From the NCBI RefSeq assembly GCF_001636295.1, contig NZ_CP014209.1:1302001-1366000 (forward strand): 64,000 bases of DNA. The letters are read 5' to 3'. The notes beneath the pieces are model-generated. The model worked only from the letters and a program-made list of their open reading frames with translations. It had not been told where the DNA came from and did no database searches. The stretch comes from Isoptericola dokdonensis DS-3 (lineage in GTDB: Bacteria; Actinomycetota; Actinomycetes; Actinomycetales; Cellulomonadaceae). Shown piece by piece: positions 1 through 64,000 of this stretch. The translations under genes were made by a program, and so were the position numbers. Every line of letters begins with the position of its first letter. Within the stretch, counting starts at the first letter, position 1.

Positions 1-1
1 C

Positions 2-328
2 CTCGCCCACCACCCGCGCATCGGCGAGCGACCGGCGGGCACCGGCGCGGAGGCCGCGGCCTCCCGGCGCGAGCAGGCGAGCATGGCCGACGCCGGCGCC
101 GACGTCGCCGCGCGCATGGCCGCCGGGAACCGGGCCTACGAGGACCGGTTCGGGCGGGTGTTCCTGATCCGCGCCGCCGGGCGCACGCCCGACGAGATGC
201 TCGCCGAGCTCGAGCGACGGCTCGCCCACGACGACGCGACGGAGGTCGTCGAGGCCTGCGACCAGCTCGCCCAGATCGCGCTGCTGCGGCTGCGCGCCGA
301 CGTCACCGACGAGGGGACCACCCCATGA
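2..328 (+). CDS. uraD: OHCU decarboxylase, C-terminal part (5' end outside window)
   Basis: Decarboxylates 2-oxo-4-hydroxy-4-carboxy-5-ureidoimidazoline to S-allantoin, the last step of urate breakdown. The visible 108 codons carry the family motif HPRIGE near the window edge and the FGRVFLIRAAGR segment. The start lies upstream of the window. The stop overlaps the ATG of uraH (ATGA), so the two are translationally coupled. The next two genes supply the preceding steps of the pathway, which supports the call. Confidence 0.9.
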   Translation, partial: LAHHPRIGERPAGTGAEAAASRREQASMADAGADVAARMAAGNRAYEDRFGRVFLIRAAGRTPDEMLAELERRLAHDDATEVVEACDQLAQIALLRLRADVTDEGTTP

Positions 329-654
329 GCCACCTGACGACCCACGTGCTGGACGCCACCGCCGGGACCCCCGCCGCGGGGGTCGGCGTGGAGCTGACCG
401 ATGCGGGCGGCTCCCTGGTCGCCGCGGGCGTCACGGACACCGACGGCAGGGCAGCGCTCGGCCCGGACCGCCTGGAGCCGGGCCGCTACCACCTGACGTT
501 CGCCATCGGCGCCCACTTCACCGAGCAGGGCGTGGAGACCTTCTACCCGGAGGTCACCGTGACCTTCGAGGTCACGCCCGCGGGCGCCGACCGGCACCTG
601 CACGTGCCGCTGCTGGCGAGCCCGTTCGCCTACTCGACCTACCGCGGGAGCTGA
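325..654 (+). CDS. uraH: 5-hydroxyisourate hydrolase
   Basis: Transthyretin-like enzyme that hydrolyses 5-hydroxyisourate to OHCU, the substrate of UraD. At 109 aa it has the normal family length. It opens with SHLTTHVLD, with the early His used in catalysis, and ends in the diagnostic YRGS tetrapeptide. It overlaps uraD by 4 nt and is followed 2 nt later by hpxO, so the three form one operon. No signal peptide is seen, so it should be cytoplasmic. Confidence 0.95.
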   Translation: MSHLTTHVLDATAGTPAAGVGVELTDAGGSLVAAGVTDTDGRAALGPDRLEPGRYHLTFAIGAHFTEQGVETFYPEVTVTFEVTPAGADRHLHVPLLASPFAYSTYRGS

Positions 655-656
655 CC

Positions 657-1844
657 GTGCGGATCATCGTCATCGGAGCCGGCGTCGGTGGCGCCAGTGC
701 CGCCATCGCGCTCCAGCGGCTCGGCCACGAGGTCGTCGTGCACGACCGGATGCGCGAGAACCGTCCCGTCGGGGCGGCGCTGTCGCTGTGGTCGAACGGC
801 GTCAAGGTGCTCAACTGGCTGGGGCTCGGCGACGAGGTCGCCGCGCTCGGCGGCCGCATGGAGGACATGGCCTATCTCGACGGGCGCACCGGCGAGGAGC
901 TGTGCGCGTTCAGCCTCGCGCCCGTCACCGAGCAGACCGGCCAGCGGCCCTACCCGGTGGCCCGCGCCGACCTGCAGCGTCTCCTCATGGAACGGGTCGA
1001 GCACCTGCACCTCGGCCACGAGATGGTCGCGATCGACGACGACGGCGAGCGCGTCACCGTGACGTTCGCCGACGGCTCCACGGACACCGGCGACCTGCTG
1101 ATCGCGGCCGACGGCGCGCGCTCACGGGCCAGGGACCACGTCACCGGTGCCGCCGAGGGCGGGCCCCGGATCGAGCGCACGTACTCCGGCTACACGAACT
1201 TCAACGGCCTGGTCGCCGCGGACCCGGCGATCGGCCCGGCCGACCGCTGGACGACCTACGTCGCGGACGGCAAGCGCGCCGCCGTCATGCCGGTGGCCGA
1301 CGGCCGCTTCTACTTCTGGTTCGACGTCCCGCAGCCCGCGGGCCTGCCCGACGAACGCACGGACGGCAAGGCCCCGCTGGAGGAGGCCTTCGCCGACTGG
1401 GCCCCGGGCGTCAAGACGCTGCTCGCGGCGATCGACCCGGAGCGCTCGCTCAACCGGGTGGAGATCTGGGACATCGACCCGTTCCACACCTGGACCCGCG
1501 GCCGGGTCGCGCTCCTCGGCGACGCCGCCCACAACACCGCCCCCGACATCGGCCAGGGTGCCTGCCTCGCCCTGGAGGACTCCTTCGCCCTGGCGATCAG
1601 CCTCGCCACCAACACCGTGAGCGTCGAGGACTCGCTGCGCCGCTACGCCGCGAGCCGCTCCGAGCGGGCGGGCGACCTGGTGCTGCGGGCCCGCGCCCGC
1701 GGCGAGGAGACCCACGGCTACGACCCCGCCACCACCGCCGCCTGGTACGAGTCCCTGCGCGGCAACGACGGCGCCGGCATCATCCGCGGCATCGTCGGCA
1801 ACATCACGGGCTCCCCCGTCAACCTGGGCGTCGGGGTCCTCTGA
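657..1844 (+). CDS. hpxO: FAD-dependent urate hydroxylase (HpxO type)
   Basis: Flavoprotein monooxygenase of 395 aa, predicted to oxidise urate to 5-hydroxyisourate. The N-terminus is an FAD-binding Rossmann motif (GAGVGGASAAIAL, residues 7-19). The second FAD motif is GDAAHNTAPDIGQGACLALEDS near residue 290. The start is GTG, 2 nt after the uraH stop. With uraH and uraD it would complete urate to allantoin without a cofactor-free uricase. The general family (PHBH-type monooxygenase) is certain. The urate specificity rests on the neighbours. Confidence 0.88.
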   Translation: MRIIVIGAGVGGASAAIALQRLGHEVVVHDRMRENRPVGAALSLWSNGVKVLNWLGLGDEVAALGGRMEDMAYLDGRTGEELCAFSLAPVTEQTGQRPYPVARADLQRLLMERVEHLHLGHEMVAIDDDGERVTVTFADGSTDTGDLLIAADGARSRARDHVTGAAEGGPRIERTYSGYTNFNGLVAADPAIGPADRWTTYVADGKRAAVMPVADGRFYFWFDVPQPAGLPDERTDGKAPLEEAFADWAPGVKTLLAAIDPERSLNRVEIWDIDPFHTWTRGRVALLGDAAHNTAPDIGQGACLALEDSFALAISLATNTVSVEDSLRRYAASRSERAGDLVLRARARGEETHGYDPATTAAWYESLRGNDGAGIIRGIVGNITGSPVNLGVGVL

Positions 1845-1865
1845 CCCACCCGGCGATCACGACCC

Positions 1866-1934
1866 CGAGGTAGTACCCCCGGTCGCGAGGTCGCACCCCG
1901 GGGGTACGACCTCGCGACGGGAAGTACTACCTCG
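1866..1934. repeat. nested inverted repeats between convergent genes (possible bidirectional terminator)
   Basis: Two perfect inverted repeats lie one inside the other. The outer arms are CGAGGTAGTAC (1866-1876) and its complement (1924-1934). The inner arms are GTCGCGAGGTCG (1882-1893) and its complement (1907-1918). The core motif CGAGGTNGTAC thus occurs four times, twice in each orientation. The site lies between the 3' ends of hpxO and the symporter gene, where a two-way terminator would be expected. There is no T-run. Confidence 0.7.
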
Positions 1935-1955
1935 CGCACGGGACGGGACGACGAA

Positions 1956-2053
1956 GGGTGGGAGGACGGGTCTGCCGCGCGGTCGTCAGACCGGAAGCGG
2001 AGGGCGCGCAGCGCCCGTGAGCGCGACCGCGCGGCAGACCCGTCCTCCCACCC
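1956..2053. repeat. perfect 30-bp inverted repeat with 38-nt spacer
   Basis: The left arm 1956-1985 (starting GGGTGGGAGGACGGGTCTGC) is exactly complementary to 2024-2053. The spacer holds a second small hairpin (GGGCGC gca GCGCCC, 2002-2016). The element ends 22 bp after the symporter stop codon. It is much longer than a usual terminator stem. It could be a terminator, a cruciform, or a small palindromic repeat element. Confidence 0.75.
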
Positions 2054-2075
2054 GCAGGTGAGACCCGTGAGCCGG

Positions 2076-3752
2076 CTACTCCGTCTCGGACACCCGCGCC
2101 GCCACGCGCCGGGCCGGGTACCGGATCTCCTCGACCATCTCCTGGACGTGCTCCGACGGTGGCCTGGTGAGCTTCGAGACCACCACGGTGACGATCAGGT
2201 TCACCAGGGCGCCGATGGTGCCGATGCCCTCCGGCGAGATGCCCCAGACGTGCTCGTTGGCGGGGGTGCCGAACACCTCGAGCGTGTAGATCATGTAGGT
2301 CGCGGTGAACACGAGGCCCACGATCATGCCGGACGCGGCGCCGACGGCGTTGGCTCTCTTCCAGAAGATCCCCAGGACGAGGATCGGGAAGAACGTGGAC
2401 GCCGCCAGTCCGAAGGCGAAGGCGACCACCTGGGCCACGTACGCCGGCGGGTTGATGCCGCCGTAGATGGCGACGACGACGGCCAGGCCCATGGCGATGC
2501 GCCCGACGAGCAGCCGCTGCGACTCCGAGGCCTCCTTCTTCACGACGCGGAAGTACAGGTCGTGGGAGACGGAGGAGGAGATGACGAGCAGCAGGCCCGC
2601 GGCGGTCGACATGGCGGCGGCGAGGCCACCGGCGGCCACCAGCCCGACGATGGGGGCGGGCAGCCCGGCGATCTCGGGGGTCGCGAGCACGAGGATGTCG
2701 TTGTTGACGATGAGGTCGGCCCCGCTGGTGGGGTCGTTGCTCAGCGTCGTGATCGTGGTCGCGCCGTCGGCGACGGTGACCAGCTCGGTGGCCTGCCAGT
2801 TGCCCACCCAGGCGGGGAGCGCGTCGACGGCGACGCCGTTCACGGACTCCATGAGGTTGAGCTTGGTGAACGCACCGACCGCGGGGGCGGTGGTGTAGAG
2901 CAGGCCGATGAAGACCAGCGCCCAGAAGGCGGAGAACCGGGCGCCGCGCACCGACTTGGTCGTGTAGAAGCGGACGATGACGTGCGGCAGGCCGGCGGTG
3001 CCGATCATGAGGGACATGGTCACGAGGAACACGTCGATCTGCGGCCGGGCGGCGAACGCCTCGGTGTAGGCGGCGAGCCCGAACTGCTCGCTGAGCGCGT
3101 CGAGCTCGGCGAGGATCTGCCCGAACGTCACCTGCGGGACGGGGAACCCGGTCATCTTCTGCGCGATGGTCCACGCGGGGATGAGGTACGCGACGATCAT
3201 CACCGTGTACTGGGCCACCTGGGTCCAGGTGATGCCCTTCATGCCGCCGAGCACGGCGTACATGAAGATGACGATCGCGGCGACGACGACGCCGCCCTCG
3301 ATGGACAGGTCCAGGAACCGGCTGAACACGATGCCGCCGCCGCGCATCTGCCCGACCACGTAGGTGAAGGACACGATGATCGCGGCCACCGCCGCGATGA
3401 GCCGCACGTACTCGGAGTACCGGTCGCCGACGAACTCGGGGACGGTGAACTTGCCCCACTTGCGCAGGTAGGGGGCCAGCAGCAGGGCGAGCAGCACGTA
3501 GCCGCCCGTCCAGCCCATGAGGTAGACGGAGCCGTCGGAGCCCATGAAGGCGATGAGGCCCGCCATGGAGATGAACGAGGCGGCCGACATCCAGTCGGCG
3601 GCGACGGCCGCACCGTTGGCGACGGCAGGCACGCCCTGGCCGGCCACGTAGAAGCCGGCGGTCTCCTTCACGCGGCTGCGCCACGCGATGTAGAGGTAGA
3701 CGGCGAAGGACACCCCCACGAAGACGAGGGACCAGATCTGGATGTCGCTCAC
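2076..3752 (-). CDS. sodium:solute symporter, acetate/monocarboxylate type
   Basis: A 558-aa integral membrane protein of the SSS family, close to ActP/MctP cation-acetate symporters. It begins with a hydrophobic segment near residues 5-22. It shows FYVAGQGVPAVANGAAVAADWMSAASF-type family sequence and the conserved GGMKGITWTQVAQY segment near residue 160. About 13 membrane helices are expected. The GTG start overlaps the stop of the DUF4212 gene (GTGA), so the two are coupled. The C-terminus runs into an arginine-rich cytoplasmic tail. Substrate is inferred from the family; pyruvate or another short organic acid is also possible. Confidence 0.85.
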   Translation of the reverse strand: MSDIQIWSLVFVGVSFAVYLYIAWRSRVKETAGFYVAGQGVPAVANGAAVAADWMSAASFISMAGLIAFMGSDGSVYLMGWTGGYVLLALLLAPYLRKWGKFTVPEFVGDRYSEYVRLIAAVAAIIVSFTYVVGQMRGGGIVFSRFLDLSIEGGVVVAAIVIFMYAVLGGMKGITWTQVAQYTVMIVAYLIPAWTIAQKMTGFPVPQVTFGQILAELDALSEQFGLAAYTEAFAARPQIDVFLVTMSLMIGTAGLPHVIVRFYTTKSVRGARFSAFWALVFIGLLYTTAPAVGAFTKLNLMESVNGVAVDALPAWVGNWQATELVTVADGATTITTLSNDPTSGADLIVNNDILVLATPEIAGLPAPIVGLVAAGGLAAAMSTAAGLLLVISSSVSHDLYFRVVKKEASESQRLLVGRIAMGLAVVVAIYGGINPPAYVAQVVAFAFGLAASTFFPILVLGIFWKRANAVGAASGMIVGLVFTATYMIYTLEVFGTPANEHVWGISPEGIGTIGALVNLIVTVVVSKLTRPPSEHVQEMVEEIRYPARRVAARVSETE

Positions 3753-4075
3753 AGCCGCTTCCCCTCCTCGTCGCGCTCGGCGACGCCATACTCGTCGTCG
3801 AGGCGGTCCATGCGCAGGGTGTACACGAGGATCAGGATGATGAACGTGTAGATGGCACCCTGCTGGGCGAACCACAGGCCGAGCGGGAAGCCGGCGATCA
3901 CGATCTTGTTGAGCTGCTCGATGAGCAGGATCCCGCAGACGAACGACACCACGAACCAGATGGACAGCAGCACCACCATCAGTCGCAGGTTCTTCTTCCA
4001 GTACTCCTGACGCCAGCCGTTCGCCCCGGGTGGTGACCCGGGGTCCGGCGCGGTCGCCGGTCGGTCGTCGACCAT
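3749..4075 (-). CDS. DUF4212 small subunit of the sodium:solute symporter
   Basis: A 108-aa membrane protein with two hydrophobic helices (about residues 34-57 and 67-90), the hallmark WRQEYWKKNLRLM before the first helix, and an FPLGLWFAQQGAIYTFIILI second helix. DUF4212 proteins regularly precede an SSS symporter and are thought to be its small subunit. I chose the inner ATG because it has a GGGAG ribosome site at the right distance; the open frame upstream is arginine-rich and unlike the family. It is the first gene of the symporter operon. Confidence 0.88.
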   Translation of the reverse strand: MVDDRPATAPDPGSPPGANGWRQEYWKKNLRLMVVLLSIWFVVSFVCGILLIEQLNKIVIAGFPLGLWFAQQGAIYTFIILILVYTLRMDRLDDEYGVAERDEEGKRL

Positions 4076-4099
4076 CGGACGCTCCCTTCGTCGCGGTGA

Positions 4100-4121
4100 C
4101 CCCGGACGCCGTCGTCCGGGG
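4100..4121 (-). promoter_or_regulatory. short hairpin in the leader of the DUF4212-symporter operon
   Basis: Perfect 9-bp arms CCCCGGACG and CGTCCGGGG with a 4-nt loop, starting 25 bp before the DUF4212 start codon. It probably forms in the 5' untranslated RNA. A role in RNA stability or translation is inference only. Confidence 0.45.
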
Positions 4122-4154
4122 CACGTCCGTCCCTGTACCCGGTGAGCGAATCGC

Positions 4155-4303
4155 ACCGTTCGTGCTGGTCACAAGGCCTGCCGCCCCGGCGGCGGGTCGG
4201 GTCCCGCGAGCGGTCGGCACGGCCTCGCGAGCGGTCGGAGCCCCGTCGTGGACCGTTCGCGGGCCGCTGCCGACCGTTCGCGGGACCGGAGGGACCGTTC
4301 GCC
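4155..4303. promoter_or_regulatory. 21-bp-phased array resembling LytTR boxes
   Basis: GACCGTTCGC occurs at 4251, 4272 and 4293, exactly 21 bp apart. The opposite-strand version CGAGCGGTC occurs twice, also 21 bp apart (AGCGGT at 4209 and 4230). ACCGTTCGT stands alone at 4155. The published LytTR consensus is [TA][AC][CA]GTTN[AG][TG] repeated with 12-13 bp between copies. The 4155 copy fits fully, the others with one mismatch. The array lies between the divergent DUF4212-symporter and 4349 genes, and a LytTR regulator is encoded 4 kb away. Confidence 0.65.
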
Positions 4304-4336
4304 GATCGCCCGGGTCCGGCCCGGCCCGGCCCGACC

Positions 4337-4342
4337 TACAGT
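4337..4342 (+). promoter_or_regulatory. -10 box TACAGT, leaderless start of the 4349 gene
   Basis: TACAGT ends 6 nt before the ATG, placing transcription start at or next to the start codon. Confidence 0.5.
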
Positions 4343-4348
4343 CGGTCC

Positions 4349-4813
4349 ATGGCCTCGACGACGAGCTCAGCCCTCGGCAACCTCCTCCGTGCGGGAGGCC
4401 GCGCGCCCGCCCGGCGCCGGCAGGTGTTCCATCCCGGCAGCGTCGGGATGCTGACCGGCGCGCTGCTGGTGGTGGTGGGCAGCCTCCTGCCGTGGGTCGT
4501 GACCCCCTTCGGGAACCTGGGCGGGACCGCGGGCCCGGGCCTGTGGACGCTGTGCGCGGGTTTCATCGCCCTGGCGGGCGCGCTGCTGCCGCGTCGCTGG
4601 GTGGCGATCTGGCACGCGGTCGTGGCCGGCGGCACGGCGGGGCTCGTCGTGGGCTGGCAGCTCGCGCGGCTGGTGCAGGTGATGTCCTCGACGAACTCCT
4701 GGGGGCAGGCCATGCCCGGCATCGGCCTGGTGATGGTGGGCGGCGGCGCGGTGGTGCTGCTCGCGACGGCCGTGCGGCTGGTCCGCAGGCCGGCCGTCGC
4801 ACCGGGTGCCTGA
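4349..4813 (+). CDS. small integral membrane protein, unknown function
   Basis: A 154-aa protein I cannot assign to a family. After a basic N-terminus (about 30 residues) there are about four hydrophobic segments: MLTGALLVVVGSLLPWVV, LWTLCAGFIALAGALL, a Gly-rich GGTAGLVVGWQLARLV helix, and GIGLVMVGGGAVVLLATAV. It ends with a short basic tail. It is divergent from the DUF4212-symporter operon across the phased operator array, so it may share that regulation. The ATG is chosen over upstream starts because of the -10 box directly before it. Confidence 0.7.
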   Translation: MASTTSSALGNLLRAGGRAPARRRQVFHPGSVGMLTGALLVVVGSLLPWVVTPFGNLGGTAGPGLWTLCAGFIALAGALLPRRWVAIWHAVVAGGTAGLVVGWQLARLVQVMSSTNSWGQAMPGIGLVMVGGGAVVLLATAVRLVRRPAVAPGA

Positions 4814-4863
4814 CGGGCCTCGATCCGTGCCCGGGAGGGCTTTCCCGGAGGAGCCGTCGTCCG

Positions 4864-4869
4864 TAGGGT
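4864..4869 (+). promoter_or_regulatory. -10 box TAGGGT, leaderless start of the 4878 gene
   Basis: TAGGGT with 8 nt to the ATG. It would drive the second symporter operon including the two-component genes. Confidence 0.5.
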
Positions 4870-4877
4870 TGCCCGAC

Positions 4878-5210
4878 ATGGACGACGACGTCGCGACCAC
4901 GGACACCGTGGCGGAGGTGGACGCCACCTTCCGCACGCTGCGCCGCGTCGCGGTCGGCTACTTCGTCGTCTTCGTCCTCGGCGTGGCCGCCTTCCCCGTG
5001 CTGTCCCTGACGCTGGACTGGTGGTCGCAGGCGCGGCTGCTGGGCGGCATGAGTCCCGGGTTCCTCGTGGCGGCGTTCGGGCTGTACGTGTTCTTCGCGG
5101 TCCTGGGCCTGGCGGCGGCACGCCTGTCGTCGGCGGTGGAGCACCGGATGCTGGGCGACACCCCGGCGACCGACGACGACCTGTTCCTCGACGACGGGCG
5201 CGCCCCGTGA
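4878..5210 (+). CDS. small two-helix membrane protein preceding the second symporter
   Basis: 110 aa with two membrane helices (about residues 24-43 and 64-86) separated by a short loop, acidic at both ends (MDDDVATTD... and ...DDDLFLDDG). Its stop overlaps the GTG of the next symporter (GTGA). Position, size and topology match the DUF485/DUF4212-like small subunits that accompany SSS symporters, but no signature residue settles which family. Likely role: assembly or regulation partner of the symporter. Confidence 0.72.
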   Translation: MDDDVATTDTVAEVDATFRTLRRVAVGYFVVFVLGVAAFPVLSLTLDWWSQARLLGGMSPGFLVAAFGLYVFFAVLGLAAARLSSAVEHRMLGDTPATDDDLFLDDGRAP

Positions 5211-6898
5211 CGGGCGCGGGCGCCGCCGGCCTCGTGGTGGCGCTGGCCGCCGTGGCGACGGTGGCAGTGGTCATGCGGCCGCGGGGGGCCTCGACGGTGG
5301 ACTTCTACCTGGCGGGTCGCCGCGTCGGGGTGGTGACGAACAGCTGGGCGATCTGCGGCGACTACTTCTCGGCGGCGTCGTTCCTCGGCGTAGCCGCGGC
5401 GGTCTACGCCACGGGCCTGGACGGCGCCTGGTACGCCGTCGGCTTCGCGGCGGGCTTCGTCCCGGTGCTGCTGTTCGTCGCCGCCCCCCTGCGCCGGTTC
5501 GGAGAGTTCTCCATCCCGGACTTCCTGGGGCGGCGTCTCGGCTCCGAGCGGGTGCGGCTCGTGGCCGTGGGCGTGGTGCAGCTGATCATCCTCACCTACC
5601 TGGTGCCGCAGACCGTCGGCTCGGGCATCACCTGGGAGCTGCTGGTGGGTGACGGCGTGCTCGGCATGTCGGCGTACGCCACGGGGGTGGTGGCCTCGAC
5701 GGCGGTCGTGGCGACGCTGGTGGCGTTCGGCGGGATGCGGGGCACGACCTGGGCGCAGGCGGTGCAGTTCCTGCTGCTGCTCGGCGCGCTGGTGTGGCTG
5801 GCGGCGACCGTCGTCGGGGCGGGCTTCCACTACGGGGACGCGGTGCAGCACATCTCGACCGTGCCGCTCGAGGCCCCGGGGGCGGACGGCGCGCTGGAAC
5901 CGGAGCAGAGCGCCCTGCACCCCGATCGCCCGGCGGTGTTCGGGGAACCCGGCGCCACCTATGGGGGGCTGGGCCAGCTCGCGCTCATCGTCACCCTGGC
6001 GATGGGCACGGCGGGCCTGCCGCACGTGATGAACCGCTACTTCACCGCGCCGACGGGTGCCGCGGCCCGCACCACGACCGTGTGGGTGCTGTGCCTGGCC
6101 GGCCTGTTCTACTCCCTGGCCGTCATGGTGGGCACGGCGGCCCGCGAGCTGATCCCCGGGGCGGTCGACGACAACCCGTGGCTCGCCGACCTCACCGTGG
6201 ACGGCGTCCTGCTCGTGCCCGAGCACGCCCTGCCCGTGCTCGGTCGCCTGTTCGGCGGCGAGGCCGGGCTGGGGGTGGTGGCCGCGGGCGCCCTGGTGGC
6301 GGTCATGTCGACCGTGGCGGGGCTGCTGCTCGCGGCCGCGACGTCCTGGGGCCACGACGTCTACGAGCGGCACCTCAACCCCCGTGCGACCCAGCGCCAG
6401 GCCGTGCTGGCCGGCCGGGTCACGACGCTGGTGACGGCCTGCGCGGCCGCCGGGCTGGGGTTGCTCATGCGCCCCGACACGATGGTGGGCGCCACCCCGT
6501 CCGTCGTCGCGACGATGGTGACGTGGGCGTTCGCCGTCGCCGGGTCGGCGCTGACCCCCGTGTTCGTCCTGGCGATCTGGTGGCAGCGCACCACCGCCAC
6601 GGGGGCCGTGTGGGGCATGGCGGTGGGCGCGGTCGTGTCCGTGGGGATGTTCACGGCGGGCGCCGTGTCCAGCGGCGGGCTGCTGCACGACGTGCTGGTC
6701 ACCCCCACGCTCGTGGCCGCTCCCCTGGCCGCCTCCGTGACGGTGCTCGTCTCGCGGCGGACCACGCCGCCGCCCGACGTGGAGCGGTCGTGGCTGATCA
6801 TGCACGGCACCGCGGCCGACCGGCGGGCCGAGCGCCTCGCCCGGCTGGTGGTGGCCGAGGACCGGCGCCGCCGGGAGGTGCGCCGTGCGCGGCGGTAG
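5207..6898 (+). CDS. second sodium:solute symporter (SSS family)
   Basis: 563 aa, about 13 membrane helices. FYLAGRRVGVVTNSWAICGD (residues 30-49) and GGMRGTTWAQAVQF are the SSS hallmarks, aligned with the same segments of the first symporter in the window. An insertion rich in Glu/Pro (about residues 225-250) lies between helices. The arginine-rich C-terminus overlaps the kinase gene by 14 nt. Co-transcription with a LytS-type sensor suggests a carbon-source uptake system controlled by its own two-component pair. Substrate unknown; a short-chain carboxylate is the best guess. Confidence 0.85.
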   Translation: MTGAGAAGLVVALAAVATVAVVMRPRGASTVDFYLAGRRVGVVTNSWAICGDYFSAASFLGVAAAVYATGLDGAWYAVGFAAGFVPVLLFVAAPLRRFGEFSIPDFLGRRLGSERVRLVAVGVVQLIILTYLVPQTVGSGITWELLVGDGVLGMSAYATGVVASTAVVATLVAFGGMRGTTWAQAVQFLLLLGALVWLAATVVGAGFHYGDAVQHISTVPLEAPGADGALEPEQSALHPDRPAVFGEPGATYGGLGQLALIVTLAMGTAGLPHVMNRYFTAPTGAAARTTTVWVLCLAGLFYSLAVMVGTAARELIPGAVDDNPWLADLTVDGVLLVPEHALPVLGRLFGGEAGLGVVAAGALVAVMSTVAGLLLAAATSWGHDVYERHLNPRATQRQAVLAGRVTTLVTACAAAGLGLLMRPDTMVGATPSVVATMVTWAFAVAGSALTPVFVLAIWWQRTTATGAVWGMAVGAVVSVGMFTAGAVSSGGLLHDVLVTPTLVAAPLAASVTVLVSRRTTPPPDVERSWLIMHGTAADRRAERLARLVVAEDRRRREVRRARR

Positions 6899-8201
6899 CG
6901 GGCTGCTGGCGGTCGTGCTCGCCGTCGCCTGGCTGCTCGTGTTCCTGGTGACGCAGGTGCTGGTCGCGCCGGGGCTCGACGTCGCCGCGACGCTCGCCGT
7001 GGGCCTGGTGGTGAGCACCGTCGTCGTCCTCGGCTACCCGTCGGCGTTGCGCGGGCCGCGCGCCGGCGGTCGCGCGGCCCGCGTGCCCCGTCGGACCCGC
7101 GACCCGCGCGGCATGCGCGACGGGCTGACGATCGCGGCGGCCGGCCGGTCGGTGCCGCTGCGGCGGGGCCTCACCCCCGACGCGGCGCGGCGCACGGCGC
7201 AGCTGCTCAAGCCGCTGCTGGGCGGGGACGCCGTGGCCATCACCGACACCGAGCAGGTGCTGGCGTTCGTCGGCCCGGGAGCCGACCACCACACCGTCGG
7301 CGGAGCGCTGCAGACGCGGGTCGCGCGAGCGGCGCTGGGCAGGCGGCGCACCGTCGAGGTGCACGCCCGCGACGGCATCGGCTGCCCGGAGCCCGGCTGC
7401 CCGCTGCGCACGGCGGTCGTCGCACCGCTCGCGATCGGCGAGCGCGTCGTCGGGACGCTCAAGGTGTACCGCACCCACGACGAGCCGCCGCCGCGCGTGC
7501 TCGTCGAGGACATGGCCTCGATGCTGTCGCTGCACCTGGAGCTCGCGGAGATGGACCGCGAGCGCCACCTCGCCGCGGACGCGAAGCTCGACGCGCTGCG
7601 GGCGCAGATCAACCCGCACTTCCTGTTCAACATCCTCAACACGATCGCGTCGAAGTCCCGCACCGACCCGGACGAGGCGCGCCAGCTGCTGCTGCGGCTG
7701 AGCGACTTCTTCCGGTACGCGGTGCGTCAGGACGGCCACTTCGCGGAGTTCAGTCAGGAGTACTTCTTCGTGCGCACGTACGTCTCGCTGGAGCAGGCAC
7801 GGTTCGGGGACCGGCTGCGGGTGCGGTACGACATCGACCCCCAGGTGCTGACCACCCGGGTGCCGGTGCTGGTCATCCAGCCGCTGGTGGAGAACGCGGT
7901 GAAGCACGGGGTGGCGGACTCCGTGGGCGGCGGGACGGTGCACCTGCGGGCCCGGGTGGACCCGCTGACGCGGACCACGTCGATCCGGGTGTCGGACGAC
8001 GGCGCGGGGATGGCGCCGGACGTGCTGGAGCGGCTCCTCGCCGGGACCCGGGACCCCGCGCCCGGACCGCGGCACTCGGGGGTCGGGCTCTGGAACATCT
8101 CGCAGCGCCTCGACGCGCTGTTCGGCGACCGGTACACGTTCGACGTCGTCTCCACCCCCGGCGCGGGGACCACCGTCGACCTGCAGATCCCGCTGAGGTG
8201 A
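6885..8201 (+). CDS. LytS-type sensor histidine kinase
   Basis: 438 aa. Two N-terminal membrane helices (about residues 5-25 and 30-50), then a GAF-like region (about 80-205), then a His-kinase domain of the LytS family. The phospho-acceptor motif QINPHFLFNILN is near residue 245, the N box ENAVKHG near 336, and G boxes SDDGAGM and GVGLWNISQRL follow. The GTG start lies inside the end of the symporter gene, and the stop overlaps the regulator start (TGATG). With only two helices the sensor may read an internal metabolite through the GAF domain, or the symporter itself. The ligand is unknown. Confidence 0.9.
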   Translation: MRGGSGLLAVVLAVAWLLVFLVTQVLVAPGLDVAATLAVGLVVSTVVVLGYPSALRGPRAGGRAARVPRRTRDPRGMRDGLTIAAAGRSVPLRRGLTPDAARRTAQLLKPLLGGDAVAITDTEQVLAFVGPGADHHTVGGALQTRVARAALGRRRTVEVHARDGIGCPEPGCPLRTAVVAPLAIGERVVGTLKVYRTHDEPPPRVLVEDMASMLSLHLELAEMDRERHLAADAKLDALRAQINPHFLFNILNTIASKSRTDPDEARQLLLRLSDFFRYAVRQDGHFAEFSQEYFFVRTYVSLEQARFGDRLRVRYDIDPQVLTTRVPVLVIQPLVENAVKHGVADSVGGGTVHLRARVDPLTRTTSIRVSDDGAGMAPDVLERLLAGTRDPAPGPRHSGVGLWNISQRLDALFGDRYTFDVVSTPGAGTTVDLQIPLR

Positions 8202-9004
8202 TGACCGTGCGCCCGAAGGCCCTCATCGTCGACGACGAGGCACCCGCCCGAGCTGAGCTGCGCTATCTGCTCGAGGAGGTCGGGCAGGTCCAGGTGGTGG
8301 GCGAGGCGACCAACGGCGAGGAGGCGCTGCTGCTGCTGGGCTCCCTCGACTACGACCTGGTGCTGCTGGACGTGCGGATGCCGGGTGGCTCGGGGCTGGA
8401 CGTGGCGGCGGCGCTGCGCGAGCGGCCGCACCCCCCGAAGGTCATCTTCACCACCGCCTACCCGGACCACGCGGTCGACGCCTTCGACCTCGCCGCGGCG
8501 GACTACCTGCTCAAGCCGTTCGACGTCGACCGGCTGCGCCGCGCGCTGGACCGCGCGCTCGGCGACACCCCCGACCCGGCGGACAGCCCCGCCGAGCCGG
8601 TGGCGCGACGCGCGCCCCGCCCGGCGGGCGCCGACCCGGCCGCCCCGGACCCGGCGTCGTCCCCCGTGGCTCCGCTGGTGCGGATCCCGGTGCAGCGCGA
8701 CGGTCGTACGGTGCTCGTCGACGGCGGTTCCATCGTCTACGCGACGGCGGCGCGCGGGTACTCCTACCTCAAGCTCGCCGACGAGCGGCTGCTGGTGACG
8801 ATGTCCCTCAACGAGCTGGAGCGCCGCCTGCAGGGGCACTTCTTCCGCGCCCACCGTTCCTACCTGGTGAACCTCGACCACGTGCGCGAGCTCGTGCCGG
8901 ACTTCCAGGGGTCGCTGGTGGTGGTGATGGACGACCGGCAGCGCTCCCGCGTGGAGGTGGCACGGCGGCACGCACGCGAGCTGCGCCGCCGGTTCGGCCT
9001 CTGA
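8201..9004 (+). CDS. LytTR-family response regulator
   Basis: 267 aa. The receiver domain covers residues 6-120, with the acidic pair D11-D12 and phospho-acceptor D57 in [10 protein letters not shown], and Lys in the LLKPF motif. A Pro/Ala-rich linker (about 125-160) leads to a LytTR DNA-binding domain (about 165-267: [13 protein letters not shown] ... [16 protein letters not shown]). A GTG one codon earlier is an equally possible start. Such regulators bind paired direct repeats, and a matching array is present at 4155-4303. It is last in the operon with the symporter and kinase. Confidence 0.93.
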
Positions 9005-9035
9005 CGGGCGGCCCGGACGCCCGCTCCACGCTAGG

Positions 9036-9041
9036 TAGGGT
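9036..9041 (+). promoter_or_regulatory. -10 box TAGGGT, leaderless start of rph
   Basis: TAGGGT followed by 7 nt and ATG. This is the reason for choosing ATG 9049 over the GTG three codons upstream. Confidence 0.5.
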
Positions 9042-9048
9042 GAGCCGC

Positions 9049-9786
9049 ATGACCACGACTCGCGCCGACGGCCGTACGCCCGACCAGCTCCGCCCCGTGA
9101 CCATCACCCGCGGCTGGACGCGGAACGCCGAGGGCTCGGTGCTCGTCGAGTTCGGCGACACCCGCGTGCTGTGCACCGCGTCGTTCACGGACGGCGTGCC
9201 GCGCTGGAAGAAGGGCTCCGGCGAGGGCTGGGTCACGGCCGAGTACGCGATGCTCCCCCGCGCCACCAACGAGCGCAGCCAGCGCGAGTCCGTCAAGGGC
9301 AAGATCGGCGGTCGCACCCACGAGATCTCGCGCCTCATCGGCCGCGCCCTGCGCGCCGTCGTGGACGTCACCGCGCTCGGCGAGAACACGATCGTGCTCG
9401 ACTGCGACGTCCTGCAGGCCGACGGCGGCACCCGCACCGCCGCGATCACCGGCGCCTACGTGGCCCTGGCCGACGCGGTCGCCTGGGGCACCCGGCACGG
9501 GCACGTCACCGGTGGGAAGAAGGTCCTCACCGACTCCGTCGCGGCGGTCAGCGTGGGCATCATCGACGGCGTGCCGATGCTCGACCTGCCCTACGTGGAG
9601 GACGTCCGCGCCGACACCGACATGAACGTCGTCACCACCGGCTCGGGGGCGTTCGTCGAGGTGCAGGGCACGGCCGAGCACGCGCCGTTCGACCGCGCCG
9701 AGCTCGACGCGCTCCTCGACCTGGCCACCGCCGGGACGGCCGAGCTGACCCGGATCCAGCGCGAGGCGCTGGAGCGCGCGCTGTGA
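9049..9786 (+). CDS. rph: ribonuclease PH
   Basis: Phosphate-dependent 3'-5' exoribonuclease that trims tRNA 3' ends. 245 aa, the usual length. Conserved signatures: [26 protein letters not shown], the basic [33 protein letters not shown] segment that contacts RNA (about residues 70-100), and [19 protein letters not shown]. The stop overlaps the GTG of rdgB, the standard actinobacterial pair. Confidence 0.97.
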
Positions 9787-10442
9787 CCGTCGAGGTCCCG
9801 GCGGGCGCCCGGCTGGTGCTGGCCTCGCACAACCGCAAGAAGCTGGTCGAGCTGCTGGCGGTCCTGCGCGCGCAGCCGGGTCTGGACGCCCTGCCCGACG
9901 ACGCGGTCGTCACGGCCGGTGACCTCGGCGCGCCGGAACCCGTCGAGGACGGCGTGACGTTCGCCGAGAACGCGCTGATCAAGGCGCGTGCGCTGGCCGC
10001 GGCGACGGGACTGCCCGCCGTCGCCGACGACTCGGGCCTGGCCGTCGACGTGCTCGGCGGTGCGCCGGGGATCTTCTCCGCCCGCTGGGCGGGCCGCCAC
10101 GGCGACGACGTCGCGAACCTCGGCCTGCTGCTCGCCCAGCTCGGCGACGTCCGCGACGAGCACCGCACGGCGGCGTTCGTCGCCGCGGTCGCGCTCGTCA
10201 CGCCGGACGGCCGCGAGGAGGTCGCGCTCGGCGAGATGCCGGGTGTCCTGGTGCGCGAGCCGCGCGGGGAGCACGGGTTCGGCTACGACCCGGTCCTCGT
10301 GCCGGCCGAGCAGGCGCCCGACGCGTCGGGCGCCCCGGGGACCCGGACGTCGGCGGAGCTCACGCCGGACGAGAAGAACGCGATCAGCCACCGCGGCAAG
10401 GCGCTGCGCACGCTCGCCCCCGCGATCGCGGCAGCCCTCTGA
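9783..10442 (+). CDS. rdgB: XTP/dITP pyrophosphatase (RdgB/HAM1)
   Basis: Removes dITP and XTP from the nucleotide pool. 219 aa. Family motifs: [14 protein letters not shown] at the N-terminus (substrate-binding SHN..K), ENALIKARA near residue 61, [23 protein letters not shown] near 80, FGYDPVLVP near 165 and [11 protein letters not shown] near the C-terminus. GTG start overlapping the rph stop. The linker before EKNAISHR carries an Asp/Ala/Gly-rich insertion that is slightly longer than in most homologues. Confidence 0.96.
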
Positions 10443-10481
10443 CCGCAGCCGCGCGGGTCGACCCGTCGCCCTCGCCCGGCG

Positions 10482-10925
10482 TCAGCGGGCCGAGGCGGGG
10501 CGACGGCGCCGGGCGAGGCTCGCCAGCAGGCGCCAGCCGAGCAGCGTGGCCGCGAGGAACAGCGCCGTCACCAGGGCGAACGACCACTCCAGGCCACCGC
10601 CGAGCAGGGGCCGCAGGCCCAGCCCGAGGGCGACGGTCGCGAACCAGACCGCCACGCCCGTCGGCCAGGGCCGGGCCGGGTCGCGCCACGCCCGGGCGCC
10701 GACCCATCCGGCGGCCAGGCCCATCAGAAACGGCAGCGCGACGACGGCGACATGGACGAGCGAGGTCGCCGAGTCGTGGTTGACGGTCCCCACGAGGGCG
10801 AACGCCAGCACGCACACGACGTCGCAGACGACCGCGGGCCACACGGGGAGCCTCTTCCCAGGGCGAGCCTCGCCGCGGCCCGGCCGGGCACCGTGCGCGC
10901 CCGAGGTCGGGCGGGCGGCCGTCAC
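10482..10925 (-). CDS. DUF3054 family membrane protein
   Basis: 147 aa with about four membrane helices (AVVCDVVCVLAFALVGT, LVHVAVVALPFLMGLAAGWV, GVAVWFATVALGLGLRPLL, SFALVTALFLAATLLGWRLL) and the family pattern of a conserved GT.NHD after helix 1. The GTG start overlaps the stop of the MBL gene. Function of DUF3054 is unknown. The gene faces rdgB tail to tail with a 39-bp gap that contains a 12-bp palindrome CGGGTCGACCCG (10454-10465). Confidence 0.85.
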   Translation of the reverse strand: MTAARPTSGAHGARPGRGEARPGKRLPVWPAVVCDVVCVLAFALVGTVNHDSATSLVHVAVVALPFLMGLAAGWVGARAWRDPARPWPTGVAVWFATVALGLGLRPLLGGGLEWSFALVTALFLAATLLGWRLLASLARRRRPASAR

Positions 10926-11728
10926 AGGACGTGCGACCCGCCGGCCACGGCGAGCTCGACGGGACCGTCGTACTCGCGGCGGGCGTCCGCCACGGTCTGG
11001 TCCGGACTCGTCCAGGGCTGCAGGTGCGTCAGCACCAGCGCCTTCGCCCCGGCCTCGGCGGCGACGCGGCCCGCGCGACGGCCCGTGAGATGGATGCCCG
11101 GTGTCACGTCGTCGTCGCGACCCTCCTGGAACGCGGCCTCGCACAGCAGCAGGTCGGCGTCCCGGGCCCCGGCGACCAGGCTGTCGCAGTAGTCGGTGTC
11201 CCCGGAGAACACCAGGGTCGCGGACTCCCCGGCGCGCAGCGACGACGGGCCGGTCACGCGCACGCCGTACGCCTCGACGGGGTGCGCGACGACGAACGGC
11301 TCCAGGGTGAGCGGGCCGACCGTCACGGGCACGCCCGGCTGCCAGGTCGCGAACGCGTACTCGTCGTCCATCGACTCGTCGTCGCCCAGGCCGTACATCG
11401 CGGCGGCCCGCTCCCGCGTGCCCGACGGCCCGAGGACCGGCAGGTGGGGCGGCACGCCCGTCGCGACGGCGCCACGCTCCGGGTGGTAGCGCAGGTACAC
11501 GTACAGGCCGCTGAGGTCGGAGCAGTGGTCCGGGTGCAGGTGCGACAGCGTGACCGCGTCGAGGTCCGCCGGGTCGACGACCCGCTGCAGCGCCCCGAGT
11601 GCCCCGGCCCCCAGGTCCAGGAGCACGTTCCAGGTGCGCGTCCCGTCGTCGGCCTGGACCAGGTAGCAGGACGCGGGCGACGCGGGGCCGGGCATCGACC
11701 CGGCGACACCGACGGTGACGAGTCTCAT
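10922..11728 (-). CDS. MBL-fold metal-dependent hydrolase (RNase Z-like)
   Basis: 268 aa metallo-beta-lactamase fold. The metal motif HLHPDHCSD (HxHxDH) is near residue 62. Later metal ligands are the His of [11 protein letters not shown], the Asp of [11 protein letters not shown] and the His of LVLTHLQPW. The N-terminus [15 protein letters not shown] resembles RNase Z/ElaC and cyclic-phosphodiesterase-like hydrolases. It is overlapped by murI upstream and DUF3054 downstream, the usual actinobacterial order. Substrate not determined; it is probably not the true tRNase Z because the exosite arm is not visible. Confidence 0.88.
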
Positions 11729-12528
11729 GCGGCCTCCACCAGGTTGACCTCGGGCCCGAGGAACCGGCGCGCCAGCTTCTCGAACGGTGCCGGGCTGCCC
11801 GTGGCGAGGAACCGGTGGGCGGGCGCCGGGGCGTCAGGCGACCGCTCCAGGCCGTGCTCCACCAGGTTGCGGTACACGTCCTTGGCCGTCTCCTCGGCGC
11901 TCGACACCAGCGTGACGCCCTCCCCCATGATGTAGGACACGGCGCCCGACAGCAGCGGGTAATGGGTGCAGCCGAGCACGAGGGTGTCGACGCCCGCCGC
12001 CTTGACGGGGTCGAGGTACCGGTGCGCGACCTCCAGCACCTCCGGCCCGGACGTCACCCCCGCCTCGACCAGCGGCACGAAGTCCGGGCACGCCTGGGTG
12101 GTGATCGTCAGTCCCGGCGTCACGTGGAACGCGTCGTCGTAGGCGCGCGAGTCCACCGTCGCCCGGGTGCCGATGACGCCGATCCGGCCCGTGCGCGAGA
12201 CCAGGACGGCGCGGCGCGCGGCCGGGCGGATCACCTCGACCACGGGGATGCCGCGCCGCACCGTGTAGCGCTCGCGGGCGTCCGGCAGCGCCACCGCGGT
12301 GGCCGAGTTGCACGCGATGACCAGCATCTTCACGCCGGCGTCCACCAGGCGGTCCATCACGTCCAGCGCCATCGCGCGCACGGCCGCCAACGGCTTCGGC
12401 CCGTACGGGCTGTTCGCCGTGTCGCCGATGTAGAGCAGCTGCTCGTGCGGGAGCTGGTCCAGCACCGAGCGGGCGACCGTCAGGCCGCCCACACCGCTGT
12501 CGAAGATTCCGATCGGGGCGTCGTTCAC
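11725..12528 (-). CDS. murI: glutamate racemase
   Basis: Makes D-glutamate for peptidoglycan. 267 aa from a GTG start. Motifs: [15 protein letters not shown] at the N-terminus, first catalytic Cys in [11 protein letters not shown], second in [11 protein letters not shown], and [11 protein letters not shown] after residue 35. An alternative start 22 codons upstream is rejected because a -10 box lies between it and this GTG. It overlaps the MBL gene by 4 nt. Confidence 0.96.
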
Positions 12529-12535
12529 GGCTCGC

Positions 12536-12541
12536 AGCCTA
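12536..12541 (-). promoter_or_regulatory. -10 box TAGGCT, leaderless start of murI
   Basis: TAGGCT on the minus strand with a 7-nt gap to GTG. Confidence 0.5.
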
Positions 12542-12610
12542 TCGGCGCAGGCCCGCGCCGACCCGGTGTCGTGACCACCGACACGGCGTGGCACCGGCCA
12601 CAGGCGACGG

Positions 12611-13234
12611 TCACCGGGACCGGCGGGCCCGCAGCTCGGAGAGCAGCTCGTCCATCAGCGACTCCTGGGCGAACCCCGCCGCGACGAACACCCCGCCCCA
12701 GTAGACCCACTGCTCGGGATCCATCCCGGCGGGCGGCACGACGTCGTCGACCTCGCCCCCGACGACGGCGTCGTGCAGCCGCTCCACCGCCTCGTCGTCC
12801 TCGAGGGACAGCCGCTCGGCCAGCACGAGCCGCAGGTCGGTCAGCGCGCCCGCGAAGTCCTGCGCCTCCTCGCGCGGCACGAGCACCTGGGAGCCGCCCG
12901 GTCCCTGGTCGTCGGCCGTCCCCCCGACGGCGGCGGCGAACGCCTCCAGACGGCGCACCTTGCCCGCGGCGAGGTCCGTCTGCGTGAGGTGCCGGAACTC
13001 CGCGGCGGCCTCCGCGTCGTCCCGGTGGGCGTCCGGCAGGAGCCGCATCACCGCCGGGTCGCGCGGCACCCGCGGCACCCCCGTGAAGGCGGCGTCGGCG
13101 TCCAGGCCGTCCGGCAGGCCGGAGTCGGCGCGCAGCAGGTCCGCGACGTCCCGCGCCACCCGGGCCAGCACCTCACGCTCGACGGGCTCCCACGTCGCGG
13201 CGAACCCCGCCGGCGTCGACCGGAACGGGGTCAT
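12611..13234 (-). CDS. DUF2017 protein, partner of ClpS
   Basis: 207 aa soluble protein with an FRHLTQTDL segment near the middle and an acidic C-terminal half ([17 protein letters not shown]...). DUF2017 genes almost always follow clpS in actinobacteria, and here the ATG overlaps the clpS stop. This suggests a role linked to N-degron proteolysis, but the biochemical role is unknown. Near the C-terminus is [19 protein letters not shown], a hydrophobic helix that need not cross the membrane. Confidence 0.88.
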
Positions 13235-13551
13235 GCCCCGCCTCCGGCCGCGCCCGGCGCGTCCGCGCGCTGCATCGTGGCCCACAGCCCGAACCCGTGC
13301 ATGGCCTGCACGTCCACCTCCATGCGTTCGCGCGGCCCCGTCGACACGACCGCGCGGCCCTCCTGGTGCACCTGCAGCATGAGGCGGCGCGCCCGCTCCG
13401 GCGGGTGCCCGAAGTAGCTCTCGAACACGTACGCCACGTAGCTCATGAGGTTCACCGGGTCGTTCCACACGATCGTCACCCAGGGGTCCGCGACCTGCGC
13501 CGAGACGTGCGCGGCGGTCTCCTCGGCCGTGTCGGCACTCGTGATCGTCAC
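13231..13551 (-). CDS. clpS: ATP-dependent Clp protease adaptor ClpS
   Basis: Delivers N-degron substrates to ClpAP/ClpCP. 106 aa. The core [24 protein letters not shown] (residues about 24-47) contains the N-end-rule pocket residues N and [30 protein letters not shown] is the rest of the ClpS fold. GTG start preceded by a -10 box, so no leader is expected. Head-to-head with pncB. Confidence 0.96.
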
Positions 13552-13557
13552 GGCACC

Positions 13558-13563
13558 AGCCTA
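13558..13563 (-). promoter_or_regulatory. -10 box TAGGCT, leaderless start of clpS
   Basis: TAGGCT on the minus strand with a 6-nt gap to GTG. Confidence 0.5.
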
Positions 13564-13635
13564 GGTGCAGCCCCGCCCGGTGCCCACGACCCGCCCCAGC
13601 GCTCGTGCCGCGGCCCGTGATCGCGTCGTGACCCG

Positions 13636-13641
13636 TACCGT
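13636..13641 (+). promoter_or_regulatory. -10 box TACCGT, leaderless start of pncB
   Basis: TACCGT with a 6-nt gap to ATG, back to back with the clpS promoter. Confidence 0.45.
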
Positions 13642-13647
13642 AGGGGC

Positions 13648-15090
13648 ATGAACGACGAGCGACGGGGCAACGGTGTCCCGGTCCAGACCGTGGCCGCGCC
13701 CCGGTCCCTGCCGGCGGCCCCCCTGCCGACGGTGCGTCCCTCCCTCGCCCTGCTCACCGACCGGTACGAGCTGACGATGCTCCAGGCCGCGCTCGCCGAC
13801 GGCACCGCGCACCGCCACTGCGTGTTCGAGGTGTTCACCCGGCGGCTGCCGCCGGGGCGGCGCTACGGCGTGCTCGCGGGCACCGGGCGGGTGCTGGAGG
13901 CGCTGTCCGCCTTCCGGTTCGGCGACGCCGAGCTCTCCTACCTCGCCGGCACCGGCGTCGTCGACGACCGCACCCTCGACTTCCTGCGGGGCTACCGGTT
14001 CACCGGGACGGTCACCGGGTACGCGGAGGGCGAGACGTTCTTCCCCGGCTCCCCCGTGCTCCAGGTCGAGGGTACCTTCGCCGAGGCCGTGCTGCTCGAG
14101 ACCCTCGTGCTGTCGATCCTCAACCACGACTCGGCGGTCGCGTCCGCCGCGTCGCGCATGACCAGCGCCGCCGTCGGGCGCCCGTGCCTGGAGATGGGGT
14201 CGCGCCGCGCGCACGAGCAGGCCGCCGTCGCCGCCGCCCGTGCCGCCGTCGTCGCCGGGTTCGCGGGAACCAGCAACCTCGAGGCGGGCTTCCGCTACGG
14301 CCTGGCGACCATCGGCACCGCCGCGCACGCCTTCACCCTCCTGCACGACGACGAGGAGGCGGCGTTCGCCGCCCAGGTCGCGTCCGCGGGCACCGGGACC
14401 ACGCTGCTGGTCGACACCTACGACGTGCGCCGCGGCGTGGAGCGCGCCGTCGCCGCCGCCGGGACCTCGCTCGGGTCCGTGCGTCTCGACTCGGGCGACC
14501 TCGGCACCCTCGCCGTGGAGGTGCGCGCCCAGCTCGACGCCCTCGGAGCGCACGGCACGAAGATCGTCGTCAGCTCCGACCTGGACGAGTACGCCATCGC
14601 CGGGCTCGCCGCCGTCCCGGTCGACAGCTACGGCGTCGGCACCTCCGTGGTGACAGGCTCCGGGGCGCCCACCTGCGGCATGGTCTACAAGCTCGTGGCG
14701 CGCGCCGGCGCCGACGGCGTGCTGGAGCCCGTCGCCAAGGCCTCCACCCTCAAGACGAGCCAGGGAGGGCGCAAGGCCGCCGCGCGCCGCCTCGACGCCG
14801 AGGGACGTGCCGTGCAGGAGGTCGTCCTGTCCGGCCCGGATGAGGCGGTGACCGCCTGGGAGCCGCACGGCGCCGTCGCGGGCGACGGCGAGCTGCGGCC
14901 CCTGCACGTCCCGCTGGTGACGGACGGCGCCGTCGACTCGCGCTGGGTCGGCGCCTACGGCGTCGAGAACGCGGTGCTGCGGCACCAGGCCTCCCGGTCC
15001 GAGCTCCCGCGCGGTGCTCGCCGCCTCTCGCACGGCGACCCCGCCATCCCGACCGTCGAGGTCGCGCTGGCGGAGCCCGTCGCCCCCTGA
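13648..15090 (+). CDS. pncB: nicotinate phosphoribosyltransferase
   Basis: Converts nicotinate and PRPP to nicotinate mononucleotide in NAD salvage. 480 aa. LLTDRYELTMLQAAL is the NAPRTase N-terminal signature. HRHCVFEVFTRRLPPGRRYGVLAG, the FAGTSNLEAG segment and VRLDSGDLGTL with catalytic Asp follow. The C-terminal extension of about 40 residues is variable in the family. The stop lies 8 bp from the stop of the convergent helicase gene, leaving no room for a separate terminator. Confidence 0.95.
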   Translation: MNDERRGNGVPVQTVAAPRSLPAAPLPTVRPSLALLTDRYELTMLQAALADGTAHRHCVFEVFTRRLPPGRRYGVLAGTGRVLEALSAFRFGDAELSYLAGTGVVDDRTLDFLRGYRFTGTVTGYAEGETFFPGSPVLQVEGTFAEAVLLETLVLSILNHDSAVASAASRMTSAAVGRPCLEMGSRRAHEQAAVAAARAAVVAGFAGTSNLEAGFRYGLATIGTAAHAFTLLHDDEEAAFAAQVASAGTGTTLLVDTYDVRRGVERAVAAAGTSLGSVRLDSGDLGTLAVEVRAQLDALGAHGTKIVVSSDLDEYAIAGLAAVPVDSYGVGTSVVTGSGAPTCGMVYKLVARAGADGVLEPVAKASTLKTSQGGRKAAARRLDAEGRAVQEVVLSGPDEAVTAWEPHGAVAGDGELRPLHVPLVTDGAVDSRWVGAYGVENAVLRHQASRSELPRGARRLSHGDPAIPTVEVALAEPVAP

Positions 15091-15097
15091 GCGCCCG

Positions 15098-16966
15098 TCA
15101 GCGCCTGCCGACGAACCAGCCGCGCACCATCTCGATCCGCGCCTCGAGCTGGTCGGCCGTGGCCAGCGGGACCTCCGGGCCCCCGCAGCGGCGCCGCAGC
15201 TCGGTGTGCACCGAGCCGTGCGGGCGGCTCGCCTTGCGCGCCCACGCCGACACGAGCTTGGAGAGCTCCTTGCGCAGCGCGGCGGCCCGCCGGTGCTCCT
15301 GCTCGGAACGCTCCAGCTCCGCCGCGCGCGCCGACTCCGGGCCACCGGACCGGCCCGCGGCCTGCGCCGCCTGGTGCTGACGCAGCAGCAGGCCCACCTG
15401 GTCGGCGTCGAGCAGGCCCGGCAGGCCGAGGAAGTCCTGCTCGGCGGCCGAGCCGAGCTCGCCGCCCGTGCCGAACTCGCCCCCGTCGAACAGCACGCGG
15501 TCGAACGACGCCTGCGCGTCCAGCGCCTCGAAGGAGCCCGTCAGCTCGCCCGACGCCTTCTCCTCCTTGTTCGCCGCCGCGAGCAGGGCGGCCTCGGGGT
15601 CGTACTCGATCCCCTGCTCCTCGGCCGTGCGCGGCCGGTCGAGGGCGTGGTCGCGCTCGGCCTCCATCGCGTTGGCCAGCCCGGTGAGCAGCGGGACGGA
15701 CGGGAGGAACACCGAGGCCGTCTCACCGCGCTTGCGGGCCCGCACGAACCGGCCGACCGCCTGCGCGAAGAACAGCGGCGTGGACGTGCTCGTGGCGTAG
15801 ACGCCGACGGCGAGGCGCGGCACGTCGACGCCCTCCGACACCATGCGCACCGCCACCATCCACCGCTGCGTCCCGGCGGCGAACTCGTCGATGCGGGCGC
15901 TGGCACCGTCGTCGTCGCTCAGCACGACCGTCGGGCTCGAGCCCGTGATGCGCGCCAGGTAGCCGGCGTACGCGCGGGCGTCCGCCTGGTCCGAGGCGAT
16001 GACGAGGCCGCCGGCGTCCGGCACCGCGCGGCGCACCTCGGTGAGGCGCTGGTCGGCCGCCGCCAGGACGGACGGGATCCACTCGCCGCTCGGGTCCAGG
16101 GCGGTGCGCCACGCCTGCGCGTGCATGTCCTTGGTCATCGCCTCGCCGAGGCGGGCGCTGACCTCGTCGCCGGAGCGTGTGCGCCAGCGCATCTCGCCCG
16201 AGTACGTCATGAACAGCACCGGGCGCACGACGTGGTCGCGCAGGGCGTCTCCGTAGCCGTACGTGTAGTCCGCCTTCGACCGGCGGATGCCCTCGGCGTC
16301 CGCCTCGTAGGTGACGAACGGGATCGCGGCGGTGTCCGACCGGAACGGGGTCCCGGTCAGGGCGAGGCGGCGGGTGGCGTCCTCGAACGCCTCGCGCACC
16401 GCCTCGCCCCAGCTGAGGGCGTCGCCGCCGTGGTGCACCTCGTCGAGGATCACCAGGGTCGGTGCCGCCTGGGTGCGCGCGCGGTGCAGGGCGGGCTTCG
16501 CCGCGACCTGCGCATAGGTCAGCGCGACGCCGTCGTAGTGGGTCCCGTGCCGCCCCTGGGAGTTCTTGAACGACGGGTCGATGCGGATGCCGACGCGCGC
16601 CGCGGCGTCCGCCCACTGGTGCTTGAGGTGCTCCGTCGGCGCCACCACGGTGATGCGGCGCACGAGGCCCGCCTCGAGCAGCTCGGTGGCCACCCGCAGC
16701 GCGAACGTCGTCTTGCCGGCGCCCGGCGTCGCGACCGCGAGGAAGTCCCGGCCGGACTTCGCGTGGTACAGCGCGAGGGCCTCCGCCTGCCAGGCGCGCA
16801 GGTTCGACGCCGTCCCCCACGGGGCCCGCCGCGGGTACGCGGGACTGAGGTGGGAGGCCGCCGCGGCGGACGGCGACTGCGGGAGCGGTCGGGGCGGCTC
16901 GGTCGGCTCGGCGGCGGCGGCGAACAGGTCGACGGACTCGGACTCGGGCAACGGCCCCGCACTCAC
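15098..16966 (-). CDS. DEVH-box superfamily 2 helicase
   Basis: 622 aa. Q-like motif LRAWQAEAL (56-64), Walker A TPGAGKTT (80-87), DEVH box LDEVHHGG (174-181), motif III ALTGTPFRSD, and motif VI region QAVGRFVRARKRGE near residue 400. The C-terminal 180 residues have no helicase motifs and include an acidic linker and an Arg-rich end. In actinobacteria this helicase is regularly encoded just after a DUF3039 gene, as here (GTGA overlap). Nucleic-acid substrate unknown; the family resembles XPB/Ssl2-like DNA helicases. Confidence 0.9.
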   Translation of the reverse strand: MSAGPLPESESVDLFAAAAEPTEPPRPLPQSPSAAAASHLSPAYPRRAPWGTASNLRAWQAEALALYHAKSGRDFLAVATPGAGKTTFALRVATELLEAGLVRRITVVAPTEHLKHQWADAAARVGIRIDPSFKNSQGRHGTHYDGVALTYAQVAAKPALHRARTQAAPTLVILDEVHHGGDALSWGEAVREAFEDATRRLALTGTPFRSDTAAIPFVTYEADAEGIRRSKADYTYGYGDALRDHVVRPVLFMTYSGEMRWRTRSGDEVSARLGEAMTKDMHAQAWRTALDPSGEWIPSVLAAADQRLTEVRRAVPDAGGLVIASDQADARAYAGYLARITGSSPTVVLSDDDGASARIDEFAAGTQRWMVAVRMVSEGVDVPRLAVGVYATSTSTPLFFAQAVGRFVRARKRGETASVFLPSVPLLTGLANAMEAERDHALDRPRTAEEQGIEYDPEAALLAAANKEEKASGELTGSFEALDAQASFDRVLFDGGEFGTGGELGSAAEQDFLGLPGLLDADQVGLLLRQHQAAQAAGRSGGPESARAAELERSEQEHRRAAALRKELSKLVSAWARKASRPHGSVHTELRRRCGGPEVPLATADQLEARIEMVRGWFVGRR

Positions 16967-17295
16967 TTGCCGGAGCCGCCCTTGCCGGAGCCGTCCTTGC
17001 CGTCCCCGCCGTCCTGCGGTGCGCGCAGGCCGTCGTAGATCTCCTGGCAGATCGGGCACACGGGGAACTTCGACGGGTCCCGGCCCGGCACCCACACCTT
17101 GCCGCAGAGCGCGATCACGGGCTTGCCCGACATCGCGGACTCCATGATCTTCTCCTTGCGCACGTAGTGCGCGAAGCGTTCGTGGTCGCCGGGTTCCGCG
17201 GTCTGCTCGCGGGTGTCCGGCCGCTCGAGGACGCTCGTGCCCGCACCGGTGTCCTGCGAAGGTGCCGCGGGGGGCGTGGAGAGGGGGTCGCTCAT
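16963..17295 (-). CDS. DUF3039 small zinc-binding protein
   Basis: 110 aa. The conserved core is HYVRKEKIMESAMSGKPVIALCGKVW followed by FPVCPICQEIYD. The three Cys (C, then C-x2-C) probably bind zinc. The C-terminus is a Gly/Lys/Ser/Asp-rich tail of about 20 residues. The N-terminal 45 residues are low-complexity. Always paired with the helicase downstream, so the two probably work together on nucleic acid. Confidence 0.9.
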   Translation of the reverse strand: MSDPLSTPPAAPSQDTGAGTSVLERPDTREQTAEPGDHERFAHYVRKEKIMESAMSGKPVIALCGKVWVPGRDPSKFPVCPICQEIYDGLRAPQDGGDGKDGSGKGGSGK

Positions 17296-17302
17296 GGTCC
17301 TC

Positions 17303-17308
17303 ATCCTA
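17303..17308 (-). promoter_or_regulatory. -10 box TAGGAT, leaderless start of the DUF3039-helicase operon
   Basis: TAGGAT on the minus strand with a 7-nt gap to ATG. Confidence 0.5.
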
Positions 17309-17314
17309 CGGGTG

Positions 17315-17377
17315 GGGCACCGACATCGTCGGCCCGTGCGGCGTGAGCCGACGCACGGTCCGACGACGCCGGTGCCC
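17315..17377. terminator. long imperfect hairpin ending the amino-sugar operon
   Basis: Arms 17315-17340 and 17352-17377 pair over 26 positions with three mismatches and an 11-nt loop. The left arm starts GGGCACCG and the right arm ends CGGTGCCC. It sits 13 bp after the nagB stop and just upstream of the DUF3039 promoter, where it would insulate the two minus-strand units. No U-run follows. Confidence 0.65.
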
Positions 17378-17390
17378 GTGACCCGTGAGG

Positions 17391-18173
17391 TCAGAGCCCC
17401 TGCCAGGACGGCTTGGAGGCGTAGGTCTGGCGGTAGTAGTCCGCGAGCTGGAGACGCGACGCGGCGGCCTCGTCGACCAGCACCGTGGCGTGCGGGTGGA
17501 GCTGCATCACCGTCGCCGGCCACAGGGCGGACACCGGACCCTCGACGAGCTGGTGCACCGCCTCGGCCTTGTGCCGGCCCGTCGCCAGCAGCACCAGGTG
17601 GCGGGCGTCCATGATCGTGCCCAGGCCCTGCGTGAGGCAGTGCGTGGGGACCCGGTCGACGTCGCCGTCGAAGAACCGTGCGTTGTCCTCGCGGGTCTGC
17701 TTCGTCAGCGTCTTGATGCGGGTGCGCGACGCGAGCGACGAGCCCGGCTCGTTGAACGCGATGTGCCCGTCCGTGCCGATCCCGAGGATCTGGAGGTCGA
17801 CGCCGCCCGCCGCGCGGATCGCCTCCTCGTACGCGGCGCACGCCGCCGGCAGGTCCGCGGCGAGCCCGTCCGGGCCCTGCACCCGCTCGGCCGGCCACGC
17901 CACGCGCTCGGCGATCTCCGTGGCGATGACGTTGCGGTACCGCTCCGGGTGGTCGGCGTCCAGGCCGACGTACTCGTCGAGCATGAAGCCCCGGGCCTCG
18001 GCGAACGAGAGCCCCTCCTCGGCGTGCCGGCGGGCCAGCTCGTCGTACACCTTGAGCGGGCTCGAGCCCGTCGCCAGCCCGAGCACGGTGTCGGCGCGGC
18101 GGCGCAGCAGCGCCTCGATCGCGTCCGCGGCCAGCACCGCGAGCTCCTCGGCGGGAGCGATCACGACCTCCAT
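17391..18173 (-). CDS. nagB: glucosamine-6-phosphate deaminase
   Basis: Turns glucosamine-6-phosphate into fructose-6-phosphate and ammonia, joining amino-sugar uptake to glycolysis. 260 aa. Motifs: VLGLATGSSPLKVYDEL, FMLDEYVGL, and the signature LGIGTDGHIAFNEPGSS with catalytic Asp/His. Last gene of the amino-sugar operon, 52 bp after the first-listed binding protein. No nagA deacetylase is seen here, so deacetylation must be encoded elsewhere or the transported sugar is already deacetylated. Confidence 0.96.
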   Translation of the reverse strand: MEVVIAPAEELAVLAADAIEALLRRRADTVLGLATGSSPLKVYDELARRHAEEGLSFAEARGFMLDEYVGLDADHPERYRNVIATEIAERVAWPAERVQGPDGLAADLPAACAAYEEAIRAAGGVDLQILGIGTDGHIAFNEPGSSLASRTRIKTLTKQTREDNARFFDGDVDRVPTHCLTQGLGTIMDARHLVLLATGRHKAEAVHQLVEGPVSALWPATVMQLHPHATVLVDEAAASRLQLADYYRQTYASKPSWQGL

Positions 18174-18225
18174 GGTTCCATCCCTTCGTCCTCGCCCGGG
18201 GCGCGGCCGGGCCGCGCCACCGGGA

Positions 18226-19539
18226 TCACTCGTCGTCGGTCGTGCCGTCGAGCAGCGGCGTGATGATCGCGTCGTACTCCGCCGCGACCTGCGCCACGTC
18301 GCCGCCGCGCGCGATCTCCTTGAACAGGTCCTCGTAGATGGCGCGGGACTCGATCTCCGCCCAGCCCGGCGCCGCGGGCGTCAGCTTGGACGCCTCCGCC
18401 GTCTCGACGAGGGTGCGACCGAACTTGTCGCCCTCCATCGCCTCGGTGAACGTCGTGTTGGCGGGCCCGAGACCGGCACCCGCGAGCATCGTCTGGTACT
18501 CGTCGGAGTAGACGATCCGCAGCAGGTCCTCGGACAGCTCGACGTTGCGCGTGAGCGACGAGATCGCGAGGTTCGAGCCGCCCGCGAACACGGGCGCGAC
18601 CCCGCCGTCGACGCCCGGCAGCGCGAAGATGTCGAACTTGCTGGTGTCCGCCATGCCGTCGCGGACCTCGGCGCCGTCGTCGTTGCGCACGAGGTCGCCC
18701 ACCGACCAGCGGGCCCATGCCGGGGCCATCATCGTCGCCGCGGCCGGGGTGTCGGAGTCGACCCCGTCGTTGATGAAGTCCCAGTAGGACGCGTCGAGCT
18801 CGGTGGCCGGGAGGTAGGACGCGTTCGAGTACACGTCCTGCCACTGCTCGAGGCCCGCGACCGTGTTCGGGTCGGACAGCGTCGACACCCAGCGGTCGCC
18901 CTCCTTGACGGCGAGCTCGCCGCCGTTCGCGAACACCCAGGAGATGCCGTTGCGCCAGTCCTGCCCACCGAGGGCGAAGCCCGCCATGTTGTCGGTGTGG
19001 AGCTTCTTGACCGCGTCGCCGAACTCCTCGAGGGTCTCGGGCACCTCGACGCCGGCCTGCTTCCACACGTCCTTGCGGTAGAAGACGTACCGCGAGCCGA
19101 AGTAGTACGGCAGCGCGTACACGGTGCCGTCGACCGAGCCGGCCTCGACGAACGACTGCAGCAGGTCCTCCCCGCCGAGCTCCTCGTAGAGCTCCGGGGA
19201 GATCTCGCGGAACGCGCCGGACGTCGTGTAGGTCGGGGCCTGGGTGTTGCCGAGCTCGACCACGTCGGGCGTCAGCGCGGGGTCCACGAGCGCCTCGTCG
19301 AGGTCACCCAGGAGCGTCGACCAGTCCTTCTCCTCGATGGTCAGCGTCGCACCGGGGTTGCGCTCGGCGAACGTCGTGACCAGGTGCTCGCGCAGGTCCT
19401 CGCCGGTGTCGGGCCCGACGAGCCACAGCACGATGTCGTCGGAGCTCTCGGGGACGGGTTCGTCGGAGCCGCAGGCGGCCAGGGCGGGGACCAGCACCAG
19501 GGTCGCGGCGAGGGCTGCGGCGCGACGACGGGGGTTCAC
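18226..19539 (-). CDS. ABC sugar-binding lipoprotein (copy 1)
   Basis: 437 aa family 1 extracellular solute-binding protein. Lipoprotein signal peptide with lipobox LAAC at about residue 22, then IVLWLVGPDTGEDLREHLV. By eye most of its sequence matches the binding protein at 22581, including identical blocks such as GQDWRNGISWVFANGGELAVKEG, shown here only in part. The two copies flank the permease and kinase genes, so one transporter may use two receptors of different affinity or specificity. Start at GTG with an AGAGGA site upstream. Confidence 0.92.
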   Translation of the reverse strand: MNPRRRAAALAATLVLVPALAACGSDEPVPESSDDIVLWLVGPDTGEDLREHLVTTFAERNPGATLTIEEKDWSTLLGDLDEALVDPALTPDVVELGNTQAPTYTTSGAFREISPELYEELGGEDLLQSFVEAGSVDGTVYALPYYFGSRYVFYRKDVWKQAGVEVPETLEEFGDAVKKLHTDNMAGFALGGQDWRNGISWVFANGGELAVKEGDRWVSTLSDPNTVAGLEQWQDVYSNASYLPATELDASYWDFINDGVDSDTPAAATMMAPAWARWSVGDLVRNDDGAEVRDGMADTSKFDIFALPGVDGGVAPVFAGGSNLAISSLTRNVELSEDLLRIVYSDEYQTMLAGAGLGPANTTFTEAMEGDKFGRTLVETAEASKLTPAAPGWAEIESRAIYEDLFKEIARGGDVAQVAAEYDAIITPLLDGTTDDE

Positions 19540-19610
19540 GGGGTGGGTGTCCTCTCGGTCGGGCCGGGCGCGGTCGGGGGTGGGCGCCACGCCTCGGCTC
19601 AGGGGTCGTG

Positions 19611-20603
19611 TCAGTACGAGCGGGTCGCCGGCGCGGCCAGGCCGCGGCCGACGACCGCCGCCCCGACGGCGCCGACCGGGACGCGTCCCGGCGCGAGCCG
19701 GACCCGCGCGGGCAGGTCCAGGGAACGCAGGAACGGCGAGGCGTCGGACTCGTCGGTCAGGGCGGCGCGCACCGCGTCGAGCAGCGGCACGCCGAGCTGG
19801 GCGACGCCACCACCGAGGACGACGTGCTGCACGTCCACGCTCAGCACGAGCATCCGCACGGCCGCGGCGACTGCGCGAGCGTACCTGTCCCGGGCGACCA
19901 CCGCGTCGAGGTCTCCGCCGGCGGCGGCCTCGAAGAGCTCGACCGGGGCCGGGCGCCCGGTCCGGGACGGCCACAGGGTGCTGACGGCCGTGCCCGAGGC
20001 GTACAGCTCGAGGCAGCCGCGCTGGCCGCAGGGGCAGGCCGGGCCCGCCGGGTCGACCGGGACGTGCCCGATCTCCCCCGCGGCGCCCGAGGCGCCGCGG
20101 CGCAGCCGGCCGCCCAGCACGAGCCCCGCCGCCAGGCCGGTGCCGAGGGCGAGGAAGGCGAGGTCGGTGGAACCGCTGCCACTCTCGGCCTCGATCAGGT
20201 GCGCCGCGCCGACCGCGGCGGCGTTGAGGTCGTTCTCGACCCCGACGGGCACACCACCGAGCCGCGCGGACAGCATCGCGGCGAGGTCCAGCGGGTCGCC
20301 GTTCAGGCCGAGGTTGACCGCGTGCCGGACCGTGCCGTCGTCCGCGTCGACCAGACCGGGCACCCCGACGCCGACGCCCGTCACCGCGGAGAAGGGCATC
20401 CCGGCCTGCCGGGTCACCCCCTCCACGGCCCGGACCGCGCCGTCGATCACGCCGGTCGCGCCCTGCTCCGTGGCCAGGCGGGACTGGGCGAGGACGGCGC
20501 CGTCCGGGGCGAGCAGCACCGCGAGGGTCTTCGTGCCGCCGATGTCGAGGCCCACGCTGAGGCCGGGCGACACCGGGGGCGCCGCCGTTCCGAGGTCGCT
20601 CAC
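19611..20603 (-). CDS. ROK-family sugar kinase (probable N-acetylglucosamine or glucosamine kinase)
   Basis: 330 aa. ATP-binding motif VGLDIGGTKTLAVLL near residue 17, catalytic Asp in VGVENDLNAAAVG, and the ROK zinc site CPCGQRGCLELYASG. There is no N-terminal winged helix, unlike the ROK protein at the head of the operon, so this is the kinase. It starts 1 bp after the upstream permease stop. With NagB two genes downstream, phosphorylation of an imported amino sugar is the expected job. Confidence 0.88.
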   Translation of the reverse strand: MSDLGTAAPPVSPGLSVGLDIGGTKTLAVLLAPDGAVLAQSRLATEQGATGVIDGAVRAVEGVTRQAGMPFSAVTGVGVGVPGLVDADDGTVRHAVNLGLNGDPLDLAAMLSARLGGVPVGVENDLNAAAVGAAHLIEAESGSGSTDLAFLALGTGLAAGLVLGGRLRRGASGAAGEIGHVPVDPAGPACPCGQRGCLELYASGTAVSTLWPSRTGRPAPVELFEAAAGGDLDAVVARDRYARAVAAAVRMLVLSVDVQHVVLGGGVAQLGVPLLDAVRAALTDESDASPFLRSLDLPARVRLAPGRVPVGAVGAAVVGRGLAAPATRSY

Positions 20604-20604
20604 G

Positions 20605-21468
20605 TCAGCCCTTCACCGCTCCGGACACGAGCCCGGACGTCATCCGGCCCTGGACGATCATGAAGAAGACGATGACCGGGACCGCGATGAGCGTGGAGGC
20701 CGCCATCACCTCGGCCCAGTTGATGCCCTCGTTCGCCGACGCCGACAGGAAGCTGCGCAGCCACACCGGCAGCGTCTGCTTCGACTCGGCGGGCAGGATC
20801 ACCAGCGCGGTCGTGAACTCGTTCCACGCCTGGAGGAACGCGTACACGCCGGAGGCGACCAGCCCGGGGGCCAGCAGCGGGAACGTGATCCGGACGAACG
20901 CCTGCGTGCGCGACAGGCCGTCCACCATGGCGGCCTCCTCGAGCTCGGCGGGCACGCCGGCCACGAAGCCGCGCAGCATCCAGATGGTGAACGGGATGAG
21001 CATCGCCGTGTAGAGGATCGAGATGCCGAGCACCGAGTTGAGGCCGAGCGCGGGCACCGTCTCGCCGAACGACGAGAGCATCTTGTACTGCGCGATGAAC
21101 AGGCCCTCGGCGGGCAGCATCTGGATGAACAGCACCGCCAGGACGAAGCTCGTGCGGCCGCGGAACTTCCACCGGCTGATGGCCAGCGCGCCGAAGAACG
21201 CGAACACCAGCACGCACACCAGGGTCACGCCGGTGATCATCAGGCTCATGCCCAGCGCCTTGGTGAAGCCGCTGTCGGTGATGACCGACTCGAAGTTCGA
21301 CGTCGTGAAGTTCACCGGCAGGAAGCTCGGGGTGACGGAACGCAGGAGCGCGTCCGGCGTCACCGCCGACAGCAGCATCCAGTAGACCGGGAAGACCCAG
21401 ACCAGTGCCAGGGCGACGCCGAGCACGCTGAGCAGGATCTTGCCCGGGCGGGGGCGCGGCCGGCGCAC
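20605..21468 (-). CDS. sugar ABC transporter permease, MalG type
   Basis: 287 aa with six membrane helices and the EAA loop ELEEAAMVDGLSRTQAFVRITFPLLAPGL that docks the ATPase. Ends at GAVKG, typical for this class. The first start in frame is a GTG 85 bp after the upstream permease stop, without a ribosome site. In another frame, an ATG overlapping that stop (ATGA, 21558-21560) opens MSAATASPTPPTAPDRAAAA, a plausible native N-terminus. A one-base frameshift near 21470-21480 is likely in this sequence. Confidence 0.85.
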   Translation of the reverse strand: MRRPRPRPGKILLSVLGVALALVWVFPVYWMLLSAVTPDALLRSVTPSFLPVNFTTSNFESVITDSGFTKALGMSLMITGVTLVCVLVFAFFGALAISRWKFRGRTSFVLAVLFIQMLPAEGLFIAQYKMLSSFGETVPALGLNSVLGISILYTAMLIPFTIWMLRGFVAGVPAELEEAAMVDGLSRTQAFVRITFPLLAPGLVASGVYAFLQAWNEFTTALVILPAESKQTLPVWLRSFLSASANEGINWAEVMAASTLIAVPVIVFFMIVQGRMTSGLVSGAVKG

Positions 21469-21556
21469 CGGCGGGTGCTGGTCACGGCGTCCGGGGACAC
21501 CGCCGCGGCGGCGCGGTCGGGAGCGGTCGGCGGGGTCGGCGAGGCGGTCGCGGCGC

Positions 21557-22498
21557 TCATGCGGCGTCCTCCTTCATGAGGCTGCGCACGTACGGCGCGG
21601 AGAGCAGGACGGTGAGCAGCAGGACGAAGATCGAGACGGCGGCGGCCCCGGCGAAGTCCTGGGAGCCGATGCCGAGCTCGTAGATGAAGTTGCCCAGCAG
21701 GTTGGTCTCGGAGACCGGGGCCCCGGCGTCCTGGAGCAGGCGGATCTGGGCGAAGACGCGCAGGTCCCAGATGATCTGGAGCAGCAGCACGATCGCGAGC
21801 ACCGGACGGACCAGGGGCAGCAGGATGTGGCGCAGGATCTGCGCCGGGCGGGCGCCGTCGAGCCGGGCCGCCTCGAGCACCTCCTCGGAGACCTGCGTGA
21901 GGCCGGCGTAGACGGACATCGCGACGAACGGCACGGACATCCAGATGACGACCAGCGAGGCGACGACGAAGAACGTCAAGGGGCTCGAGAGCCACGCGCC
22001 GTCGTGCGGCGGGGTGATCCCGACGCTCTCGAGCAGGTAGTTCACGACACCGGTCCGGTAGTCGAAGAGCCAGCGGAAGACGGTGACGGCGGCGACCATC
22101 GGGGTGGCCCACGCCAGCAGCAGGGCGACCTGGATGATGATCCGCACGGCGCCGTGCACGGCGCGCATCAGCAGCGCCAGGCCCATGCCGATGGCGACCG
22201 TGAGGAAGGCGTTGACCAGGCAGAAGGCGATCGAGCGGAGCACAACGGCCCAGAGCCGCTCGTCGGTGAAGATGCGGGCGTAGTTGTCCAGGCCGACGAA
22301 CGTCGGCGGCGCACCGAACTGCTGCAGGAGCCCGTACTCCTGCATGGAGGTGACGACCTGCCAGTAGACGGGGTAGCCGAGGCCGACGAGCAGCGCGACG
22401 ACGGCGGGGATCAGCAGGACGTAGGGGACGACGGGTCGGCGTCGGTGCCGGATCTCCACCGCGGGCGCCGAGGGCGCCGCCTGCGCGGGACTGGTCAT
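21557..22498 (-). CDS. sugar ABC transporter permease, MalF type
   Basis: 313 aa, six membrane helices. Starts with a short cytoplasmic tail, then PYVLLIPAVVALLVGLGYPVYWQVVTS. The EAA loop QVSEEVLEAARLDGARPAQILRHILLPLVRPVL is near residue 220. GGAGAAGGA ribosome site ahead of the ATG. It forms the channel with the MalG-type partner. No ATP-binding subunit gene is in the operon, so a shared MsiK-type ATPase elsewhere in the genome is inferred. Confidence 0.93.
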   Translation of the reverse strand: MTSPAQAAPSAPAVEIRHRRRPVVPYVLLIPAVVALLVGLGYPVYWQVVTSMQEYGLLQQFGAPPTFVGLDNYARIFTDERLWAVVLRSIAFCLVNAFLTVAIGMGLALLMRAVHGAVRIIIQVALLLAWATPMVAAVTVFRWLFDYRTGVVNYLLESVGITPPHDGAWLSSPLTFFVVASLVVIWMSVPFVAMSVYAGLTQVSEEVLEAARLDGARPAQILRHILLPLVRPVLAIVLLLQIIWDLRVFAQIRLLQDAGAPVSETNLLGNFIYELGIGSQDFAGAAAVSIFVLLLTVLLSAPYVRSLMKEDAA

Positions 22499-22580
22499 AC
22501 GAGGGGGTCCTTCTCCGGTCGAACCGGGGGCGGGGCGACGATGGTCGCCGCCCCGCCCTCGGAAGGGGTGTCGGTCGGCG

Positions 22581-23918
22581 TCAGCCGGCCTGGCCGTTGA
22601 GCATCGGCGTGAGCTTCTCGTCGTACTCGGTGGCGAGAGCGGTCACGTCACCACCCTCGGCGATCTTCTGGAAGAGCTCCTCGTAGACGAACGCGCCCTC
22701 GACGGCGGCCCAGCCCGGCGCGGCCGGGGTGAGCTTCGAGGCCTGGGCGGTCTCGACGGTGACCTCGCCGAACTTGTCGGTGGCCATGACGTCGGTGTAC
22801 TCGGCGTTCGCCGGGCCGAGCCCGTTCTCCGCCAGGAGGGTCTGGTACTCCTCCGAGTAGATGATGCGCAGGAGGTTCTCGGAGAGCTCCGGGTGCTGCG
22901 ACTGGGCCGAGACGGCGAGGTTCGAGCCACCGGCGAAGACGGGGGCCAGGCCGCCGTCGACGCCCGGCAGGGCGAAGATGTCGAACTTCGACTCGTCCAC
23001 CATGCCGTCCCGGACCTCTTCACCGTCGTCGTTCGTGGTGAGGTCACCGATGGACCAGCGGGCCCAGCCCGGCGCCATGATCGTGGCGGCGGCGGGGTCG
23101 CCGCCACCCTCGGCGTCGTTCAGGAAGTCCCAGTAGGCGACGTCACGCTCGGTCGCCGGCAGGTTCGAGGCGGAGTAGACGTCCTGCCACTGCTCGAGGC
23201 CCGCGATCGTGTTCGGGTCGGAGAGGGTGGAGACCCACTGCTCGCCCTCCTTGACGGCGAGCTCGCCGCCGTTGGCGAACACCCAGGAGATGCCGTTGCG
23301 CCAGTCCTGGCCGCCGATGGCGAAGCCGGACATGTCCTTGGTCTTGAGCTCCTTGACCGCGGTGCCGAACTCGTCGAGCGTGGTCGGGACCTCGACACCG
23401 GCCTTCTCCCACAGGTCGGCGCGGTAGAACATGTAGCGCGAGCCGAAGTAGTAGGGCAGCGCGTAGACCTTGTCGTCGACCGAGCCGGCCTCGACGAAGG
23501 ACTGGAGCAGGTTCTCGCCGCCGAGCTCCTCGTAGAGCTCCGGGGAGATCTCGCGGAACGCGCCCGCGTAGGTGAAGGTCGGCGCCTGCGTGTTGCCGAT
23601 CTCGACCACGTCGGGGGTGTTGGCGGCGTCGGGCAGGGCCGTCGTCAGCTTGGTGACGAGGTCGGTCCAGTCCTGCTGCTCGATGGTGAGGCTCGAACCG
23701 GGGTTCTCCGCCTCGAAGGTGTCCACGAGGTACTCGCGCAGCGGCTCCGGGGTGTCGCCACCGGCGACCCACAGGGTGATGTCGCCGGGCTCGACCTCGG
23801 CCGCCGCGGTGTCCTCGGACTCCGCCGGGGCCTCGGACTCGGACGAGCACGCGGTGAGCGTGAGCGCCAAGGTGATGGTCGACGCCGCGGTCACGGCGAC
23901 GAGACGGTTCCTCTTCAC
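22581..23918 (-). CDS. ABC sugar-binding lipoprotein (copy 2)
   Basis: 445 aa. Lipobox LTAC at about residue 24, followed by an acidic Ser/Glu/Ala linker, then DITLWVAGGDTPEPLREYL. It is the paralogue of the binding protein at 18226 and is encoded first after the repressor. GTG start with a strong GAGAGGAAA site. Short-range position before malF/malG is the normal place for the receptor, so copy 1 looks like the added duplicate. Chito-oligosaccharide or GlcNAc is the likely ligand class, inferred from NagB and the ROK proteins. Confidence 0.93.
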   Translation of the reverse strand: MKRNRLVAVTAASTITLALTLTACSSESEAPAESEDTAAAEVEPGDITLWVAGGDTPEPLREYLVDTFEAENPGSSLTIEQQDWTDLVTKLTTALPDAANTPDVVEIGNTQAPTFTYAGAFREISPELYEELGGENLLQSFVEAGSVDDKVYALPYYFGSRYMFYRADLWEKAGVEVPTTLDEFGTAVKELKTKDMSGFAIGGQDWRNGISWVFANGGELAVKEGEQWVSTLSDPNTIAGLEQWQDVYSASNLPATERDVAYWDFLNDAEGGGDPAAATIMAPGWARWSIGDLTTNDDGEEVRDGMVDESKFDIFALPGVDGGLAPVFAGGSNLAVSAQSQHPELSENLLRIIYSEEYQTLLAENGLGPANAEYTDVMATDKFGEVTVETAQASKLTPAAPGWAAVEGAFVYEELFQKIAEGGDVTALATEYDEKLTPMLNGQAG

Positions 23919-23946
23919 TGGGGATTTCCTCTCACTGGGTGTCGGG

Positions 23947-23963
23947 CGGCTCGGGCCGAGCCG
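23947..23963 (-). promoter_or_regulatory. hairpin between the repressor and binding-protein genes
   Basis: Perfect 8-bp arms CGGCTCGG and CCGAGCCG around one base, in the 69-bp gap between the ROK repressor stop and the binding-protein start. It could attenuate read-through or protect the downstream message. Confidence 0.45.
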
Positions 23964-23987
23964 TCCGGCGGGTTGGGGGGTCGGGGG

Positions 23988-25142
23988 TCAGGAGACGCCG
24001 AGCTGCGCCCCGAGCACGAGGACGGCCGCCCCCGCCAGGACGACGTCGTCGTCCAGCGTGGACATCCGCAGCTCGAGCCCGGCCGCGATGGCGGGCATGG
24101 CGCGTTCGGTGATGGTGTCGAGGGCGGCCTCGCTCAGGGGGCCGGCGAGCAGCTCGGGCGGCCCGGCGAGGACGACCTCGCGCAGGTCGAGCGCGCTGAC
24201 GACGGGCGCGAGCGCCCGGCCGAGGATGCGGCCGACGTCGGCCAGGACGGCGTCCGCCGCGGGCGCGTCGAGCCCGTCGACGGCGCGGCGCAGCGCGGGC
24301 GCGGACAGCACGGTCTCCAGGCAGCCCCGGCGACCGCAGGCGCACTGCTCCCCGCCCTCGTCGACGACGGTGACGTGCCCGAGCTCTCCGGCGGCGTCCC
24401 GGGCACCGTGCACGCGGGCGCCGTCGACCATGACGCCGGCACCGACGCCCTTGCCGACCGTGAGCACGAGGGTGGAGCCGGTGGCGCCGCCGTAGGTGTA
24501 CTCGGCGAGGGCGGCGGAGTTGGCGTCGTTGGCGACGTGGACCGGCAGCCCGAGTCGCTCGGTGAGGACCGCCGCGAGCGGCAGGTCGGTCCACTCGACG
24601 TTGGGGGCCTCGACGATCCGGCCCGACGGGTCGACGACGCCGGGCGAGCCGACGCCGATCCCGATGACCGGGCGGGTCGCCGCGGCGACGAGCCGGCGGG
24701 CGAACCGCCCGAGGAGGTCGACCAGGTCGTCGCCGCGGCGGCCGTCCACGGCCAGGGACCGGCGCTCGACGGCCTCCCCGGTGAGGGTGAGGACGGCGCC
24801 GCGCAGCACGGTGTCGTCGGACAGGTCGAGGGCGACGATCTGGTAGGCGTCCGTGCGCATCCCCACGAGGATGGCGGGCTTGCCGACGCGACGGCCGGGC
24901 TGGGTGCCGAGCTCCTCGACGAGCGCCTCGGCGAGCAGGACGCCGACGAGGTCGGAGATGGTGACGCGCGTGAGGCCGGTGGCGCGGGCGAGGTCGGCGC
25001 GCGAGGTGGGGCCCTCGTGGAAGAGGTGCTGGAGCACGAGGGACCGGTTGTGCGCGCGAGCGTGCTCGGGGAGCACCTTCGAGGTGGCGCGCAGACCGTT
25101 GCCCAGCCCCCGTCGGCTGGGTCGTGTCGTCGTCGTGGTCAT
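23988..25142 (-). CDS. ROK-family transcriptional repressor of the amino-sugar operon
   Basis: 384 aa. An N-terminal winged helix-turn-helix (about residues 23-75: HNRSLVLQHLF...GPTSRADLARATGLTRVTISDLVGVLL) precedes a ROK sugar-binding domain with GIGVGSPGVVDPSGRIVEAPN, VANDANSAALAEY and the zinc motif CACGRRGCLE. Such proteins leave DNA on binding a sugar or sugar phosphate. The ATG was chosen because the promoter and palindrome lie immediately upstream of it; the same-frame start 15 codons earlier would fall in that promoter. It leads the operon it is likely to control. Confidence 0.9.
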   Translation of the reverse strand: MTTTTTRPSRRGLGNGLRATSKVLPEHARAHNRSLVLQHLFHEGPTSRADLARATGLTRVTISDLVGVLLAEALVEELGTQPGRRVGKPAILVGMRTDAYQIVALDLSDDTVLRGAVLTLTGEAVERRSLAVDGRRGDDLVDLLGRFARRLVAAATRPVIGIGVGSPGVVDPSGRIVEAPNVEWTDLPLAAVLTERLGLPVHVANDANSAALAEYTYGGATGSTLVLTVGKGVGAGVMVDGARVHGARDAAGELGHVTVVDEGGEQCACGRRGCLETVLSAPALRRAVDGLDAPAADAVLADVGRILGRALAPVVSALDLREVVLAGPPELLAGPLSEAALDTITERAMPAIAAGLELRMSTLDDDVVLAGAAVLVLGAQLGVS

Positions 25143-25144
25143 GT

Positions 25145-25178
25145 TTGTTAGTACACCGTCCTTACAAGCCTCGGTCAA
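25145..25178 (-). promoter_or_regulatory. promoter with overlapping palindrome for the amino-sugar operon
   Basis: Minus-strand -35 TTGACC (25173-25178), 17-nt spacer, -10 TGTACT (25150-25155). An imperfect inverted repeat TTGTTAG / CTTACAA (25145-25151 and 25161-25167) covers the -10 region. This is a good candidate operator for the ROK repressor and would give autoregulation. Confidence 0.6.
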
Positions 25179-25305
25179 TGTCCGCACCCCTTCGTTATCG
25201 GATCGTTACAGGGTGTCGCTGAACGCGGGACGCGCGCAGGTCACGACCATGGCACGGTCCCATCACGATCGTCACCGCGACCCTCGTCCGAGCAGGTCAG
25301 GGCCC

Positions 25306-25311
25306 TACAGT
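25306..25311 (+). promoter_or_regulatory. -10 box TACAGT, leaderless start of the DUF4349 gene
   Basis: TACAGT with a 7-nt gap to ATG. Confidence 0.5.
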
Positions 25312-25318
25312 CGGAGCC

Positions 25319-26281
25319 ATGACGCTCGCCGCACGCCGCCCGGTCGCCACCACGGCCCTCGCGCTGCTGCTCGCCCTCGGCCTCGCGGCCTGCTCCGGCA
25401 GCGACGAGAGCGCGGCCGAGTCCGCCGGATCGGCCGCCCAGGACCAGGCCGGTCCCGCCGCCGGCGAGGCCGCCGCCTCCGTCGCCCCCGGTGCCGACGC
25501 CGAGGAGTCCGCCGTCGTCGACCGGGAGGTCGTCGTCTCCGGCTCGGCGGAGCTCGTCGCCGACGACCCCGTCGCGGCGATCGACGAGATCGTCCGCATG
25601 GTCGAGCAGGCGGGCGGACGCATCGAGAGCCTGGTCGAGTCGCCGGGCGCCGACGGCGAGCCCGGCCACGGCTCGCTGCGGGCCCGCCTCCCCGTCGACC
25701 TGACGACCGGCACGATCGACGCCCTGTCCGACGTCGCCGAGCTGAAGAGCGTCGAGATCGGCCGCGAGGACGTCACCAGCCAGGGACAGGACCTCGACGC
25801 CCGCATCTCCGCCCTGGAGACCTCCACCGCGCGGCTCGTCGAGCTCATGGGCTCGGCGGCCACCACGGCCGACCTCCTGGAGGTCGAGCGCGAGCTCGCC
25901 GCCCGCCAGGCGGAGCTCGACTCGCTGGTCGCCCAGCGGGCGGCGCTCACCGACCAGGTCGCGATGTCCACCATCGACATCACCGTCACCGCGACCTCCG
26001 CACCCGTGAGCGCTCCGCGCAGCGGGTTCGTCGACGGCCTCGCCACCGGATGGAGCGCTCTGGTGGCCACCCTGAGCACGGTCGTGCTCGTCCTGGGGGT
26101 GCTCCTCCCCTGGCTCGCCCTCGCCGCGGCCGGCTGGGTCGCCTACCTCCTGGTCCGCCGTCGCCGCCCCGCGCCGCCGGCCGGGCCGGGCGACGGTCCC
26201 GGGGAGAGCGCCGACGACGACGGGCCCGCACCCGAGGCCCCCTCGCAGGACCCCGAGCGCGAGCCCGCGCTCACCCGGTAG
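25319..26281 (+). CDS. DUF4349 lipoprotein
   Basis: 320 aa. Lipoprotein signal with lipobox LAAC at about residue 24, then a low-complexity Ala/Ser/Glu stretch (to about 65). The DUF4349 domain contains beta-strand and coiled-coil segments (QDLDARISALETSTARLVELM ... LEVERELAARQAELDSL, about 160-210). A C-terminal membrane helix (LVATLSTVVLVLGVLLPWLALAAAGWV) leads to a basic then acidic tail. Anchored at both ends to the cell envelope; function unknown. Divergent from the ROK repressor, convergent with ridA. Confidence 0.85.
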   Translation: MTLAARRPVATTALALLLALGLAACSGSDESAAESAGSAAQDQAGPAAGEAAASVAPGADAEESAVVDREVVVSGSAELVADDPVAAIDEIVRMVEQAGGRIESLVESPGADGEPGHGSLRARLPVDLTTGTIDALSDVAELKSVEIGREDVTSQGQDLDARISALETSTARLVELMGSAATTADLLEVERELAARQAELDSLVAQRAALTDQVAMSTIDITVTATSAPVSAPRSGFVDGLATGWSALVATLSTVVLVLGVLLPWLALAAAGWVAYLLVRRRRPAPPAGPGDGPGESADDDGPAPEAPSQDPEREPALTR

Positions 26282-26287
26282 ACGTGT

Positions 26288-26317
26288 CGCCGGGGCGGGC
26301 GTCACCCCGCCCCGGCG
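26288..26317. terminator. bidirectional terminator-like hairpin
   Basis: Perfect 12-bp stem (CGCCGGGGCGGG and its complement, 26288-26299 and 26306-26317) with a 6-nt loop, lying between the convergent DUF4349 and ridA genes. Confidence 0.75.
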
Positions 26318-26327
26318 GCCCTCCCCG

Positions 26328-26738
26328 TCAGGCCGCGTCGTCGACGACCGCGAAGGCGTCGATCTCGACCAGCATCTCCGCGCGCGGCAGGCCGGTCATG
26401 ACCGTCGTCCGGCTCGGCAGTACCCCCGACGGGCAGTGCGCCGCGACGAACTCGCCGTACGCGTCGTTCATCGCGGCGAAGTCGTCCCGGGTCGTCAGGT
26501 AGACGCGGAGCATCATCACGTCGTCGAACGACGCACCCCCCGCCTCGACGATCGCCCGCACGTTCTCCAGCGTGCGCGTCGTCTGCGCGGCCACGTCCCC
26601 GGGGTGCAGGTACTCCCCCGTCGCCGGGTCCACCGGCCCCTGGCCGGACACCTGGAGGAACGGCCCGCGCCGCACCCCCTGGTGGAAGGTGTGGGCGGGG
26701 GCCGGGGCGTGCGGCGTGCTGATCGGGGTCTTGCTCAT
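26328..26738 (-). CDS. RidA-family imine/enamine deaminase
   Basis: 136 aa YjgF/RidA fold: LQVSGQGPVDPATGEYLHPGD, the ENVRAIVEAGGASFDDVMMLRVYLTT helix, and the Arg of PSRTTVMTGLPRAEMLVEIDAFAV that binds the carboxylate. These enzymes hydrolyse the reactive 2-aminoacrylate-type products of PLP dehydratases. It lies 9 bp after a D-serine-dehydratase-like gene, a fitting partner. Last gene of the GH20 operon. Confidence 0.9.
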   Translation of the reverse strand: MSKTPISTPHAPAPAHTFHQGVRRGPFLQVSGQGPVDPATGEYLHPGDVAAQTTRTLENVRAIVEAGGASFDDVMMLRVYLTTRDDFAAMNDAYGEFVAAHCPSGVLPSRTTVMTGLPRAEMLVEIDAFAVVDDAA

Positions 26739-26747
26739 CGCTCCTCC

Positions 26748-27887
26748 TCAGAGCTCGAGGGCGAGCTCGTCGACGACGTCGAGGCCGTCGACGAGCAGGC
26801 CGGTGCGGTGCTTGTCCAGGGTCGTGCACGGGTGGGAGACGCCGAACGCGACGACGTCACCGGGCGCGAGGTCGTCGTCCGGGGTGTCGAGATAGGCGTG
26901 CTGGTCGTCGAGGGCCGTCACCGTGGCGGTCAGCAGCCGGGCGGGCCCGAGCCGACCCGCGCCGTCGACCGCGTGCGCCCGCAGCGGGATCGGCAGGTCG
27001 ATGTCGAACGAGACGTCCCGGCGACCCATCCCGCACACGGCACGGCCCGGCTCGGGGGCCGACAGCACCGCCGCCCACACGGTGATCGCCGGCCGCAGCG
27101 GTGCGGCGCCGAGCCGTGTCCACGGGTCGGCGCGCCGGTAGTGGCCGTGGTCGTGCGTGACGTACGCGCCCGAGCGCAGCACGGCGCGCACGCCCGGCCG
27201 CCGCGCGAGCGCGGTGAGCACCACGTCGGCGTACGCGCTGCCGCCCGCGCTGACGACGACGTCGCCCGCGACCAGGTCGGCGAGCGCGTCGGCGGCCGCC
27301 AGCAGGTCGGCGCACCAGCGCGCGACGCCGGCCCGCGGGTCGGCGCCCGTCGCCGCCGGGCCCTCGTACCCCGCCGCACCGACGAGCCGCAGCCCCGCCG
27401 CGACGACGTCCCGCGCCAGGCCGACCGCCTCGGCCACGGAGCGCACCCCCGTCCGGCCGCCGGGCACGCCGAGCTCCACCAGCACCCCCAGCCGTTCGTG
27501 CGCGGTGTCGCCGAAGGCCGCGGCGAGGGTCCGCACCCCGGGCACGGAGTCCACGTACACCCACACCTCGTCGGCGCCGTCGGCGTCGAGCACGCCCCGC
27601 AACCACGCCGCGTCGCGCGGGTCCACCAGCTCGTTCGCCAGCACCACGCGGCGCACGCCCCAGCGCAGCACCGTCGCGAGCTGGCGCGGCGTCGCCACCG
27701 TGGCACCCCATGCCCCGGCCGCGGCCTGCCGCTCCCACAGCCCGCGCGCCATGTGCGTCTTGACGTGCGGCGCGTGGTCGACGCCGTGGGCGGCCATCAC
27801 GCCCGCCACGGTCGCGACGTCGTGCTCCACCGCGTCGCGGTCCAGGGTCAGCAGCGGCCACGAGCGGCCGGGGTCGTCGATCCTCAT
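26748..27887 (-). CDS. D-serine dehydratase-like PLP enzyme (DSD1/D-threonine aldolase family)
   Basis: 379 aa alanine-racemase-fold enzyme. The PLP lysine lies in HAPHVKTHMA (about residue 41). The barrel carries VELGVPGGRTGV and VSAGGSAYADVV. The C-terminal beta domain holds HDHGHYR and SHPCTTLDK, where His and Cys are the zinc ligands of the family. It probably deaminates or cleaves a D-amino acid. The position between an N-acyl-D-amino-acid deacylase and RidA supports D-amino-acid catabolism. Which D-amino acid is used cannot be told. Confidence 0.85.
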   Translation of the reverse strand: MRIDDPGRSWPLLTLDRDAVEHDVATVAGVMAAHGVDHAPHVKTHMARGLWERQAAAGAWGATVATPRQLATVLRWGVRRVVLANELVDPRDAAWLRGVLDADGADEVWVYVDSVPGVRTLAAAFGDTAHERLGVLVELGVPGGRTGVRSVAEAVGLARDVVAAGLRLVGAAGYEGPAATGADPRAGVARWCADLLAAADALADLVAGDVVVSAGGSAYADVVLTALARRPGVRAVLRSGAYVTHDHGHYRRADPWTRLGAAPLRPAITVWAAVLSAPEPGRAVCGMGRRDVSFDIDLPIPLRAHAVDGAGRLGPARLLTATVTALDDQHAYLDTPDDDLAPGDVVAFGVSHPCTTLDKHRTGLLVDGLDVVDELALEL

Positions 27888-27891
27888 GGCC

Positions 27892-29502
27892 TCAGCCTCC
27901 CGCACGTGGCGCCGGGTCCGGTGCGCCCGGGCGCAGCGCGCGCCCCGGTCGGGCGCGGGTCGCCTCGCCGTCGACCAGCACCGGCACCCCTGCGACGACG
28001 ACGTCGTCGACACCGGTCGCGGGGCGGCGGGGGTCGTCGTAGGTGGCGCGGTCCACGAGCGTGGCCGGGTCGACCAGCACGACGTCCGCGACCGCACCGG
28101 GCGCCAGCGAGCCCCGACCCGCCAGCCGGAAGCGGCGGGCGGGCCGCGCCGACAGGTGCTCGACGGCGTCGTGCCACGACCAGTCGCCGGAACCCAGCAC
28201 CTGCTGGGCGAGGAACCGCGCGAACGCACCCCAGCCCCGCGGGTGCGGGCGACCCTGCCCCGCGTCGGCGCCCACCGGCTGGTAGATGGCGTCCGAGCCG
28301 CCGAGGTGCGCACGGTGCCCGGCCAGCCGGCGCACCGACTCCGCGCTGTTCGTCGGTGGCTGGGCGAACACGCAGCTCGCCCGCAGGCGCGACGCCCGCA
28401 GCACCCGCAGGGCGGCGTCGCCCGGGCTGACGCCCCAGCGCGCCGCCACCTCGACGAGCGGGCGGCCCGCCACCTGCTCCTCCGCCCCGAGCCCGGGCAC
28501 CCAGGCGAGCGTGACGCGCGGCCACAGGTCGTCCAGGCCCGCCAGGTGCGCCCGCAGGCGTAGCCGCAGCGCGGGCGCGTCGATCGCGGACAGGGTGGCG
28601 TCGGGGTCGGCCAGCGGCAGCCACGTGGGCAGGGCGACCATCGCGAGGATCGAGCAGCCGCGCAGGTAGGGGTAGGAGTCGAACGTGACGTCGTGGCCCT
28701 GGGCGAGCGCGTCGTCGAGCATCGCGACCAGCGTGTCCGCGGGACCGTGCAGGTGCGACACGTGGGTCGCCACCCCCGTGTCGGCGGACAGCCGCAGCAG
28801 CTCGGCGAAGGCGCGGGCGGCACGGGCCTCGTAGCCGCGCATGTGCGACACGTGCGGCAGGCCGTGCTCGGCCGCGACCCGGGCCAGCGCCACCAGCTCG
28901 GCGTGGTCGGCCCACGCCGCCGGCACGTACTCCAGGCCCGTCGACAGGCCGAGCGCCCCGTCGGCGAAGGCCTGCGCCACGACGGACGCCATCTTCTCCG
29001 CCTCGGCCCGGCTCGCCCGGCGCTGCGCGGTGCCGAGCACCAGGTGCCGGACCGTCCCGTGCGGCACCAGCACCCCGACGTTGACGGGCGTCGTCCGCTC
29101 GTACGTGGCCAGCAGCTCGGCGACCGTCCCGCCCGCGAAGCGCGGGTGGTCGCCGTCGATCCCGGCGAAGTAGCCGCTCGCCCAGAGCAGGCTCGCCCGG
29201 TCCGACGGCGCGTACCCGACGCCGTCGGCACCGGTCACGATCGACGTCACGCCCTGGCGCAGCAGCGCGAGCTGGACCTCCGGGTCGAACACCGCTCCCC
29301 CGGCGTGCACGTGCGCGTCGACCAGCCCCGGCAGGGCGATGCGACCACCCGCCTCCAGCACCCGTCCCGCAGGGGTCCGCGCCGACGCCGGGACGACGTC
29401 GCGCACCCGCCCCTCGGCCAGGTGGAGGTCGACCGGGCCGCTCAGACCGCCGTCCGGCAGCGGCAGCACAGCGCCCCGGACGACGTCGACCGCGCCCCTC
29501 AC
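27892..29502 (-). CDS. N-acyl-D-amino-acid deacylase (amidohydrolase family)
   Basis: 536 aa. Metal-site motif GLVDAHVHAGG near residue 57, then HVSHMRGYEARAARAFAEL and HVSHLHGPADT with later His ligands, FDSYPYLRGCSIL, and the terminal GSLAPGAVADVVLVDP segment common to D-aminoacylases and dihydroorotase-like enzymes. It releases D-amino acids from N-acyl forms. GTG start overlapping the hexosaminidase stop. Lies 4 bp before the PLP enzyme gene on the transcript, so one mRNA should carry all four genes. Confidence 0.88.
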   Translation of the reverse strand: MRGAVDVVRGAVLPLPDGGLSGPVDLHLAEGRVRDVVPASARTPAGRVLEAGGRIALPGLVDAHVHAGGAVFDPEVQLALLRQGVTSIVTGADGVGYAPSDRASLLWASGYFAGIDGDHPRFAGGTVAELLATYERTTPVNVGVLVPHGTVRHLVLGTAQRRASRAEAEKMASVVAQAFADGALGLSTGLEYVPAAWADHAELVALARVAAEHGLPHVSHMRGYEARAARAFAELLRLSADTGVATHVSHLHGPADTLVAMLDDALAQGHDVTFDSYPYLRGCSILAMVALPTWLPLADPDATLSAIDAPALRLRLRAHLAGLDDLWPRVTLAWVPGLGAEEQVAGRPLVEVAARWGVSPGDAALRVLRASRLRASCVFAQPPTNSAESVRRLAGHRAHLGGSDAIYQPVGADAGQGRPHPRGWGAFARFLAQQVLGSGDWSWHDAVEHLSARPARRFRLAGRGSLAPGAVADVVLVDPATLVDRATYDDPRRPATGVDDVVVAGVPVLVDGEATRARPGRALRPGAPDPAPRAGG

Positions 29503-31271
29503 GACCCGTCCCCCGCACCCTCGACCCAGCCGCCGGCACCGCGCCAGCCCGCCGCGGCACGTTCGGCGGCGAGGTCGCGGGGGTGGCCCTGCACGCCCGG
29601 CCGGCGCTGCCACGGGTGCGGGCCGGCGGGCGGGCGGTACTCCACGCCCGCGGCGTCGAGCCGTGGCAGGTGATGACGGTCGAGGCGGTCGAGGAACCGC
29701 GCGGACGCGGGGCCGCCCACCGCCCGGGACTCCGGGCGGGTCGTCCACACCGCCTCGGCGAACGCGGCCAGCCGCGGGAACGTCGCGTAGTCGACCCGGC
29801 GCGCCGAGTCCAGGTGCTCGGTCCAGACCTGCGCCTGCGCCCCGAGCAGCCGGCCGGGGAGGTCGTCCGGCAGGTCGGGGCGGGACGCCCGCACGGCGTC
29901 GGGCAGCGGCTCGAACGCGAACAGGTCCGCCGTCGTGCGGACGAAGCCGACGGGGACGGGCTCGTCCGGGTCGTCCGAGGCGCGGTGGTCCAGGTAGACC
30001 TCCTGCTCGGGCGCCAGCACGACGTCGTGGCCCGCGGCCATCGCCTCCAGCGCCACCTCGTGGCCGCGCCAGCACAGCACGACGGCGTCCCCCGGCAGGT
30101 CCGGGCCGAACGCCTCGTCCCACACCACCGCGCGCCGCCCGAGCGTCCGCAGGTGGTCGGCCAGCCGGGCCACGAACCAGCCGTGCAGGCGGGCGACGTC
30201 GCCCGCGCCGGTGGCGTCCGTGAGGCCCAGCGCCGCGGCGCGCTCGACCAGGTCGGGACGCGCCCGCCAGGCGGTCAGCGGCACCTCGTCGCCGCCCAGC
30301 GCCACGAAGGGCGCGTCGAAGACCTCGCACACCTCGTCGAGGACGTCGCGGAACACCGCCAGCGCCTCCTCGGAGGGGTCGAGGACGTCGGCACTGACGC
30401 CCCACGTGGTGAGCACCTCGTGCGGGCCGTCCTGCGCGGCGAGGTGCGGGTACGCGGCCAGCACCGCCTGCGTGTGCCCCGGCACGTCGATCTCGGGGAC
30501 CACCATGACGCCGCGCTCACGGGCGTACGCGACGATCTCGCGCAGGTCGTCCGGGGTGTAGTGACCGCCGTGCGGCCGACCGTCCGGCGTCCCCGTGCGC
30601 CAGGTGCCGACGGTGCTGAACGTGCGCCAGGAGCCGACCTCGTGCAGCCGCGGGTGCCGTCGCGACGCGAACCGCCACCCCTGGTCGTCCGTCAGGTGCA
30701 GGTGCAGCACGTCGAGGTGGTGCATGGCGGCGAGGTCGACGAACCGCAGGACGTCGGCCGTCGGCAGGAAGTGCCGGGCGACGTCGAGCAGCACGCCGCG
30801 CCACGCGTGCGCAGGAGCGTCGGTGAGGTTCACCGCGGGCAGCGCGAGGGTGTGGTCGGTACGGACCGGCGCACGCCGGAACGCGTCGGGCCCGGCGAGC
30901 TGGCGCAGCGTCTGGACCGCGGCGTGCGCCCCCGCCGGGTCCGCCGCGGTGACGTGTACACCGTCCTCGCCGGTGCGCAGCGTGTAGCCGCCGTCGGGGA
31001 GGCCGGGGTCGAGGTCGACGGCGACGCGCGGGGATCCGGGCCGCGCGTCGTGCGGTGTCGGTCCGGGTGCCAGGTCGCCGACGATCTCGAGCCCGAACGC
31101 CTCCTCGGTCACCCGGCGCCACCAGCGGCCCGCCGCGCGCAGCGCGGGGTGCACGGCGAGGCGGGTGCCATCGGTCAGGACGACGGCCCCGCCTCCCCCC
31201 TCGGCGCGGGCAGGTAAGGGCACGGTGGGCGGCGCCGACGTCGGCGCCGGGAACGGTGTGTCGTCGGCCAC
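29499..31271 (-). CDS. beta-N-acetylhexosaminidase, GH20
   Basis: 590 aa. N-terminal GH20b-type domain (to about residue 130), then the catalytic barrel: WRGVLLDVARHFLPT, HLHLTDDQGWR, VVPEIDVPGHTQAVLAAYP and the catalytic Asp-Glu pair in ALGGDEVPLTAW. No signal peptide is visible from this start, so it may act in the cytoplasm on imported oligosaccharides or muropeptide sugars. The C-terminus is longer than usual and Arg/Ala/Gly-rich. First gene of the operon. Confidence 0.93.
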   Translation of the reverse strand: MADDTPFPAPTSAPPTVPLPARAEGGGGAVVLTDGTRLAVHPALRAAGRWWRRVTEEAFGLEIVGDLAPGPTPHDARPGSPRVAVDLDPGLPDGGYTLRTGEDGVHVTAADPAGAHAAVQTLRQLAGPDAFRRAPVRTDHTLALPAVNLTDAPAHAWRGVLLDVARHFLPTADVLRFVDLAAMHHLDVLHLHLTDDQGWRFASRRHPRLHEVGSWRTFSTVGTWRTGTPDGRPHGGHYTPDDLREIVAYARERGVMVVPEIDVPGHTQAVLAAYPHLAAQDGPHEVLTTWGVSADVLDPSEEALAVFRDVLDEVCEVFDAPFVALGGDEVPLTAWRARPDLVERAAALGLTDATGAGDVARLHGWFVARLADHLRTLGRRAVVWDEAFGPDLPGDAVVLCWRGHEVALEAMAAGHDVVLAPEQEVYLDHRASDDPDEPVPVGFVRTTADLFAFEPLPDAVRASRPDLPDDLPGRLLGAQAQVWTEHLDSARRVDYATFPRLAAFAEAVWTTRPESRAVGGPASARFLDRLDRHHLPRLDAAGVEYRPPAGPHPWQRRPGVQGHPRDLAAERAAAGWRGAGGWVEGAGDGS

Positions 31272-31278
31272 ACCGCTC

Positions 31279-31284
31279 ACCCTA
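31279..31284 (-). promoter_or_regulatory. -10 box TAGGGT, leaderless start of the GH20 operon
   Basis: TAGGGT with a 7-nt gap to GTG. CCGCT / AGCGG (5-bp arms) surrounds it and could be part of an operator. Confidence 0.5.
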
Positions 31285-31340
31285 GCGGAATTAGGGAGCG
31301 ATCCTGACAATCTCCCCCGGCGCCACGCCGTGGTGTCCGG

Positions 31341-32393
31341 TCAGTGAACCGGGGCGTGCGGCACGACGACGGCACGCCCCGTCAGCGAGCCCTCCTCGAG
31401 CCGGCGGTACGCCTCGAGCGCGTCCTCCAGGGCGAACTTCTCGACGTCAGGGCGGATCTGACCGGCGCGGTACATCGCCACCACCTCGTGCAGCTCCTCG
31501 AGGGTGCCCCAGTAGGTGTTGGTCAGCGTCGCCTCGTAGGGATTCGCGAAGAACGACCACTCGGCCGCGCCCCCGGCGATCCCCACGACGGTGAGCCGGC
31601 CCTGGCGCGCCATCGACGCCTGCGCCGTGCGGATCGTCGGACCCGCACCCACGAAGTCGAAGGCGGCGTCGACGCCGCGCCCGCCCGTGATGGCGCGGAT
31701 CGCCTCGACCTGCCCCTCGCCGCCGGGGACGGTGACGGCGCCCGCGGCGGCGGCGCGCTCCATGGCGTCCGGCTTCATGTCCGTCGCGATGACGGTCGCG
31801 CCCGTCAGGGCCGTGAGGATCTGCACGGCGATCTGCCCCAGGCCGCCGAGCCCGACGACGAGCGCGAAGCGACCGCCGCCCGCCAGGTTCGGCAGGGCGA
31901 GCTTGATCGCGTGGTACGGCGTGAGCGCGGCGTCGCTCAGCGGCGCGGCGGCGACCGGGTCGGCGTCCCCGAGCGGGACCAGGTTCCGCACCGGGACGGT
32001 CACGTACTCGGCCATGCCGCCGTCGCGGCCGATGCCGGTCGCGAGGTACGGCATGCTCGCCACGTTCTCGCAGTAGGTGTCCTGGCCGCGCGAGCAGGCC
32101 GCGCAGCGGCCGCAGCCGATCGGGCCGTAGACGAGGTGCGCCGACCCGACCTCCACGCCCCGGACTCCCTCACCGAGCTCCTCGACCCAGCCGGAGACCT
32201 CGTGGCCGAGGACGAACGGCGGCGCGATGCCCGCCGGGTTGTCCGCCGTGAACTCGGCGTAGATGCTCACGTCGGAGTGGCAGGCGCCCGAGCCCGCGAC
32301 CTTGAGGAGCACCTCCCCCGGCCCGGGGGTGGGCCGGTCGACCTCGGTGACGACCGGAGCGGACTGGAACTTCTCGAACACGACGGCTCGCAC
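31341..32393 (-). CDS. zinc-dependent NAD(P) alcohol dehydrogenase
   Basis: 350 aa medium-chain dehydrogenase. Catalytic zinc residues in GACHSDVS and GHEVSGWVEE; structural zinc Cys in CGRCAACSRGQDTYC; Rossmann motif VVGLGGLGQIAVQI near residue 182 followed by acidic D of VIATDMK, which favours NAD. Start at GTG with an AGGAAGAAGG site. Its sequence resembles AdhP/AdhA ethanol-type dehydrogenases of actinobacteria. Convergent orientation to nothing; upstream lies a palindrome that may be its operator. Confidence 0.9.
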   Translation of the reverse strand: MRAVVFEKFQSAPVVTEVDRPTPGPGEVLLKVAGSGACHSDVSIYAEFTADNPAGIAPPFVLGHEVSGWVEELGEGVRGVEVGSAHLVYGPIGCGRCAACSRGQDTYCENVASMPYLATGIGRDGGMAEYVTVPVRNLVPLGDADPVAAAPLSDAALTPYHAIKLALPNLAGGGRFALVVGLGGLGQIAVQILTALTGATVIATDMKPDAMERAAAAGAVTVPGGEGQVEAIRAITGGRGVDAAFDFVGAGPTIRTAQASMARQGRLTVVGIAGGAAEWSFFANPYEATLTNTYWGTLEELHEVVAMYRAGQIRPDVEKFALEDALEAYRRLEEGSLTGRAVVVPHAPVH

Positions 32394-32471
32394 GGCGATG
32401 CCTTCTTCCTGACGTGGTGACGTCCTCGGCGGGCCCGCCGCTCGTGACGGCGGGACACCACTCACCGTAAG

Positions 32472-32485
32472 CATGCGTTCGCATG
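32472..32485. promoter_or_regulatory. 14-bp palindrome upstream of the alcohol dehydrogenase gene
   Basis: CATGCGTTCGCATG, arms of 6 bp around TT, 78 bp before the dehydrogenase start. Size and symmetry suit a TetR- or MarR-type operator. No regulator gene lies next to it. Confidence 0.45.
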
Positions 32486-32571
32486 GAAAGGTGCCTCGGG
32501 CGACAGAAGCGACCGACGTCACACCCCGGGCGTGCCGGCCCGTGCCACTCCGGGCACCGCCCCGGAACGAC

Positions 32572-32599
32572 GAGAGGCCCCGCCGTGGCGGGGCCTCTC
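32572..32599 (-). terminator. terminator hairpin of ssrA
   Basis: Perfect 13-bp stem GAGAGGCCCCGCC / GGCGGGGCCTCTC with a 2-nt gap, beginning 8 bp after the tmRNA 3' end. The 3' flank is not U-rich. Confidence 0.8.
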
Positions 32600-32606
32600 A
32601 GGGCTG

Positions 32607-32971
32607 TGGAGCTGCGGGGAATCGAACCCCGGTCCGGTGACGCTGTTCCAGGACTTCTCCGGGCGCAGTCTGCTGTGCTTTTCTCGGCCCCCGCACTCAC
32701 GCAGACAAGGTGCGGACGGGCCCAGTCACCTGAAAGTCCCCGCCGCCCCGGTGACGAGGGCGACGAGCAGTGGCTCTCTAGATGACGCGAGCTACCGGGT
32801 CGAGAGCGATCCCGGGCTCACGGACTTCGGGACTCGCTCAGGCGGCGAGGGCGAAGTCGGTGCGCTTGTTATCGGCACCTATAGGTTTGCAGGCAAGCGT
32901 TCACGAGATGAGCCTGCATCCTCGGCCCGCTTCTCCTGGAAGCACGACCACCGTCGAAACCGATCAGCCCC
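32607..32971 (-). ncRNA. ssrA: tmRNA (transfer-messenger RNA)
   Basis: About 365 nt. The 5' end GGGGCTGATCGG pairs with the 3' end CAGCTCCA to form the acceptor stem, and the T-arm GGTTCGATTCCCC is intact. CCA is not encoded. The tag reading frame (32838-32876) gives ADNKRTDFALAA followed by TGA. Rescues ribosomes stalled on broken mRNA and marks the product for proteolysis. It lies directly downstream of smpB, which encodes its protein partner. The outer ends are set by the acceptor pairing and are good to a base or two. Confidence 0.96.
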
Positions 32972-33011
32972 TGTGGTGTTGTCAACCGCCGACCCGCAGG
33001 CCGACCGTCCC

Positions 33012-33017
33012 ATCGTA
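33012..33017 (-). promoter_or_regulatory. possible -10 box TACGAT upstream of ssrA
   Basis: TACGAT lies 40 bp before the mature tmRNA 5' end, leaving room for a leader removed by RNase P. No convincing -35. Confidence 0.3.
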
Positions 33018-33069
33018 GTGGAAGAACGCCGCGCCCCGCACCGACATTCCGGCGGGACAGCACGCGACC

Positions 33070-33561
33070 TCAGGAGAGCAGCTCCTGGTGGCGAATCGCG
33101 CGGTGCGCCTCGCGCATGTCCTGCTGCTCGCGCAGGGCGTGCCGCTTGTCGTACTCCTTCTTGCCGCGCGCCAGGGCGATCTCCACCTTGGCGCGACCGT
33201 CGAGGAAGTACAGCCGCAGCGGGATGATCGTGTGACCCTTCTCGCGCGCCTTCACCCCGAGCCGGTCGATCTCCTCACGGTGCAGCAGCAGCTTGCGCTT
33301 GCGCCGCGGGGCGTGGTTGTTCCACGTGCCCTGGAAGTACTCCGGGATGTGCACGTTCTCCAGCCACGCCTCGTCCCGGTCGATCGCGACGTAGCCGTCC
33401 ACCAGCGACGCGCGTCCCATCCGCAGGGCCTTGACCTCCGTGCCCGAGAGCACGATGCCCGCCTCGAAGACGTCCTCGATCACGAAGTCGTGACGTGCCT
33501 TCTTGTTGTTCGCCACCACCTTGCGGGGGTCTTCCGGCTTCTTCTTGGCGTTCTTGGCCAT
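33070..33561 (-). CDS. smpB: SsrA-binding protein SmpB
   Basis: 163 aa. [33 protein letters not shown] and [20 protein letters not shown] are SmpB hallmarks, and [16 protein letters not shown] forms the C-terminal tail that enters the ribosome. Strong AAGGAGGAG ribosome site before the ATG. Placed after the M23/ftsX/ftsE genes and before ssrA on the same strand, the common actinobacterial order. Confidence 0.97.
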
Positions 33562-33658
33562 GGCTCCTCCTTCCTGGTGCGACGTCCCAGGATACGCGGC
33601 CGACGACGACGTCCCAGCGATTTTCTCCGCCGGCGAAGCCCGCCCGAGCCGGGGCGGG

Positions 33659-35170
33659 TCAGCCCAGCCAGCCGCTCATCGGATCCACCGTGCTGCCGTT
33701 GACGTACACCTCGAAGTGCAGGTGGCACGCCGTCGACGTCCCCGTCGTGCCCGAGTAGCCGATGATCTCGCCACGGTCGACCTTCTCCCCCACGAACACC
33801 GTGTCGCGGGACAGGTGCAGGTAGCGGGACATCACGCTGTCGCCCTGGTGCCGGCCGTGGTTGATGAGCACGTTGTTGCCCGGCCCGCTGCCGAAGTACG
33901 CCTGCTCCACGTAGCCGCTCTCCGCGGCGTAGATCGGCGTGCCGCAGTACGCGCGGATGTCGGTGCCCGCGTGCAGGCGCCAGTAGTTCAGCGACGGGTG
34001 GTAGCGCATCCCGTAGGAGCTCGTCACCACCGGGTACGCCGTCGGCCACCCCAGGAACGGGCCCGACGACGAGCCGCCGCCACCGCCGCCGTTGCCGCCA
34101 CCACCGGAGCCTCCGGAGCTGCCGCTCCCGCCCGAACCGCCGCCACTGCCGGAGCCGTTGCCCCCGCCCGAGCTGTTGCCGCCACCGCCGGAGCCCTGCC
34201 GCCCGGCCTCCTTCTCGGCCTGCCGCTCGGCCTCCTGCTCGGCGCGACGCTGGGCCGCCGCCTCCGCCTCCCGCTGCTTGCGCGCGGCCTCCTCGCGACG
34301 CTTGCGCTCCTCCTCGAGCCGACGGTCACGCTCCTCCTGCTTGACCATCAGCTCCTTGATCTGCGCCTCGAGGTCGGAGCGCTGGTCCTCGTTCTCCTCG
34401 AGCTCGGTGATCGTCTCGTCCCGCTGCTCCGCGATCGTCGCCTTCAGCGCCTCCTGCTCCGCGATGAGCCGCTCGACCTCCGCCTTGCGCTCGGCCGCTT
34501 CCTGCTCGGCCGCCTCCGCCGCCACCACGTTGGCGTCCGCCTCGGCCTTCAGCTCCGCGATGGTCTCGCGGACGGCGTCCAGGCGCGCCTGCTGGTTCCG
34601 CGCGACCGTCTCCGCCTCCTGCAGGTCCGTCACCGCGCGCGACCGGCTCCGCGCCGCCGACGACGTCACCGCCACGTCGTCGAGGAACTCCTGCGTCGAC
34701 TGCGCGCCCGTCACCAGACCCAGCGTGCTCAGGTCGTCGCCGCGCCGGTACGCCTCGCGCGCCATCGCCACGACGTCCGAGCGGGCCTCCTCGACCTGGC
34801 CCGCGCCCTCCTCGATCTGCCCGGCGACCTCGCGCTCCTCGGCCTCCGCCGCCGCCAGCCGGTCCGCCAGGACCTCCGCCTTGCGGCGTGCCTCCGCCAG
34901 CACGGCCTGCGCCTCCGCCAGCTCCGCCTGCGCGACCGGCAGCCGCCCCTCCACCTCGTTGAGGTCGAGGACCGCCTGGCGGAACGCGTCGTTCGCGTCC
35001 TCCAGCTCGTGCTGCAGGTCCTCGCGCTCCGCCTCCTTCTGGCGCTGCTGCTCCTCGGCGGCGGCGCGCTGGTCGTCCAGCTCGTCCGCGCCCACCGGCA
35101 TCGCCGGGCCGAGCAGGAGCAGCCCGACGAGGGCGGCGCCGAGCGCCTTGCGCAGGTCAGTGGCTCGCAC
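33659..35170 (-). CDS. M23 peptidoglycan hydrolase/activator with coiled coils, FtsEX partner
   Basis: 503 aa. Signal peptide (cleavage near residue 28, VGADE), two long coiled-coil regions (about 30-125 and 185-300) and a Gly/Ser-rich flexible linker of about 45 residues. A C-terminal LytM/M23 domain follows, with [17 protein letters not shown] and [10 protein letters not shown]. The metal ligands H, D and HxH are all present, so it may be catalytic, unlike degenerate EnvC. The architecture and position right after ftsX match EnvC/RipC-type proteins activated by FtsEX at the septum. GTG start 3 bp after ftsX. Confidence 0.92.
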
Positions 35171-35173
35171 GGG

Positions 35174-36085
35174 TCACACCCTCGTGTAGCGGTGCAGGGT
35201 CAGGGCGGAGGAGACGGCCGCCAGCGCGACCGCCACCCCCAGCAGCAGGGGCGCGATCGTCAGCACGTCCGTGGTGGTCACGCTGCTCACCCAGTCCACG
35301 GATTCCGCCAGCCAGTCCACGACCAGATACTGCACGGCCGCCCACAGTCCCGCCACCGCGAGCACCGCCCCCACCAGCGCCGCGATCGCACCCTCCAGCA
35401 TGAACGGGAGCTGCACGAACAGCGTCGACGCCCCCACGAGGCGCATGATCCCGGTCTCCCGCTGCCGGGACACCGCCGACAACCTGATCGTCGTGACGAT
35501 GAGCAGGGTGGCTGCCAGCAGCATCACCGCCGCCAGCCCGACGGCCACCAACGACGCCCGGTTCAGCACGAGGAACAGCGGCTCGAACGCGGCCCGCTGG
35601 TCCTCCACCACCTCGACGCCGTCACGCCCCGACAGCACCTCGTCGACCACCTGGTACTGCTCCGGGTCGGACAGCTGCAGGCGGAACGACGCCTGCATGT
35701 CGTCCTCCGTCAGCTGGGTGCCCTCGTACCCGTCCGGGTAGCGCTCGCTGAACGCCTCGAACGCCTCGGCCTTCGACTCGAACCACGTCGTCGCGACGAT
35801 GTCGCCCAGGTCGGTCTCGATGGTCCGCTCCAGGGCCGCCACCTGCTCCTCGGTCGCCTCGCCGCCCGCGCAGGCCGGCGACGTCGACCCCTGCGGGCAC
35901 AGGAAGACCGACACCTCCACCAGGTCGTACCAGTCGCCCTTGAGCTTCGTCACCTGGAGCTGGAGCAAAGCCGCCGCCCCGACGAACGTCAGGGACACGA
36001 ACGTCACCAGCACCACCGACACGACCATCGTCGCGTTGCGCCGCAGGCCCAGGAGCACCTCACCGAGCACGAACTGGAGTCGCAC
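35174..36085 (-). CDS. ftsX: cell division protein FtsX
   Basis: 303 aa permease-like subunit. N-terminal helix (TMVVSVVLVTFVSLTFVGAAALL), a large extracytoplasmic loop (about residues 45-165) that recruits the M23 enzyme, then three more helices. RETGIMRLVGASTLFVQLPFMLEG is the conserved FtsX cytoplasmic segment. The loop holds two Cys (CPQG...PACAGG) that could form a disulfide. GTG start 2 bp after ftsE. Confidence 0.95.
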   Translation of the reverse strand: MRLQFVLGEVLLGLRRNATMVVSVVLVTFVSLTFVGAAALLQLQVTKLKGDWYDLVEVSVFLCPQGSTSPACAGGEATEEQVAALERTIETDLGDIVATTWFESKAEAFEAFSERYPDGYEGTQLTEDDMQASFRLQLSDPEQYQVVDEVLSGRDGVEVVEDQRAAFEPLFLVLNRASLVAVGLAAVMLLAATLLIVTTIRLSAVSRQRETGIMRLVGASTLFVQLPFMLEGAIAALVGAVLAVAGLWAAVQYLVVDWLAESVDWVSSVTTTDVLTIAPLLLGVAVALAAVSSALTLHRYTRV

Positions 36086-36087
36086 GC

Positions 36088-37215
36088 TCAGACCTCCCGC
36101 TGACCGCGCGCGGCACCGGACAGCTCGTGGCGCCTCGGCCGCTCGTCCGGGCCGGCCGCACCGTCGTCCGGGAAGGCGTCGGGGCCGCCCGGGCCGTCCG
36201 GGCCAACCGGGCCGTCCGTGGCCGCATCGTCGAGAGCGTGCTCGTCCGGCGCCTCACCGACGGCCGGCGGGACGACCTCCGCGGCCGCGTCGGGGGCCAC
36301 GTCGTCGCCGGACCGGTACGCGGGCGCCCCGCCACGCGTGCGGCGCGACGGCACGGTCTCCTCCTCGGGCAGCGGCTCCTCCTCGAACACCCCGTGCTCC
36401 GCGGCCTCCTCGGCCGCACGCTCCGCGGCCACGTCGCCCGGCTCCGGCTGCACCGTGATCCGCGGCGTCGGGACACCGCGCCCCGGGGCGTCCAGGCCCG
36501 GCGCGGGACCCACCGCGGGCAGGATCTCCTCACGCCGCCCGTAGGCCGCCTCGGCCTCGTCACGCACCACGTGACCGGTCGAAAGCTCCACCACGCGGCG
36601 GCGCATCTCGTTGACGATCTCGTCGTCGTGCGTGGCCATGACCACGGTGGTCCCCGTCCGGTTGATGCGGTCCAGTAGCCGCATGATGCCGAGCGACGTC
36701 GTCGGGTCCAGGTTGCCCGTCGGCTCGTCGGCCAGGAGGATCGGCGGCCGGTTGACGAACGCCCGCGCGATCGCGACGCGCTGCTGCTCACCGCCCGACA
36801 GCTCGTGCGGACGCCGCCGCTCCTTGCCGTCCAGGCCCACCCACTCCAGCACCTCGGGCACCGTGCTGCGGATGACGTGCCGCGGCCTGCCGATCACCTG
36901 CAGCGCGAACGCCACGTTCTCGTACACCGTCTTGTTCGGCAGCAGCCGGAAGTCCTGGAACACCATGCCGATCCCCCGGCGCAGGCCGGGGACCCGCCAC
37001 GACGACAGCCGGGTCAGGTCGCGCCCGGCGACGTACACCCGCCCGCCCGTGGGCCGCTCCTCGCGCAGCACCAGCCGCAGGAACGTCGACTTGCCCGACC
37101 CCGACGCGCCGACGAGGAACACGAACTCGCCCCGCTCGACGTCGACCGAGACGTCGTCGAGCGCCGGACGTGCCCCGCGCTCGTAGACCTTCGAGACGTT
37201 CTCGAACCGGATCAC
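36088..37215 (-). CDS. ftsE: cell division ATP-binding protein FtsE with long acidic tail
   Basis: 375 aa. The ABC domain fills the first 228 residues: Walker [10 protein letters not shown] (36-44), signature LSGGEQQR, Walker [14 protein letters not shown] and the switch His in MATHDDEIV. FtsE normally ends about there. Here it continues for some 145 residues of low-complexity Glu/Pro/Asp/Gly sequence, possibly disordered. Uses ATP to signal through FtsX to the M23 hydrolase during septation. Start is GTG with a GAAGGGG site; the frame runs 20 codons further upstream but lacks a good start. Confidence 0.94.
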
Positions 37216-37363
37216 GGCGTGCCCCTTCCCGGCCCGCACCGTCGGGTGCCTGCCGGATTCGAGAGTCGCACGCACGTCACCGGCGCTCCGGGGACGACAC
37301 GCCGGGGCGCCGCGGGTTGGTCGGTTGCCTCGGACACCCGTTCGAGCCGGGTCAGCCCAGAGT

Positions 37364-37423
37364 GGCGCGAGTCAGCGCACGACGGCGCGAGTCAGCGCAC
37401 GACGGCGCGAGTCAGCGCACGAC
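37364..37423. repeat. three identical tandem 20-bp repeats downstream of prfB
   Basis: The unit read toward the 3' end of prfB is GCGCTGACTCGCGCCGTCGT, three perfect copies, plus a degenerate GGGCTGACCCGGCTCG half-copy beyond. The core GCGCTGACTCGCG can fold into a 4-bp hairpin with TGACTC as loop. The same core recurs at 53670-53764. Confidence 0.85.
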
Positions 37424-37440
37424 GGCGCCGGGGGGCAGGG

Positions 37441-38550
37441 TCAGCTGTCCCTGCCGGAGCGGCGCCAGCGGATCCCGGCCTCGATGAAGTCGTCGATCGC
37501 GCCGTCGAACACCGCCTGCGTGTTGCCCGACTCGTGCTCGGTGCGCAGGTCCTTGACCATCTGGTACGGCTGCAGGACGTAGGAGCGCATCTGGTCGCCC
37601 CAGCTCGCCTTGATGTCGCCGGCGAGCTCCTTCTTCTTCGCGGCCTCCTCCTGCTGACGGATCAGCAGCAGTCGGGACTGCATGACACGGAGCGCGGCGG
37701 CGCGGTTCTGGATCTGCGACTTCTCGTTCTGCATCGACACGACGGTGCCGGTGGGGATGTGCGTCATGCGCACGGCGGAGTCGGTGGTGTTCACCGACTG
37801 ACCGCCGGGGCCCGAGGAGCGGAAGACGTCGATCTTCAGCTCGGACTCGGGGATCTCGATGGAGTCGGTCTGCTCGATGAGCGGCACGACCTCGACGGCG
37901 GCGAACGACGTCTGCCGGCGGCCCTGGTTGTCGAACGGGGAGATCCGCACCAGGCGGTGCGTCCCGGCCTCGACGGACAGGTTGCCGAACGCGTAGGGCG
38001 TGTTCACCTCGAAGGTGGCCGACTTCAGCCCGGCCTCCTCGGCGTAGGACGTGTCCATGACCTTCGTCGGGTAGCCGTGGCGCTCGGCCCAGCGCAGGTA
38101 CATGCGCATGAGCATCTCGGCGAAGTCCGCGGCGTCGACGCCACCGGCGCCGGCGCGGATCGTGACGACGGCCTCGCGGGCGTCGTACTCGCCGCTGAGC
38201 AGGGTGCGGACCTCGAGGGCGTCGAGGTCCTTGCGGATCTTCGCGACGTCGGCCTCGGCCTCGATCAGCGAGTCCTCGTCGTCCATCTCGTGGCCCAGCT
38301 CGACGAGGGCCTCGACGTCGTCGATGCGGCCGGCAAGCTTCTTGACACGGTCGAGCTCGGCCTGCACCGCAGACAGGGCGCTGGTGACCTTCTGACCCTG
38401 CTCGGGGTCGTCCCACAGGTCGGGGGCGGCGGCCTGCTCCGACAGCTCGGCGATCTTCGCCTGGAGGGCCGTGGGGTCGCTCACGGCCTCGATGGACTCG
38501 AGGGTGCTGCGGAGCGCCTTGATCTCGGCGGGGAAGTCGATGGTGGCCAC
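37441..38550 (-). CDS. prfB: peptide chain release factor 2
   Basis: 369 aa. Recognises UGA/UAA through SPF (residues 204-206) and triggers hydrolysis with GGQ (249-251, in [10 protein letters not shown]). The gene is one continuous frame: the usual programmed +1 frameshift site near codon 25 is absent, as in other actinobacteria. GTG start with a -10 box directly upstream. Normally it lies next to ftsE, as here, separated by the 20-bp repeat array. Confidence 0.96.
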
Positions 38551-38558
38551 GAGATACC

Positions 38559-38564
38559 ACCCTA
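38559..38564 (-). promoter_or_regulatory. -10 box TAGGGT, leaderless start of prfB
   Basis: TAGGGT with an 8-nt gap to GTG. Confidence 0.5.
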
Positions 38565-38646
38565 CCGCCGGGTCACGTCCGGTCCCGCCTGTGACGGGGT
38601 GAGCACCGACCGGCCGAGGGCCGGCGCGGCGTCCGTGCCGGGCGCG

Positions 38647-39120
38647 TCAGCCACCGCGCGCGGTCGCGGTCGCCGTGACCGTGATGCCGCCGCCGAAGGC
38701 GTCGGTGAACCAGCGCAGCAGCGGCGGACGCGACGTCGCGGCGAGGGTCACGGTCGCGGACCGTCCGTCGGGCGTCGAGGCGTCGACCACGACGACGGAA
38801 CGGAGACCGGGCGCGGTGGCGGCGGACTGGAGCGCAAGATGCTCGGCCACCCGGTGCGCGACGGAGGCGTCGGTGAGCGTGAGGGTCCCCGTCGCGTCGG
38901 GGGCAGCCACGGCGTCGCCGTAGTACACGTCCTCGGGCATCGAGTCGGCGCCCGCGACCGCCAGGGAGTCGGCGAGGTCGAAGAGGTGCTTGCGGTCGAG
39001 ATGGACCGCGGCGGCCGACGACACCGCCGCGACCAGCATGAGACCCACGGCGAGGAAGCCGATGGTCAGCAGCATGATCCGCCCGTCGTCGTCGCCGGAA
39101 CGGGCGTGGGCACCCCTCAC
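38647..39120 (-). CDS. TadG-like pilus-locus protein
   Basis: 157 aa. GDDDGRIMLLTIGFLAVGLMLVAAVSSAAAVHLDRKHLFDLAD is the typical TadG N-terminus (DUF2134-type helix), followed by a beta-rich secreted part. It is much shorter than full TadG, which usually has a von Willebrand domain. GTG start overlaps the previous TadE-like stop. Last gene of the Tad operon, so its expression depends on read-through from the interrupted upstream part or an internal promoter. Confidence 0.82.
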   Translation of the reverse strand: MRGAHARSGDDDGRIMLLTIGFLAVGLMLVAAVSSAAAVHLDRKHLFDLADSLAVAGADSMPEDVYYGDAVAAPDATGTLTLTDASVAHRVAEHLALQSAATAPGLRSVVVVDASTPDGRSATVTLAATSRPPLLRWFTDAFGGGITVTATATARGG

Positions 39121-39605
39121 GGCCTGACCGCCACGTGCTCCTCGACGGGGGCGACGTGCGACGCCTCCACGGGGACGGCCACGGGCACCCAGCCCTGCAG
39201 CGCCGCGGGGACCAGCGGCAGGGGGACGCTGTAGCGCACGTGCACGCCGACGGTGGCGCCGGGCGTCAGGCAGGGCTGGTGCGAGCACTCGAGGGTGAGC
39301 AGCTCGCCCGGGTCGACCTCGAACCCCTGGTCCGCCAGCGCCAGGGCGGTGGCGGCCTGCGCCCGTGCCGCCCCCTGCGCCGAGGTCTCCGCCGTGACGA
39401 CGGACCGTGCGGCCTCCCGCGCCGCGCCCTCGACGGCGAACGCCGCCGCATGCACCTGCGCGAGCACGACCACCAGGTAGACCAGCGGCACGAGGAGCAG
39501 CACCCCGGCCCCGAGGAACTCGATCATCGCGGACCCCCGCTCGGCGTCGACGCCGCCTGCGCCGTCGGGCCCGCCGTCGACAACCGTCTCCCTGCTGCTG
39601 CGCAT
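39117..39605 (-). CDS. TadE-like minor pilin protein (copy 1)
   Basis: 162 aa. DAERGSAMIEFLGAGVLLLVPLVYLVVVLAQ (about residues 20-50) is the TadE signature, a hydrophobic pilin-like helix after Glu/Arg/Gly, followed by AAFAVEGAAREAARS. Two Cys (C-x4-C, ECSHQPC) are near residue 108. Overlaps its upstream and downstream neighbours by 1-4 nt. Probably assembled in the Tad pilus or its periplasmic platform. Confidence 0.85.
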   Translation of the reverse strand: MRSSRETVVDGGPDGAGGVDAERGSAMIEFLGAGVLLLVPLVYLVVVLAQVHAAAFAVEGAAREAARSVVTAETSAQGAARAQAATALALADQGFEVDPGELLTLECSHQPCLTPGATVGVHVRYSVPLPLVPAALQGWVPVAVPVEASHVAPVEEHVAVRP

Positions 39606-40018
39606 CAGGCGTCCTCGTCCAGGGCGTGCCCCTCGGCCGTCATCGTGCCGCTCGGTCCGAGCAGCCCGACGACGGGCAGCGGAGCCCGCACCGTGACCTC
39701 CACGACGGGCAGGCCGTCCCGGACCGTCTCGCGGACGCTCACGTCCCGTGCGTATCGCTCGTCGAGGGCCGTCGTGAGCAGGTCCCGGGTCCGGGCCGCG
39801 CCGGCGGCGAGGTCACGGTCCGTCCGCGCCGCGACGCGCGCCCCCTCGGCCGCGGCATCGACGACCAGCACCCGGACGTGCAACGCGAGCGCGAGCTGGA
39901 CGACGCCGAGGAACAGCGCCACCAGCAGCGCGGAGACGAGGACGAACTCCGCGACCGCCGACCCGCGCTCCCGCACGTCGCGGTCGCGGGCGTCGTCGAC
40001 GGCCGACGCCTCGCTCAC
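39605..40018 (-). CDS. TadE-like minor pilin protein (copy 2)
   Basis: 137 aa. VRERGSAVAEFVLVSALLVALFLGVVQLALALH is a clear TadE helix near residues 16-48, followed by VVDAAAEGARVAAR, then a small beta domain. GTG start; its end overlaps the ATG of the other TadE-like gene. Both TadE copies in one locus are typical of actinobacterial Tad operons. Confidence 0.85.
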   Translation of the reverse strand: MSEASAVDDARDRDVRERGSAVAEFVLVSALLVALFLGVVQLALALHVRVLVVDAAAEGARVAARTDRDLAAGAARTRDLLTTALDERYARDVSVRETVRDGLPVVEVTVRAPLPVVGLLGPSGTMTAEGHALDEDA

Positions 40019-40212
40019 GGACCGGTGACGCTCTGGATCGCGTCGGTGAACGTCTGCTCCAGGAGCGGACCGGCGAGCGCCCACAGGGCGACGACCAACC
40101 CGGCGGTCATGAGCGTGACGAGCACCCAGCCGGGCACGTCCCCCCGCTCGGGGTCGTCCACCGGTACGTCGACAGCGGAGCGGTCGGGGTGGTCGGTCGG
40201 GTCGGCGATCAT
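40015..40212 (-). CDS. small pilin-like protein of the Tad locus
   Basis: 65 aa. A polar acidic N-terminus (MIADPTDHPDRS...DDPERGD), then one hydrophobic helix (VPGWVLVTLMTAGLVVALWALAGPLL) and a short polar end. Position after tadC and before tadE is where actinobacterial Flp-type or small accessory pilins lie. It lacks a canonical Flp cleavage motif, so a membrane accessory role is possible. GAAAGGTG ribosome site; first intact gene after the split tadC. Confidence 0.7.
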   Translation of the reverse strand: MIADPTDHPDRSAVDVPVDDPERGDVPGWVLVTLMTAGLVVALWALAGPLLEQTFTDAIQSVTGP

Positions 40213-40240
40213 GGTGCACCTTTCGGGTCGTGCGGACGGC

Positions 40241-40339
40241 TCAGAGTCCGATCCGGAGCGTGGCCAGGGACGGGAAGACGGCGAAGACGACGGTGATCGG
40301 CAGCACCAGGAAGACCACCGGCACGAGCATGGCGAACTC
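40241..40339 (-). pseudogene. tadC: tadC, 3' fragment cut off by the integrative element
   Basis: Encodes the last 32 residues EFAMLVPVVFLVLPITVVFA... of a T2SSF membrane platform protein and has its own stop but no start. Joined at GAG (40337-40339) to the fragment ending at 49211, it restores an uninterrupted frame (GGKKE-FAMLV), giving a protein of about 310 aa, the normal TadC size. As it stands it is not translated as a protein on its own. Confidence 0.9.
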
Positions 40340-40357
40340 AAAACCACTAATCTGCCC
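40338..40357. other. left attachment site (attL), phage-type half-site
   Basis: TCAAAACCA (40338-40346), 4 nt, then TCTGCCC (40351-40357). These are exact complements, with the same spacing, of TGGTTTTGA and GGGCAGA at the right end. The half-site ends 2 bp before the integrase GTG. Confidence 0.85.
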
Positions 40358-40359
40358 TT

Positions 40360-41808
40360 GTGAGCACCCCGAAGCGCCCCGCCGCCGCCCCCGTCCGCGC
40401 CGCGATCTACGTCCGCATCTCGTCCGACCGGACGGGAGGCGGGCTCGGCGTCGAGCGGCAGGAAGCCGACTGCCGCGACCTCGCGGCCCGGCTCGGGTGG
40501 GACGTCGCGGCGGTCTACGCCGACAACGACGTCTCCGCGTACTCCGGTGCCCCCCGGCCCGGCTACCTCGCGATGCTGGACGACGTGAAGGCTGGGCGCG
40601 TGCAGGCCGTCGTCGCGTGGCACACCGACCGCCTGCACCGCCGCACCCTCGAACTGGAGGAGTTCGTCGCGCTCGCGGAGTCGCACGACCTGCAGGTGCA
40701 GACGGTCCGGTCCGGGCAGGTGGACCTCTCGACCGCCTCCGGCCGCATGGTCGCCCGGATGCTCGGCGCTGCTGCGCAGCACGAGGTGGACCACGCCCGC
40801 GAGCGTATGAAGCGCGCCAAGGTGCAGGCCGCGAAGGACGGCAAGTACCGGGGCGGGAAGCGCCCCTACGGGTTCGAGCGCGACGGCGTGACCCACCGCG
40901 AGGAGGAGGCGGACGTGATCCGCCACGCGACGAAGGCTGTCCTCGCTGGCCGCTCACTGCGGGCCGTGTGCCGCGACCTCAACGCCGAGGGGCACCTCAC
41001 GAGCGGCGGCAAGGAGTGGGGCCCGATCCTGCTCCGGGACGTGCTCCTGCGGGCGCGGAACGCGGGGCTCATCGCGCACGGGACCGCGAACCGAGCCGGG
41101 TTCGAGGTCATCGGCACCGCGCAGTGGGAGCCGGTCGTGGACGAGGACTCCTGGCGCGCGGTCGTGTCGCTGCTGACAAACCCGAAGCGACGCACCAACT
41201 CGACGTCGTCGGAGAACCGCTGGCTCGGGTCCTACCTCTACCGCTGCGGGCGCTGCGGTGCCGTCATGCGCGCGGACTCCACGGCCGGGCCGGGGTCGAA
41301 CCGGCCGAACCAGGCCAAGCGTGTCCACTACCGCTGCACTGCCGCTGCGCACCTCCAGATCACGCAGGAGCGCACCGACGCCTACGTGCGCGAGGTCGTC
41401 GCCGAGCGGGTGCGCGACCCCCGCGTCGTCGCCGCCCTGACGGCAGCGAAGGACTCCGACGCGGCGACCGCCGACCACGAGCGCCGCACCGCGCTCGCGG
41501 CCCGTCTCGCAGCGTTCGAGGACGACTACGCGGCCGGGCACCTCACGGGCGCGCAACTCGCCCGCGCCACGGCGACGGTCCAGGCCGAGGTCGAGCAGAT
41601 CGACGCCCGGCTCGCGGCCCGTGTGTCACGCTCCGCGCTCGCCCCGGTGCTCTCCTCGAACGACCCCGGGAAGGCGTTCCTCGACGCCCCTCTCGACGTC
41701 CAGCGCGCGGTGCTCGCCGCCGTGCTCCGCGTCGAGGTGCAGCCCGCGACGAAGCGCGGCGTCTGGTGGTCCCCCGAGCGGCTGACGCTGACGGCCGTGG
41801 GCGAGTAG
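40360..41808 (+). CDS. int: large serine integrase
   Basis: 482 aa. Resolvase-type catalytic domain (residues 12-150) with catalytic Ser in YVRISSD (about S21), GVERQEADCRDLA, and VVAWHTDRLHRRTLELEEF. The recombinase domain (about 170-275) is followed by a zinc ribbon YRCGRCGAVM ... HYRCTAAAH and a coiled-coil (about 365-415) typical of integrases controlled by a directionality factor. GTG start directly abuts attL. Integrates and excises the element at the tadC site. Confidence 0.96.
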   Translation: MSTPKRPAAAPVRAAIYVRISSDRTGGGLGVERQEADCRDLAARLGWDVAAVYADNDVSAYSGAPRPGYLAMLDDVKAGRVQAVVAWHTDRLHRRTLELEEFVALAESHDLQVQTVRSGQVDLSTASGRMVARMLGAAAQHEVDHARERMKRAKVQAAKDGKYRGGKRPYGFERDGVTHREEEADVIRHATKAVLAGRSLRAVCRDLNAEGHLTSGGKEWGPILLRDVLLRARNAGLIAHGTANRAGFEVIGTAQWEPVVDEDSWRAVVSLLTNPKRRTNSTSSENRWLGSYLYRCGRCGAVMRADSTAGPGSNRPNQAKRVHYRCTAAAHLQITQERTDAYVREVVAERVRDPRVVAALTAAKDSDAATADHERRTALAARLAAFEDDYAAGHLTGAQLARATATVQAEVEQIDARLAARVSRSALAPVLSSNDPGKAFLDAPLDVQRAVLAAVLRVEVQPATKRGVWWSPERLTLTAVGE

Positions 41809-41827
41809 GCCCTCTGCGGCTCGGCCG

Positions 41828-41860
41828 GAGCCCCCACGGTCCCCGCGACCGTGGGGGCTC
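41828..41860 (+). terminator. terminator after the integrase gene
   Basis: Perfect 13-bp stem GAGCCCCCACGGT / ACCGTGGGGGCTC, 7-nt loop, 19 bp after the stop codon. Confidence 0.8.
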
Positions 41861-41886
41861 CTGCTTGTCCAGATAGGGCATCTGCT

Positions 41887-41966
41887 CATGGATGGGTGGA
41901 GACCCCATGGATGGGTTCGCTCGGCGGCCGGATCATGTTGTTGGCATGGGGCTTTGGGCTTATGTT
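41887..41966 (+). promoter_or_regulatory. putative promoter and direct repeat upstream of the excisionase gene
   Basis: CATGGATGGGT occurs at 41887 and 41906 (19 bp apart). Downstream is TTGTTG (41938-41943), a 17-nt spacer and TATGTT (41961-41966), a recognisable -35/-10 pair. The region 41861-42150 holds no convincing gene; short open frames lack ribosome sites and codon bias. The direct repeats may bind a regulator or directionality factor. Confidence 0.45.
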
Positions 41967-42150
41967 CGAGACACACCGCTCGGGGGTCGGTCGCCTGATC
42001 GCCCGGGAGCACGGTCAGTCGCGCAACCCAGCACCGGGCACAGCGCGGGGAGGCGGCGAGGGAGCGACCCACCGGGTTCGCGAGGTGCGAGGTACAGCGG
42101 AACGGGACAACGCCTAGCGCCCCGGGACTGCGCGCTTCCCAGGAGCACTC

Positions 42151-42411
42151 GTGTCCGACCCGACCACTCCCGCCCGACTCCAGTACGTCTCCATCCCTGC
42201 GGCAGCCCGCATGTTCGGCCGCAGCGAGCAGACGATCCGCAACTGGCTGCACCGGGGCTACCTCACCCCTTACCGCGCTCCTGGCGAGCGCGGCGTGCGC
42301 GTGAACGTCCAGCAGGTGCGAGACATGCTGCGCTCGCAGCCGCCGAGCCGCGTCCACCGCGCCCGTCGGATCACCCACGCCGCCAAGCCGTTGCCCGCGA
42401 GCGCCCGATGA
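42151..42411 (+). CDS. excisionase-like helix-turn-helix protein
   Basis: 86 aa. YVSIPAAARMFGRSEQTIRNWLHRGYLTPYR (about residues 12-42) is a MerR-type winged helix as found in excisionases; an Arg/His-rich tail follows. GTG start with AGGAG site. Placed downstream of the integrase, it is the obvious directionality-factor candidate, though it could instead regulate the next operon. Confidence 0.8.
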   Translation: MSDPTTPARLQYVSIPAAARMFGRSEQTIRNWLHRGYLTPYRAPGERGVRVNVQQVRDMLRSQPPSRVHRARRITHAAKPLPASAR

Positions 42412-42536
42412 GCGTCGCCGACGTCGTCACCGCTGCCCGTCGAGCTGCTGCGGCACTTCCGCCCCTGACCGACGAGCAGGTCGCCCGCGTGGTCGCCGCG
42501 CTCTCCGCGAGCGCCCCGCCGGTGCGCCGACCCTAG
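42408..42536 (+). CDS. 42-aa hypothetical protein
   Basis: MSVADVVTAARRAAAALPPLTDEQVARVVAAL... Its ATG overlaps the excisionase stop (ATGA). The pattern LPPLTDEQVARV, helix-forming, is one I recognise as recurring in small proteins next to excisionases in actinobacterial mobile elements. Function unknown; too small to carry an enzyme. Confidence 0.6.
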   Translation: MSVADVVTAARRAAAALPPLTDEQVARVVAALSASAPPVRRP

Positions 42537-42623
42537 ACCGCCGCGCGGGCTGCACCTCTGCGGTCGAGGCGATCACCCCGGCTCCGGCCGGGAGCGGCCC
42601 GCGCGGCTCCCCCCAGATACGAC

Positions 42624-42654
42624 GACGGCCCCACCTGACCGGGGTGGGGCCGTC
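42624..42654 (+). terminator. terminator between the excisionase unit and the HNH gene
   Basis: Perfect 12-bp stem GACGGCCCCACC / GGTGGGGCCGTC, 7-nt loop. It ends 23 bp before the next start codon. Confidence 0.75.
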
Positions 42655-42677
42655 CAGACACCGAACGGAGAGATTCG

Positions 42678-43172
42678 ATGAGCACTACCGATGACCACCA
42701 GGCTACAGCGCGCACAGTTCGTTGGGCGTGCGAATGGGCGCGCCTTCCCGATGCGGACACGCCGACGTACGAGGCGGTCCACCGGCGGCTGCGGGCCTCG
42801 CTCGGGCGCGCCGCCGACCACGTATGCGCGACTTGCGGCGAGCAGGCTGCCGAGTGGGCCTACGACCACGGAGACCCCGAGGAGTTCGAGGGCACGTCCG
42901 GCGGGCGTCGCGGGGCCGTCGTCTACTCCATCGACCCGGAGCGCTACCGGCCCCTGTGCCTGCCCTGCCACCGCCGCGAGGACCGTCCCAAGCGCGACGT
43001 GTGCGGCTGGGGGCACGACATGAGCGAGGGGAGCGCGAACGTCTACGCTCCCCGCCCCGGCTACCGCCGCTGCCGCGCGTGCCACGCTGCCCGCGCTCGC
43101 GAGGAGCGCCTGGCTGCCCGGCTCGGGCTGTCTCGCGGCGTGCTCGTCTCGCACGGGCTCGGCGAGCGATGA
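42678..43172 (+). CDS. HNH-like zinc-finger protein
   Basis: 164 aa. Zinc knuckle C50-x2-C53, an AYDH with H64, and C94-x2-C97-H98 (CLPCHRRED) form an HNH/treble-clef pattern; a second set C109...H113 with C132-x2-C135-H136 follows. HNH nucleases of this type occur in actinophages and satellites. Whether it cuts DNA is unproven, because the second catalytic His is not obvious. GGAGAG site before ATG; overlaps repA. Confidence 0.7.
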   Translation: MSTTDDHQATARTVRWACEWARLPDADTPTYEAVHRRLRASLGRAADHVCATCGEQAAEWAYDHGDPEEFEGTSGGRRGAVVYSIDPERYRPLCLPCHRREDRPKRDVCGWGHDMSEGSANVYAPRPGYRRCRACHAARAREERLAARLGLSRGVLVSHGLGER

Positions 43173-44263
43173 GCCCCCACGAGGTGGCGGCGGAGCAGGC
43201 GCGCCGCGCCGCCTTGCGAGCTCGCTTCCCGGCAACCAACTTCGCGACGTTTCGCGACCGCCCGGCACGACAGTGGCACGTCCCGGGGCTCCTGCCGGTA
43301 GGCGCTCAGGTGTCCCTGGTCGCGGGAGCCGGTGCCGGGAAGTCGAATCTCGCGCTCGACCTGGCGCTGCACATCTCCCAGGGCTTGCCGTGGGCGGGGC
43401 TGGCACCGGCCTACGACCCGCTCTACAGCGAGGACTACGCGCCCTCGGTGCTGTACGTGGACATGGAGAACGGCCCCGACGACCTGGAGGAGCGCCGGGG
43501 CGCGCTGCGCGCCGCCGAGGGCGTGGACCCGGAACGGTTCATCCACCAGTGGATGCCGGACCTGCCGGGTCTGGACACCGCCGCCGGTGCTCGGGCGCTC
43601 ACGGACATGCTCGACGGCTGGTTCATCGCCGAGGGTGACCTGCTCGTGCTCGACTCGCTCCAACGGCTCACCGAGGGGCCGGAGGACAAGGGCGACACGA
43701 TGCGGGCCTACTACCGGCACACGGCCGCGATGCTGCGCCGTCGAGGGATCACCGTGCTGCGAACCGACAACACCGGCAAGGACGAGTCACGCGGCGCTCG
43801 CGGCTCGCGAGCGAAGCAGGACGACGTAGACATCGAGTGGTCGCTGCGGCGCACCTCCTCGGGCCTCACGTTGCGGCCGACGAAGAACCGGACCGGCGTC
43901 GCCCCGCTCGCCGTCGAGGCGGACATGGGCACGCTGCCGGACGGTCGCCCGGTCGTCACCGGCTACCGGTGCGCGCAGGCGAAGACCGACGTGACCATCA
44001 TCGAGCGCGAACCTCGCGACGCCCTCCTCATCGCCCTTGCGGACGACGTGAGCGCACCGCGCTCCGGGTCCGGCCTGACGGCCCACCTCGGCTGGGGAAA
44101 GGGCCGGACCGCCCGCGAGCGCACGCAGGGGCTTCTCGACACGCTCGCCGCCGAGGGTCTGGCCGAGAACCGAGGCGAGGGGAAGCACCCGCGCTGGTAC
44201 GTCACTGCGGCAGGGAAGGACGCTGCTGCCGAGGTGCGCGAGCGAGACGAGGCGGAGGCGTGA
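43169..44263 (+). CDS. RepA-like AAA ATPase (AAA_25)
   Basis: 364 aa. Walker A GAGAGKSN (53-60), Walker B LLVLDS (158-163), and the sensor region VLRTDNTGKDESRGARGSRAKQD characteristic of RepA/KaiC-like primase-helicases of plasmids and phages. The C-terminal 90 residues include a winged-helix-like SGSGLTAHLGWGKGRTARERTQGLLDTLAAEGLAEN. ATGA overlap with the HNH-like gene. Likely to unwind DNA at an origin; the iteron-like array follows at once. Confidence 0.88.
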   Translation: MSPHEVAAEQARRAALRARFPATNFATFRDRPARQWHVPGLLPVGAQVSLVAGAGAGKSNLALDLALHISQGLPWAGLAPAYDPLYSEDYAPSVLYVDMENGPDDLEERRGALRAAEGVDPERFIHQWMPDLPGLDTAAGARALTDMLDGWFIAEGDLLVLDSLQRLTEGPEDKGDTMRAYYRHTAAMLRRRGITVLRTDNTGKDESRGARGSRAKQDDVDIEWSLRRTSSGLTLRPTKNRTGVAPLAVEADMGTLPDGRPVVTGYRCAQAKTDVTIIEREPRDALLIALADDVSAPRSGSGLTAHLGWGKGRTARERTQGLLDTLAAEGLAENRGEGKHPRWYVTAAGKDAAAEVRERDEAEA

Positions 44264-44273
44264 CCGCCGGATC

Positions 44274-44468
44274 GGTTGCCCTTCTGGTTGGCAGCGGGGC
44301 AACCGAGGGGGCAACCAACCAGAGGGGCAACCAGGGGGCAACCGGCTCCCGAGAACCTCAGAATTCCAACGATTCTGGTTGCCCCCCAAGGGGTAACCAG
44401 GGGGCAACCACGGTGTAGATGGGGGTTGGTTGCCCCCTGCCCACACCCCGAAGGGGTGGGGGGCAACC
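44274..44468. repeat. iteron-like array, GGGGCAACC
   Basis: GGGGCAACC starts at 44296, 44308, 44324, 44335, 44401 and 44460, with GGGGTAACC at 44390. The complement GGTTGCCC(C) starts at 44274, 44377 and 44428. Ten copies fall within 195 bp, on both strands. CACCCC gaa GGGGTG (about 44443-44457) can form a hairpin. The array lies directly after the RepA-like gene, where a replication origin or replication control site is expected. Confidence 0.8.
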
Positions 44469-44562
44469 AACCAACACACCCGCCCGTGGCGGGGGATGAT
44501 GAAGAAGCACGACCACGAGTCGCTGGCAGCAGGGCCGGACTCTCCGAACGAAGGAGAGAGCC

Positions 44563-44886
44563 ATGTCCAGCACGACCGGCACCGCTGCGCGAGCCGCCCG
44601 CAAGAAGCGCGCGAAGGAGCGCGCCCGACAGGACGCGCCGCAGCCCACCCTCGAAGTCCTCGCCCGCGCCGAGCGAGAGCGGCGAGCACGCGCCGACGAG
44701 GTCGCCCTCGCAGGCCGCGCGGTCATCCTGTGCGCCGGGTGCGAGACGCCGGTGCTCGCCTCCCGGCCCCGCGCCGGGGTCCTGTGCCCCGAGTGCGCCC
44801 GCCCGGCGGCGCTCCGGCCACGCTCGACGCCGCTGAACGACTCGCTCGGTCCGGCGATCCGCTCGGCGCTGGCGGTGTCGCGATGA
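44563..44886 (+). CDS. small zinc-ribbon protein
   Basis: 107 aa. An N-terminal very basic stretch (ARAARKKRAKERARQ) and central CAGCETPVL...LCPECARP, a C-x2-C...C-x2-C zinc ribbon. GGAGAGAG ribosome site. Probably a DNA- or RNA-binding accessory factor of the element; it is followed without a gap by the next gene (ATGA). Confidence 0.7.
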   Translation: MSSTTGTAARAARKKRAKERARQDAPQPTLEVLARAERERRARADEVALAGRAVILCAGCETPVLASRPRAGVLCPECARPAALRPRSTPLNDSLGPAIRSALAVSR

Positions 44887-45278
44887 AGGTCCTGTCCTAC
44901 GCCGAGGGCGTCCTGCCCCGGATGCCACGCCGCCTGCCCCCGCTGCCGCCCGCCGAGCCGGAGCCGGTCACGTGGGCCTCCCTCGGGCTCGACCCCGCCG
45001 ACGCCGCCGCCCTGGCCCGCCTCGCGGCCCGTGAGGAGTCCCTCGACCGCGTGCGCTGGGTCGCCGCAGGCCGTGCCCACCAGCGCGCCGAGGTCGAGCG
45101 GACCGGCCAGCGCAACGCCGCCCGCCGCGCGGCCGTCCTCGCGGGCCTGCCCGCCCTGCTCGCCCAGCGCCGGGCGGAGACCGCCCGGCAGGACGCCGAC
45201 GCGGCAGCCCTCGACGCCGAGCGCGCCGATGAGCTCGACCGCTCGCGGCGCGTTCTCGCGTCGCTGCGCACCCGATGA
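44883..45278 (+). CDS. hypothetical charged helical protein
   Basis: 131 aa, about 45 percent Ala/Arg/Glu by eye, with long predicted helices from residue 35 on (ALARLAAREESLDRVRWVAAGRAHQ...). The N-terminus is Pro-rich (RMPRRLPPLPPAEPEP). No family recognised. The stop overlaps the next open frame (ATGA). Codon use fits a real gene. Confidence 0.62.
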   Translation: MKVLSYAEGVLPRMPRRLPPLPPAEPEPVTWASLGLDPADAAALARLAAREESLDRVRWVAAGRAHQRAEVERTGQRNAARRAAVLAGLPALLAQRRAETARQDADAAALDAERADELDRSRRVLASLRTR

Positions 45279-45298
45279 CCGACACCCCCGGAGGAACC

Positions 45299-46405
45299 AT
45301 GAGCACCACGACCGACACGACCACCGACGCCTCGACCCGCTGGACCGTCCTCGACGGCCCCGACGCGCTCGCCTGCGGCTGGTGCGGGATCGCCGTCCCC
45401 GAGCCGGGCGAGCGGCCCGCCTGGACCATCGAGGAGGCCCCCACCATCGCCGGGTTCCGTGAGGACTCCCCGGTGCGCGCCGGTGCGCGGCACACGTTCA
45501 CGCGCTGCGACCAGTGCGCCCAGCGCCGCGCCGAGGCCGGGGCGATCAGCCAGCCGGAGGCGTCCCGCTGGCACCGCCGCTACGGCAGCAGCGCCGCCGC
45601 GTTCGACGCCGCCGAGGCCGTGCTCGCCGCCCTCGACATGCTTGGCCGGCCCCGCGCCGAAGCCCACGCGCCGGACGCCGCCGTGACCCTCGCCGGGCTC
45701 GTCGCGGGCGGCACGGCCCTGCGCTGGTCGGGCTGGTTCATGCCCCGCCGTGCGGCCGGTGTGCCGCTGCGCGGCGCGACGACCGCCCCGTGGGCGCACA
45801 TCGAACGTGAGGACCCTGACGGCGCTGTGGCCGCGCTCCGGGACGCCTACGGAGCCGTGCTGCGCCGCCGCGTCGCCGCCCGTGTTCCCGCGAGCACGAC
45901 GCACGCCGCCGTGCCCGCCCCGGTCACCCTTGCAGGTCACTGGGCCCTGCCCGACCGGCACCTCGCGGCCCTCGGCGGCTGCCTGCTCTGCGGCGTCGCC
46001 AGCGCCGTCCCGCCCGCCTCGGTCCCCGGCCACCGGCTGCTGACCCCCGCCGCGCGCCTCGCCGCCACCTGGCACCCGGCGACCTGCAACCCGCAGTCCC
46101 TCGGCGGTCACCGGTCGCTGCGCACCAGCGGGCGACGCGCGGCCGGGTTCCTCTGCCCGCCCTGCCACGACGCGGCCGCGCGGGTCGGCGACGGGGATAC
46201 GGTCGATGCCGCCGCCCGTGACGCCGCCCTGGCCGCCTGGCTGCGCGAGCACCAGCCCGAGGACGTCGCCGGGCTCCGGGTCGGCGGGACCGACCCCGCC
46301 TTCGACCAGCGCCGCACACCCGCGTGGGCAGTCCTCGCGACCTGGGACACGCTGCGCGGCGTCACGCGGCATGGGAACGTGACGCCCTGGGCGCACCTGC
46401 GCTGA
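45299..46405 (+). CDS. hypothetical protein with several Cys pairs
   Basis: 368 aa. Zinc-finger-like pairs: ACGWCGI (near residue 30), CDQCAQRR (near 72), GGCLLCG (near 225) and LCPPCHD (near 283). No catalytic motif recognised. The ATG has a GGAGGA site 9 nt upstream; an earlier in-frame ATG overlaps the previous gene. Last gene of the plus-strand operon that begins with the zinc-ribbon protein. The multiple C-x2-C pairs suggest nucleic-acid binding. Confidence 0.65.
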   Translation: MSTTTDTTTDASTRWTVLDGPDALACGWCGIAVPEPGERPAWTIEEAPTIAGFREDSPVRAGARHTFTRCDQCAQRRAEAGAISQPEASRWHRRYGSSAAAFDAAEAVLAALDMLGRPRAEAHAPDAAVTLAGLVAGGTALRWSGWFMPRRAAGVPLRGATTAPWAHIEREDPDGAVAALRDAYGAVLRRRVAARVPASTTHAAVPAPVTLAGHWALPDRHLAALGGCLLCGVASAVPPASVPGHRLLTPAARLAATWHPATCNPQSLGGHRSLRTSGRRAAGFLCPPCHDAAARVGDGDTVDAAARDAALAAWLREHQPEDVAGLRVGGTDPAFDQRRTPAWAVLATWDTLRGVTRHGNVTPWAHLR

Positions 46406-46485
46406 GTGGGTGACGAAAAAGGACGTCGCGGCAACGCGCCAGTTCGTCCGTACCACACAACGCCATGAGCGGGTGCGCCAGTCGC

Positions 46486-46803
46486 TCAGGGCATAGTCCG
46501 GTAGCGAGGGGCGCTCGGCGTAGAGGCATTTTCGTCGGCATCCAACAGTGCCTCAACCGCGTCCGCAGTTCGCTCGCCGTTAAAGATGTGCTCCTCGAAC
46601 AGGTCCACGAGGCGCAGCGTCGCCAGCGCGTAGAAGACCAGAGCGCCTAGGAGTAGCACGCTCCCGACTACGACCGCCCAAGTTCCGTTGCTTTCTAGCG
46701 TCACCAGTCCGGCAATGAGTCCGGCGTAGCCCACGAGCGATAGCCCAATGGCGGCGATGAGGTAGACGCCAGAGGTGGACCTCTCCGGCCTGCTGCTGGA
46801 CAT
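46486..46803 (-). CDS. small two-helix membrane protein of the cargo block
   Basis: 105 aa. Two hydrophobic helices (VYLIAAIGLSLVGYAGLIAGLVTL and WAVVVGSVLLLGALVFYALATLRLV), then an acidic cytoplasmic tail with FEEHIFNGERTADAVEALLDADE. GTGAGGCAG precedes the ATG. Visibly lower G+C than the chromosome. Unknown function; it sits beside a restriction-type gene, so an accessory or effector role in defence is possible. Confidence 0.6.
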   Translation of the reverse strand: MSSSRPERSTSGVYLIAAIGLSLVGYAGLIAGLVTLESNGTWAVVVGSVLLLGALVFYALATLRLVDLFEEHIFNGERTADAVEALLDADENASTPSAPRYRTMP

Positions 46804-46953
46804 GTGCTGCCTCACTCGGATCGATGTGTGCTCTGGACGCGCAAGACTAGCGGCCCCTGTCAGGAAACTGGGGCTTCTCCGCCCAGTGGAAGGATTTCAC
46901 CCGTGGAATGCTTCAGGCGGTCGGGGCCGTCGGGGAGGTCGGGGCGGAACCGG

Positions 46954-47865
46954 TCAACCAGCACTGGGGGTCGCGGGCGGGTCTTGTCGCTGGAATCCGG
47001 TGCCCTCTTCCCAGATCACGCTGCACCGATGCTCGTGGAGGAGTCCGATCAGGTCGTCGCTTGGCCGGAGAGGCAGAAGCAGTGCCCTGGACCTGTGCCC
47101 GATGAAGCGCCCGTAGTCGAGAATCTGCCCGAGTCCGGCACGGACGAAGGTTCGAGCGGCGGACGCCTTCGCCTCAATGAGTTCGTCGGTGGTCTTGTTG
47201 AAGACATCGGTGAACATGTACCCACCGCCGGGTATTGGCAGGCGGTGGCGACACGTGGCCTGACCTCGGACGTTGAGCCAATCAACGTATCGGCTGACGA
47301 GGAGAGCCTCGCGGCGAACGGCCGCGTTCGGCTCGTCTGGGCGCTCTGCGGCGTACACGTCGATGTTTCGAGCCTCGATCGGGAGTTCCTCCGGCTCGGG
47401 CGTGTCTGCGTCGGCCAGGTCTTCGGTATCGCGGAGAACATCCCCCGTCGGTACCAACCTGAAGACGAGAACCGATCGCGTCTCGCCGTTGCGGTCCAGG
47501 GCGTCGGCTCGGTAGTAAGGCGGATCAGCGAGCTCAAACTCGCCTGCGTACGTGGTGAGGCGTCCAGCACTCCGGAACACTCGGATAGTCCTGCCAAGCT
47601 GCTCCGCGATCATGACGGCCTTGTTACCACCGAGAGCGAGCGACTGGTCGCCCTCCTGGCCGTCACCCGTGTAGTGATAGGTGCCGTCAGAGTGCCAACC
47701 GTCGTACTTGTATCCGAAGGCACCGCCCGCGCTTGGGTTGCTGAAGAGGAAGACGCTCGCAGCCTTCACGGATGGCTCCATGCCACCGTAGCGGCCTCCG
47801 CCCCAGCGGTCATGGAGCTCTCGTCGGAGCAGGGTCTCTCCGACAGCGATGTCCCAGTTAGTCAT
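46954..47865 (-). CDS. probable modification-dependent restriction enzyme, SRA-like plus PD-(D/E)XK
   Basis: 303 aa. N-terminal region (residues 1-140) carries GGMEPS, SVFLFSNPSAGGAFGYKYDG and HSDGTYHYTGDGQEGDQ...GGNKA, which match the SRA-like domain of ScoMcrA-type type IV enzymes as I know it. The C-terminal part has a nuclease pattern: D220, then E231-A-K233 (LIEAKAS), then Q247 (GQILDYGRF). This looks like a base-reading domain fused to a PD-(D/E)XK nuclease, with no HNH or ATPase. A GTG 33 nt upstream is another possible start. G+C is low for the window. Confidence 0.72.
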   Translation of the reverse strand: MTNWDIAVGETLLRRELHDRWGGGRYGGMEPSVKAASVFLFSNPSAGGAFGYKYDGWHSDGTYHYTGDGQEGDQSLALGGNKAVMIAEQLGRTIRVFRSAGRLTTYAGEFELADPPYYRADALDRNGETRSVLVFRLVPTGDVLRDTEDLADADTPEPEELPIEARNIDVYAAERPDEPNAAVRREALLVSRYVDWLNVRGQATCRHRLPIPGGGYMFTDVFNKTTDELIEAKASAARTFVRAGLGQILDYGRFIGHRSRALLLPLRPSDDLIGLLHEHRCSVIWEEGTGFQRQDPPATPSAG

Positions 47866-47937
47866 GGATTGAGCGAACCACGACCGTACGACATCCACGT
47901 GTGCGACGCCGTGGCGGCACTGGCTCGGTGACCCTCG

Positions 47938-48468
47938 CTACGTCCTGGACGGCGTGTCTGCCCTACGGAGCCAGCGCCACCGCCCCGTCCGACTGACCTT
48001 GGGCTCGATCAGTTCTGGACGGCTAAGGTATGGGACCTTCCAGATGCGCCACTCGGCGTCGTTGACCAGGAGGAACGCGTCGCGGAGCAGCCCGGCGGTT
48101 TCGATCTCAAGATCGACGGTGGCCTCGTCACCCGGTGCAAGGTCCCCGACGACTCGGCCTGTGATCGCCCCGCTAAGGCTGCTCCTGCCTTCCAGTTGTA
48201 CGTGCTGCAGCGGGCCGTCGGAGTCGTTGGACACGCGCCAGCGCTGGACCCCCTCAGGAGCGTTCCGCAGGTCCTGGCGGAACCGGACATGGCTGATCTG
48301 TGCCCCCTCGCGCAACCGGCGCGACTCAGCCTCAGCCGCCCTGCGGTCCCGCCGCTCAACGAACCAGAACACGAAGGGGGTGAGGATGGCCAAGAGGCCG
48401 ACGACCGCCTGGGCGGCGTCCCAGTTGATTCCCCCCGCAGCCGCCCCGGCGGCGAGCACGATGGTCAT
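47938..48468 (-). CDS. membrane-anchored protein of the cargo block
   Basis: 176 aa. One N-terminal membrane helix (AQAVVGLLAILTPFVFWFVERRDRR), a short basic coiled segment, then a beta-rich domain of about 100 residues (VRFRQDLRNAPEGVQRWRVSNDSDG ... VDLEIETAGLLRDAFLLV), facing the cytoplasm. No family recognised. Divergent from the gene at 48577. Possibly part of the same cargo function. Confidence 0.6.
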   Translation of the reverse strand: MTIVLAAGAAAGGINWDAAQAVVGLLAILTPFVFWFVERRDRRAAEAESRRLREGAQISHVRFRQDLRNAPEGVQRWRVSNDSDGPLQHVQLEGRSSLSGAITGRVVGDLAPGDEATVDLEIETAGLLRDAFLLVNDAEWRIWKVPYLSRPELIEPKVSRTGRWRWLRRADTPSRT

Positions 48469-48562
48469 GCGGGCGACCGTAGCGGTGCTCGCTGACAGAC
48501 GCTCGGCGGCCGGGACCCAGCATCGTGCCGTGGTTGCAGCAGCCTAGGCTCCGACCAAACCC

Positions 48563-48568
48563 TAAGAT
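48563..48568 (+). promoter_or_regulatory. -10 box TAAGAT, leaderless start of the 48577 gene
   Basis: TAAGAT with an 8-nt gap to ATG, the best -10 in the cargo block. Confidence 0.5.
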
Positions 48569-48576
48569 TCCTGCAC

Positions 48577-49155
48577 ATGCCGCCCATCGAGATCGTACTG
48601 AATCAGGACTCTGGAGTCTGGACCACCTGGGGACCGCCAGTGGTGACTGCGATTGGCTCCATCACCGTCGCTCTGCTCACGCTCTTTGGAGTGCTGAGAG
48701 CGGCGTCTAGGAATGCTACGGCGGCTCGCAAGGCAGCGGCGCGGTCCGCCCGGGCACTGATCGAGGTTGAGAACGCGCGGATGGAGACCGAGCATCGGAG
48801 GCATCTACGGGAACTCATCGCCGAGTTCGGCGCTCTCACGATGCGGCGCGTAACGCTGATGAACGACGTCGCAGCCCAGAGGCAACTCACTGAAGAGTCG
48901 CCAGTCATCCTTCTAGACAGGAACCTTCACGATTTCATGAAGAGCGCGTCGCTCGTCCTTCTTGCGACCCGTGACGAACGCCTGCGGGCCGGTGTCAGGG
49001 AAGTCACCGACGCCGAGCGCGAGGCGAGCCGGATCGGTTCGCGCCTCTCGTCTGACCAAGACCTGGATGCTCTCGCTGGCGCCGCCCAACGTGTCGCCGA
49101 GGCAAGCGGTGCACTGGTCGGTACAGCCGCGGCGATCCTCGCCGAAGACGGCTGA
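48577..49155 (+). CDS. membrane-anchored helical protein of the cargo block
   Basis: 192 aa. A membrane helix near residues 16-42 (GPPVVTAIGSITVALLTLFGVLRA) is followed by a long helical, charged cytoplasmic region (about 48-190) rich in Arg/Glu/Ala. No known domain. It is the last gene before attR and reads toward it. Its topology (helix then cytoplasmic coiled coil) mirrors the neighbour at 47938. Confidence 0.62.
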   Translation: MPPIEIVLNQDSGVWTTWGPPVVTAIGSITVALLTLFGVLRAASRNATAARKAAARSARALIEVENARMETEHRRHLRELIAEFGALTMRRVTLMNDVAAQRQLTEESPVILLDRNLHDFMKSASLVLLATRDERLRAGVREVTDAEREASRIGSRLSSDQDLDALAGAAQRVAEASGALVGTAAAILAEDG

Positions 49156-49187
49156 CGTGCGAATCGGGTGGCCAGCGGTCATGGGGA

Positions 49188-49213
49188 GGGCAGAAACCTG
49201 GTTTTGACACCTC
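49188..49213. other. right attachment site (attR), phage-type half-site with CTC core
   Basis: GGGCAGA (49188-49194), 4 nt, TGGTTTTGA (49199-49207), then CAC and the core CTC (49211-49213). With the left half-site it forms a 44-bp symmetric attP: 7+4+9+4+9+4+7. Confidence 0.85.
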
Positions 49214-50047
49214 CTTCTTGCCGCCGGCCTCCATGAGGGCACGGCGTCCGGCCTCCCGGACGTCCTGCGCCTGGGCGCGCAGGACGTCGGCGAGCGGCGT
49301 CCCTCGTTCGAGCGCGACGGCGACACCCTCGGAGAAGCGGGTGAGCGTGGCGAGGCCGGTGCGGTCGGCCATCGCGTGCAGGGCCCCGACGATCGGGGTT
49401 CCGGCGCGGACGTCCGCCAGCATGGCGGCGAGCTCGTCGGAGAGCTCGCCGCGGGCGGTGGCGGCCACCCGCTCCAAGGCGGGCACGGGACCTTCGCCCG
49501 CGGTGACGGCGAGGGCGAGGAGCTCGGCGACGGTGGGGAACTCGGCGAGCATCTGCTCCTCGCGGCGGCGGGCGGCCGCGGTCAGCTGCTGGTCGCACAG
49601 GACGAAGCCGACGGCGCCGACGATGAGCACGAGCACGGCCAGCACGACGGGCGGGCTGTCCCGGGTGGCGGCCAGGAGGAGGGCCAACGCGAGGCCCACC
49701 GCGAGCGCCGCCGTGGTCCAGACGAGCTGCCGGGCACGGAACTGCTCGACGGAGTCCGGGAGCCCTGCTCGCTCGAGGCGCCGCTGCACGTCGGCCCGGC
49801 TCGAGCCGAGGCGTTCGAACCAGTCGGCGACGTCGACGACGACGGGTGCGAGCAGCCGTTCCAGGGGTCCGAGCGTCCGCGGGACGTCGGAGTCCCGCAG
49901 CAGGGCCGAGCGTCGGTCACGGGGACGCAGGGTCGGGGCGAGCCGCTCGTCGAGGCTGATCCGGCGACGGCGGACCCCGGACGCGACGAGCACCAGGCCG
50001 AGGCCTGCGATCAGGCCGACGAGGGCGCCGAGGGCGGCCGGCGTCAT
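49211..50047 (-). pseudogene. tadC: tadC, 5' fragment interrupted by the integrative element
   Basis: Host part is 279 codons: an N-terminal helix, cytoplasmic T2SSF region, helices (TAALAVGLALALLLAAT; VVLAVLVLIVGAVGFVL), and AGRRALMEAGGKKE where the element enters. Reading continues into the element and stops at 49004, adding about 69 foreign residues and losing the final membrane helix. The Tad platform is therefore probably not functional while the element is present. ATGA overlap with tadB. Confidence 0.9.
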
Positions 50048-50901
50048 CGCAGCACCCGCCGTTCCTCGGGCAGGCGGCCGATCCGGCGCATGACCCGGTA
50101 GGCGACGACTGTGCAGACGGCACCGGAGACGAGGACCGCCACCCCCGCGGCGGAGTCGTAGGCCGCCGCCGTCTGGGGCCGAGTGGCGAGGAGCGCAAGG
50201 ACGATCCAGGGTCCCGCCGCCGCGACGCGGGCACCGTTGACGGTCCACGACTGCCGTGCCTCGAGCTCGCCACGGGTGCGGGCGTCCTCCCGCAGGAACT
50301 CCGAGAGGTTGCGCAGCAGCCGACCGAGGTCGGTGCCCCCGACGTCCCGGGTCAGGCGCAGGGCCTCGACGATCCGGTCGGCCACCGGGTCGGCGAGCCG
50401 GTCCTTGAGGAGGTCGAGGCACTCGCCGAAGCGACCGGTGGCACGGTAGTCGGCGGCGAAGCGGGCGAACGGCTCGCGCAGCGGTGCGGGTCCGCGCTCG
50501 CCGAGCTGGGCGACGGCCTCGGGGAGGGACAGCCCGGCGCGGACGCCGGAGGACAGGTGGTCGACGACGTCGGGCCACACCTGGCGCAGGTCGTCGCGGC
50601 GCCGTCGGGCCCGGGTGCGGACGAGGGCGCCGGGCGCGACGGCGGCGAGCACGGCGAAGGCGGCGGCGATGACCGGCGAGCGGGTGACCGCGACCCCGAC
50701 GAGCAGCACGACGACGGCGGTGCCGGCACTGACGAGGTACAGCCCGCCGGGGGTGACGGTGGGTGCACCGGCCTGCACGAGGAGGTCCTGGAGGGCCTGG
50801 TGGCGCGCGCTGCGGCGGCGCGTCCGCGTGGGCCGTTCCCAGCAGGACCACCACAGGCTGAAGAGCCCCGCGCCGCCGACCAACCCGACCACGACCCCCA
50901 T
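50044..50901 (-). CDS. tadB: TadB inner-membrane platform protein
   Basis: 285 aa T2SSF-family protein. An N-terminal helix (MGVVVGLVGGAGLFSLWW), a helix pair near residues 60-95, the cytoplasmic T2SSF core (DVVDHLSSGVRAGLSLPEAVAQLGERGPAPLREPFARFAADY) and a C-terminal helix pair. Partners with TadC as platform for TadA. Starts and ends in ATGA overlaps with tadA and tadC, so the operon is compact. Confidence 0.92.
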   Translation of the reverse strand: MGVVVGLVGGAGLFSLWWSCWERPTRTRRRSARHQALQDLLVQAGAPTVTPGGLYLVSAGTAVVVLLVGVAVTRSPVIAAAFAVLAAVAPGALVRTRARRRRDDLRQVWPDVVDHLSSGVRAGLSLPEAVAQLGERGPAPLREPFARFAADYRATGRFGECLDLLKDRLADPVADRIVEALRLTRDVGGTDLGRLLRNLSEFLREDARTRGELEARQSWTVNGARVAAAGPWIVLALLATRPQTAAAYDSAAGVAVLVSGAVCTVVAYRVMRRIGRLPEERRVLR

Positions 50902-52163
50902 CAGGCGTCCCCGCTGAGCAGGGCGTGGACGTCCACGCCGATGCGCTCGTACCGCTCGACGCCTGCGGGGAAGCCGTCCCCGCGGACCAGCTCGCCACCG
51001 AGCGCGACCGGACGACGCCGGAAGATCTGGGCGGTCTCCACCCTGTCCTCCTCGACGCGTCCGGTGACCGCGACGACCTCCCGCACCTGCCGCACGCCGT
51101 CGGGCGTGACACCGAGGTGGACGACGAGGTCGAGGGACGCGGCGACGGCCGGGGTGACGAAGCGGTCGGAGACGTTCTCGCCCGCCAGCAGTGGCAGGGT
51201 GCACATCTTCGTGACGGCCTCCCGCGCGGAGTTGGCGTGCAGGGTGCACATCCCGGGTACGCCCGCGTTGAGGGCGACGAGCAGGTCGAAGCTCTCGGCC
51301 TCGCGGACCTCGCCGATGACGATCCTGTCGGGGCGCATCCGCAGCGCTTCTTTGACGAGGCGCCGCAGCGGGATCTCGCCCGTGCCCTCCAGGGAGGGTT
51401 GTCGGCACTGCATGGCGACCTGGTCGCGGACGGGCAGCCGGAGCTCGAAGACCTCCTCGCAGGTGACGACCCGCTGCCCGGCGGGGATCGAGCCGGCGAG
51501 CGCGTTGAGCATGGTCGTCTTGCCTGCCTGGGTGGCGCCGGCGACGAGGACGTTGGCGCCGGCGCGGACGGACGCGTCGAGGAACCGGGCGGCGTGCGGG
51601 GTGAGCGACCCGAGGCGCACCATGTGGTCCAGGTGGTGGGCGCGGACGACGTGCTTGCGGATGTTGACGGCCATGTGCTCGCGCGTGACGTCGGGGATGA
51701 CGACGTGCAGCCGTTCCCCGCCGGGGAGGGTGGCGTCGACGAACGGGCTGGACAGGTCGAGCCGGCGGCCGCTGACCTTGAGCATGCGTTCGACGAGGTC
51801 GCGCACCTGGTCGGCGGTGAGCAGCGTGGTGGTGAGCTCGCTGACGCCGCGGCGGGCGACGAACACCTGCGCCGGGGAGTTGATCCAGATCTCCTCGATT
51901 TCGGGGTCGTCGAGGTAGGGCTGGAGTGGACCGAGCCCGCCCAGGGAGTCGGCGACGGCGCGGGCGGTCGCCTCGGGGTCGGCGAGGGCGGGCACGACGC
52001 CGAGGGCGGCACGTTCGGTGTAGTCGGCGAGGGCGTCGGCGACGAGCTGCTCGAGCCCGGCGCGGTCGCCGACGGGGTCGAGGCCGCGCCGCCTCACGAG
52101 CTCGCGCACCTCGCGCGCGACGGTGCTGACGGCGTCGTCGCGCGCCATGACGTCGATGGTCAC
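50901..52163 (-). CDS. tadA: TadA/CpaF secretion ATPase
   Basis: 420 aa motor of the Tad pilus. Walker A GATQAGKTT near residue 210, an Asp-box (VTCEEVFELRL), and Walker B/His box RPDRIVIGEVREAESFDLL and TLHANSAREAV. The N-terminal domain binds the hexamer neighbour (ELVRRRGLDPV...). GTG start with GAGAGGTT site. First gene seen of the locus; a CpaE/septum-site ATPase gene, often upstream, is not present. Confidence 0.95.
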   Translation of the reverse strand: MTIDVMARDDAVSTVAREVRELVRRRGLDPVGDRAGLEQLVADALADYTERAALGVVPALADPEATARAVADSLGGLGPLQPYLDDPEIEEIWINSPAQVFVARRGVSELTTTLLTADQVRDLVERMLKVSGRRLDLSSPFVDATLPGGERLHVVIPDVTREHMAVNIRKHVVRAHHLDHMVRLGSLTPHAARFLDASVRAGANVLVAGATQAGKTTMLNALAGSIPAGQRVVTCEEVFELRLPVRDQVAMQCRQPSLEGTGEIPLRRLVKEALRMRPDRIVIGEVREAESFDLLVALNAGVPGMCTLHANSAREAVTKMCTLPLLAGENVSDRFVTPAVAASLDLVVHLGVTPDGVRQVREVVAVTGRVEEDRVETAQIFRRRPVALGGELVRGDGFPAGVERYERIGVDVHALLSGDA

Positions 52164-52470
52164 CGGTCAACCTCTCGTCGGGGACGTTCCGGGGGCCTTC
52201 CACCAAGCGCGCCGAGAGTAGCGAAGACCGGCCGGGGCGCGTCGGCGGCCTGTGGACGACGGCGGACGCTGTCCCTGGCGGGCGGCGACGACGAGCCTGT
52301 GGACGGCCGAAGGCGCAGGCCACGGCCTGGATCCGCCTCCCGGCGCGATATCCACGCACGGAGCAGAGTGTGACGCGAGTCACAGCAGCGCGAGGAGGTT
52401 CGTCCTGGTTCGTCTCACGTGCTGAACAGCGGCCCGCGGCCCGTCGGTGGCCGGTCGGTAGTGTCGACGC
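52164..52470. other. intergenic region without a gene
   Basis: About 300 bp between divergent tadA and the aminotransferase. It contains CTGTGGACG twice (near 52250 and 52299) and a -10 box at the right end, but no convincing open frame, hairpin or RNA gene. Promoters for both flanking units must lie here. Confidence 0.5.
52459..52464 (+). promoter_or_regulatory. -10 box TAGTGT, leaderless start of the aminotransferase gene
   Basis: TAGTGT with a 6-nt gap to ATG. Confidence 0.5.
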
Positions 52471-53676
52471 ATGACGACGACCCCCCGCTGGCGCGCCGTC
52501 GCCGCCGCGACCGGCCTGCTCGCCGCCGACGGCACCGTGGCCCGCACGATCTTCGCGGAGATGACGACCCTCGCCGCCCGGACCGGCGCGATCAACCTCG
52601 GCCAGGGGTTCCCCGACGTCGACGGCCCCGACTGGGTCAAGGCCGCCGCGAAGGACGCCATCGACGCCGGCCGCAACCAGTACGCGCCCGGCGACGGCGT
52701 GCCCGAGCTGCGTGCTGCGATAGCCGACCACCAGCGCCGCCACTACGGCCTCGACGTCGACCCCGACACCGAGGTGCTCGTCACCACCGGGGCGACCGAG
52801 GCCCTCACCACCGCCGTCCTCGCCCTCACCGGCCCGGGCGACGAGGTCATCACGCTGGAGCCCTTCTACGACTCCCACGCCGCCGCGATCGCGATGGCGG
52901 GCGCCACGCACGTGCCCGTACCGCTCACCGCCGACCTGCGCCTCGACGCCGCTGCGCTGCGGGCCGCCGCGAGCGACCGCACCGCGATGATCCTGATCAA
53001 CACACCGCACAACCCGACGGGCACCGTGCTCACCCGCGCCGAGCTGGAGCACGTCGCCGCCGTCGCCCGCGAGCGTGACGCCGTCGTCGTCAGCGACGAG
53101 GTGTACGAGCACCTCGTGTTCGACGACGCGCGGCACGTGCCCGTCGCGACCCTGCCCGGGATGGCGGGGCGCACGCTGACGGTGTCGTCGTCCGGCAAGA
53201 CGTTCAGCCTCACCGGCTGGAAGGTCGGCTGGGTCCACGGTCCCGCCGAGCTCGTCACGGCGATCCGCACCGTCAAGCAGTTCGTCACCTACGCCTCGGG
53301 CTCGCCGTTCCAGCCCGCGATCGCCCGGGCGCTCGCCGACGACGACGTCCCGCGCGAGCTAGCGGCCTCCCTCGCCGCCCGCCGGGACCTGCTGTGCGAC
53401 GGGCTGCGTGCCGCCGGGTTCGACGTCGTCGTCCCGCAGGGCACCTATTTCGTCGTCGCGGACGGCGCCCCGCTCGGGTTCGACGACGGGCACGACCTGT
53501 GCCGGCGTCTGCCCGACCTGGCGGGCGTCGTGGGCGTCCCGGTGTCGGCGTTCTGCCGGGCCAGCTCCCCCGCGGCGGACGCTCTCGCGTCCCGGGTGCG
53601 GTTCACGTTCGTCAAGCGTTCGGACGTCCTGCGGGACGCCGTCGGACGCCTGGCCGCCCTCGCCGAGCTGCGCTGA
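52471..53676 (+). CDS. class I/II PLP aminotransferase
   Basis: 401 aa. INLGQGFPDVDGP near residue 41 and the PLP lysine in SSSGKTFSLTGWKVGWVHG near residue 240; NTPHNPTGTVL with the conserved Asn/Pro, and the carboxylate-binding Arg in SRVRFTFVKR near the C-terminus. Sequence style is that of DapC/KAT-like enzymes (N-succinyl-DAP or kynurenine/methionine aminotransferase); actinobacterial annotation as DapC is common. The substrate cannot be told from sequence alone. Confidence 0.85.
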   Translation: MTTTPRWRAVAAATGLLAADGTVARTIFAEMTTLAARTGAINLGQGFPDVDGPDWVKAAAKDAIDAGRNQYAPGDGVPELRAAIADHQRRHYGLDVDPDTEVLVTTGATEALTTAVLALTGPGDEVITLEPFYDSHAAAIAMAGATHVPVPLTADLRLDAAALRAAASDRTAMILINTPHNPTGTVLTRAELEHVAAVARERDAVVVSDEVYEHLVFDDARHVPVATLPGMAGRTLTVSSSGKTFSLTGWKVGWVHGPAELVTAIRTVKQFVTYASGSPFQPAIARALADDDVPRELAASLAARRDLLCDGLRAAGFDVVVPQGTYFVVADGAPLGFDDGHDLCRRLPDLAGVVGVPVSAFCRASSPAADALASRVRFTFVKRSDVLRDAVGRLAALAELR

Positions 53677-53764
53677 CTCGCGCCCACGAGCGCTGACTCG
53701 CGCCGACCTGCGCTGACTCGCGCGGAACTGCGCTGACTCGGCGAGATCTGCGCTGACTCGCGTC
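53670..53764. repeat. tandem 20-bp repeats between aminotransferase and lysE genes
   Basis: Five copies at exactly 20-bp spacing (53670, 53690, 53710, 53730, 53750 partial) of a unit starting GCGCTGACTCG(CG), with six variable bases at the end of each. The first copy supplies the aminotransferase stop TGA and the last supplies, on the other strand, the LysE stop. Same core and same orientation relative to the upstream gene as after prfB. Confidence 0.88.
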
Positions 53765-54377
53765 AGGCGCCGGCGACCAGCGACACGGCGACGGCGACCA
53801 TGACGAGCGCGATGACGCCGTCGACGACGCGCCAGGCGCCGGGACGGCGCAGCAGGGGCGCCGCCGACCGGGCGCCGTACCCCAAGGCGACGAACCACAC
53901 GACGCTGGAGAGCACGGCCCCGGCGGTGAACCACCAGCGGTCGTCGCCGTAGGACGCGGCGAGCGCGCCCTGCAGGACGACGGTGTCGAGGTACACGTGC
54001 GGGTTGAGCCAGGTCAGGGCGAGCGCGGTGAGCAGGACGGGCCGCAGCCGGCGGCCCGCGTCGGGGACGGCGCCGTCGGTCGCGGCGACGAGCTCCTCGC
54101 CGCCACGCAGCGCCCGGCGCGCCGCCAGGGCGCCGTAGGCGATCACGACGACGGCCCCGGCCCACCGGGCGGCGGTGACGAACCCCGGGTGGGCCTCGAC
54201 GAGCGCCCCGAGGCCCGCGCCGCCGACGATGTACAGCACGGCGTCGCTGGCTGCGCAGACGGCCACGACGACGCCGACGTGCTCGCGGCGGACGCCCTGG
54301 CGAAGGACGAAGGCGTTCTGGGCTCCGATGGCGACGATGAGGGACAGGCCGAGGCCGAAGCCGGCGAGGAGGATCAC
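53763..54377 (-). CDS. LysE/ArgO-family amino acid exporter
   Basis: 204 aa with about six helices: LAGFGLGLSLIVAIGAQNAFVLRQG is the LysE N-terminal signature, followed by HVGVVVAVCAASDAVLYIVGGAGLG and TALALTWLNPHVYLDTVV. Exports basic amino acids such as lysine or arginine. GTG start chosen by the -10 box; longer reading is open upstream across the operator. Divergent from its regulator, as in the LysE/LysG pair. Confidence 0.9.
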   Translation of the reverse strand: MILLAGFGLGLSLIVAIGAQNAFVLRQGVRREHVGVVVAVCAASDAVLYIVGGAGLGALVEAHPGFVTAARWAGAVVVIAYGALAARRALRGGEELVAATDGAVPDAGRRLRPVLLTALALTWLNPHVYLDTVVLQGALAASYGDDRWWFTAGAVLSSVVWFVALGYGARSAAPLLRRPGAWRVVDGVIALVMVAVAVSLVAGA

Positions 54378-54384
54378 GTCGTCG

Positions 54385-54390
54385 ACGCTA
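54385..54390 (-). promoter_or_regulatory. -10 box TAGCGT, leaderless start of the lysE-like gene
   Basis: TAGCGT with a 7-nt gap to GTG. Confidence 0.5.
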
Positions 54391-54402
54391 GGCAGCGCCC
54401 TT

Positions 54403-54450
54403 GATGAAGTCCAACGAATCATTCTTCGTCCGATGAAGGGATACTTCATC
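54403..54450. promoter_or_regulatory. operator region between lysE-like and lysG-like genes
   Basis: GATGAAG (54432) and CTTCATC (54444) form a perfect inverted repeat with 5-bp spacing. ACGAA/TTCGT (54414 and 54425) is a second one, and GATGAAG recurs at 54403. GATACT (54440-54445) is a -10 for the regulator, 6 nt from its ATG. LysR-type sites of this kind serve both promoters. Confidence 0.6.
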
Positions 54451-54451
54451 C

Positions 54452-55387
54452 ATGCGCTGGGACTCGGGACAGCTCGCCGCCCTCGCCGCCGTCGTCGCGG
54501 AGGGCTCCTTCGAGGGCGCGGCCCGCGCCCTGCACGTCACCCCGTCGGCCGTGAGCCAGCGCGTCCGCGCGCTGGAGGGCACCGCGGGCGCGGTGCTCGT
54601 GCAGCGGTCACGCCCCACCCGGCCCACCGGCCCCGGCCGGGTGCTGCTCCGTCTCGCCCGCCAGGTGGAGCTGCTCGGGGCGGAGGCCGCCGACGAGCTC
54701 GGGCCCGCCGATGCCGGGTACCGCCCCGTCACCGTGCCGATCGCCGTCAACGCGGACTCCCTGGCGACGTGGCTGCTGCCCGCGCTGGCCGCCGTGGACG
54801 GCGTGACGTTCGACGTCCACGTCGCCGACCAGGACCGCACCGTCGACCTGCTGCCCGACGGCGCGGTCATGGCGGCGGTGACGTCCCGGCGCGAACCCGT
54901 GCAGGGCTGCACGTCGACGCCGCTCGGCCTGACCCGCTACCGGCCCGCGGCGCACCGCGACGTCGTCGCCCGCTGGTTCCCCGACGGCGCCACCCCGGAG
55001 TCGCTCGGCCGCGCGCCGATGGTGGTGTTCGCCCGCACCGACGACCTCCAGGACGCCTGGCTGCGGCAGGTCGCCGCGGCCGCGGGCACCGCCGTCCCCG
55101 ACCCGCCCCGCCACCACGTGCCGTCGACCGCGGAGTTCCTCACGGCGATCCGGCTCGGGCTCGGCTGGGGCATGTGGGGTCCGCTCCCCCGGCCGGGCGC
55201 CCGCTTCGGCGTGCTGGAGCCCGCCGACGACGTGGTGATGCTCGGGGACGACGTCGTCGAGGTGCCGCTGTACCTGCAGCAGTGGCGGCTGCGCTCGACC
55301 GTGCTGGACCGGGTCACCGACGCGCTGCGCGAGGCGGCGCGCCGGTCGTTGCCGCAGTCCTCAGGCGCAGACGCCGGGCAGGAGTGA
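54452..55387 (+). CDS. LysR-family regulator, ArgP/LysG type
   Basis: 311 aa. Winged helix at residues 4-62 (LAALAAVVAEGSFEGAARALHVTPSAVSQRVRALEG) and a substrate-binding domain thereafter (VPIAVNADSLATWLLPAL; the NADSLATW segment is typical of ArgP/LysG). Turns on the divergent exporter when basic amino acids accumulate. Its 3' end overlaps by 27 bp the convergent LCP gene. Confidence 0.93.
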   Translation: MRWDSGQLAALAAVVAEGSFEGAARALHVTPSAVSQRVRALEGTAGAVLVQRSRPTRPTGPGRVLLRLARQVELLGAEAADELGPADAGYRPVTVPIAVNADSLATWLLPALAAVDGVTFDVHVADQDRTVDLLPDGAVMAAVTSRREPVQGCTSTPLGLTRYRPAAHRDVVARWFPDGATPESLGRAPMVVFARTDDLQDAWLRQVAAAAGTAVPDPPRHHVPSTAEFLTAIRLGLGWGMWGPLPRPGARFGVLEPADDVVMLGDDVVEVPLYLQQWRLRSTVLDRVTDALREAARRSLPQSSGADAGQE

Positions 55388-56647
55388 GGCGCTCGGCGAC
55401 GGCTCGGGTGCCGGCCGGTCGCCGGACGAGCCGCTCCCCGCCTCGTCGTCGCCGCCGTCGCCGCCGTCGTCCTGCCGGCCTGCGCCCTCAGAGGGTCCCG
55501 CCGAGCCGTCGTTCGTGTCCCGCGAGGGTGTCGGCGACGGGCTGGGCTCCGGGCGCAGGGGCTCGTCCTGGTCGAGCCGCTCCCAGATCTCGTCGGCCTC
55601 GGACGTCCACACGACCCGGTTGACGTCCGTCGGCGCGGTGGCCACCGGGACGGACTCGAAGACGATGTCGTTCGGGTCGATGTCCTTGATGCTCCACGCG
55701 AGACCCGCGAGCGCCGCGGGGCTGCCGAGCGCCGGGCTGGTGGACATGGCGCCGAGCGCGGCGCGCACCATCCGGTAGAGGGCCGGGGTGTCCGTGATGA
55801 GGTTCTGGCCGAGGACCTCGCGGAGCATCGAGTCGATGAACGCCTGCTGGCGCTCGATGCGGGCGAGGTCGCTGCCGAGCTCCAGGCCCAGGCCCTCGCC
55901 CTTGCGGACGCGCAGGAACTGGATCGACTCCTCGCCGTCGAGGGTGTGGGCACCCTGCGGGAGGTCGAGGTCGGAGTAGCGGGAGTCGCCGACCACGGGC
56001 TCCGGGAAGCACATGGGGACGCCGCCGAGGGCGTCGACGATGTCGACGACGCCGGTCATCTTCACCACCACGTGGTCGTGGATCCGCAGCCCGGTCAGGG
56101 CCTCGACCGTGAGGATGGTGCAGGCGGCGGCGCCGGTGATGTCCAGCTCGGGCCCGCCGCCGAGCGTGAACGCCGTGTTGAACATGGCGCCGTACTGCGG
56201 CGAGGTCGAGCTGCCGTCCGGGCGAGGGCACGAGGGGATGTCCACGAGGGAGTCGCGCGGGATCGACACGGCCTCGATGCGGGAGCGGTCGCCGCTGATG
56301 TGGACCAGCAGCGTGGTGTCGGAGTGGAACTCCTCGCCCGCCCCGGCGATCTTCGCGTTCGCCGCGTCCCGGAAGTCGGTGCCCATGACGAGGATGTTGC
56401 GGTCCTTGCCGGCGAACGGGTCGGACGGGTCGGCCATCTCGTCCGCCGGTTCCGCGATCGGGGCGGGGGCGTCCCGGCCGAGGAGCGCGTCGACGTCGGA
56501 GACCTCCAGCTGGTTGCGAAGGTCGACGTACGCGGCGACGGCCGCGGTCCCGAGGAACGCGAGCACGGCCGTCACGCCGAGCGCGACCCACCGGAGCACG
56601 GGATGCCCGGAGACCGCTCCGGCGTGCCGGGGTTGGACGTTCGTCAC
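55361..56647 (-). CDS. LytR-CpsA-Psr family cell-wall ligase
   Basis: 428 aa. A membrane helix (WVALGVTAVLAFLGTAAVAAYV, about residues 20-42), then the LCP domain: NILVMGTDFRD, SDTTLLVHISGDRSRIEAVSIPRDSLVDIP, the Arg-containing FLRVRKGEGLGLELGSDLARIERQQAFI. It transfers polymers such as arabinogalactan or teichoic-like glycans to peptidoglycan, outside the membrane. The C-terminal 85 residues are a low-complexity Pro/Ser/Gly/Asp tail. GTG start with -10 box TAGGCT. Confidence 0.93.
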   Translation of the reverse strand: MTNVQPRHAGAVSGHPVLRWVALGVTAVLAFLGTAAVAAYVDLRNQLEVSDVDALLGRDAPAPIAEPADEMADPSDPFAGKDRNILVMGTDFRDAANAKIAGAGEEFHSDTTLLVHISGDRSRIEAVSIPRDSLVDIPSCPRPDGSSTSPQYGAMFNTAFTLGGGPELDITGAAACTILTVEALTGLRIHDHVVVKMTGVVDIVDALGGVPMCFPEPVVGDSRYSDLDLPQGAHTLDGEESIQFLRVRKGEGLGLELGSDLARIERQQAFIDSMLREVLGQNLITDTPALYRMVRAALGAMSTSPALGSPAALAGLAWSIKDIDPNDIVFESVPVATAPTDVNRVVWTSEADEIWERLDQDEPLRPEPSPSPTPSRDTNDGSAGPSEGAGRQDDGGDGGDDEAGSGSSGDRPAPEPSPSASLLPGVCA

Positions 56648-56653
56648 CTGCTC

Positions 56654-56659
56654 AGCCTA
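56654..56659 (-). promoter_or_regulatory. -10 box TAGGCT, leaderless start of the LCP gene
   Basis: TAGGCT with a 6-nt gap to GTG. Confidence 0.5.
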
Positions 56660-56702
56660 TGTCGATTGTCACGTTGGCGAGGATCGAGAGGTCCGCGGGG
56701 CA

Positions 56703-56739
56703 CGGCCCCGGGGCGCCAGGTGCGGCGCCCCGGGGGCCG
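56703..56739 (-). terminator. terminator hairpin after the phytase-like/GDPD gene
   Basis: CGGCCCCGGGGCGCC (56703-56717) pairs with GGCGCCCCGGGGGCCG (56724-56739) with one bulged G and a 6-nt loop, 19 bp after the stop codon. Confidence 0.7.
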
Positions 56740-56757
56740 TCCGCCGGGGCGCCATGG

Positions 56758-59043
56758 TCAGACGTCGCGGCCGAGGAGCTCGGCGGCGAGGCCCGGCTGG
56801 TCGGTGAACAGGCCGTCGATGCCGGCGTCGAGGAAGACCTCGATCTCGGCGGCCATGTCGCCGTGCGCGGCCGGGTCGGCCGAGCTGCGCAGGTCGGTCG
56901 GCAGGAACGAGTTCTCGGCGCGGAACGTCCAGGCGTGCACCTCGAGGCCGGCCCGGTGCGCGTCGCGCACCACGGAGGTCGGCTCGCCGAGGGTGCCGTC
57001 GGCGAGGCGCGGCACCAGCACGTCCTTCACGGCGCCGAGCCCGTCGGCGTACCGGGCGACGTCGCGCAGGCCCTGCCGGGTGAGCAGGTCGGCGTACGTG
57101 ACGGGCGACCCGGCGGCCACCAGGTCGTAGGGGGCGCCGCTCGCGGAGACGAGCTGGGCGAGGCGGACGTCGGTCATCCGGTCGAGGTCGCGCAGGTTGC
57201 CCGTCTCGAAGGACTGGAGGATCACCGGGTCGCGGCGGGAGTCGAGGTCGTTCGCCTCGAGGGCGGCCACGAGCGGCTCCTCCAGGGAGAGCCCGATCGA
57301 GTCGAAGTAGGTGGGGTGCTTCGTCTCCGGGTAGACGCCCACCTGGTCGCCGTCGCAGGTGACCGAACGCCGGGCGAGGTCCATGACCTCGTCGAGCGTG
57401 GGCACCTGGTAGAGACCGTCGAACGCCGCGCTGCCGGGCCGCAGCTGCGGCAGCCGCTCGACGGCCCGCAGGGTGCGCAGCTCGGCGAGGGTGAAGTCCT
57501 CGGTGAACCAGCCGGTGACGGGACGGCCGTCGATGCTCTTCGTCGTGCGGCGGTCGGCGAACTCCGTGCGGGTCGCGACGTCGGTCGTGCCGCCGATCTC
57601 GTTCTCGTGCCGGGCGACGAGCACGCCGTCCTTCGTGGCCACGACGTCGGGCTCGATGTAGTCGGCGCACTGGAGGATCGCCTGCTCGTACGCGGCGAGC
57701 GTGTGCTCGGGCCGGTCGCCGGAGGCGCCGCGGTGCCCGACGACGGTCACGCCGTCGGGGCGGACCCGCTCGCGCTCGAGGTCGATCACCACCAGCTCGG
57801 TGTCGTCGGGCGTGCCGGCGACCCGGGAGGCGTTGCCCGGGTAGTTGTTGTCGTTGCCGAGCAGGACGCGGCCGTCGCGCAGGCGCAGCACCGTCTCGAA
57901 GGACTGCACGGGCAGCGCGTACGTCTCGCCGAGCCCGTAACCCTCGCCGGCGTCGATGCCGCGCGGGTTGGCGATCTTCAGCGCGTCGAGCACGAGCTCC
58001 TTGCGGAGGTTGCCCTCGGCGTCGGTGCGGCGCAGGTCGACCTCGTACACGCGCTTGGTGACGGCTGCCGGGCCGTCGAAGTTGTCCCGCTCGACGAACC
58101 AGAGCTTCCCCCGGCCCACGGTGAAGGAGTCGCCGACGAGGTTGCCGGGGGCGTCCACCTGGTAGCTCCACGTGCGCCCCGTGTACTGCCCGCGCCGGGT
58201 GTCCAGCTCGTGCACGACGCGGCGGCGCTCGTCGTCGCCGACCAGCCCGTTCTCGATCACCGGGTAGAGGTAGCGGCCGTCGGGCGAGGCGCTCATCGCC
58301 TCGAACCCGCTGCTGGCGCGCACCCGGGCCTGCTCGCCGGGGACGAGGTACGGGTTCTGGGGCGACTTCAGCCCGTCGGGCAGCGGGATCGGGTCGGACA
58401 GCAGCGTGCCGGTGGCGTCGAAGTGCAGCACGAAGGGGCCGAACTCCTCGCCCACCCAGAATGTGCCGTCCTTCGCGCGCACCACGGACTCGATGTCGAA
58501 GTCCGCCCCGGTGAGCAGGCGCTCCTCGGTGTCCTCGTGGACGATCGGGAAGTCCAGGACGTGGTCGGCGTCGTCGTAGTCGATCCGGTCGAGGATCTCG
58601 ATCTCGCCGGTGCCGCCGCGCCGGGAGCCGGTGTCCCAGTCGGGCTCGACGAGGTAGCTGCGCAGCAGGAAGTCGGCGCTGTTCGCCTTCGACCCGAACC
58701 CGTTGTCGGGCTGCGCCCAGAACGTGCCGTCACCGTTGTCGACCATGGCGGAGAACCCGGGGACGACCTGCCCGTCCCACGGACCCTGGCGGCCGTTGGC
58801 GGCGGACGCCAGCGCGCCCGACGGCGGACCGTCGACCAGGTGGTCGGCGCTCAGGGTGGCGCGCCCCTCCAGGACGGGCACCGTGCGGGTGCCGACCGGG
58901 CCGCGGTCATCCCCGTGGCCGTGGCCCCGGTCCGCGGTGGTGGCCGCGGCCGCGCCGCCGACGGCGGTGGTGAGCATCAGGGTCGCGGCGGTTCCGACCG
59001 CGACCGTGCGGGCAAGGACTGCGGACTTCCGTGTGCGTCGCAT
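56758..59043 (-). CDS. secreted phytase-like esterase fused to glycerophosphodiester phosphodiesterase
   Basis: 761 aa. Signal peptide (cleavage around AAAATTA, residue 36). Residues about 60-430 are an esterase-like-activity-of-phytase beta-propeller (ALASAANGRQGPWDGQVVPGFSAMVDNGDGTFWAQPDNGFGSKANSAD). Residues about 435-755 are a GDPD barrel: VVGHRGASGDRPEHTLAAYEQAI with the catalytic His-Arg, EPDVVATKDGVLVARHENEIGG, and GLFTDQPGLA. Probably releases phosphate and glycerol from phosphodiesters outside the cell. Both domains seem intact. Confidence 0.9.
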   Translation of the reverse strand: MRRTRKSAVLARTVAVGTAATLMLTTAVGGAAAATTADRGHGHGDDRGPVGTRTVPVLEGRATLSADHLVDGPPSGALASAANGRQGPWDGQVVPGFSAMVDNGDGTFWAQPDNGFGSKANSADFLLRSYLVEPDWDTGSRRGGTGEIEILDRIDYDDADHVLDFPIVHEDTEERLLTGADFDIESVVRAKDGTFWVGEEFGPFVLHFDATGTLLSDPIPLPDGLKSPQNPYLVPGEQARVRASSGFEAMSASPDGRYLYPVIENGLVGDDERRRVVHELDTRRGQYTGRTWSYQVDAPGNLVGDSFTVGRGKLWFVERDNFDGPAAVTKRVYEVDLRRTDAEGNLRKELVLDALKIANPRGIDAGEGYGLGETYALPVQSFETVLRLRDGRVLLGNDNNYPGNASRVAGTPDDTELVVIDLERERVRPDGVTVVGHRGASGDRPEHTLAAYEQAILQCADYIEPDVVATKDGVLVARHENEIGGTTDVATRTEFADRRTTKSIDGRPVTGWFTEDFTLAELRTLRAVERLPQLRPGSAAFDGLYQVPTLDEVMDLARRSVTCDGDQVGVYPETKHPTYFDSIGLSLEEPLVAALEANDLDSRRDPVILQSFETGNLRDLDRMTDVRLAQLVSASGAPYDLVAAGSPVTYADLLTRQGLRDVARYADGLGAVKDVLVPRLADGTLGEPTSVVRDAHRAGLEVHAWTFRAENSFLPTDLRSSADPAAHGDMAAEIEVFLDAGIDGLFTDQPGLAAELLGRDV

Positions 59044-59118
59044 GGGCCCATGCCAGCGGCGCGGGACGTCGTCGAGCCCAACCCCGGGTGAAACCTGGAC
59101 GGCGACCGGGTGAAGTCG

Positions 59119-60345
59119 TCAGGCGAGCTGGGTCCAGCCGCCGCGCCGGTAGGCGGGGGTCGCGAGGGCGAGGACGGCCAGGGCGCACGCCCACGCGCCG
59201 AGCATGACGGCGGACATGGCCACCGCGTCGCCGCCCAGCACGCCCACCAGCGGCGAGACGAGACCCGCGACCCCGGACTGGACCGCACCGATGACGGCGG
59301 CCGCGGTGCCGGCCCGCTCGCCGTGCCGCGACAGGGCGATGGCGGAGGCGTTGGCGGGGATGAGCCCCTGGAAGGCGAGCACGATCCAGAGCATGACGAG
59401 CAGCCCGACGACGCCGCCGAACTGGGTGATCGCGACGACCAGGAGCCCGACGGCGAAGACGCCCTGCACGAGCAGCGCGGAGCGCAGCAGGCGGATCGGC
59501 GCGACCCTCCGCACGAGGGACGCGTTGACCTGGGCGGACAGCACGAGGCCCAGGCCGTTGATCGCGAACAGCAGGGAGAACTGGGTGTGGCTGAGGCCGT
59601 AGTACTCCTGGAAGACGAACGGCGAGCCGACGACGTAGCTCATGAGCACGGCCTGGCCGAGCCCGGGGATGACGGCGAGCGCCATGAAGTGCTTGTCGCG
59701 CAGCAGGACGCCGTAGCCGCCGAGGACGTTGCGCGCCCCGCCGCGCTGTCGACGCTCGACGGGCAGCGTCTCGGGCATGAGGCGCCACACGACCAGGGCC
59801 ATGCCGACCCCGGCCAGCGCGAGGAACGCGAACACCCAGCGCCAGCCCGCGGCGGCGGCGACGGCGGAGCCGAACGCGGGGGCCAGCATGGGGGCGACGC
59901 CGATGATCAGCATGAGGCGCGACAGGATGCGGGCGGCCTCGGCCCCGACGAACCGGTCGCGGACCACGGCCATGGCGGCGACGCCGCAGGCGGCGTTGAA
60001 GAAGCCCTGGAGCAGTCGCAGCCAGATGAGGGTGGTCATGTCGGGGGCGAACGCGCACAGTACCGACACCACGACGTGCAGCCCGAGGCCGACCATGAGC
60101 GGGGCCCGGCGCCCGTACCGGTCGGAGAGCGGGCCGATGACGAGCTGTCCGACGGCGCCGCCGATGAGCATGATCGAGACGGAGAGCTGAGCGAGGGCGT
60201 CGGTGGAGCCGAGGTCGGCGGCGATCTCGGGCAGCGACGGCAGGTACATGTCGACCGTGAACGCGGGCAGCGCGGCGAGCGCGCCGAGCATGATCACCCA
60301 GCGGTAGGTGCGGGCACGCCGGGGTGAGGTCGGGTGGTCGGGCAT
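59119..60345 (-). CDS. MFS drug exporter, Bcr/CflA type
   Basis: 408 aa, 12 membrane helices. AFTVDMYLPSLPEIAADLGSTDALAQLSVSIMLIG is the Bcr/CflA N-terminal signature, followed by GPLSDRYGRRAPLM (motif A). ATG chosen by the -10 box TAGGAT 7 nt upstream; the frame opens further upstream but across the operator. Exports bicyclomycin-like compounds, sulfonamides or similar; substrate unknown. Confidence 0.9.
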   Translation of the reverse strand: MPDHPTSPRRARTYRWVIMLGALAALPAFTVDMYLPSLPEIAADLGSTDALAQLSVSIMLIGGAVGQLVIGPLSDRYGRRAPLMVGLGLHVVVSVLCAFAPDMTTLIWLRLLQGFFNAACGVAAMAVVRDRFVGAEAARILSRLMLIIGVAPMLAPAFGSAVAAAAGWRWVFAFLALAGVGMALVVWRLMPETLPVERRQRGGARNVLGGYGVLLRDKHFMALAVIPGLGQAVLMSYVVGSPFVFQEYYGLSHTQFSLLFAINGLGLVLSAQVNASLVRRVAPIRLLRSALLVQGVFAVGLLVVAITQFGGVVGLLVMLWIVLAFQGLIPANASAIALSRHGERAGTAAAVIGAVQSGVAGLVSPLVGVLGGDAVAMSAVMLGAWACALAVLALATPAYRRGGWTQLA

Positions 60346-60352
60346 GCCGGAC

Positions 60353-60358
60353 ATCCTA
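60353..60358 (-). promoter_or_regulatory. -10 box TAGGAT, leaderless start of the MFS gene
   Basis: TAGGAT with a 7-nt gap to ATG. Confidence 0.5.
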
Positions 60359-60369
60359 TCGAATCGATA
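60357..60369. promoter_or_regulatory. 13-bp palindrome overlapping the MFS -10 box
   Basis: TATCGAATCGATA, 6-bp arms around A, overlapping the start of the -10 box. A repressor bound here would block the MFS promoter. No regulator gene adjoins, so a distal TetR/MarR factor is implied. Confidence 0.5.
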
Positions 60370-60441
60370 CGAGAGCGTCCGCGTGTTTCCTGGTGACACC
60401 GCTCACCGCGCCGTGTCGGTGGCGTGCGCGAGGATCGAGGC

Positions 60442-61224
60442 ATGTGCGGCAGGTATGCGTCCTTCACCGAGTCCCAGGACCTCGCCGACGAGCTCGCCGT
60501 CGCCGAGATCGCCGACGACGCTCGCCTGCTCGGGCCCCGCTGGAACGTGGCGCCCACCGACGACGTCCGCATCGTCGTCGAGAAGCCCCGCCGCGAGAAG
60601 CTCCCCGACGGCACCACCACCGCGGGTGAGATCACCCGCTCGATCCAGGCGGCCCGCTGGGGCCTCGTGCCGTCCTGGGCGAAGGACCCGAGCGTCGGCG
60701 CGCGGATGATCAACGCCCGCCGCGAGACCCTGCTCGACAAGAGCGCCTTCGCCAAGCCCCTGGGCGCGCGGCGCTGCCTGGTGCCCGCCGACGGCTACTG
60801 GGAGTGGCGACGCCTCGCGGCTCCCGAGGGCACCCGCAAGGTCCCCAAGCAGGCCTACTGGATCCACCCGTCCCGCGGCGGGGTCGCGGCGTTCGCCGGG
60901 CTCTACGAGTTCTGGCGCGACCGCTCCCGCGCCGACGACGACCCCGCCCGCTGGCTGGTCTCGACGACGATCATCACCCGTGACGCCGCCCCCGGCCTCG
61001 ACCGCATCCACGACCGCATGCCCGTGCACCTGCCCGCCGAGCGCTGGGACGACTGGCTCGACCCGGCCGTCGGCGCGCAGGACGCCTACGACCTCCTCGA
61101 CGACGCCGAGGTCGCGCTGAGCACCCGGCCCGTGCGCGCCGCGGTCGGCAACGTCCGCCACGACGACCCGTCGCTGCTGGAGCCCGACCCGGACCCGATC
61201 GACCCGGACGTCGTCGAGCTCTGA
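60442..61224 (+). CDS. SRAP domain abasic-site protein (YedK/HMCES)
   Basis: 260 aa. Catalytic Cys2 after the initiator Met (MCGRYAS), which forms a covalent link with abasic sites in single-stranded DNA. WNVAPT, WGLVPSWAKD, MINARRETLLDK, PADGYWEW with catalytic Glu, and HDRMPVHLP with His complete the family set. ATG chosen so that Cys is residue 2; a -10-like GAGGAT lies 6 nt upstream. Divergent from the MFS gene. Confidence 0.95.
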   Translation: MCGRYASFTESQDLADELAVAEIADDARLLGPRWNVAPTDDVRIVVEKPRREKLPDGTTTAGEITRSIQAARWGLVPSWAKDPSVGARMINARRETLLDKSAFAKPLGARRCLVPADGYWEWRRLAAPEGTRKVPKQAYWIHPSRGGVAAFAGLYEFWRDRSRADDDPARWLVSTTIITRDAAPGLDRIHDRMPVHLPAERWDDWLDPAVGAQDAYDLLDDAEVALSTRPVRAAVGNVRHDDPSLLEPDPDPIDPDVVEL

Positions 61225-61225
61225 C

Positions 61226-62296
61226 TCAGCCCGTGTACGCGCGCTGCAGCCGCACCGGCTGGATCTCGCCCAGCCCCTGCACCGACTGCGGGGTCTGGGC
61301 GGTGAGCGCGTAGCGCGCCGACGATGCCAGCAGCGCCGCCGTCGGCGGGTCCACCAGCACCGTCGAGGGCTCGGCCAGCTCGGTGATCCGCGAGGCGAGG
61401 TTGACGTCCGGACCGAACACGTCACCGAACCGGGACAGCACCCGGCCCCACACGAACCCGACGCGCACCGGGATCTCCTCGGCGCTCGCGTGCGGCGCCG
61501 CCAGCCCGAGCGCGACCTCCGCCCCGGTGACGACGTCGTCCGCGACGAACAGCACGGCGTCGCCGATGGTCTTCACCACGCGGCCGCCCGCCTCGACGAT
61601 GACGTCCCGCGCACGGGACTCGAACGCCTGCACGTACTCCGAGAGCTCCTGCGAACCCAGGCCCGCGGTGCGCTTCGTGAACGACACGATGTCCGCGAAA
61701 CCGACGGCGCGGCGCAGCGGGAGCTGGCCGCGGGACACCTCCGAGCCGTCGACGTCGCGCAGCTCCGTGGCGAACCGGCCCATGAGAGCGGCGAGCTGGC
61801 GCCGCCACGCGTGGTCGAGCTGGCGGGCCAGCACGTCGACGAACCGGGGCACCCGGTCGAGCGTCGCCTGGCGGGCGGCGACGTCGTCGAGGCCGAAGCG
61901 CCGCGACAGGTGCTCGACGAACGCCTCGACCTGCCAGAGCGCCAGCCGGTCGGCGGTGTGGCCGAGCGACCGCACCAGCGTCATCTGCGCCTGCTCGTCG
62001 AGCTGGCCGAGCTCGATGAGGTCGCGGATCTCCCGCAGCGACTCGACGTCGGCGGCGGTGAAACGGGCCTCGTGGTGGTCGCTGACGGGCAGGCCCAGCC
62101 AGCGCCAGTAGTCCTCGACGAACTCGGCCGAGGCGCCCGTCGCGGCGAGCAGGTCGTCGAAGTCGTACCGGCGGGGCCCGCCGAGGATCAGCTCGTCGAT
62201 GCGGCCGGCGGCGTCGCGCGGACCGTCGTCCGGCAGGTCGGCCGACGCCGGGGGAAGGGGGACCTCGGGGGTCTCCTGGGGGGTCTTGCTGGTCAC
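61226..62296 (-). CDS. class III adenylate/guanylate cyclase
   Basis: 356 aa. N-terminal part (about 1-190) is helical with LLAATGASAEFVEDYWRWLGLP, resembling the MerR-like/pH-sensing region of Rv1264-type mycobacterial cyclases. The C-terminal cyclase domain holds the metal Asp residues in FADIVSFTKRT and KTIGDAVLFVAD, and GRVLSRFGDVFGPDVNLASRI with the adenine-selecting and transition-state residues. cAMP rather than cGMP is expected from the conserved Lys of VKTIGD and Asp of GPDVN. Stop lies 1 bp from the convergent SRAP stop. Confidence 0.9.
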   Translation of the reverse strand: MTSKTPQETPEVPLPPASADLPDDGPRDAAGRIDELILGGPRRYDFDDLLAATGASAEFVEDYWRWLGLPVSDHHEARFTAADVESLREIRDLIELGQLDEQAQMTLVRSLGHTADRLALWQVEAFVEHLSRRFGLDDVAARQATLDRVPRFVDVLARQLDHAWRRQLAALMGRFATELRDVDGSEVSRGQLPLRRAVGFADIVSFTKRTAGLGSQELSEYVQAFESRARDVIVEAGGRVVKTIGDAVLFVADDVVTGAEVALGLAAPHASAEEIPVRVGFVWGRVLSRFGDVFGPDVNLASRITELAEPSTVLVDPPTAALLASSARYALTAQTPQSVQGLGEIQPVRLQRAYTG

Positions 62297-62302
62297 GCCC
62301 CC

Positions 62303-62308
62303 ACTGTA
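62303..62308 (-). promoter_or_regulatory. -10 box TACAGT, leaderless start of the cyclase gene
   Basis: TACAGT with a 6-nt gap to GTG. Confidence 0.5.
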
Positions 62309-62371
62309 ACGGGGGTCACCTGGGCGTCCGCTGTGCCCGCTCCCGCCGCACGACCGCCCAGCGGAGGACCG

Positions 62372-63235
62372 TCACGCGCCGGCGAGGCGCAGGTGGTGCA
62401 CGTCGCCCGCGGTGACGACCCGTTCCCGCACGCTGCCGTCGCCCTCCGTCGCGACGACCAGCGCCCCGTCGTCGGTCAGCCCGACGGCCGTCCCCTCGAG
62501 GACCTCGGCGCCACCCGCGAGCTCGACCCGCACCCGGGCGCCGAGGGTCGCCGACGCCGCCGCGCACTCCTCGGCGAGCCCGCACCCGGTCGCGTCACCG
62601 TCCGCCGCCTCGAGCCGCCCGAGCAGACCGAGGAGCTCGGTCGTGACGGCGGCGAGCAGGTCGCCACGGTCCGCGACCGTGCCGGCGAGGCGCAGCGACG
62701 TCGCCGTCGGGACGGGCAGCTCGCCGGCCTCCTGGTCCACGTTGAGCCCCACGCCGAGCACCACCGTCGGGTGCGCCGGGCCGGGCACCGCCTCGGCGAG
62801 CACGCCCGCCACCTTGCGGAAGGCGCCGAACCCGTCGATCTCGTCGGCGTGCGGCAGCAGGACGTCGTTGGGCCACTTCACGCGCGCCTCGACGCCGGTC
62901 GTGGCGAGGGCGCGCACGACCGCGAGCCCGGCGAGCAGCGGCACCCAGCCGAGCGCCGTCCCCGGGACGTCGGGACGCAGCAGCCAGGACGCGGTGAGTG
63001 CGGCTCCGGGCGGCGTCCGCCACGACCGGCCGGCGCGCCCGCGCCCCGCCGTCTGGTGCTCGGCCACCAGCAGCGCCGGCGCCTGGGCCGTCGTCGTGCG
63101 GGCGCGCGCGACCAGGTCGGCGTGCGTCGACGCGGACTCCGCGACCACGTCGAGGCGGGCCAGCGGGCCGGTGGGGCGCAGCAGGGCGCGTCGCAGGAGC
63201 TCGACGTCGAGCGGGGTGCGGGACATGGTGGACAT
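62372..63235 (-). CDS. birA: biotin--[acetyl-CoA-carboxylase] ligase
   Basis: 287 aa. [16 protein letters not shown] with the GRGR(A)GR biotinoyl-AMP loop, [17 protein letters not shown] and [10 protein letters not shown] are the BirA signatures. There is no N-terminal DNA-binding domain, so it is a ligase only. A second ATG 3 codons in is an alternative start. Divergent from an acyl-CoA carboxylase subunit gene, whose partner biotin carrier it would modify. Confidence 0.94.
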
Positions 63236-63349
63236 GCTGCTACGCCACGACCCGCGCCGTCACGGCCGCGCGTCGACTTTGTGGGAAACGCACAAAAGTG
63301 CGCGAGGGGCGCGGGCCTGTCGCGCATCGATCCTCACGGCTGCACGACC

Positions 63350-63355
63350 TAGGGT
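63350..63355 (+). promoter_or_regulatory. -10 box TAGGGT, leaderless start of the carboxylase gene
   Basis: TAGGGT with a 7-nt gap to GTG. Confidence 0.5.
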
Positions 63356-63362
63356 CACGAGT

Positions 63363-64000
63363 GTGAAGACCACTGCCGACAAGCTCGCCGAGCTCGACCG
63401 CCGCCGCACCGCTGCGATCACCGAGCCGGAGGCGACCGCCCGGACCAAGCAGCACGCGCGCGGCCGGAAGACGGCCCGCGAGCGCATCGAGGCGCTGCTC
63501 GACGAGGGCTCCTTCGTCGAGCTCGACGCCCTGGCGACGCACCGCAGCCGCAACTTCGGCATGGACGCCAAGCGGCTGCCGGGCGACGGGGTCGTCACCG
63601 GCCACGGCACCGTCGACGGCCGCCAGGTGTGCGTGTTCTCCCAGGACTTCACCGTGTTCGGCGGGTCGCTGGGCGAGGTGCACGGCGAGAAGATCACCAA
63701 GGTGCAGGACCTCGCGCTGCGCACCGGGGTGCCGATCATCGGGATCTCCGACGGCGGTGGCGCCCGCATCCAGGAGGGCGTCGCGGCGCTCACCCAGTTC
63801 GCCGAGATGTTCCGGCGCAACGTCGCCGCGTCCGGCGTGATCCCGCAGATCTCGCTGATCCTCGGCCCGAGCGCCGGCGGCGCCGTCTACTCCCCCGCCC
63901 TGACGGACTTCATCGTCATGGCCGACGGGACGTCCAACATGTTCATCACCGGCCCCGACGTCATCAAGACCGTCACCGGTGAGGACGTCGACTTCGAGAC
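63363..64000 (+). CDS. acyl-CoA carboxylase beta subunit, N-terminal part (3' end outside window)
   Basis: 212 residues visible. [36 protein letters not shown] and [45 protein letters not shown] are the N-terminal carboxyltransferase half, and [20 protein letters not shown] the glycine-rich CoA-binding loop. Likely propionyl/acetyl-CoA carboxylase (PccB/AccD type) used for malonyl- or methylmalonyl-CoA. Adjacent birA supplies the biotinylation of its alpha partner, which is not in the window. Confidence 0.92.

Follow-up and report, generated by a model that had tools for sequence, protein, structure and literature searches.

Insertion of a large serine integrase element into tadC of Isoptericola dokdonensis and its likely effect on Tad-dependent DNA uptake

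In the 64,000-nucleotide stretch of Isoptericola dokdonensis DS-3 DNA analyzed here (the window), tadC is interrupted by an 8,874-bp large-serine-integrase (LSR) element, which is probably one of a set that disables Tad-pilus-dependent DNA uptake and so avoids deletion by transformation. The original prediction that a serine-integrase element splits the gene is confirmed: both halves flank the integrase element (table 1), and a computed flank-to-flank join yields a single intact 310-aa tadC frame. The TadC remaining in place is a 347-aa hybrid of 279 native residues and a 68-aa element-encoded tail, whose frame runs on into the element as far as 49004, and it is devoid of the C-terminal membrane segment. 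The other tad genes had been described as intact, and tadA and tadB are so in the window. The genes downstream of tadC (one flp-like by eye, without Pfam match; TadE, PF07811, 7e-10; one without match; TadE/G-like, PF13400, 2.7e-4, just under the cut-off) now have 8.9 kb between them and the operon's tadA end, and the element may exert a polar effect on them.

Table 1. Features of the interrupted tad locus and of the integrated element (window positions)
Feature	Position	Strand	Details
Genes downstream of tadC	38647..40212	-	flp-like, TadE, one without match, TadE/G-like
tadC 3' part	40241..40339	-	EFAMLVP...RIGL, stop; C-terminal membrane segment; cut off from start
Central dinucleotide, int-proximal (tadC 3') junction	40335..40336		AA on +, TT on tadC strand
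Integrated element	40337..49210		8874 bp; flank junctions versus intact tadC of 13 congeners
attP arm	40337..40356		inverted repeat of 49189-49208 (15/20)
Large serine integrase, 482 aa	40360..41808	+	near one element end
HTH_17 protein, 86 aa	42151..42411	+	Pfam, PHROGs
HNH-endonuclease-like protein, 164 aa	42678..43172	+	PHROGs
AAA_25 helicase/replication-like ATPase, 363 aa	43172..44263	+	Pfam, PHROGs
Iteron-like repeats, eight GGGGCAACC	44296..44468		0.63 expected in whole window
107-aa protein with CxxC pairs	44563..44886	+	no family matched
Cysteine-rich protein, 376 aa	45275..46405	+	sequence comparison with other elements
Small protein, 109 aa	46486..46815	-	membrane-like by eye; DUF3040 only below cut-off
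Relative of ScoMcrA-like SRA-domain proteins	46954..47898	-	PF26348 precomputed for protein and most relatives
176-aa protein	47938..48468	-	no family matched
192-aa protein	48577..49155	+	weak PADLOC match TmtA, 0.0075
attP arm, other end	49189..49208		symmetry analysis
Central dinucleotide, tadC 5' junction	49209..49210		AC on +, GT on tadC strand
tadC 5' part	49211..50047	-	start 50047; 279 codons, end GGKKE at 49211-49213; Pfam T2SSF
tadB, intact	50044..50901	-	T2SSF 9e-11
tadA (CpaF-type ATPase), intact	50901..52163	-	T2SSE 3e-37

The distribution of insertions within the genus provides further clues. A tadC match was found in 17 of 18 genomes, and in 13 of the 18 the gene is uninterrupted at this place, as had been anticipated for sister genomes; the closest congener (G116), 91% identical over aa 23-310, reads GGKKEVAMLVP. 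The gene is split in G000, G110, G132, and G094, with break points at about codon 255 (G110), at 279/280 (window), and at 285-286 (G132, G094) caused by different elements, and the G132 gene contains a decayed LSR integrase remnant. Since different elements occupy different tadC positions, the situation differs from sigK/skin with its single conserved intervening element; the window's element was seen in tadC of none of the other genomes of the genus (18 in total). In addition, comM is split in G021, G103, and G094, so that at least 6 of the 18 congeneric genomes carry a tadC or comM insertion. Among all genomes covered, two insertions co-occur in G090 (tadA and tadC) and in G094 (tadC and comM); a second insertion in one genome gains nothing against uptake, a point against the reading that we favor.

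The crossover is at the dinucleotide in the center of the inverted repeat of the element. The element ends are inverted repeats at 15 of 20 positions, with the axis on 40335-40336 and 49209-49210, whereas axes through the shared GAG (CTC), originally put forward as the core, match at only 4 or 5 of 20 and led us to discard it. GAG-GT is found at the site in all 16 congeneric rows covering it (the L142 row, a 34%-identical paralog, was excluded), and the same GT stands at the tadC 5' junction of the window; the joined gene reads KKE-V when the base of the 5' junction is kept and KKE-F when that of the 3' junction is. Within the attP arm, a -10-like TAATCT at 40348-40353, six bases ahead of the int GTG, is a putative int promoter element, and a promoter scan found no two-box promoter at this end.

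Serine integrases require matching central dinucleotides. The att sites of the window fail to share one, being GT and TT on the tadC strand, and thus integrase-driven excision is predicted to be blocked: judging from its letters, this copy would be a lock and not a switch. The mismatch most likely reflects a later GT to TT mutation at one att site, in which case the assignment as an integrated LSR copy stands while the claim of excision falls. Our axis search covered 17 loci, window included, each with both gene halves, and in L004, L007, and L065 the better protein join was chosen over the best-symmetry row. In eight loci the axis was clear and the join in frame, the other nine being unclear; among the eight, the dinucleotides match in six and are mismatched in the window and L007. 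L008 is a relative with matching dinucleotides.

These observations bear on the possibility that the element is a regulated switch, excising under some conditions to restore tadC and the pilus. Prophage-like gene switches with precise excision are known from comK active lysogeny, skin/sigK, and gin in gerE. Like these three, the window's element would restore the frame on precise excision; the restored frame is the part of the original gene-switch proposal that stood, and the element also encodes a candidate recombination directionality factor. Unlike in these systems, the att dinucleotides differ and no conserved element spans the genus. The dinucleotide mismatch, the absence of the element from this site in the other congeners among the 18, the decayed remnant in G132, and the inclusion of comM among the targets all speak against regulation, and we regard a regulated switch as improbable.

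The gene content is that of an LSR element, with the integrase next to one end, a symmetric attP, and an empty site in relatives. The integrase matches Pfam Resolvase (PF00239, 9e-31) and Recombinase (PF07508, 4e-9) as well as the phrog_95 integrase (2.5e-90), its zinc ribbon match falling under the cut-off. The HTH_17 protein is a candidate recombination directionality factor or regulator; it also has one weak small-terminase PHROG match (2e-4). The HNH-like protein, without Pfam match, is closest to phrog_4160 (unknown function, 2e-23), its best HNH phrog scoring 2e-5, and the GGGGCAACC array is likely the replication origin of the excised form. By PHROG class the ten element proteins comprise integrase, regulator/excisionase, HNH, replication-like, and unknown. 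No virion genes (capsid, portal, terminase, tail) were found among them, which speaks against a prophage, nor an FtsK-type translocase or relaxase, which speaks against an actinomycete integrative conjugative element. The ScoMcrA-like protein is likely type IV restriction cargo by its family assignment; it gave no match in our own Pfam run and none in PADLOC, which returned nothing informative on the element's cargo, and the 192-aa protein is without Pfam, PHROG, or NCBIfam match. The cysteine-rich protein is weakly related (26-31% identity) to proteins of elements at comM (L004) and tadA (L007, L008, L065), and a database search recovered only itself among 7990 candidates scored.

The targets of LSRs were surveyed in 86 rows (84 integrases, the window, and a second integrase in L063). 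Half of them (43/86, window included) lie in or adjoin tadA-type genes (25), comM (12), or tadC (6), none lies in tadB or in any of five control genes, and the remaining 43 are elsewhere or have a target that was not recognized. Among the tadA-type hits, 11 of 25 are remote ATPases of the CpaF/TadA family, with 36-42% identity or recognized by the C-terminal part only, and are candidates as to Tad operon membership. The tree input comprised 104 loci (84 usable integrases, 4 too short, 16 without match at 1e-8). L111, at the same place as L055, L046 and L049, which duplicate L006 and L002 in position, and the fragment L032 were excluded; the labels of L006 and L017 were assigned by hand; and L068 was counted as "other" despite having the N-terminal half of comM at a distance of 9 kb from the integrase.

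Diverged integrases converge on these competence-linked genes. Integrases down to 25-30% identity to that of the window hit tadA, tadC, and comM at many different positions, and 21 of 48 integrase clusters (50% identity) hit one of the three. In target-blind draws, tad or comM was hit in 9 of 29 loci in the order, by integrases at most 44% identical, and in 3 of 28 newly fetched loci in the class, taken from a listing of well over 100 matches. On a quick integrase tree with long branches the target labels need 24 changes (tadA 13, comM 8, tadC 4), and the window falls in a group of nine rows (SH-aLRT 95; seven tadA, one comM, one tadC). Because the labels cluster on the tree, the target counts are not independent, and the sparing of tadB rests on few independent events. 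Pfam revealed no further com genes beside the "other" LSRs among the 54 flank frames covered, of 80 listed. All 26 hosts tested have comEC, as do 10 of the 14 control genomes.

The original prediction named adhesion as the affected function. Since relatives target tadA-type genes, tadC, and comM alike, natural transformation is indicated instead. Natural transformation of Micrococcus luteus requires tad genes, and tadA and tadC deletions lose transformability; only Mlut_07510 (tadB) is called non-essential, although its loss still cut transformation >100-fold, and the authors leave polar effects possible (PMC4322843). The need for tad genes there suggests that the present element likely disables uptake and escapes chromosomal curing, an argument by analogy, as the need for tadC is known from M. 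luteus and not from the window's host. That study describes the same tadA-tadB-tadC order, in a different genus and with no mobile element.

In the scenario we favor, the integrase would have recombined attP with attB in tadC, a site reading GGCAAGAAGGAG-GT-CGCCATG. With the C-terminal membrane segment of TadC lost and the pilin genes now far from the operon start, the pilus would be abolished; without pilus and DNA uptake, the homologous flanks of element-free cells could not replace the element. The later GT to TT change would then fix the copy in place. Disruption of comK, comYC, comFA, and comM by MGEs is an established strategy according to the main text of Croucher et al. (2016, PMC4774983). 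There, elements split transformation genes, as the present one would if tadC serves uptake in its host, and, as here, diverged integrases converge on a gene; the actinobacterial Tad pilus target and the large serine recombinase differ, and "tad", "flp", "Actinobacteria", "Micrococcus", and "serine recombinase" do not occur in that main text. In the survey of Durrant et al. (2022, PMC10083194), LSR targets show strong enrichment for DNA competence genes, and 12.4% of the predicted site-specific integrases hit magnesium chelatase/ATP-dependent protease; the main text is without "pilus", "secretion", or "ATPase", and the T2SSE domain of TadA may figure in the supplement. LSRs in comM-type genes would be common to that survey and to ours. 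That LSRs target comM and competence genes has been published before (PMC10083194, PMC4774983). No paper on Tad as an LSR target was found in the literature searched. The magnesium chelatase/ATP-dependent protease of the 2022 survey is here taken to be comM-type.

Alternatively, tadA, tadC, and comM could be well-conserved, dispensable genes with a stable attB, a safe harbor in which uptake loss is a by-product. Many LSRs are indeed site-specific (main text of PMC10083194), and the double insertions would fit. Several targets share the core CGACCT, namely comM (L055, L056), tadA (L002), and tadC (congeners), a similarity that may have eased target switching. Yet the spread of positions hit by highly diverged integrases and the absence of LSRs from tadB and the control genes argue otherwise, and a role in transformation is, as far as known, the only thing that the three genes share; we consider the safe harbor unlikely, if still worth weighing. 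Because Tad pili serve adhesion as well, loss of uptake might be only incidental to a conserved landing site, a further point against our favored reading. That an ordinary mobile element with hard-wired specificity hit tadC by chance, with no benefit from its target, would accord with half of the LSRs lying elsewhere and with 0 of 22 IMG/VR viral-contig loci having a tad or comM flank (only 15 had >300 bp upstream). Unless the target-blind draws are biased, however, their 12 of 57 hits contrast with an assumed 0.15% of genome length, leaving chance very improbable.

The natural transformation machinery of actinobacteria is best defined in M. luteus, where it is Tad-dependent. On the wider claim our judgment is evenly divided: actinobacterial LSR elements may have evolved repeatedly to knock out Tad uptake (tadA and tadC, not the dispensable tadB) alongside comM, which would imply widespread, strongly selecting Tad-dependent transformation in the phylum. 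If so, the Tad pilus would join other competence genes in the conflict over chromosomal curing, and broken Tad operons, as in this genus, would be explained. Were such targeting class-wide, the genome record would itself hint at lineages with working DNA uptake, at species worth testing, and at the Tad genes that are important.

In the window, the split tadC belongs to a tad operon (table below) of a 3.83-Mb, single-contig genome (source G000:C1:1302001-1366000). Joining the flanks of the 8,874-bp element yields a TadC of 310 aa without a single inner stop, which bears out the original prediction of in-frame restoration. The integrated state encodes a 347-aa hybrid, in which 279 residues are kept and the C-terminal membrane segment is lost. 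The proposed comparison with sister genomes also came out as anticipated: the joined TadC, used as a query, finds matches in 17 of 18 genomes of the genus and is uninterrupted in 13. All 16 congeneric rows covering the site (paralogue row L142 excluded) carry GAG-GT followed by C or G, corresponding to KKE-V.

Genes of the tad operon in the window, and tadC split positions in the genus (G110, G132 and G094 are congeneric genomes)
Feature	Position	Strand	Remarks
tadA	52163-50901	minus	
tadB	50901-50044	minus	
tadC 5' part	begins at 50047	minus	8.9-kb interruption comes next
tadC 3' end	40339-40241	minus	
flp-like gene	downstream of tadC 3' end	minus	by eye, without Pfam match
TadE gene	after flp-like gene	minus	PF07811
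gene without match	after TadE gene	minus	
TadE/G-like gene	last of listed operon genes	minus	Pfam score slightly below cut-off
tadC, window	split at codon 279/280		
tadC, G110	split at ~255		integrase 30% identical to that of locus L101 begins at junction; tadC 3' part on separate contig
tadC, G132	split at ~285		4.6 kb with decayed integrase joined to a second reading frame
tadC, G094	split at ~286		10 kb with integrase

The two ends of the element repeat each other in inverted orientation: GGCAGAAACCTGGTTTTGAC agrees with the reverse complement of CTCAAAACCACTAATCTGCC at 15 of 20 positions, with axes at the dinucleotides 49209-49210 (AC) and 40335-40336 (AA). The GAG shared by both junctions, previously taken as the crossover, does not fit, since axes within it give only 4-5/20. 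Read on the tadC strand, these axes place the ancestral GT at the 5' junction and TT at the 3' one. Dinucleotide mismatch was reportedly found by Ghosh in 2008 to stop productive excision. Because the two junctions mismatch, excision of the window copy is predicted to be blocked, which speaks against the suggestion that the element switches the Tad pilus by excising. Excerpts of published work describe cleavage by serine integrases around a central dinucleotide that determines polarity, as in Bxb1 (PMC3642061), efficient strand exchange only in parallel alignment (PMC3783163), and insertion by large serine integrases (LSRs) addressed through matching core dinucleotides (PMC10083194). The change from GT to TT most likely postdates integration, since a TT attB would have mismatched attP. 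Among eight elements with a clear axis, the window's included (nine further loci gave an unclear one), the dinucleotides match in six (AG/AG or CT/CT) and mismatch in the window and in L007, a relative inserted in tadA of a metagenome-assembled genome (AG versus AA). Given this second mismatch, locking may recur.

A scan of GTDB contigs placed relatives of the integrase at 31 loci; under strict cut-offs, matches occur in 10/200 family, 10/396 order and 4/394 class genomes, some counted more than once owing to overlapping searches. Reading the upstream sequence of each locus repeatedly revealed fragments of CpaF/TadA, ComM or TadC directly upstream of the integrases, and in 16 relatives the second half of the split gene lies at the element's far end. 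In a target-blind draw, for which LSR genes were picked by the Pfam Recombinase model to avoid selection by resemblance, 9 of 29 order loci (59 genomes; the window's own locus and two rows without a locus excluded) sit in tadA (3), tadC (2) or comM (4), as do 3 of 28 newly fetched class loci (118 genomes) in tadA (2) or tadC (1). The binomial chance is 4e-19 for the order and 1e-5 for the class, assuming a target of 0.15% of the genome and ignoring relatedness; the nine order integrases share at most 44% mutual identity. Across 86 integrases, the window's included, the adjoining interrupted gene is tadA-type in 25, comM in 12, tadC in 6 and other or unrecognised in 43. Eleven of the 25 tadA-type calls concern distant ATPases of the CpaF/TadA family, with 36-42% identity or recognition through the C-terminal part only, which are putative members of Tad operons (L005, L006, L010, L022, L023, L024, L025, L027, L030, L031, L071). 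By the identical procedure, the five genes taken from the window as controls (prfB, ftsE, ftsX, aminotransferase, lysE) and tadB each scored 0/86. In one locus, L014, two neighbouring serine recombinase genes are encoded on opposite strands; their identities to the window's integrase are 39.6% and 25.8%.

A quick maximum-likelihood tree of the integrases, its deep parts uncertain owing to long branches, requires 24 label changes (tadA 13, comM 8, tadC 4). Target labels are more clustered on it than in shuffles, and so independent events are fewer than rows. The window's group (SH-aLRT 95) has nine members: seven in tadA, one in comM and one in tadC. CGACCT is common to the target cores of comM (TTCGACCT; L055 and L056), tadA (TCGACCT; L002) and tadC (GCGACCT, from congeners L124-L141), and may have helped target switching within the group. 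Weak relatives (26-31%) of the element's 376-aa cysteine-rich protein occur in four elements, one inserted in comM (L004) and three in tadA (L007, L008, L065); thus, elements of this group have more in common than the integrase.

Within the genus, tadC is split in 4 of 18 genomes, the sites in G132 and G094 appearing identical. In G132, a primase-like N-terminus and the decayed integrase (L171, reverse strand, 4746-6608; integrase recognised by eye) form an in-frame fusion, which extends beyond the 3' end of tadC and into the flp-like gene. Among eight genus genomes tested, comM is whole in five, the window's included, and broken in G021, G103 and G094, with an integrase at the break; in G103 a different contig holds the C-terminal piece, and no match to the middle was found. 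Insertions of the tadC or comM kind thus affect at least 6 of 18 genus genomes, with two in G094. In the wider family, G090 has one element in tadA and a second in tadC (L063, 10040-17607 relative to the first integrase); the latter encodes major-capsid-like and DUF3631-like ORFs, both recognised by eye, and its integrase shares 30% identity with that of the window.

At 40337-40360, the integrase GTG lies three bases past the 20-bp att arm and is preceded, at a distance of six bases, by a -10-like box, so that int looks leaderless; similar starts, resembling TAAAATTGACATATG, are seen in L003, L005, L006, L007, L008 and L065. With this arrangement, the upstream half of the int start region would change upon integration and excision. 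Behind its gene for a replication-like ATPase, the element has eight GGGGCAACC repeats, and so its free form could replicate. It also encodes a relative of ScoMcrA-like proteins, which may compensate the host by providing defence. Searches of its proteins against Pfam, PHROGs and NCBIfam found no virion or conjugation genes. GC is 65% in its right part (window 46400-49210), against 75% in the left part and 74% in the remaining window, which makes a different origin of the right-part cargo likely.

What links the targets? Both tadA and tadC are Tad pilus genes, and comM, in the text available of PMC11472951, is a helicase aiding recombination of DNA taken up. According to sections of PMC4322843, deleting any gene in the two tad clusters costs M. 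luteus its transformability, Mlut_07510, listed as tadB in the strain table, being the one exception; even so, loss of Mlut_07510 lowers transformation more than 100-fold in one orientation, and polar effects are a possibility that the authors leave standing. The exception there is thus the gene spared by the LSRs here. Were insertions spread by length over tadA, tadB and tadC, tadB would receive 28%; its absence among 16 tad cluster-target pairs (50% identity) has a chance of ~0.5%, on few events. The presence of comEC in 26/26 hosts tested is weak evidence, since 10/14 control genomes have it too. Integration would destroy the pilus platform and might deprive the downstream pilin genes of transcription; without DNA uptake, the element could not be replaced through homologous recombination with element-free DNA, in line with the chromosomal curing proposed by Croucher and co-workers, as outlined in parts of PMC4774983 and PMC12637031.

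We therefore put forward, as a reasonably probable reading of these sequence comparisons, that the element belongs to a set disabling Tad-dependent DNA uptake and so avoiding deletion by transformation. This reading presumes that the hosts are naturally transformable, and our confidence is slightly reduced by the fewer distinct tadC positions in the genus and the distant tadA calls. Counting against it, half of the integrases have other or unrecognised neighbours (e.g., SpoU methylase, LigD, histidine kinase, DUF1349), and none of 22 viral-contig loci has a tad or comM flank, with more than 300 bp upstream in only 15. Alternatively, the integrases may neutrally favour genes that are conserved but dispensable. 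Enrichment of competence genes among LSR targets, and targeting of magnesium chelatase by 12.4% of predicted site-specific integrases, are reported in portions of PMC10083194; literature searches, judged at the level of result lists, returned no publication in which the Tad pilus is the target. Thus, while competence genes are known LSR targets, the Tad pilus is, as far as these searches show, a new one.
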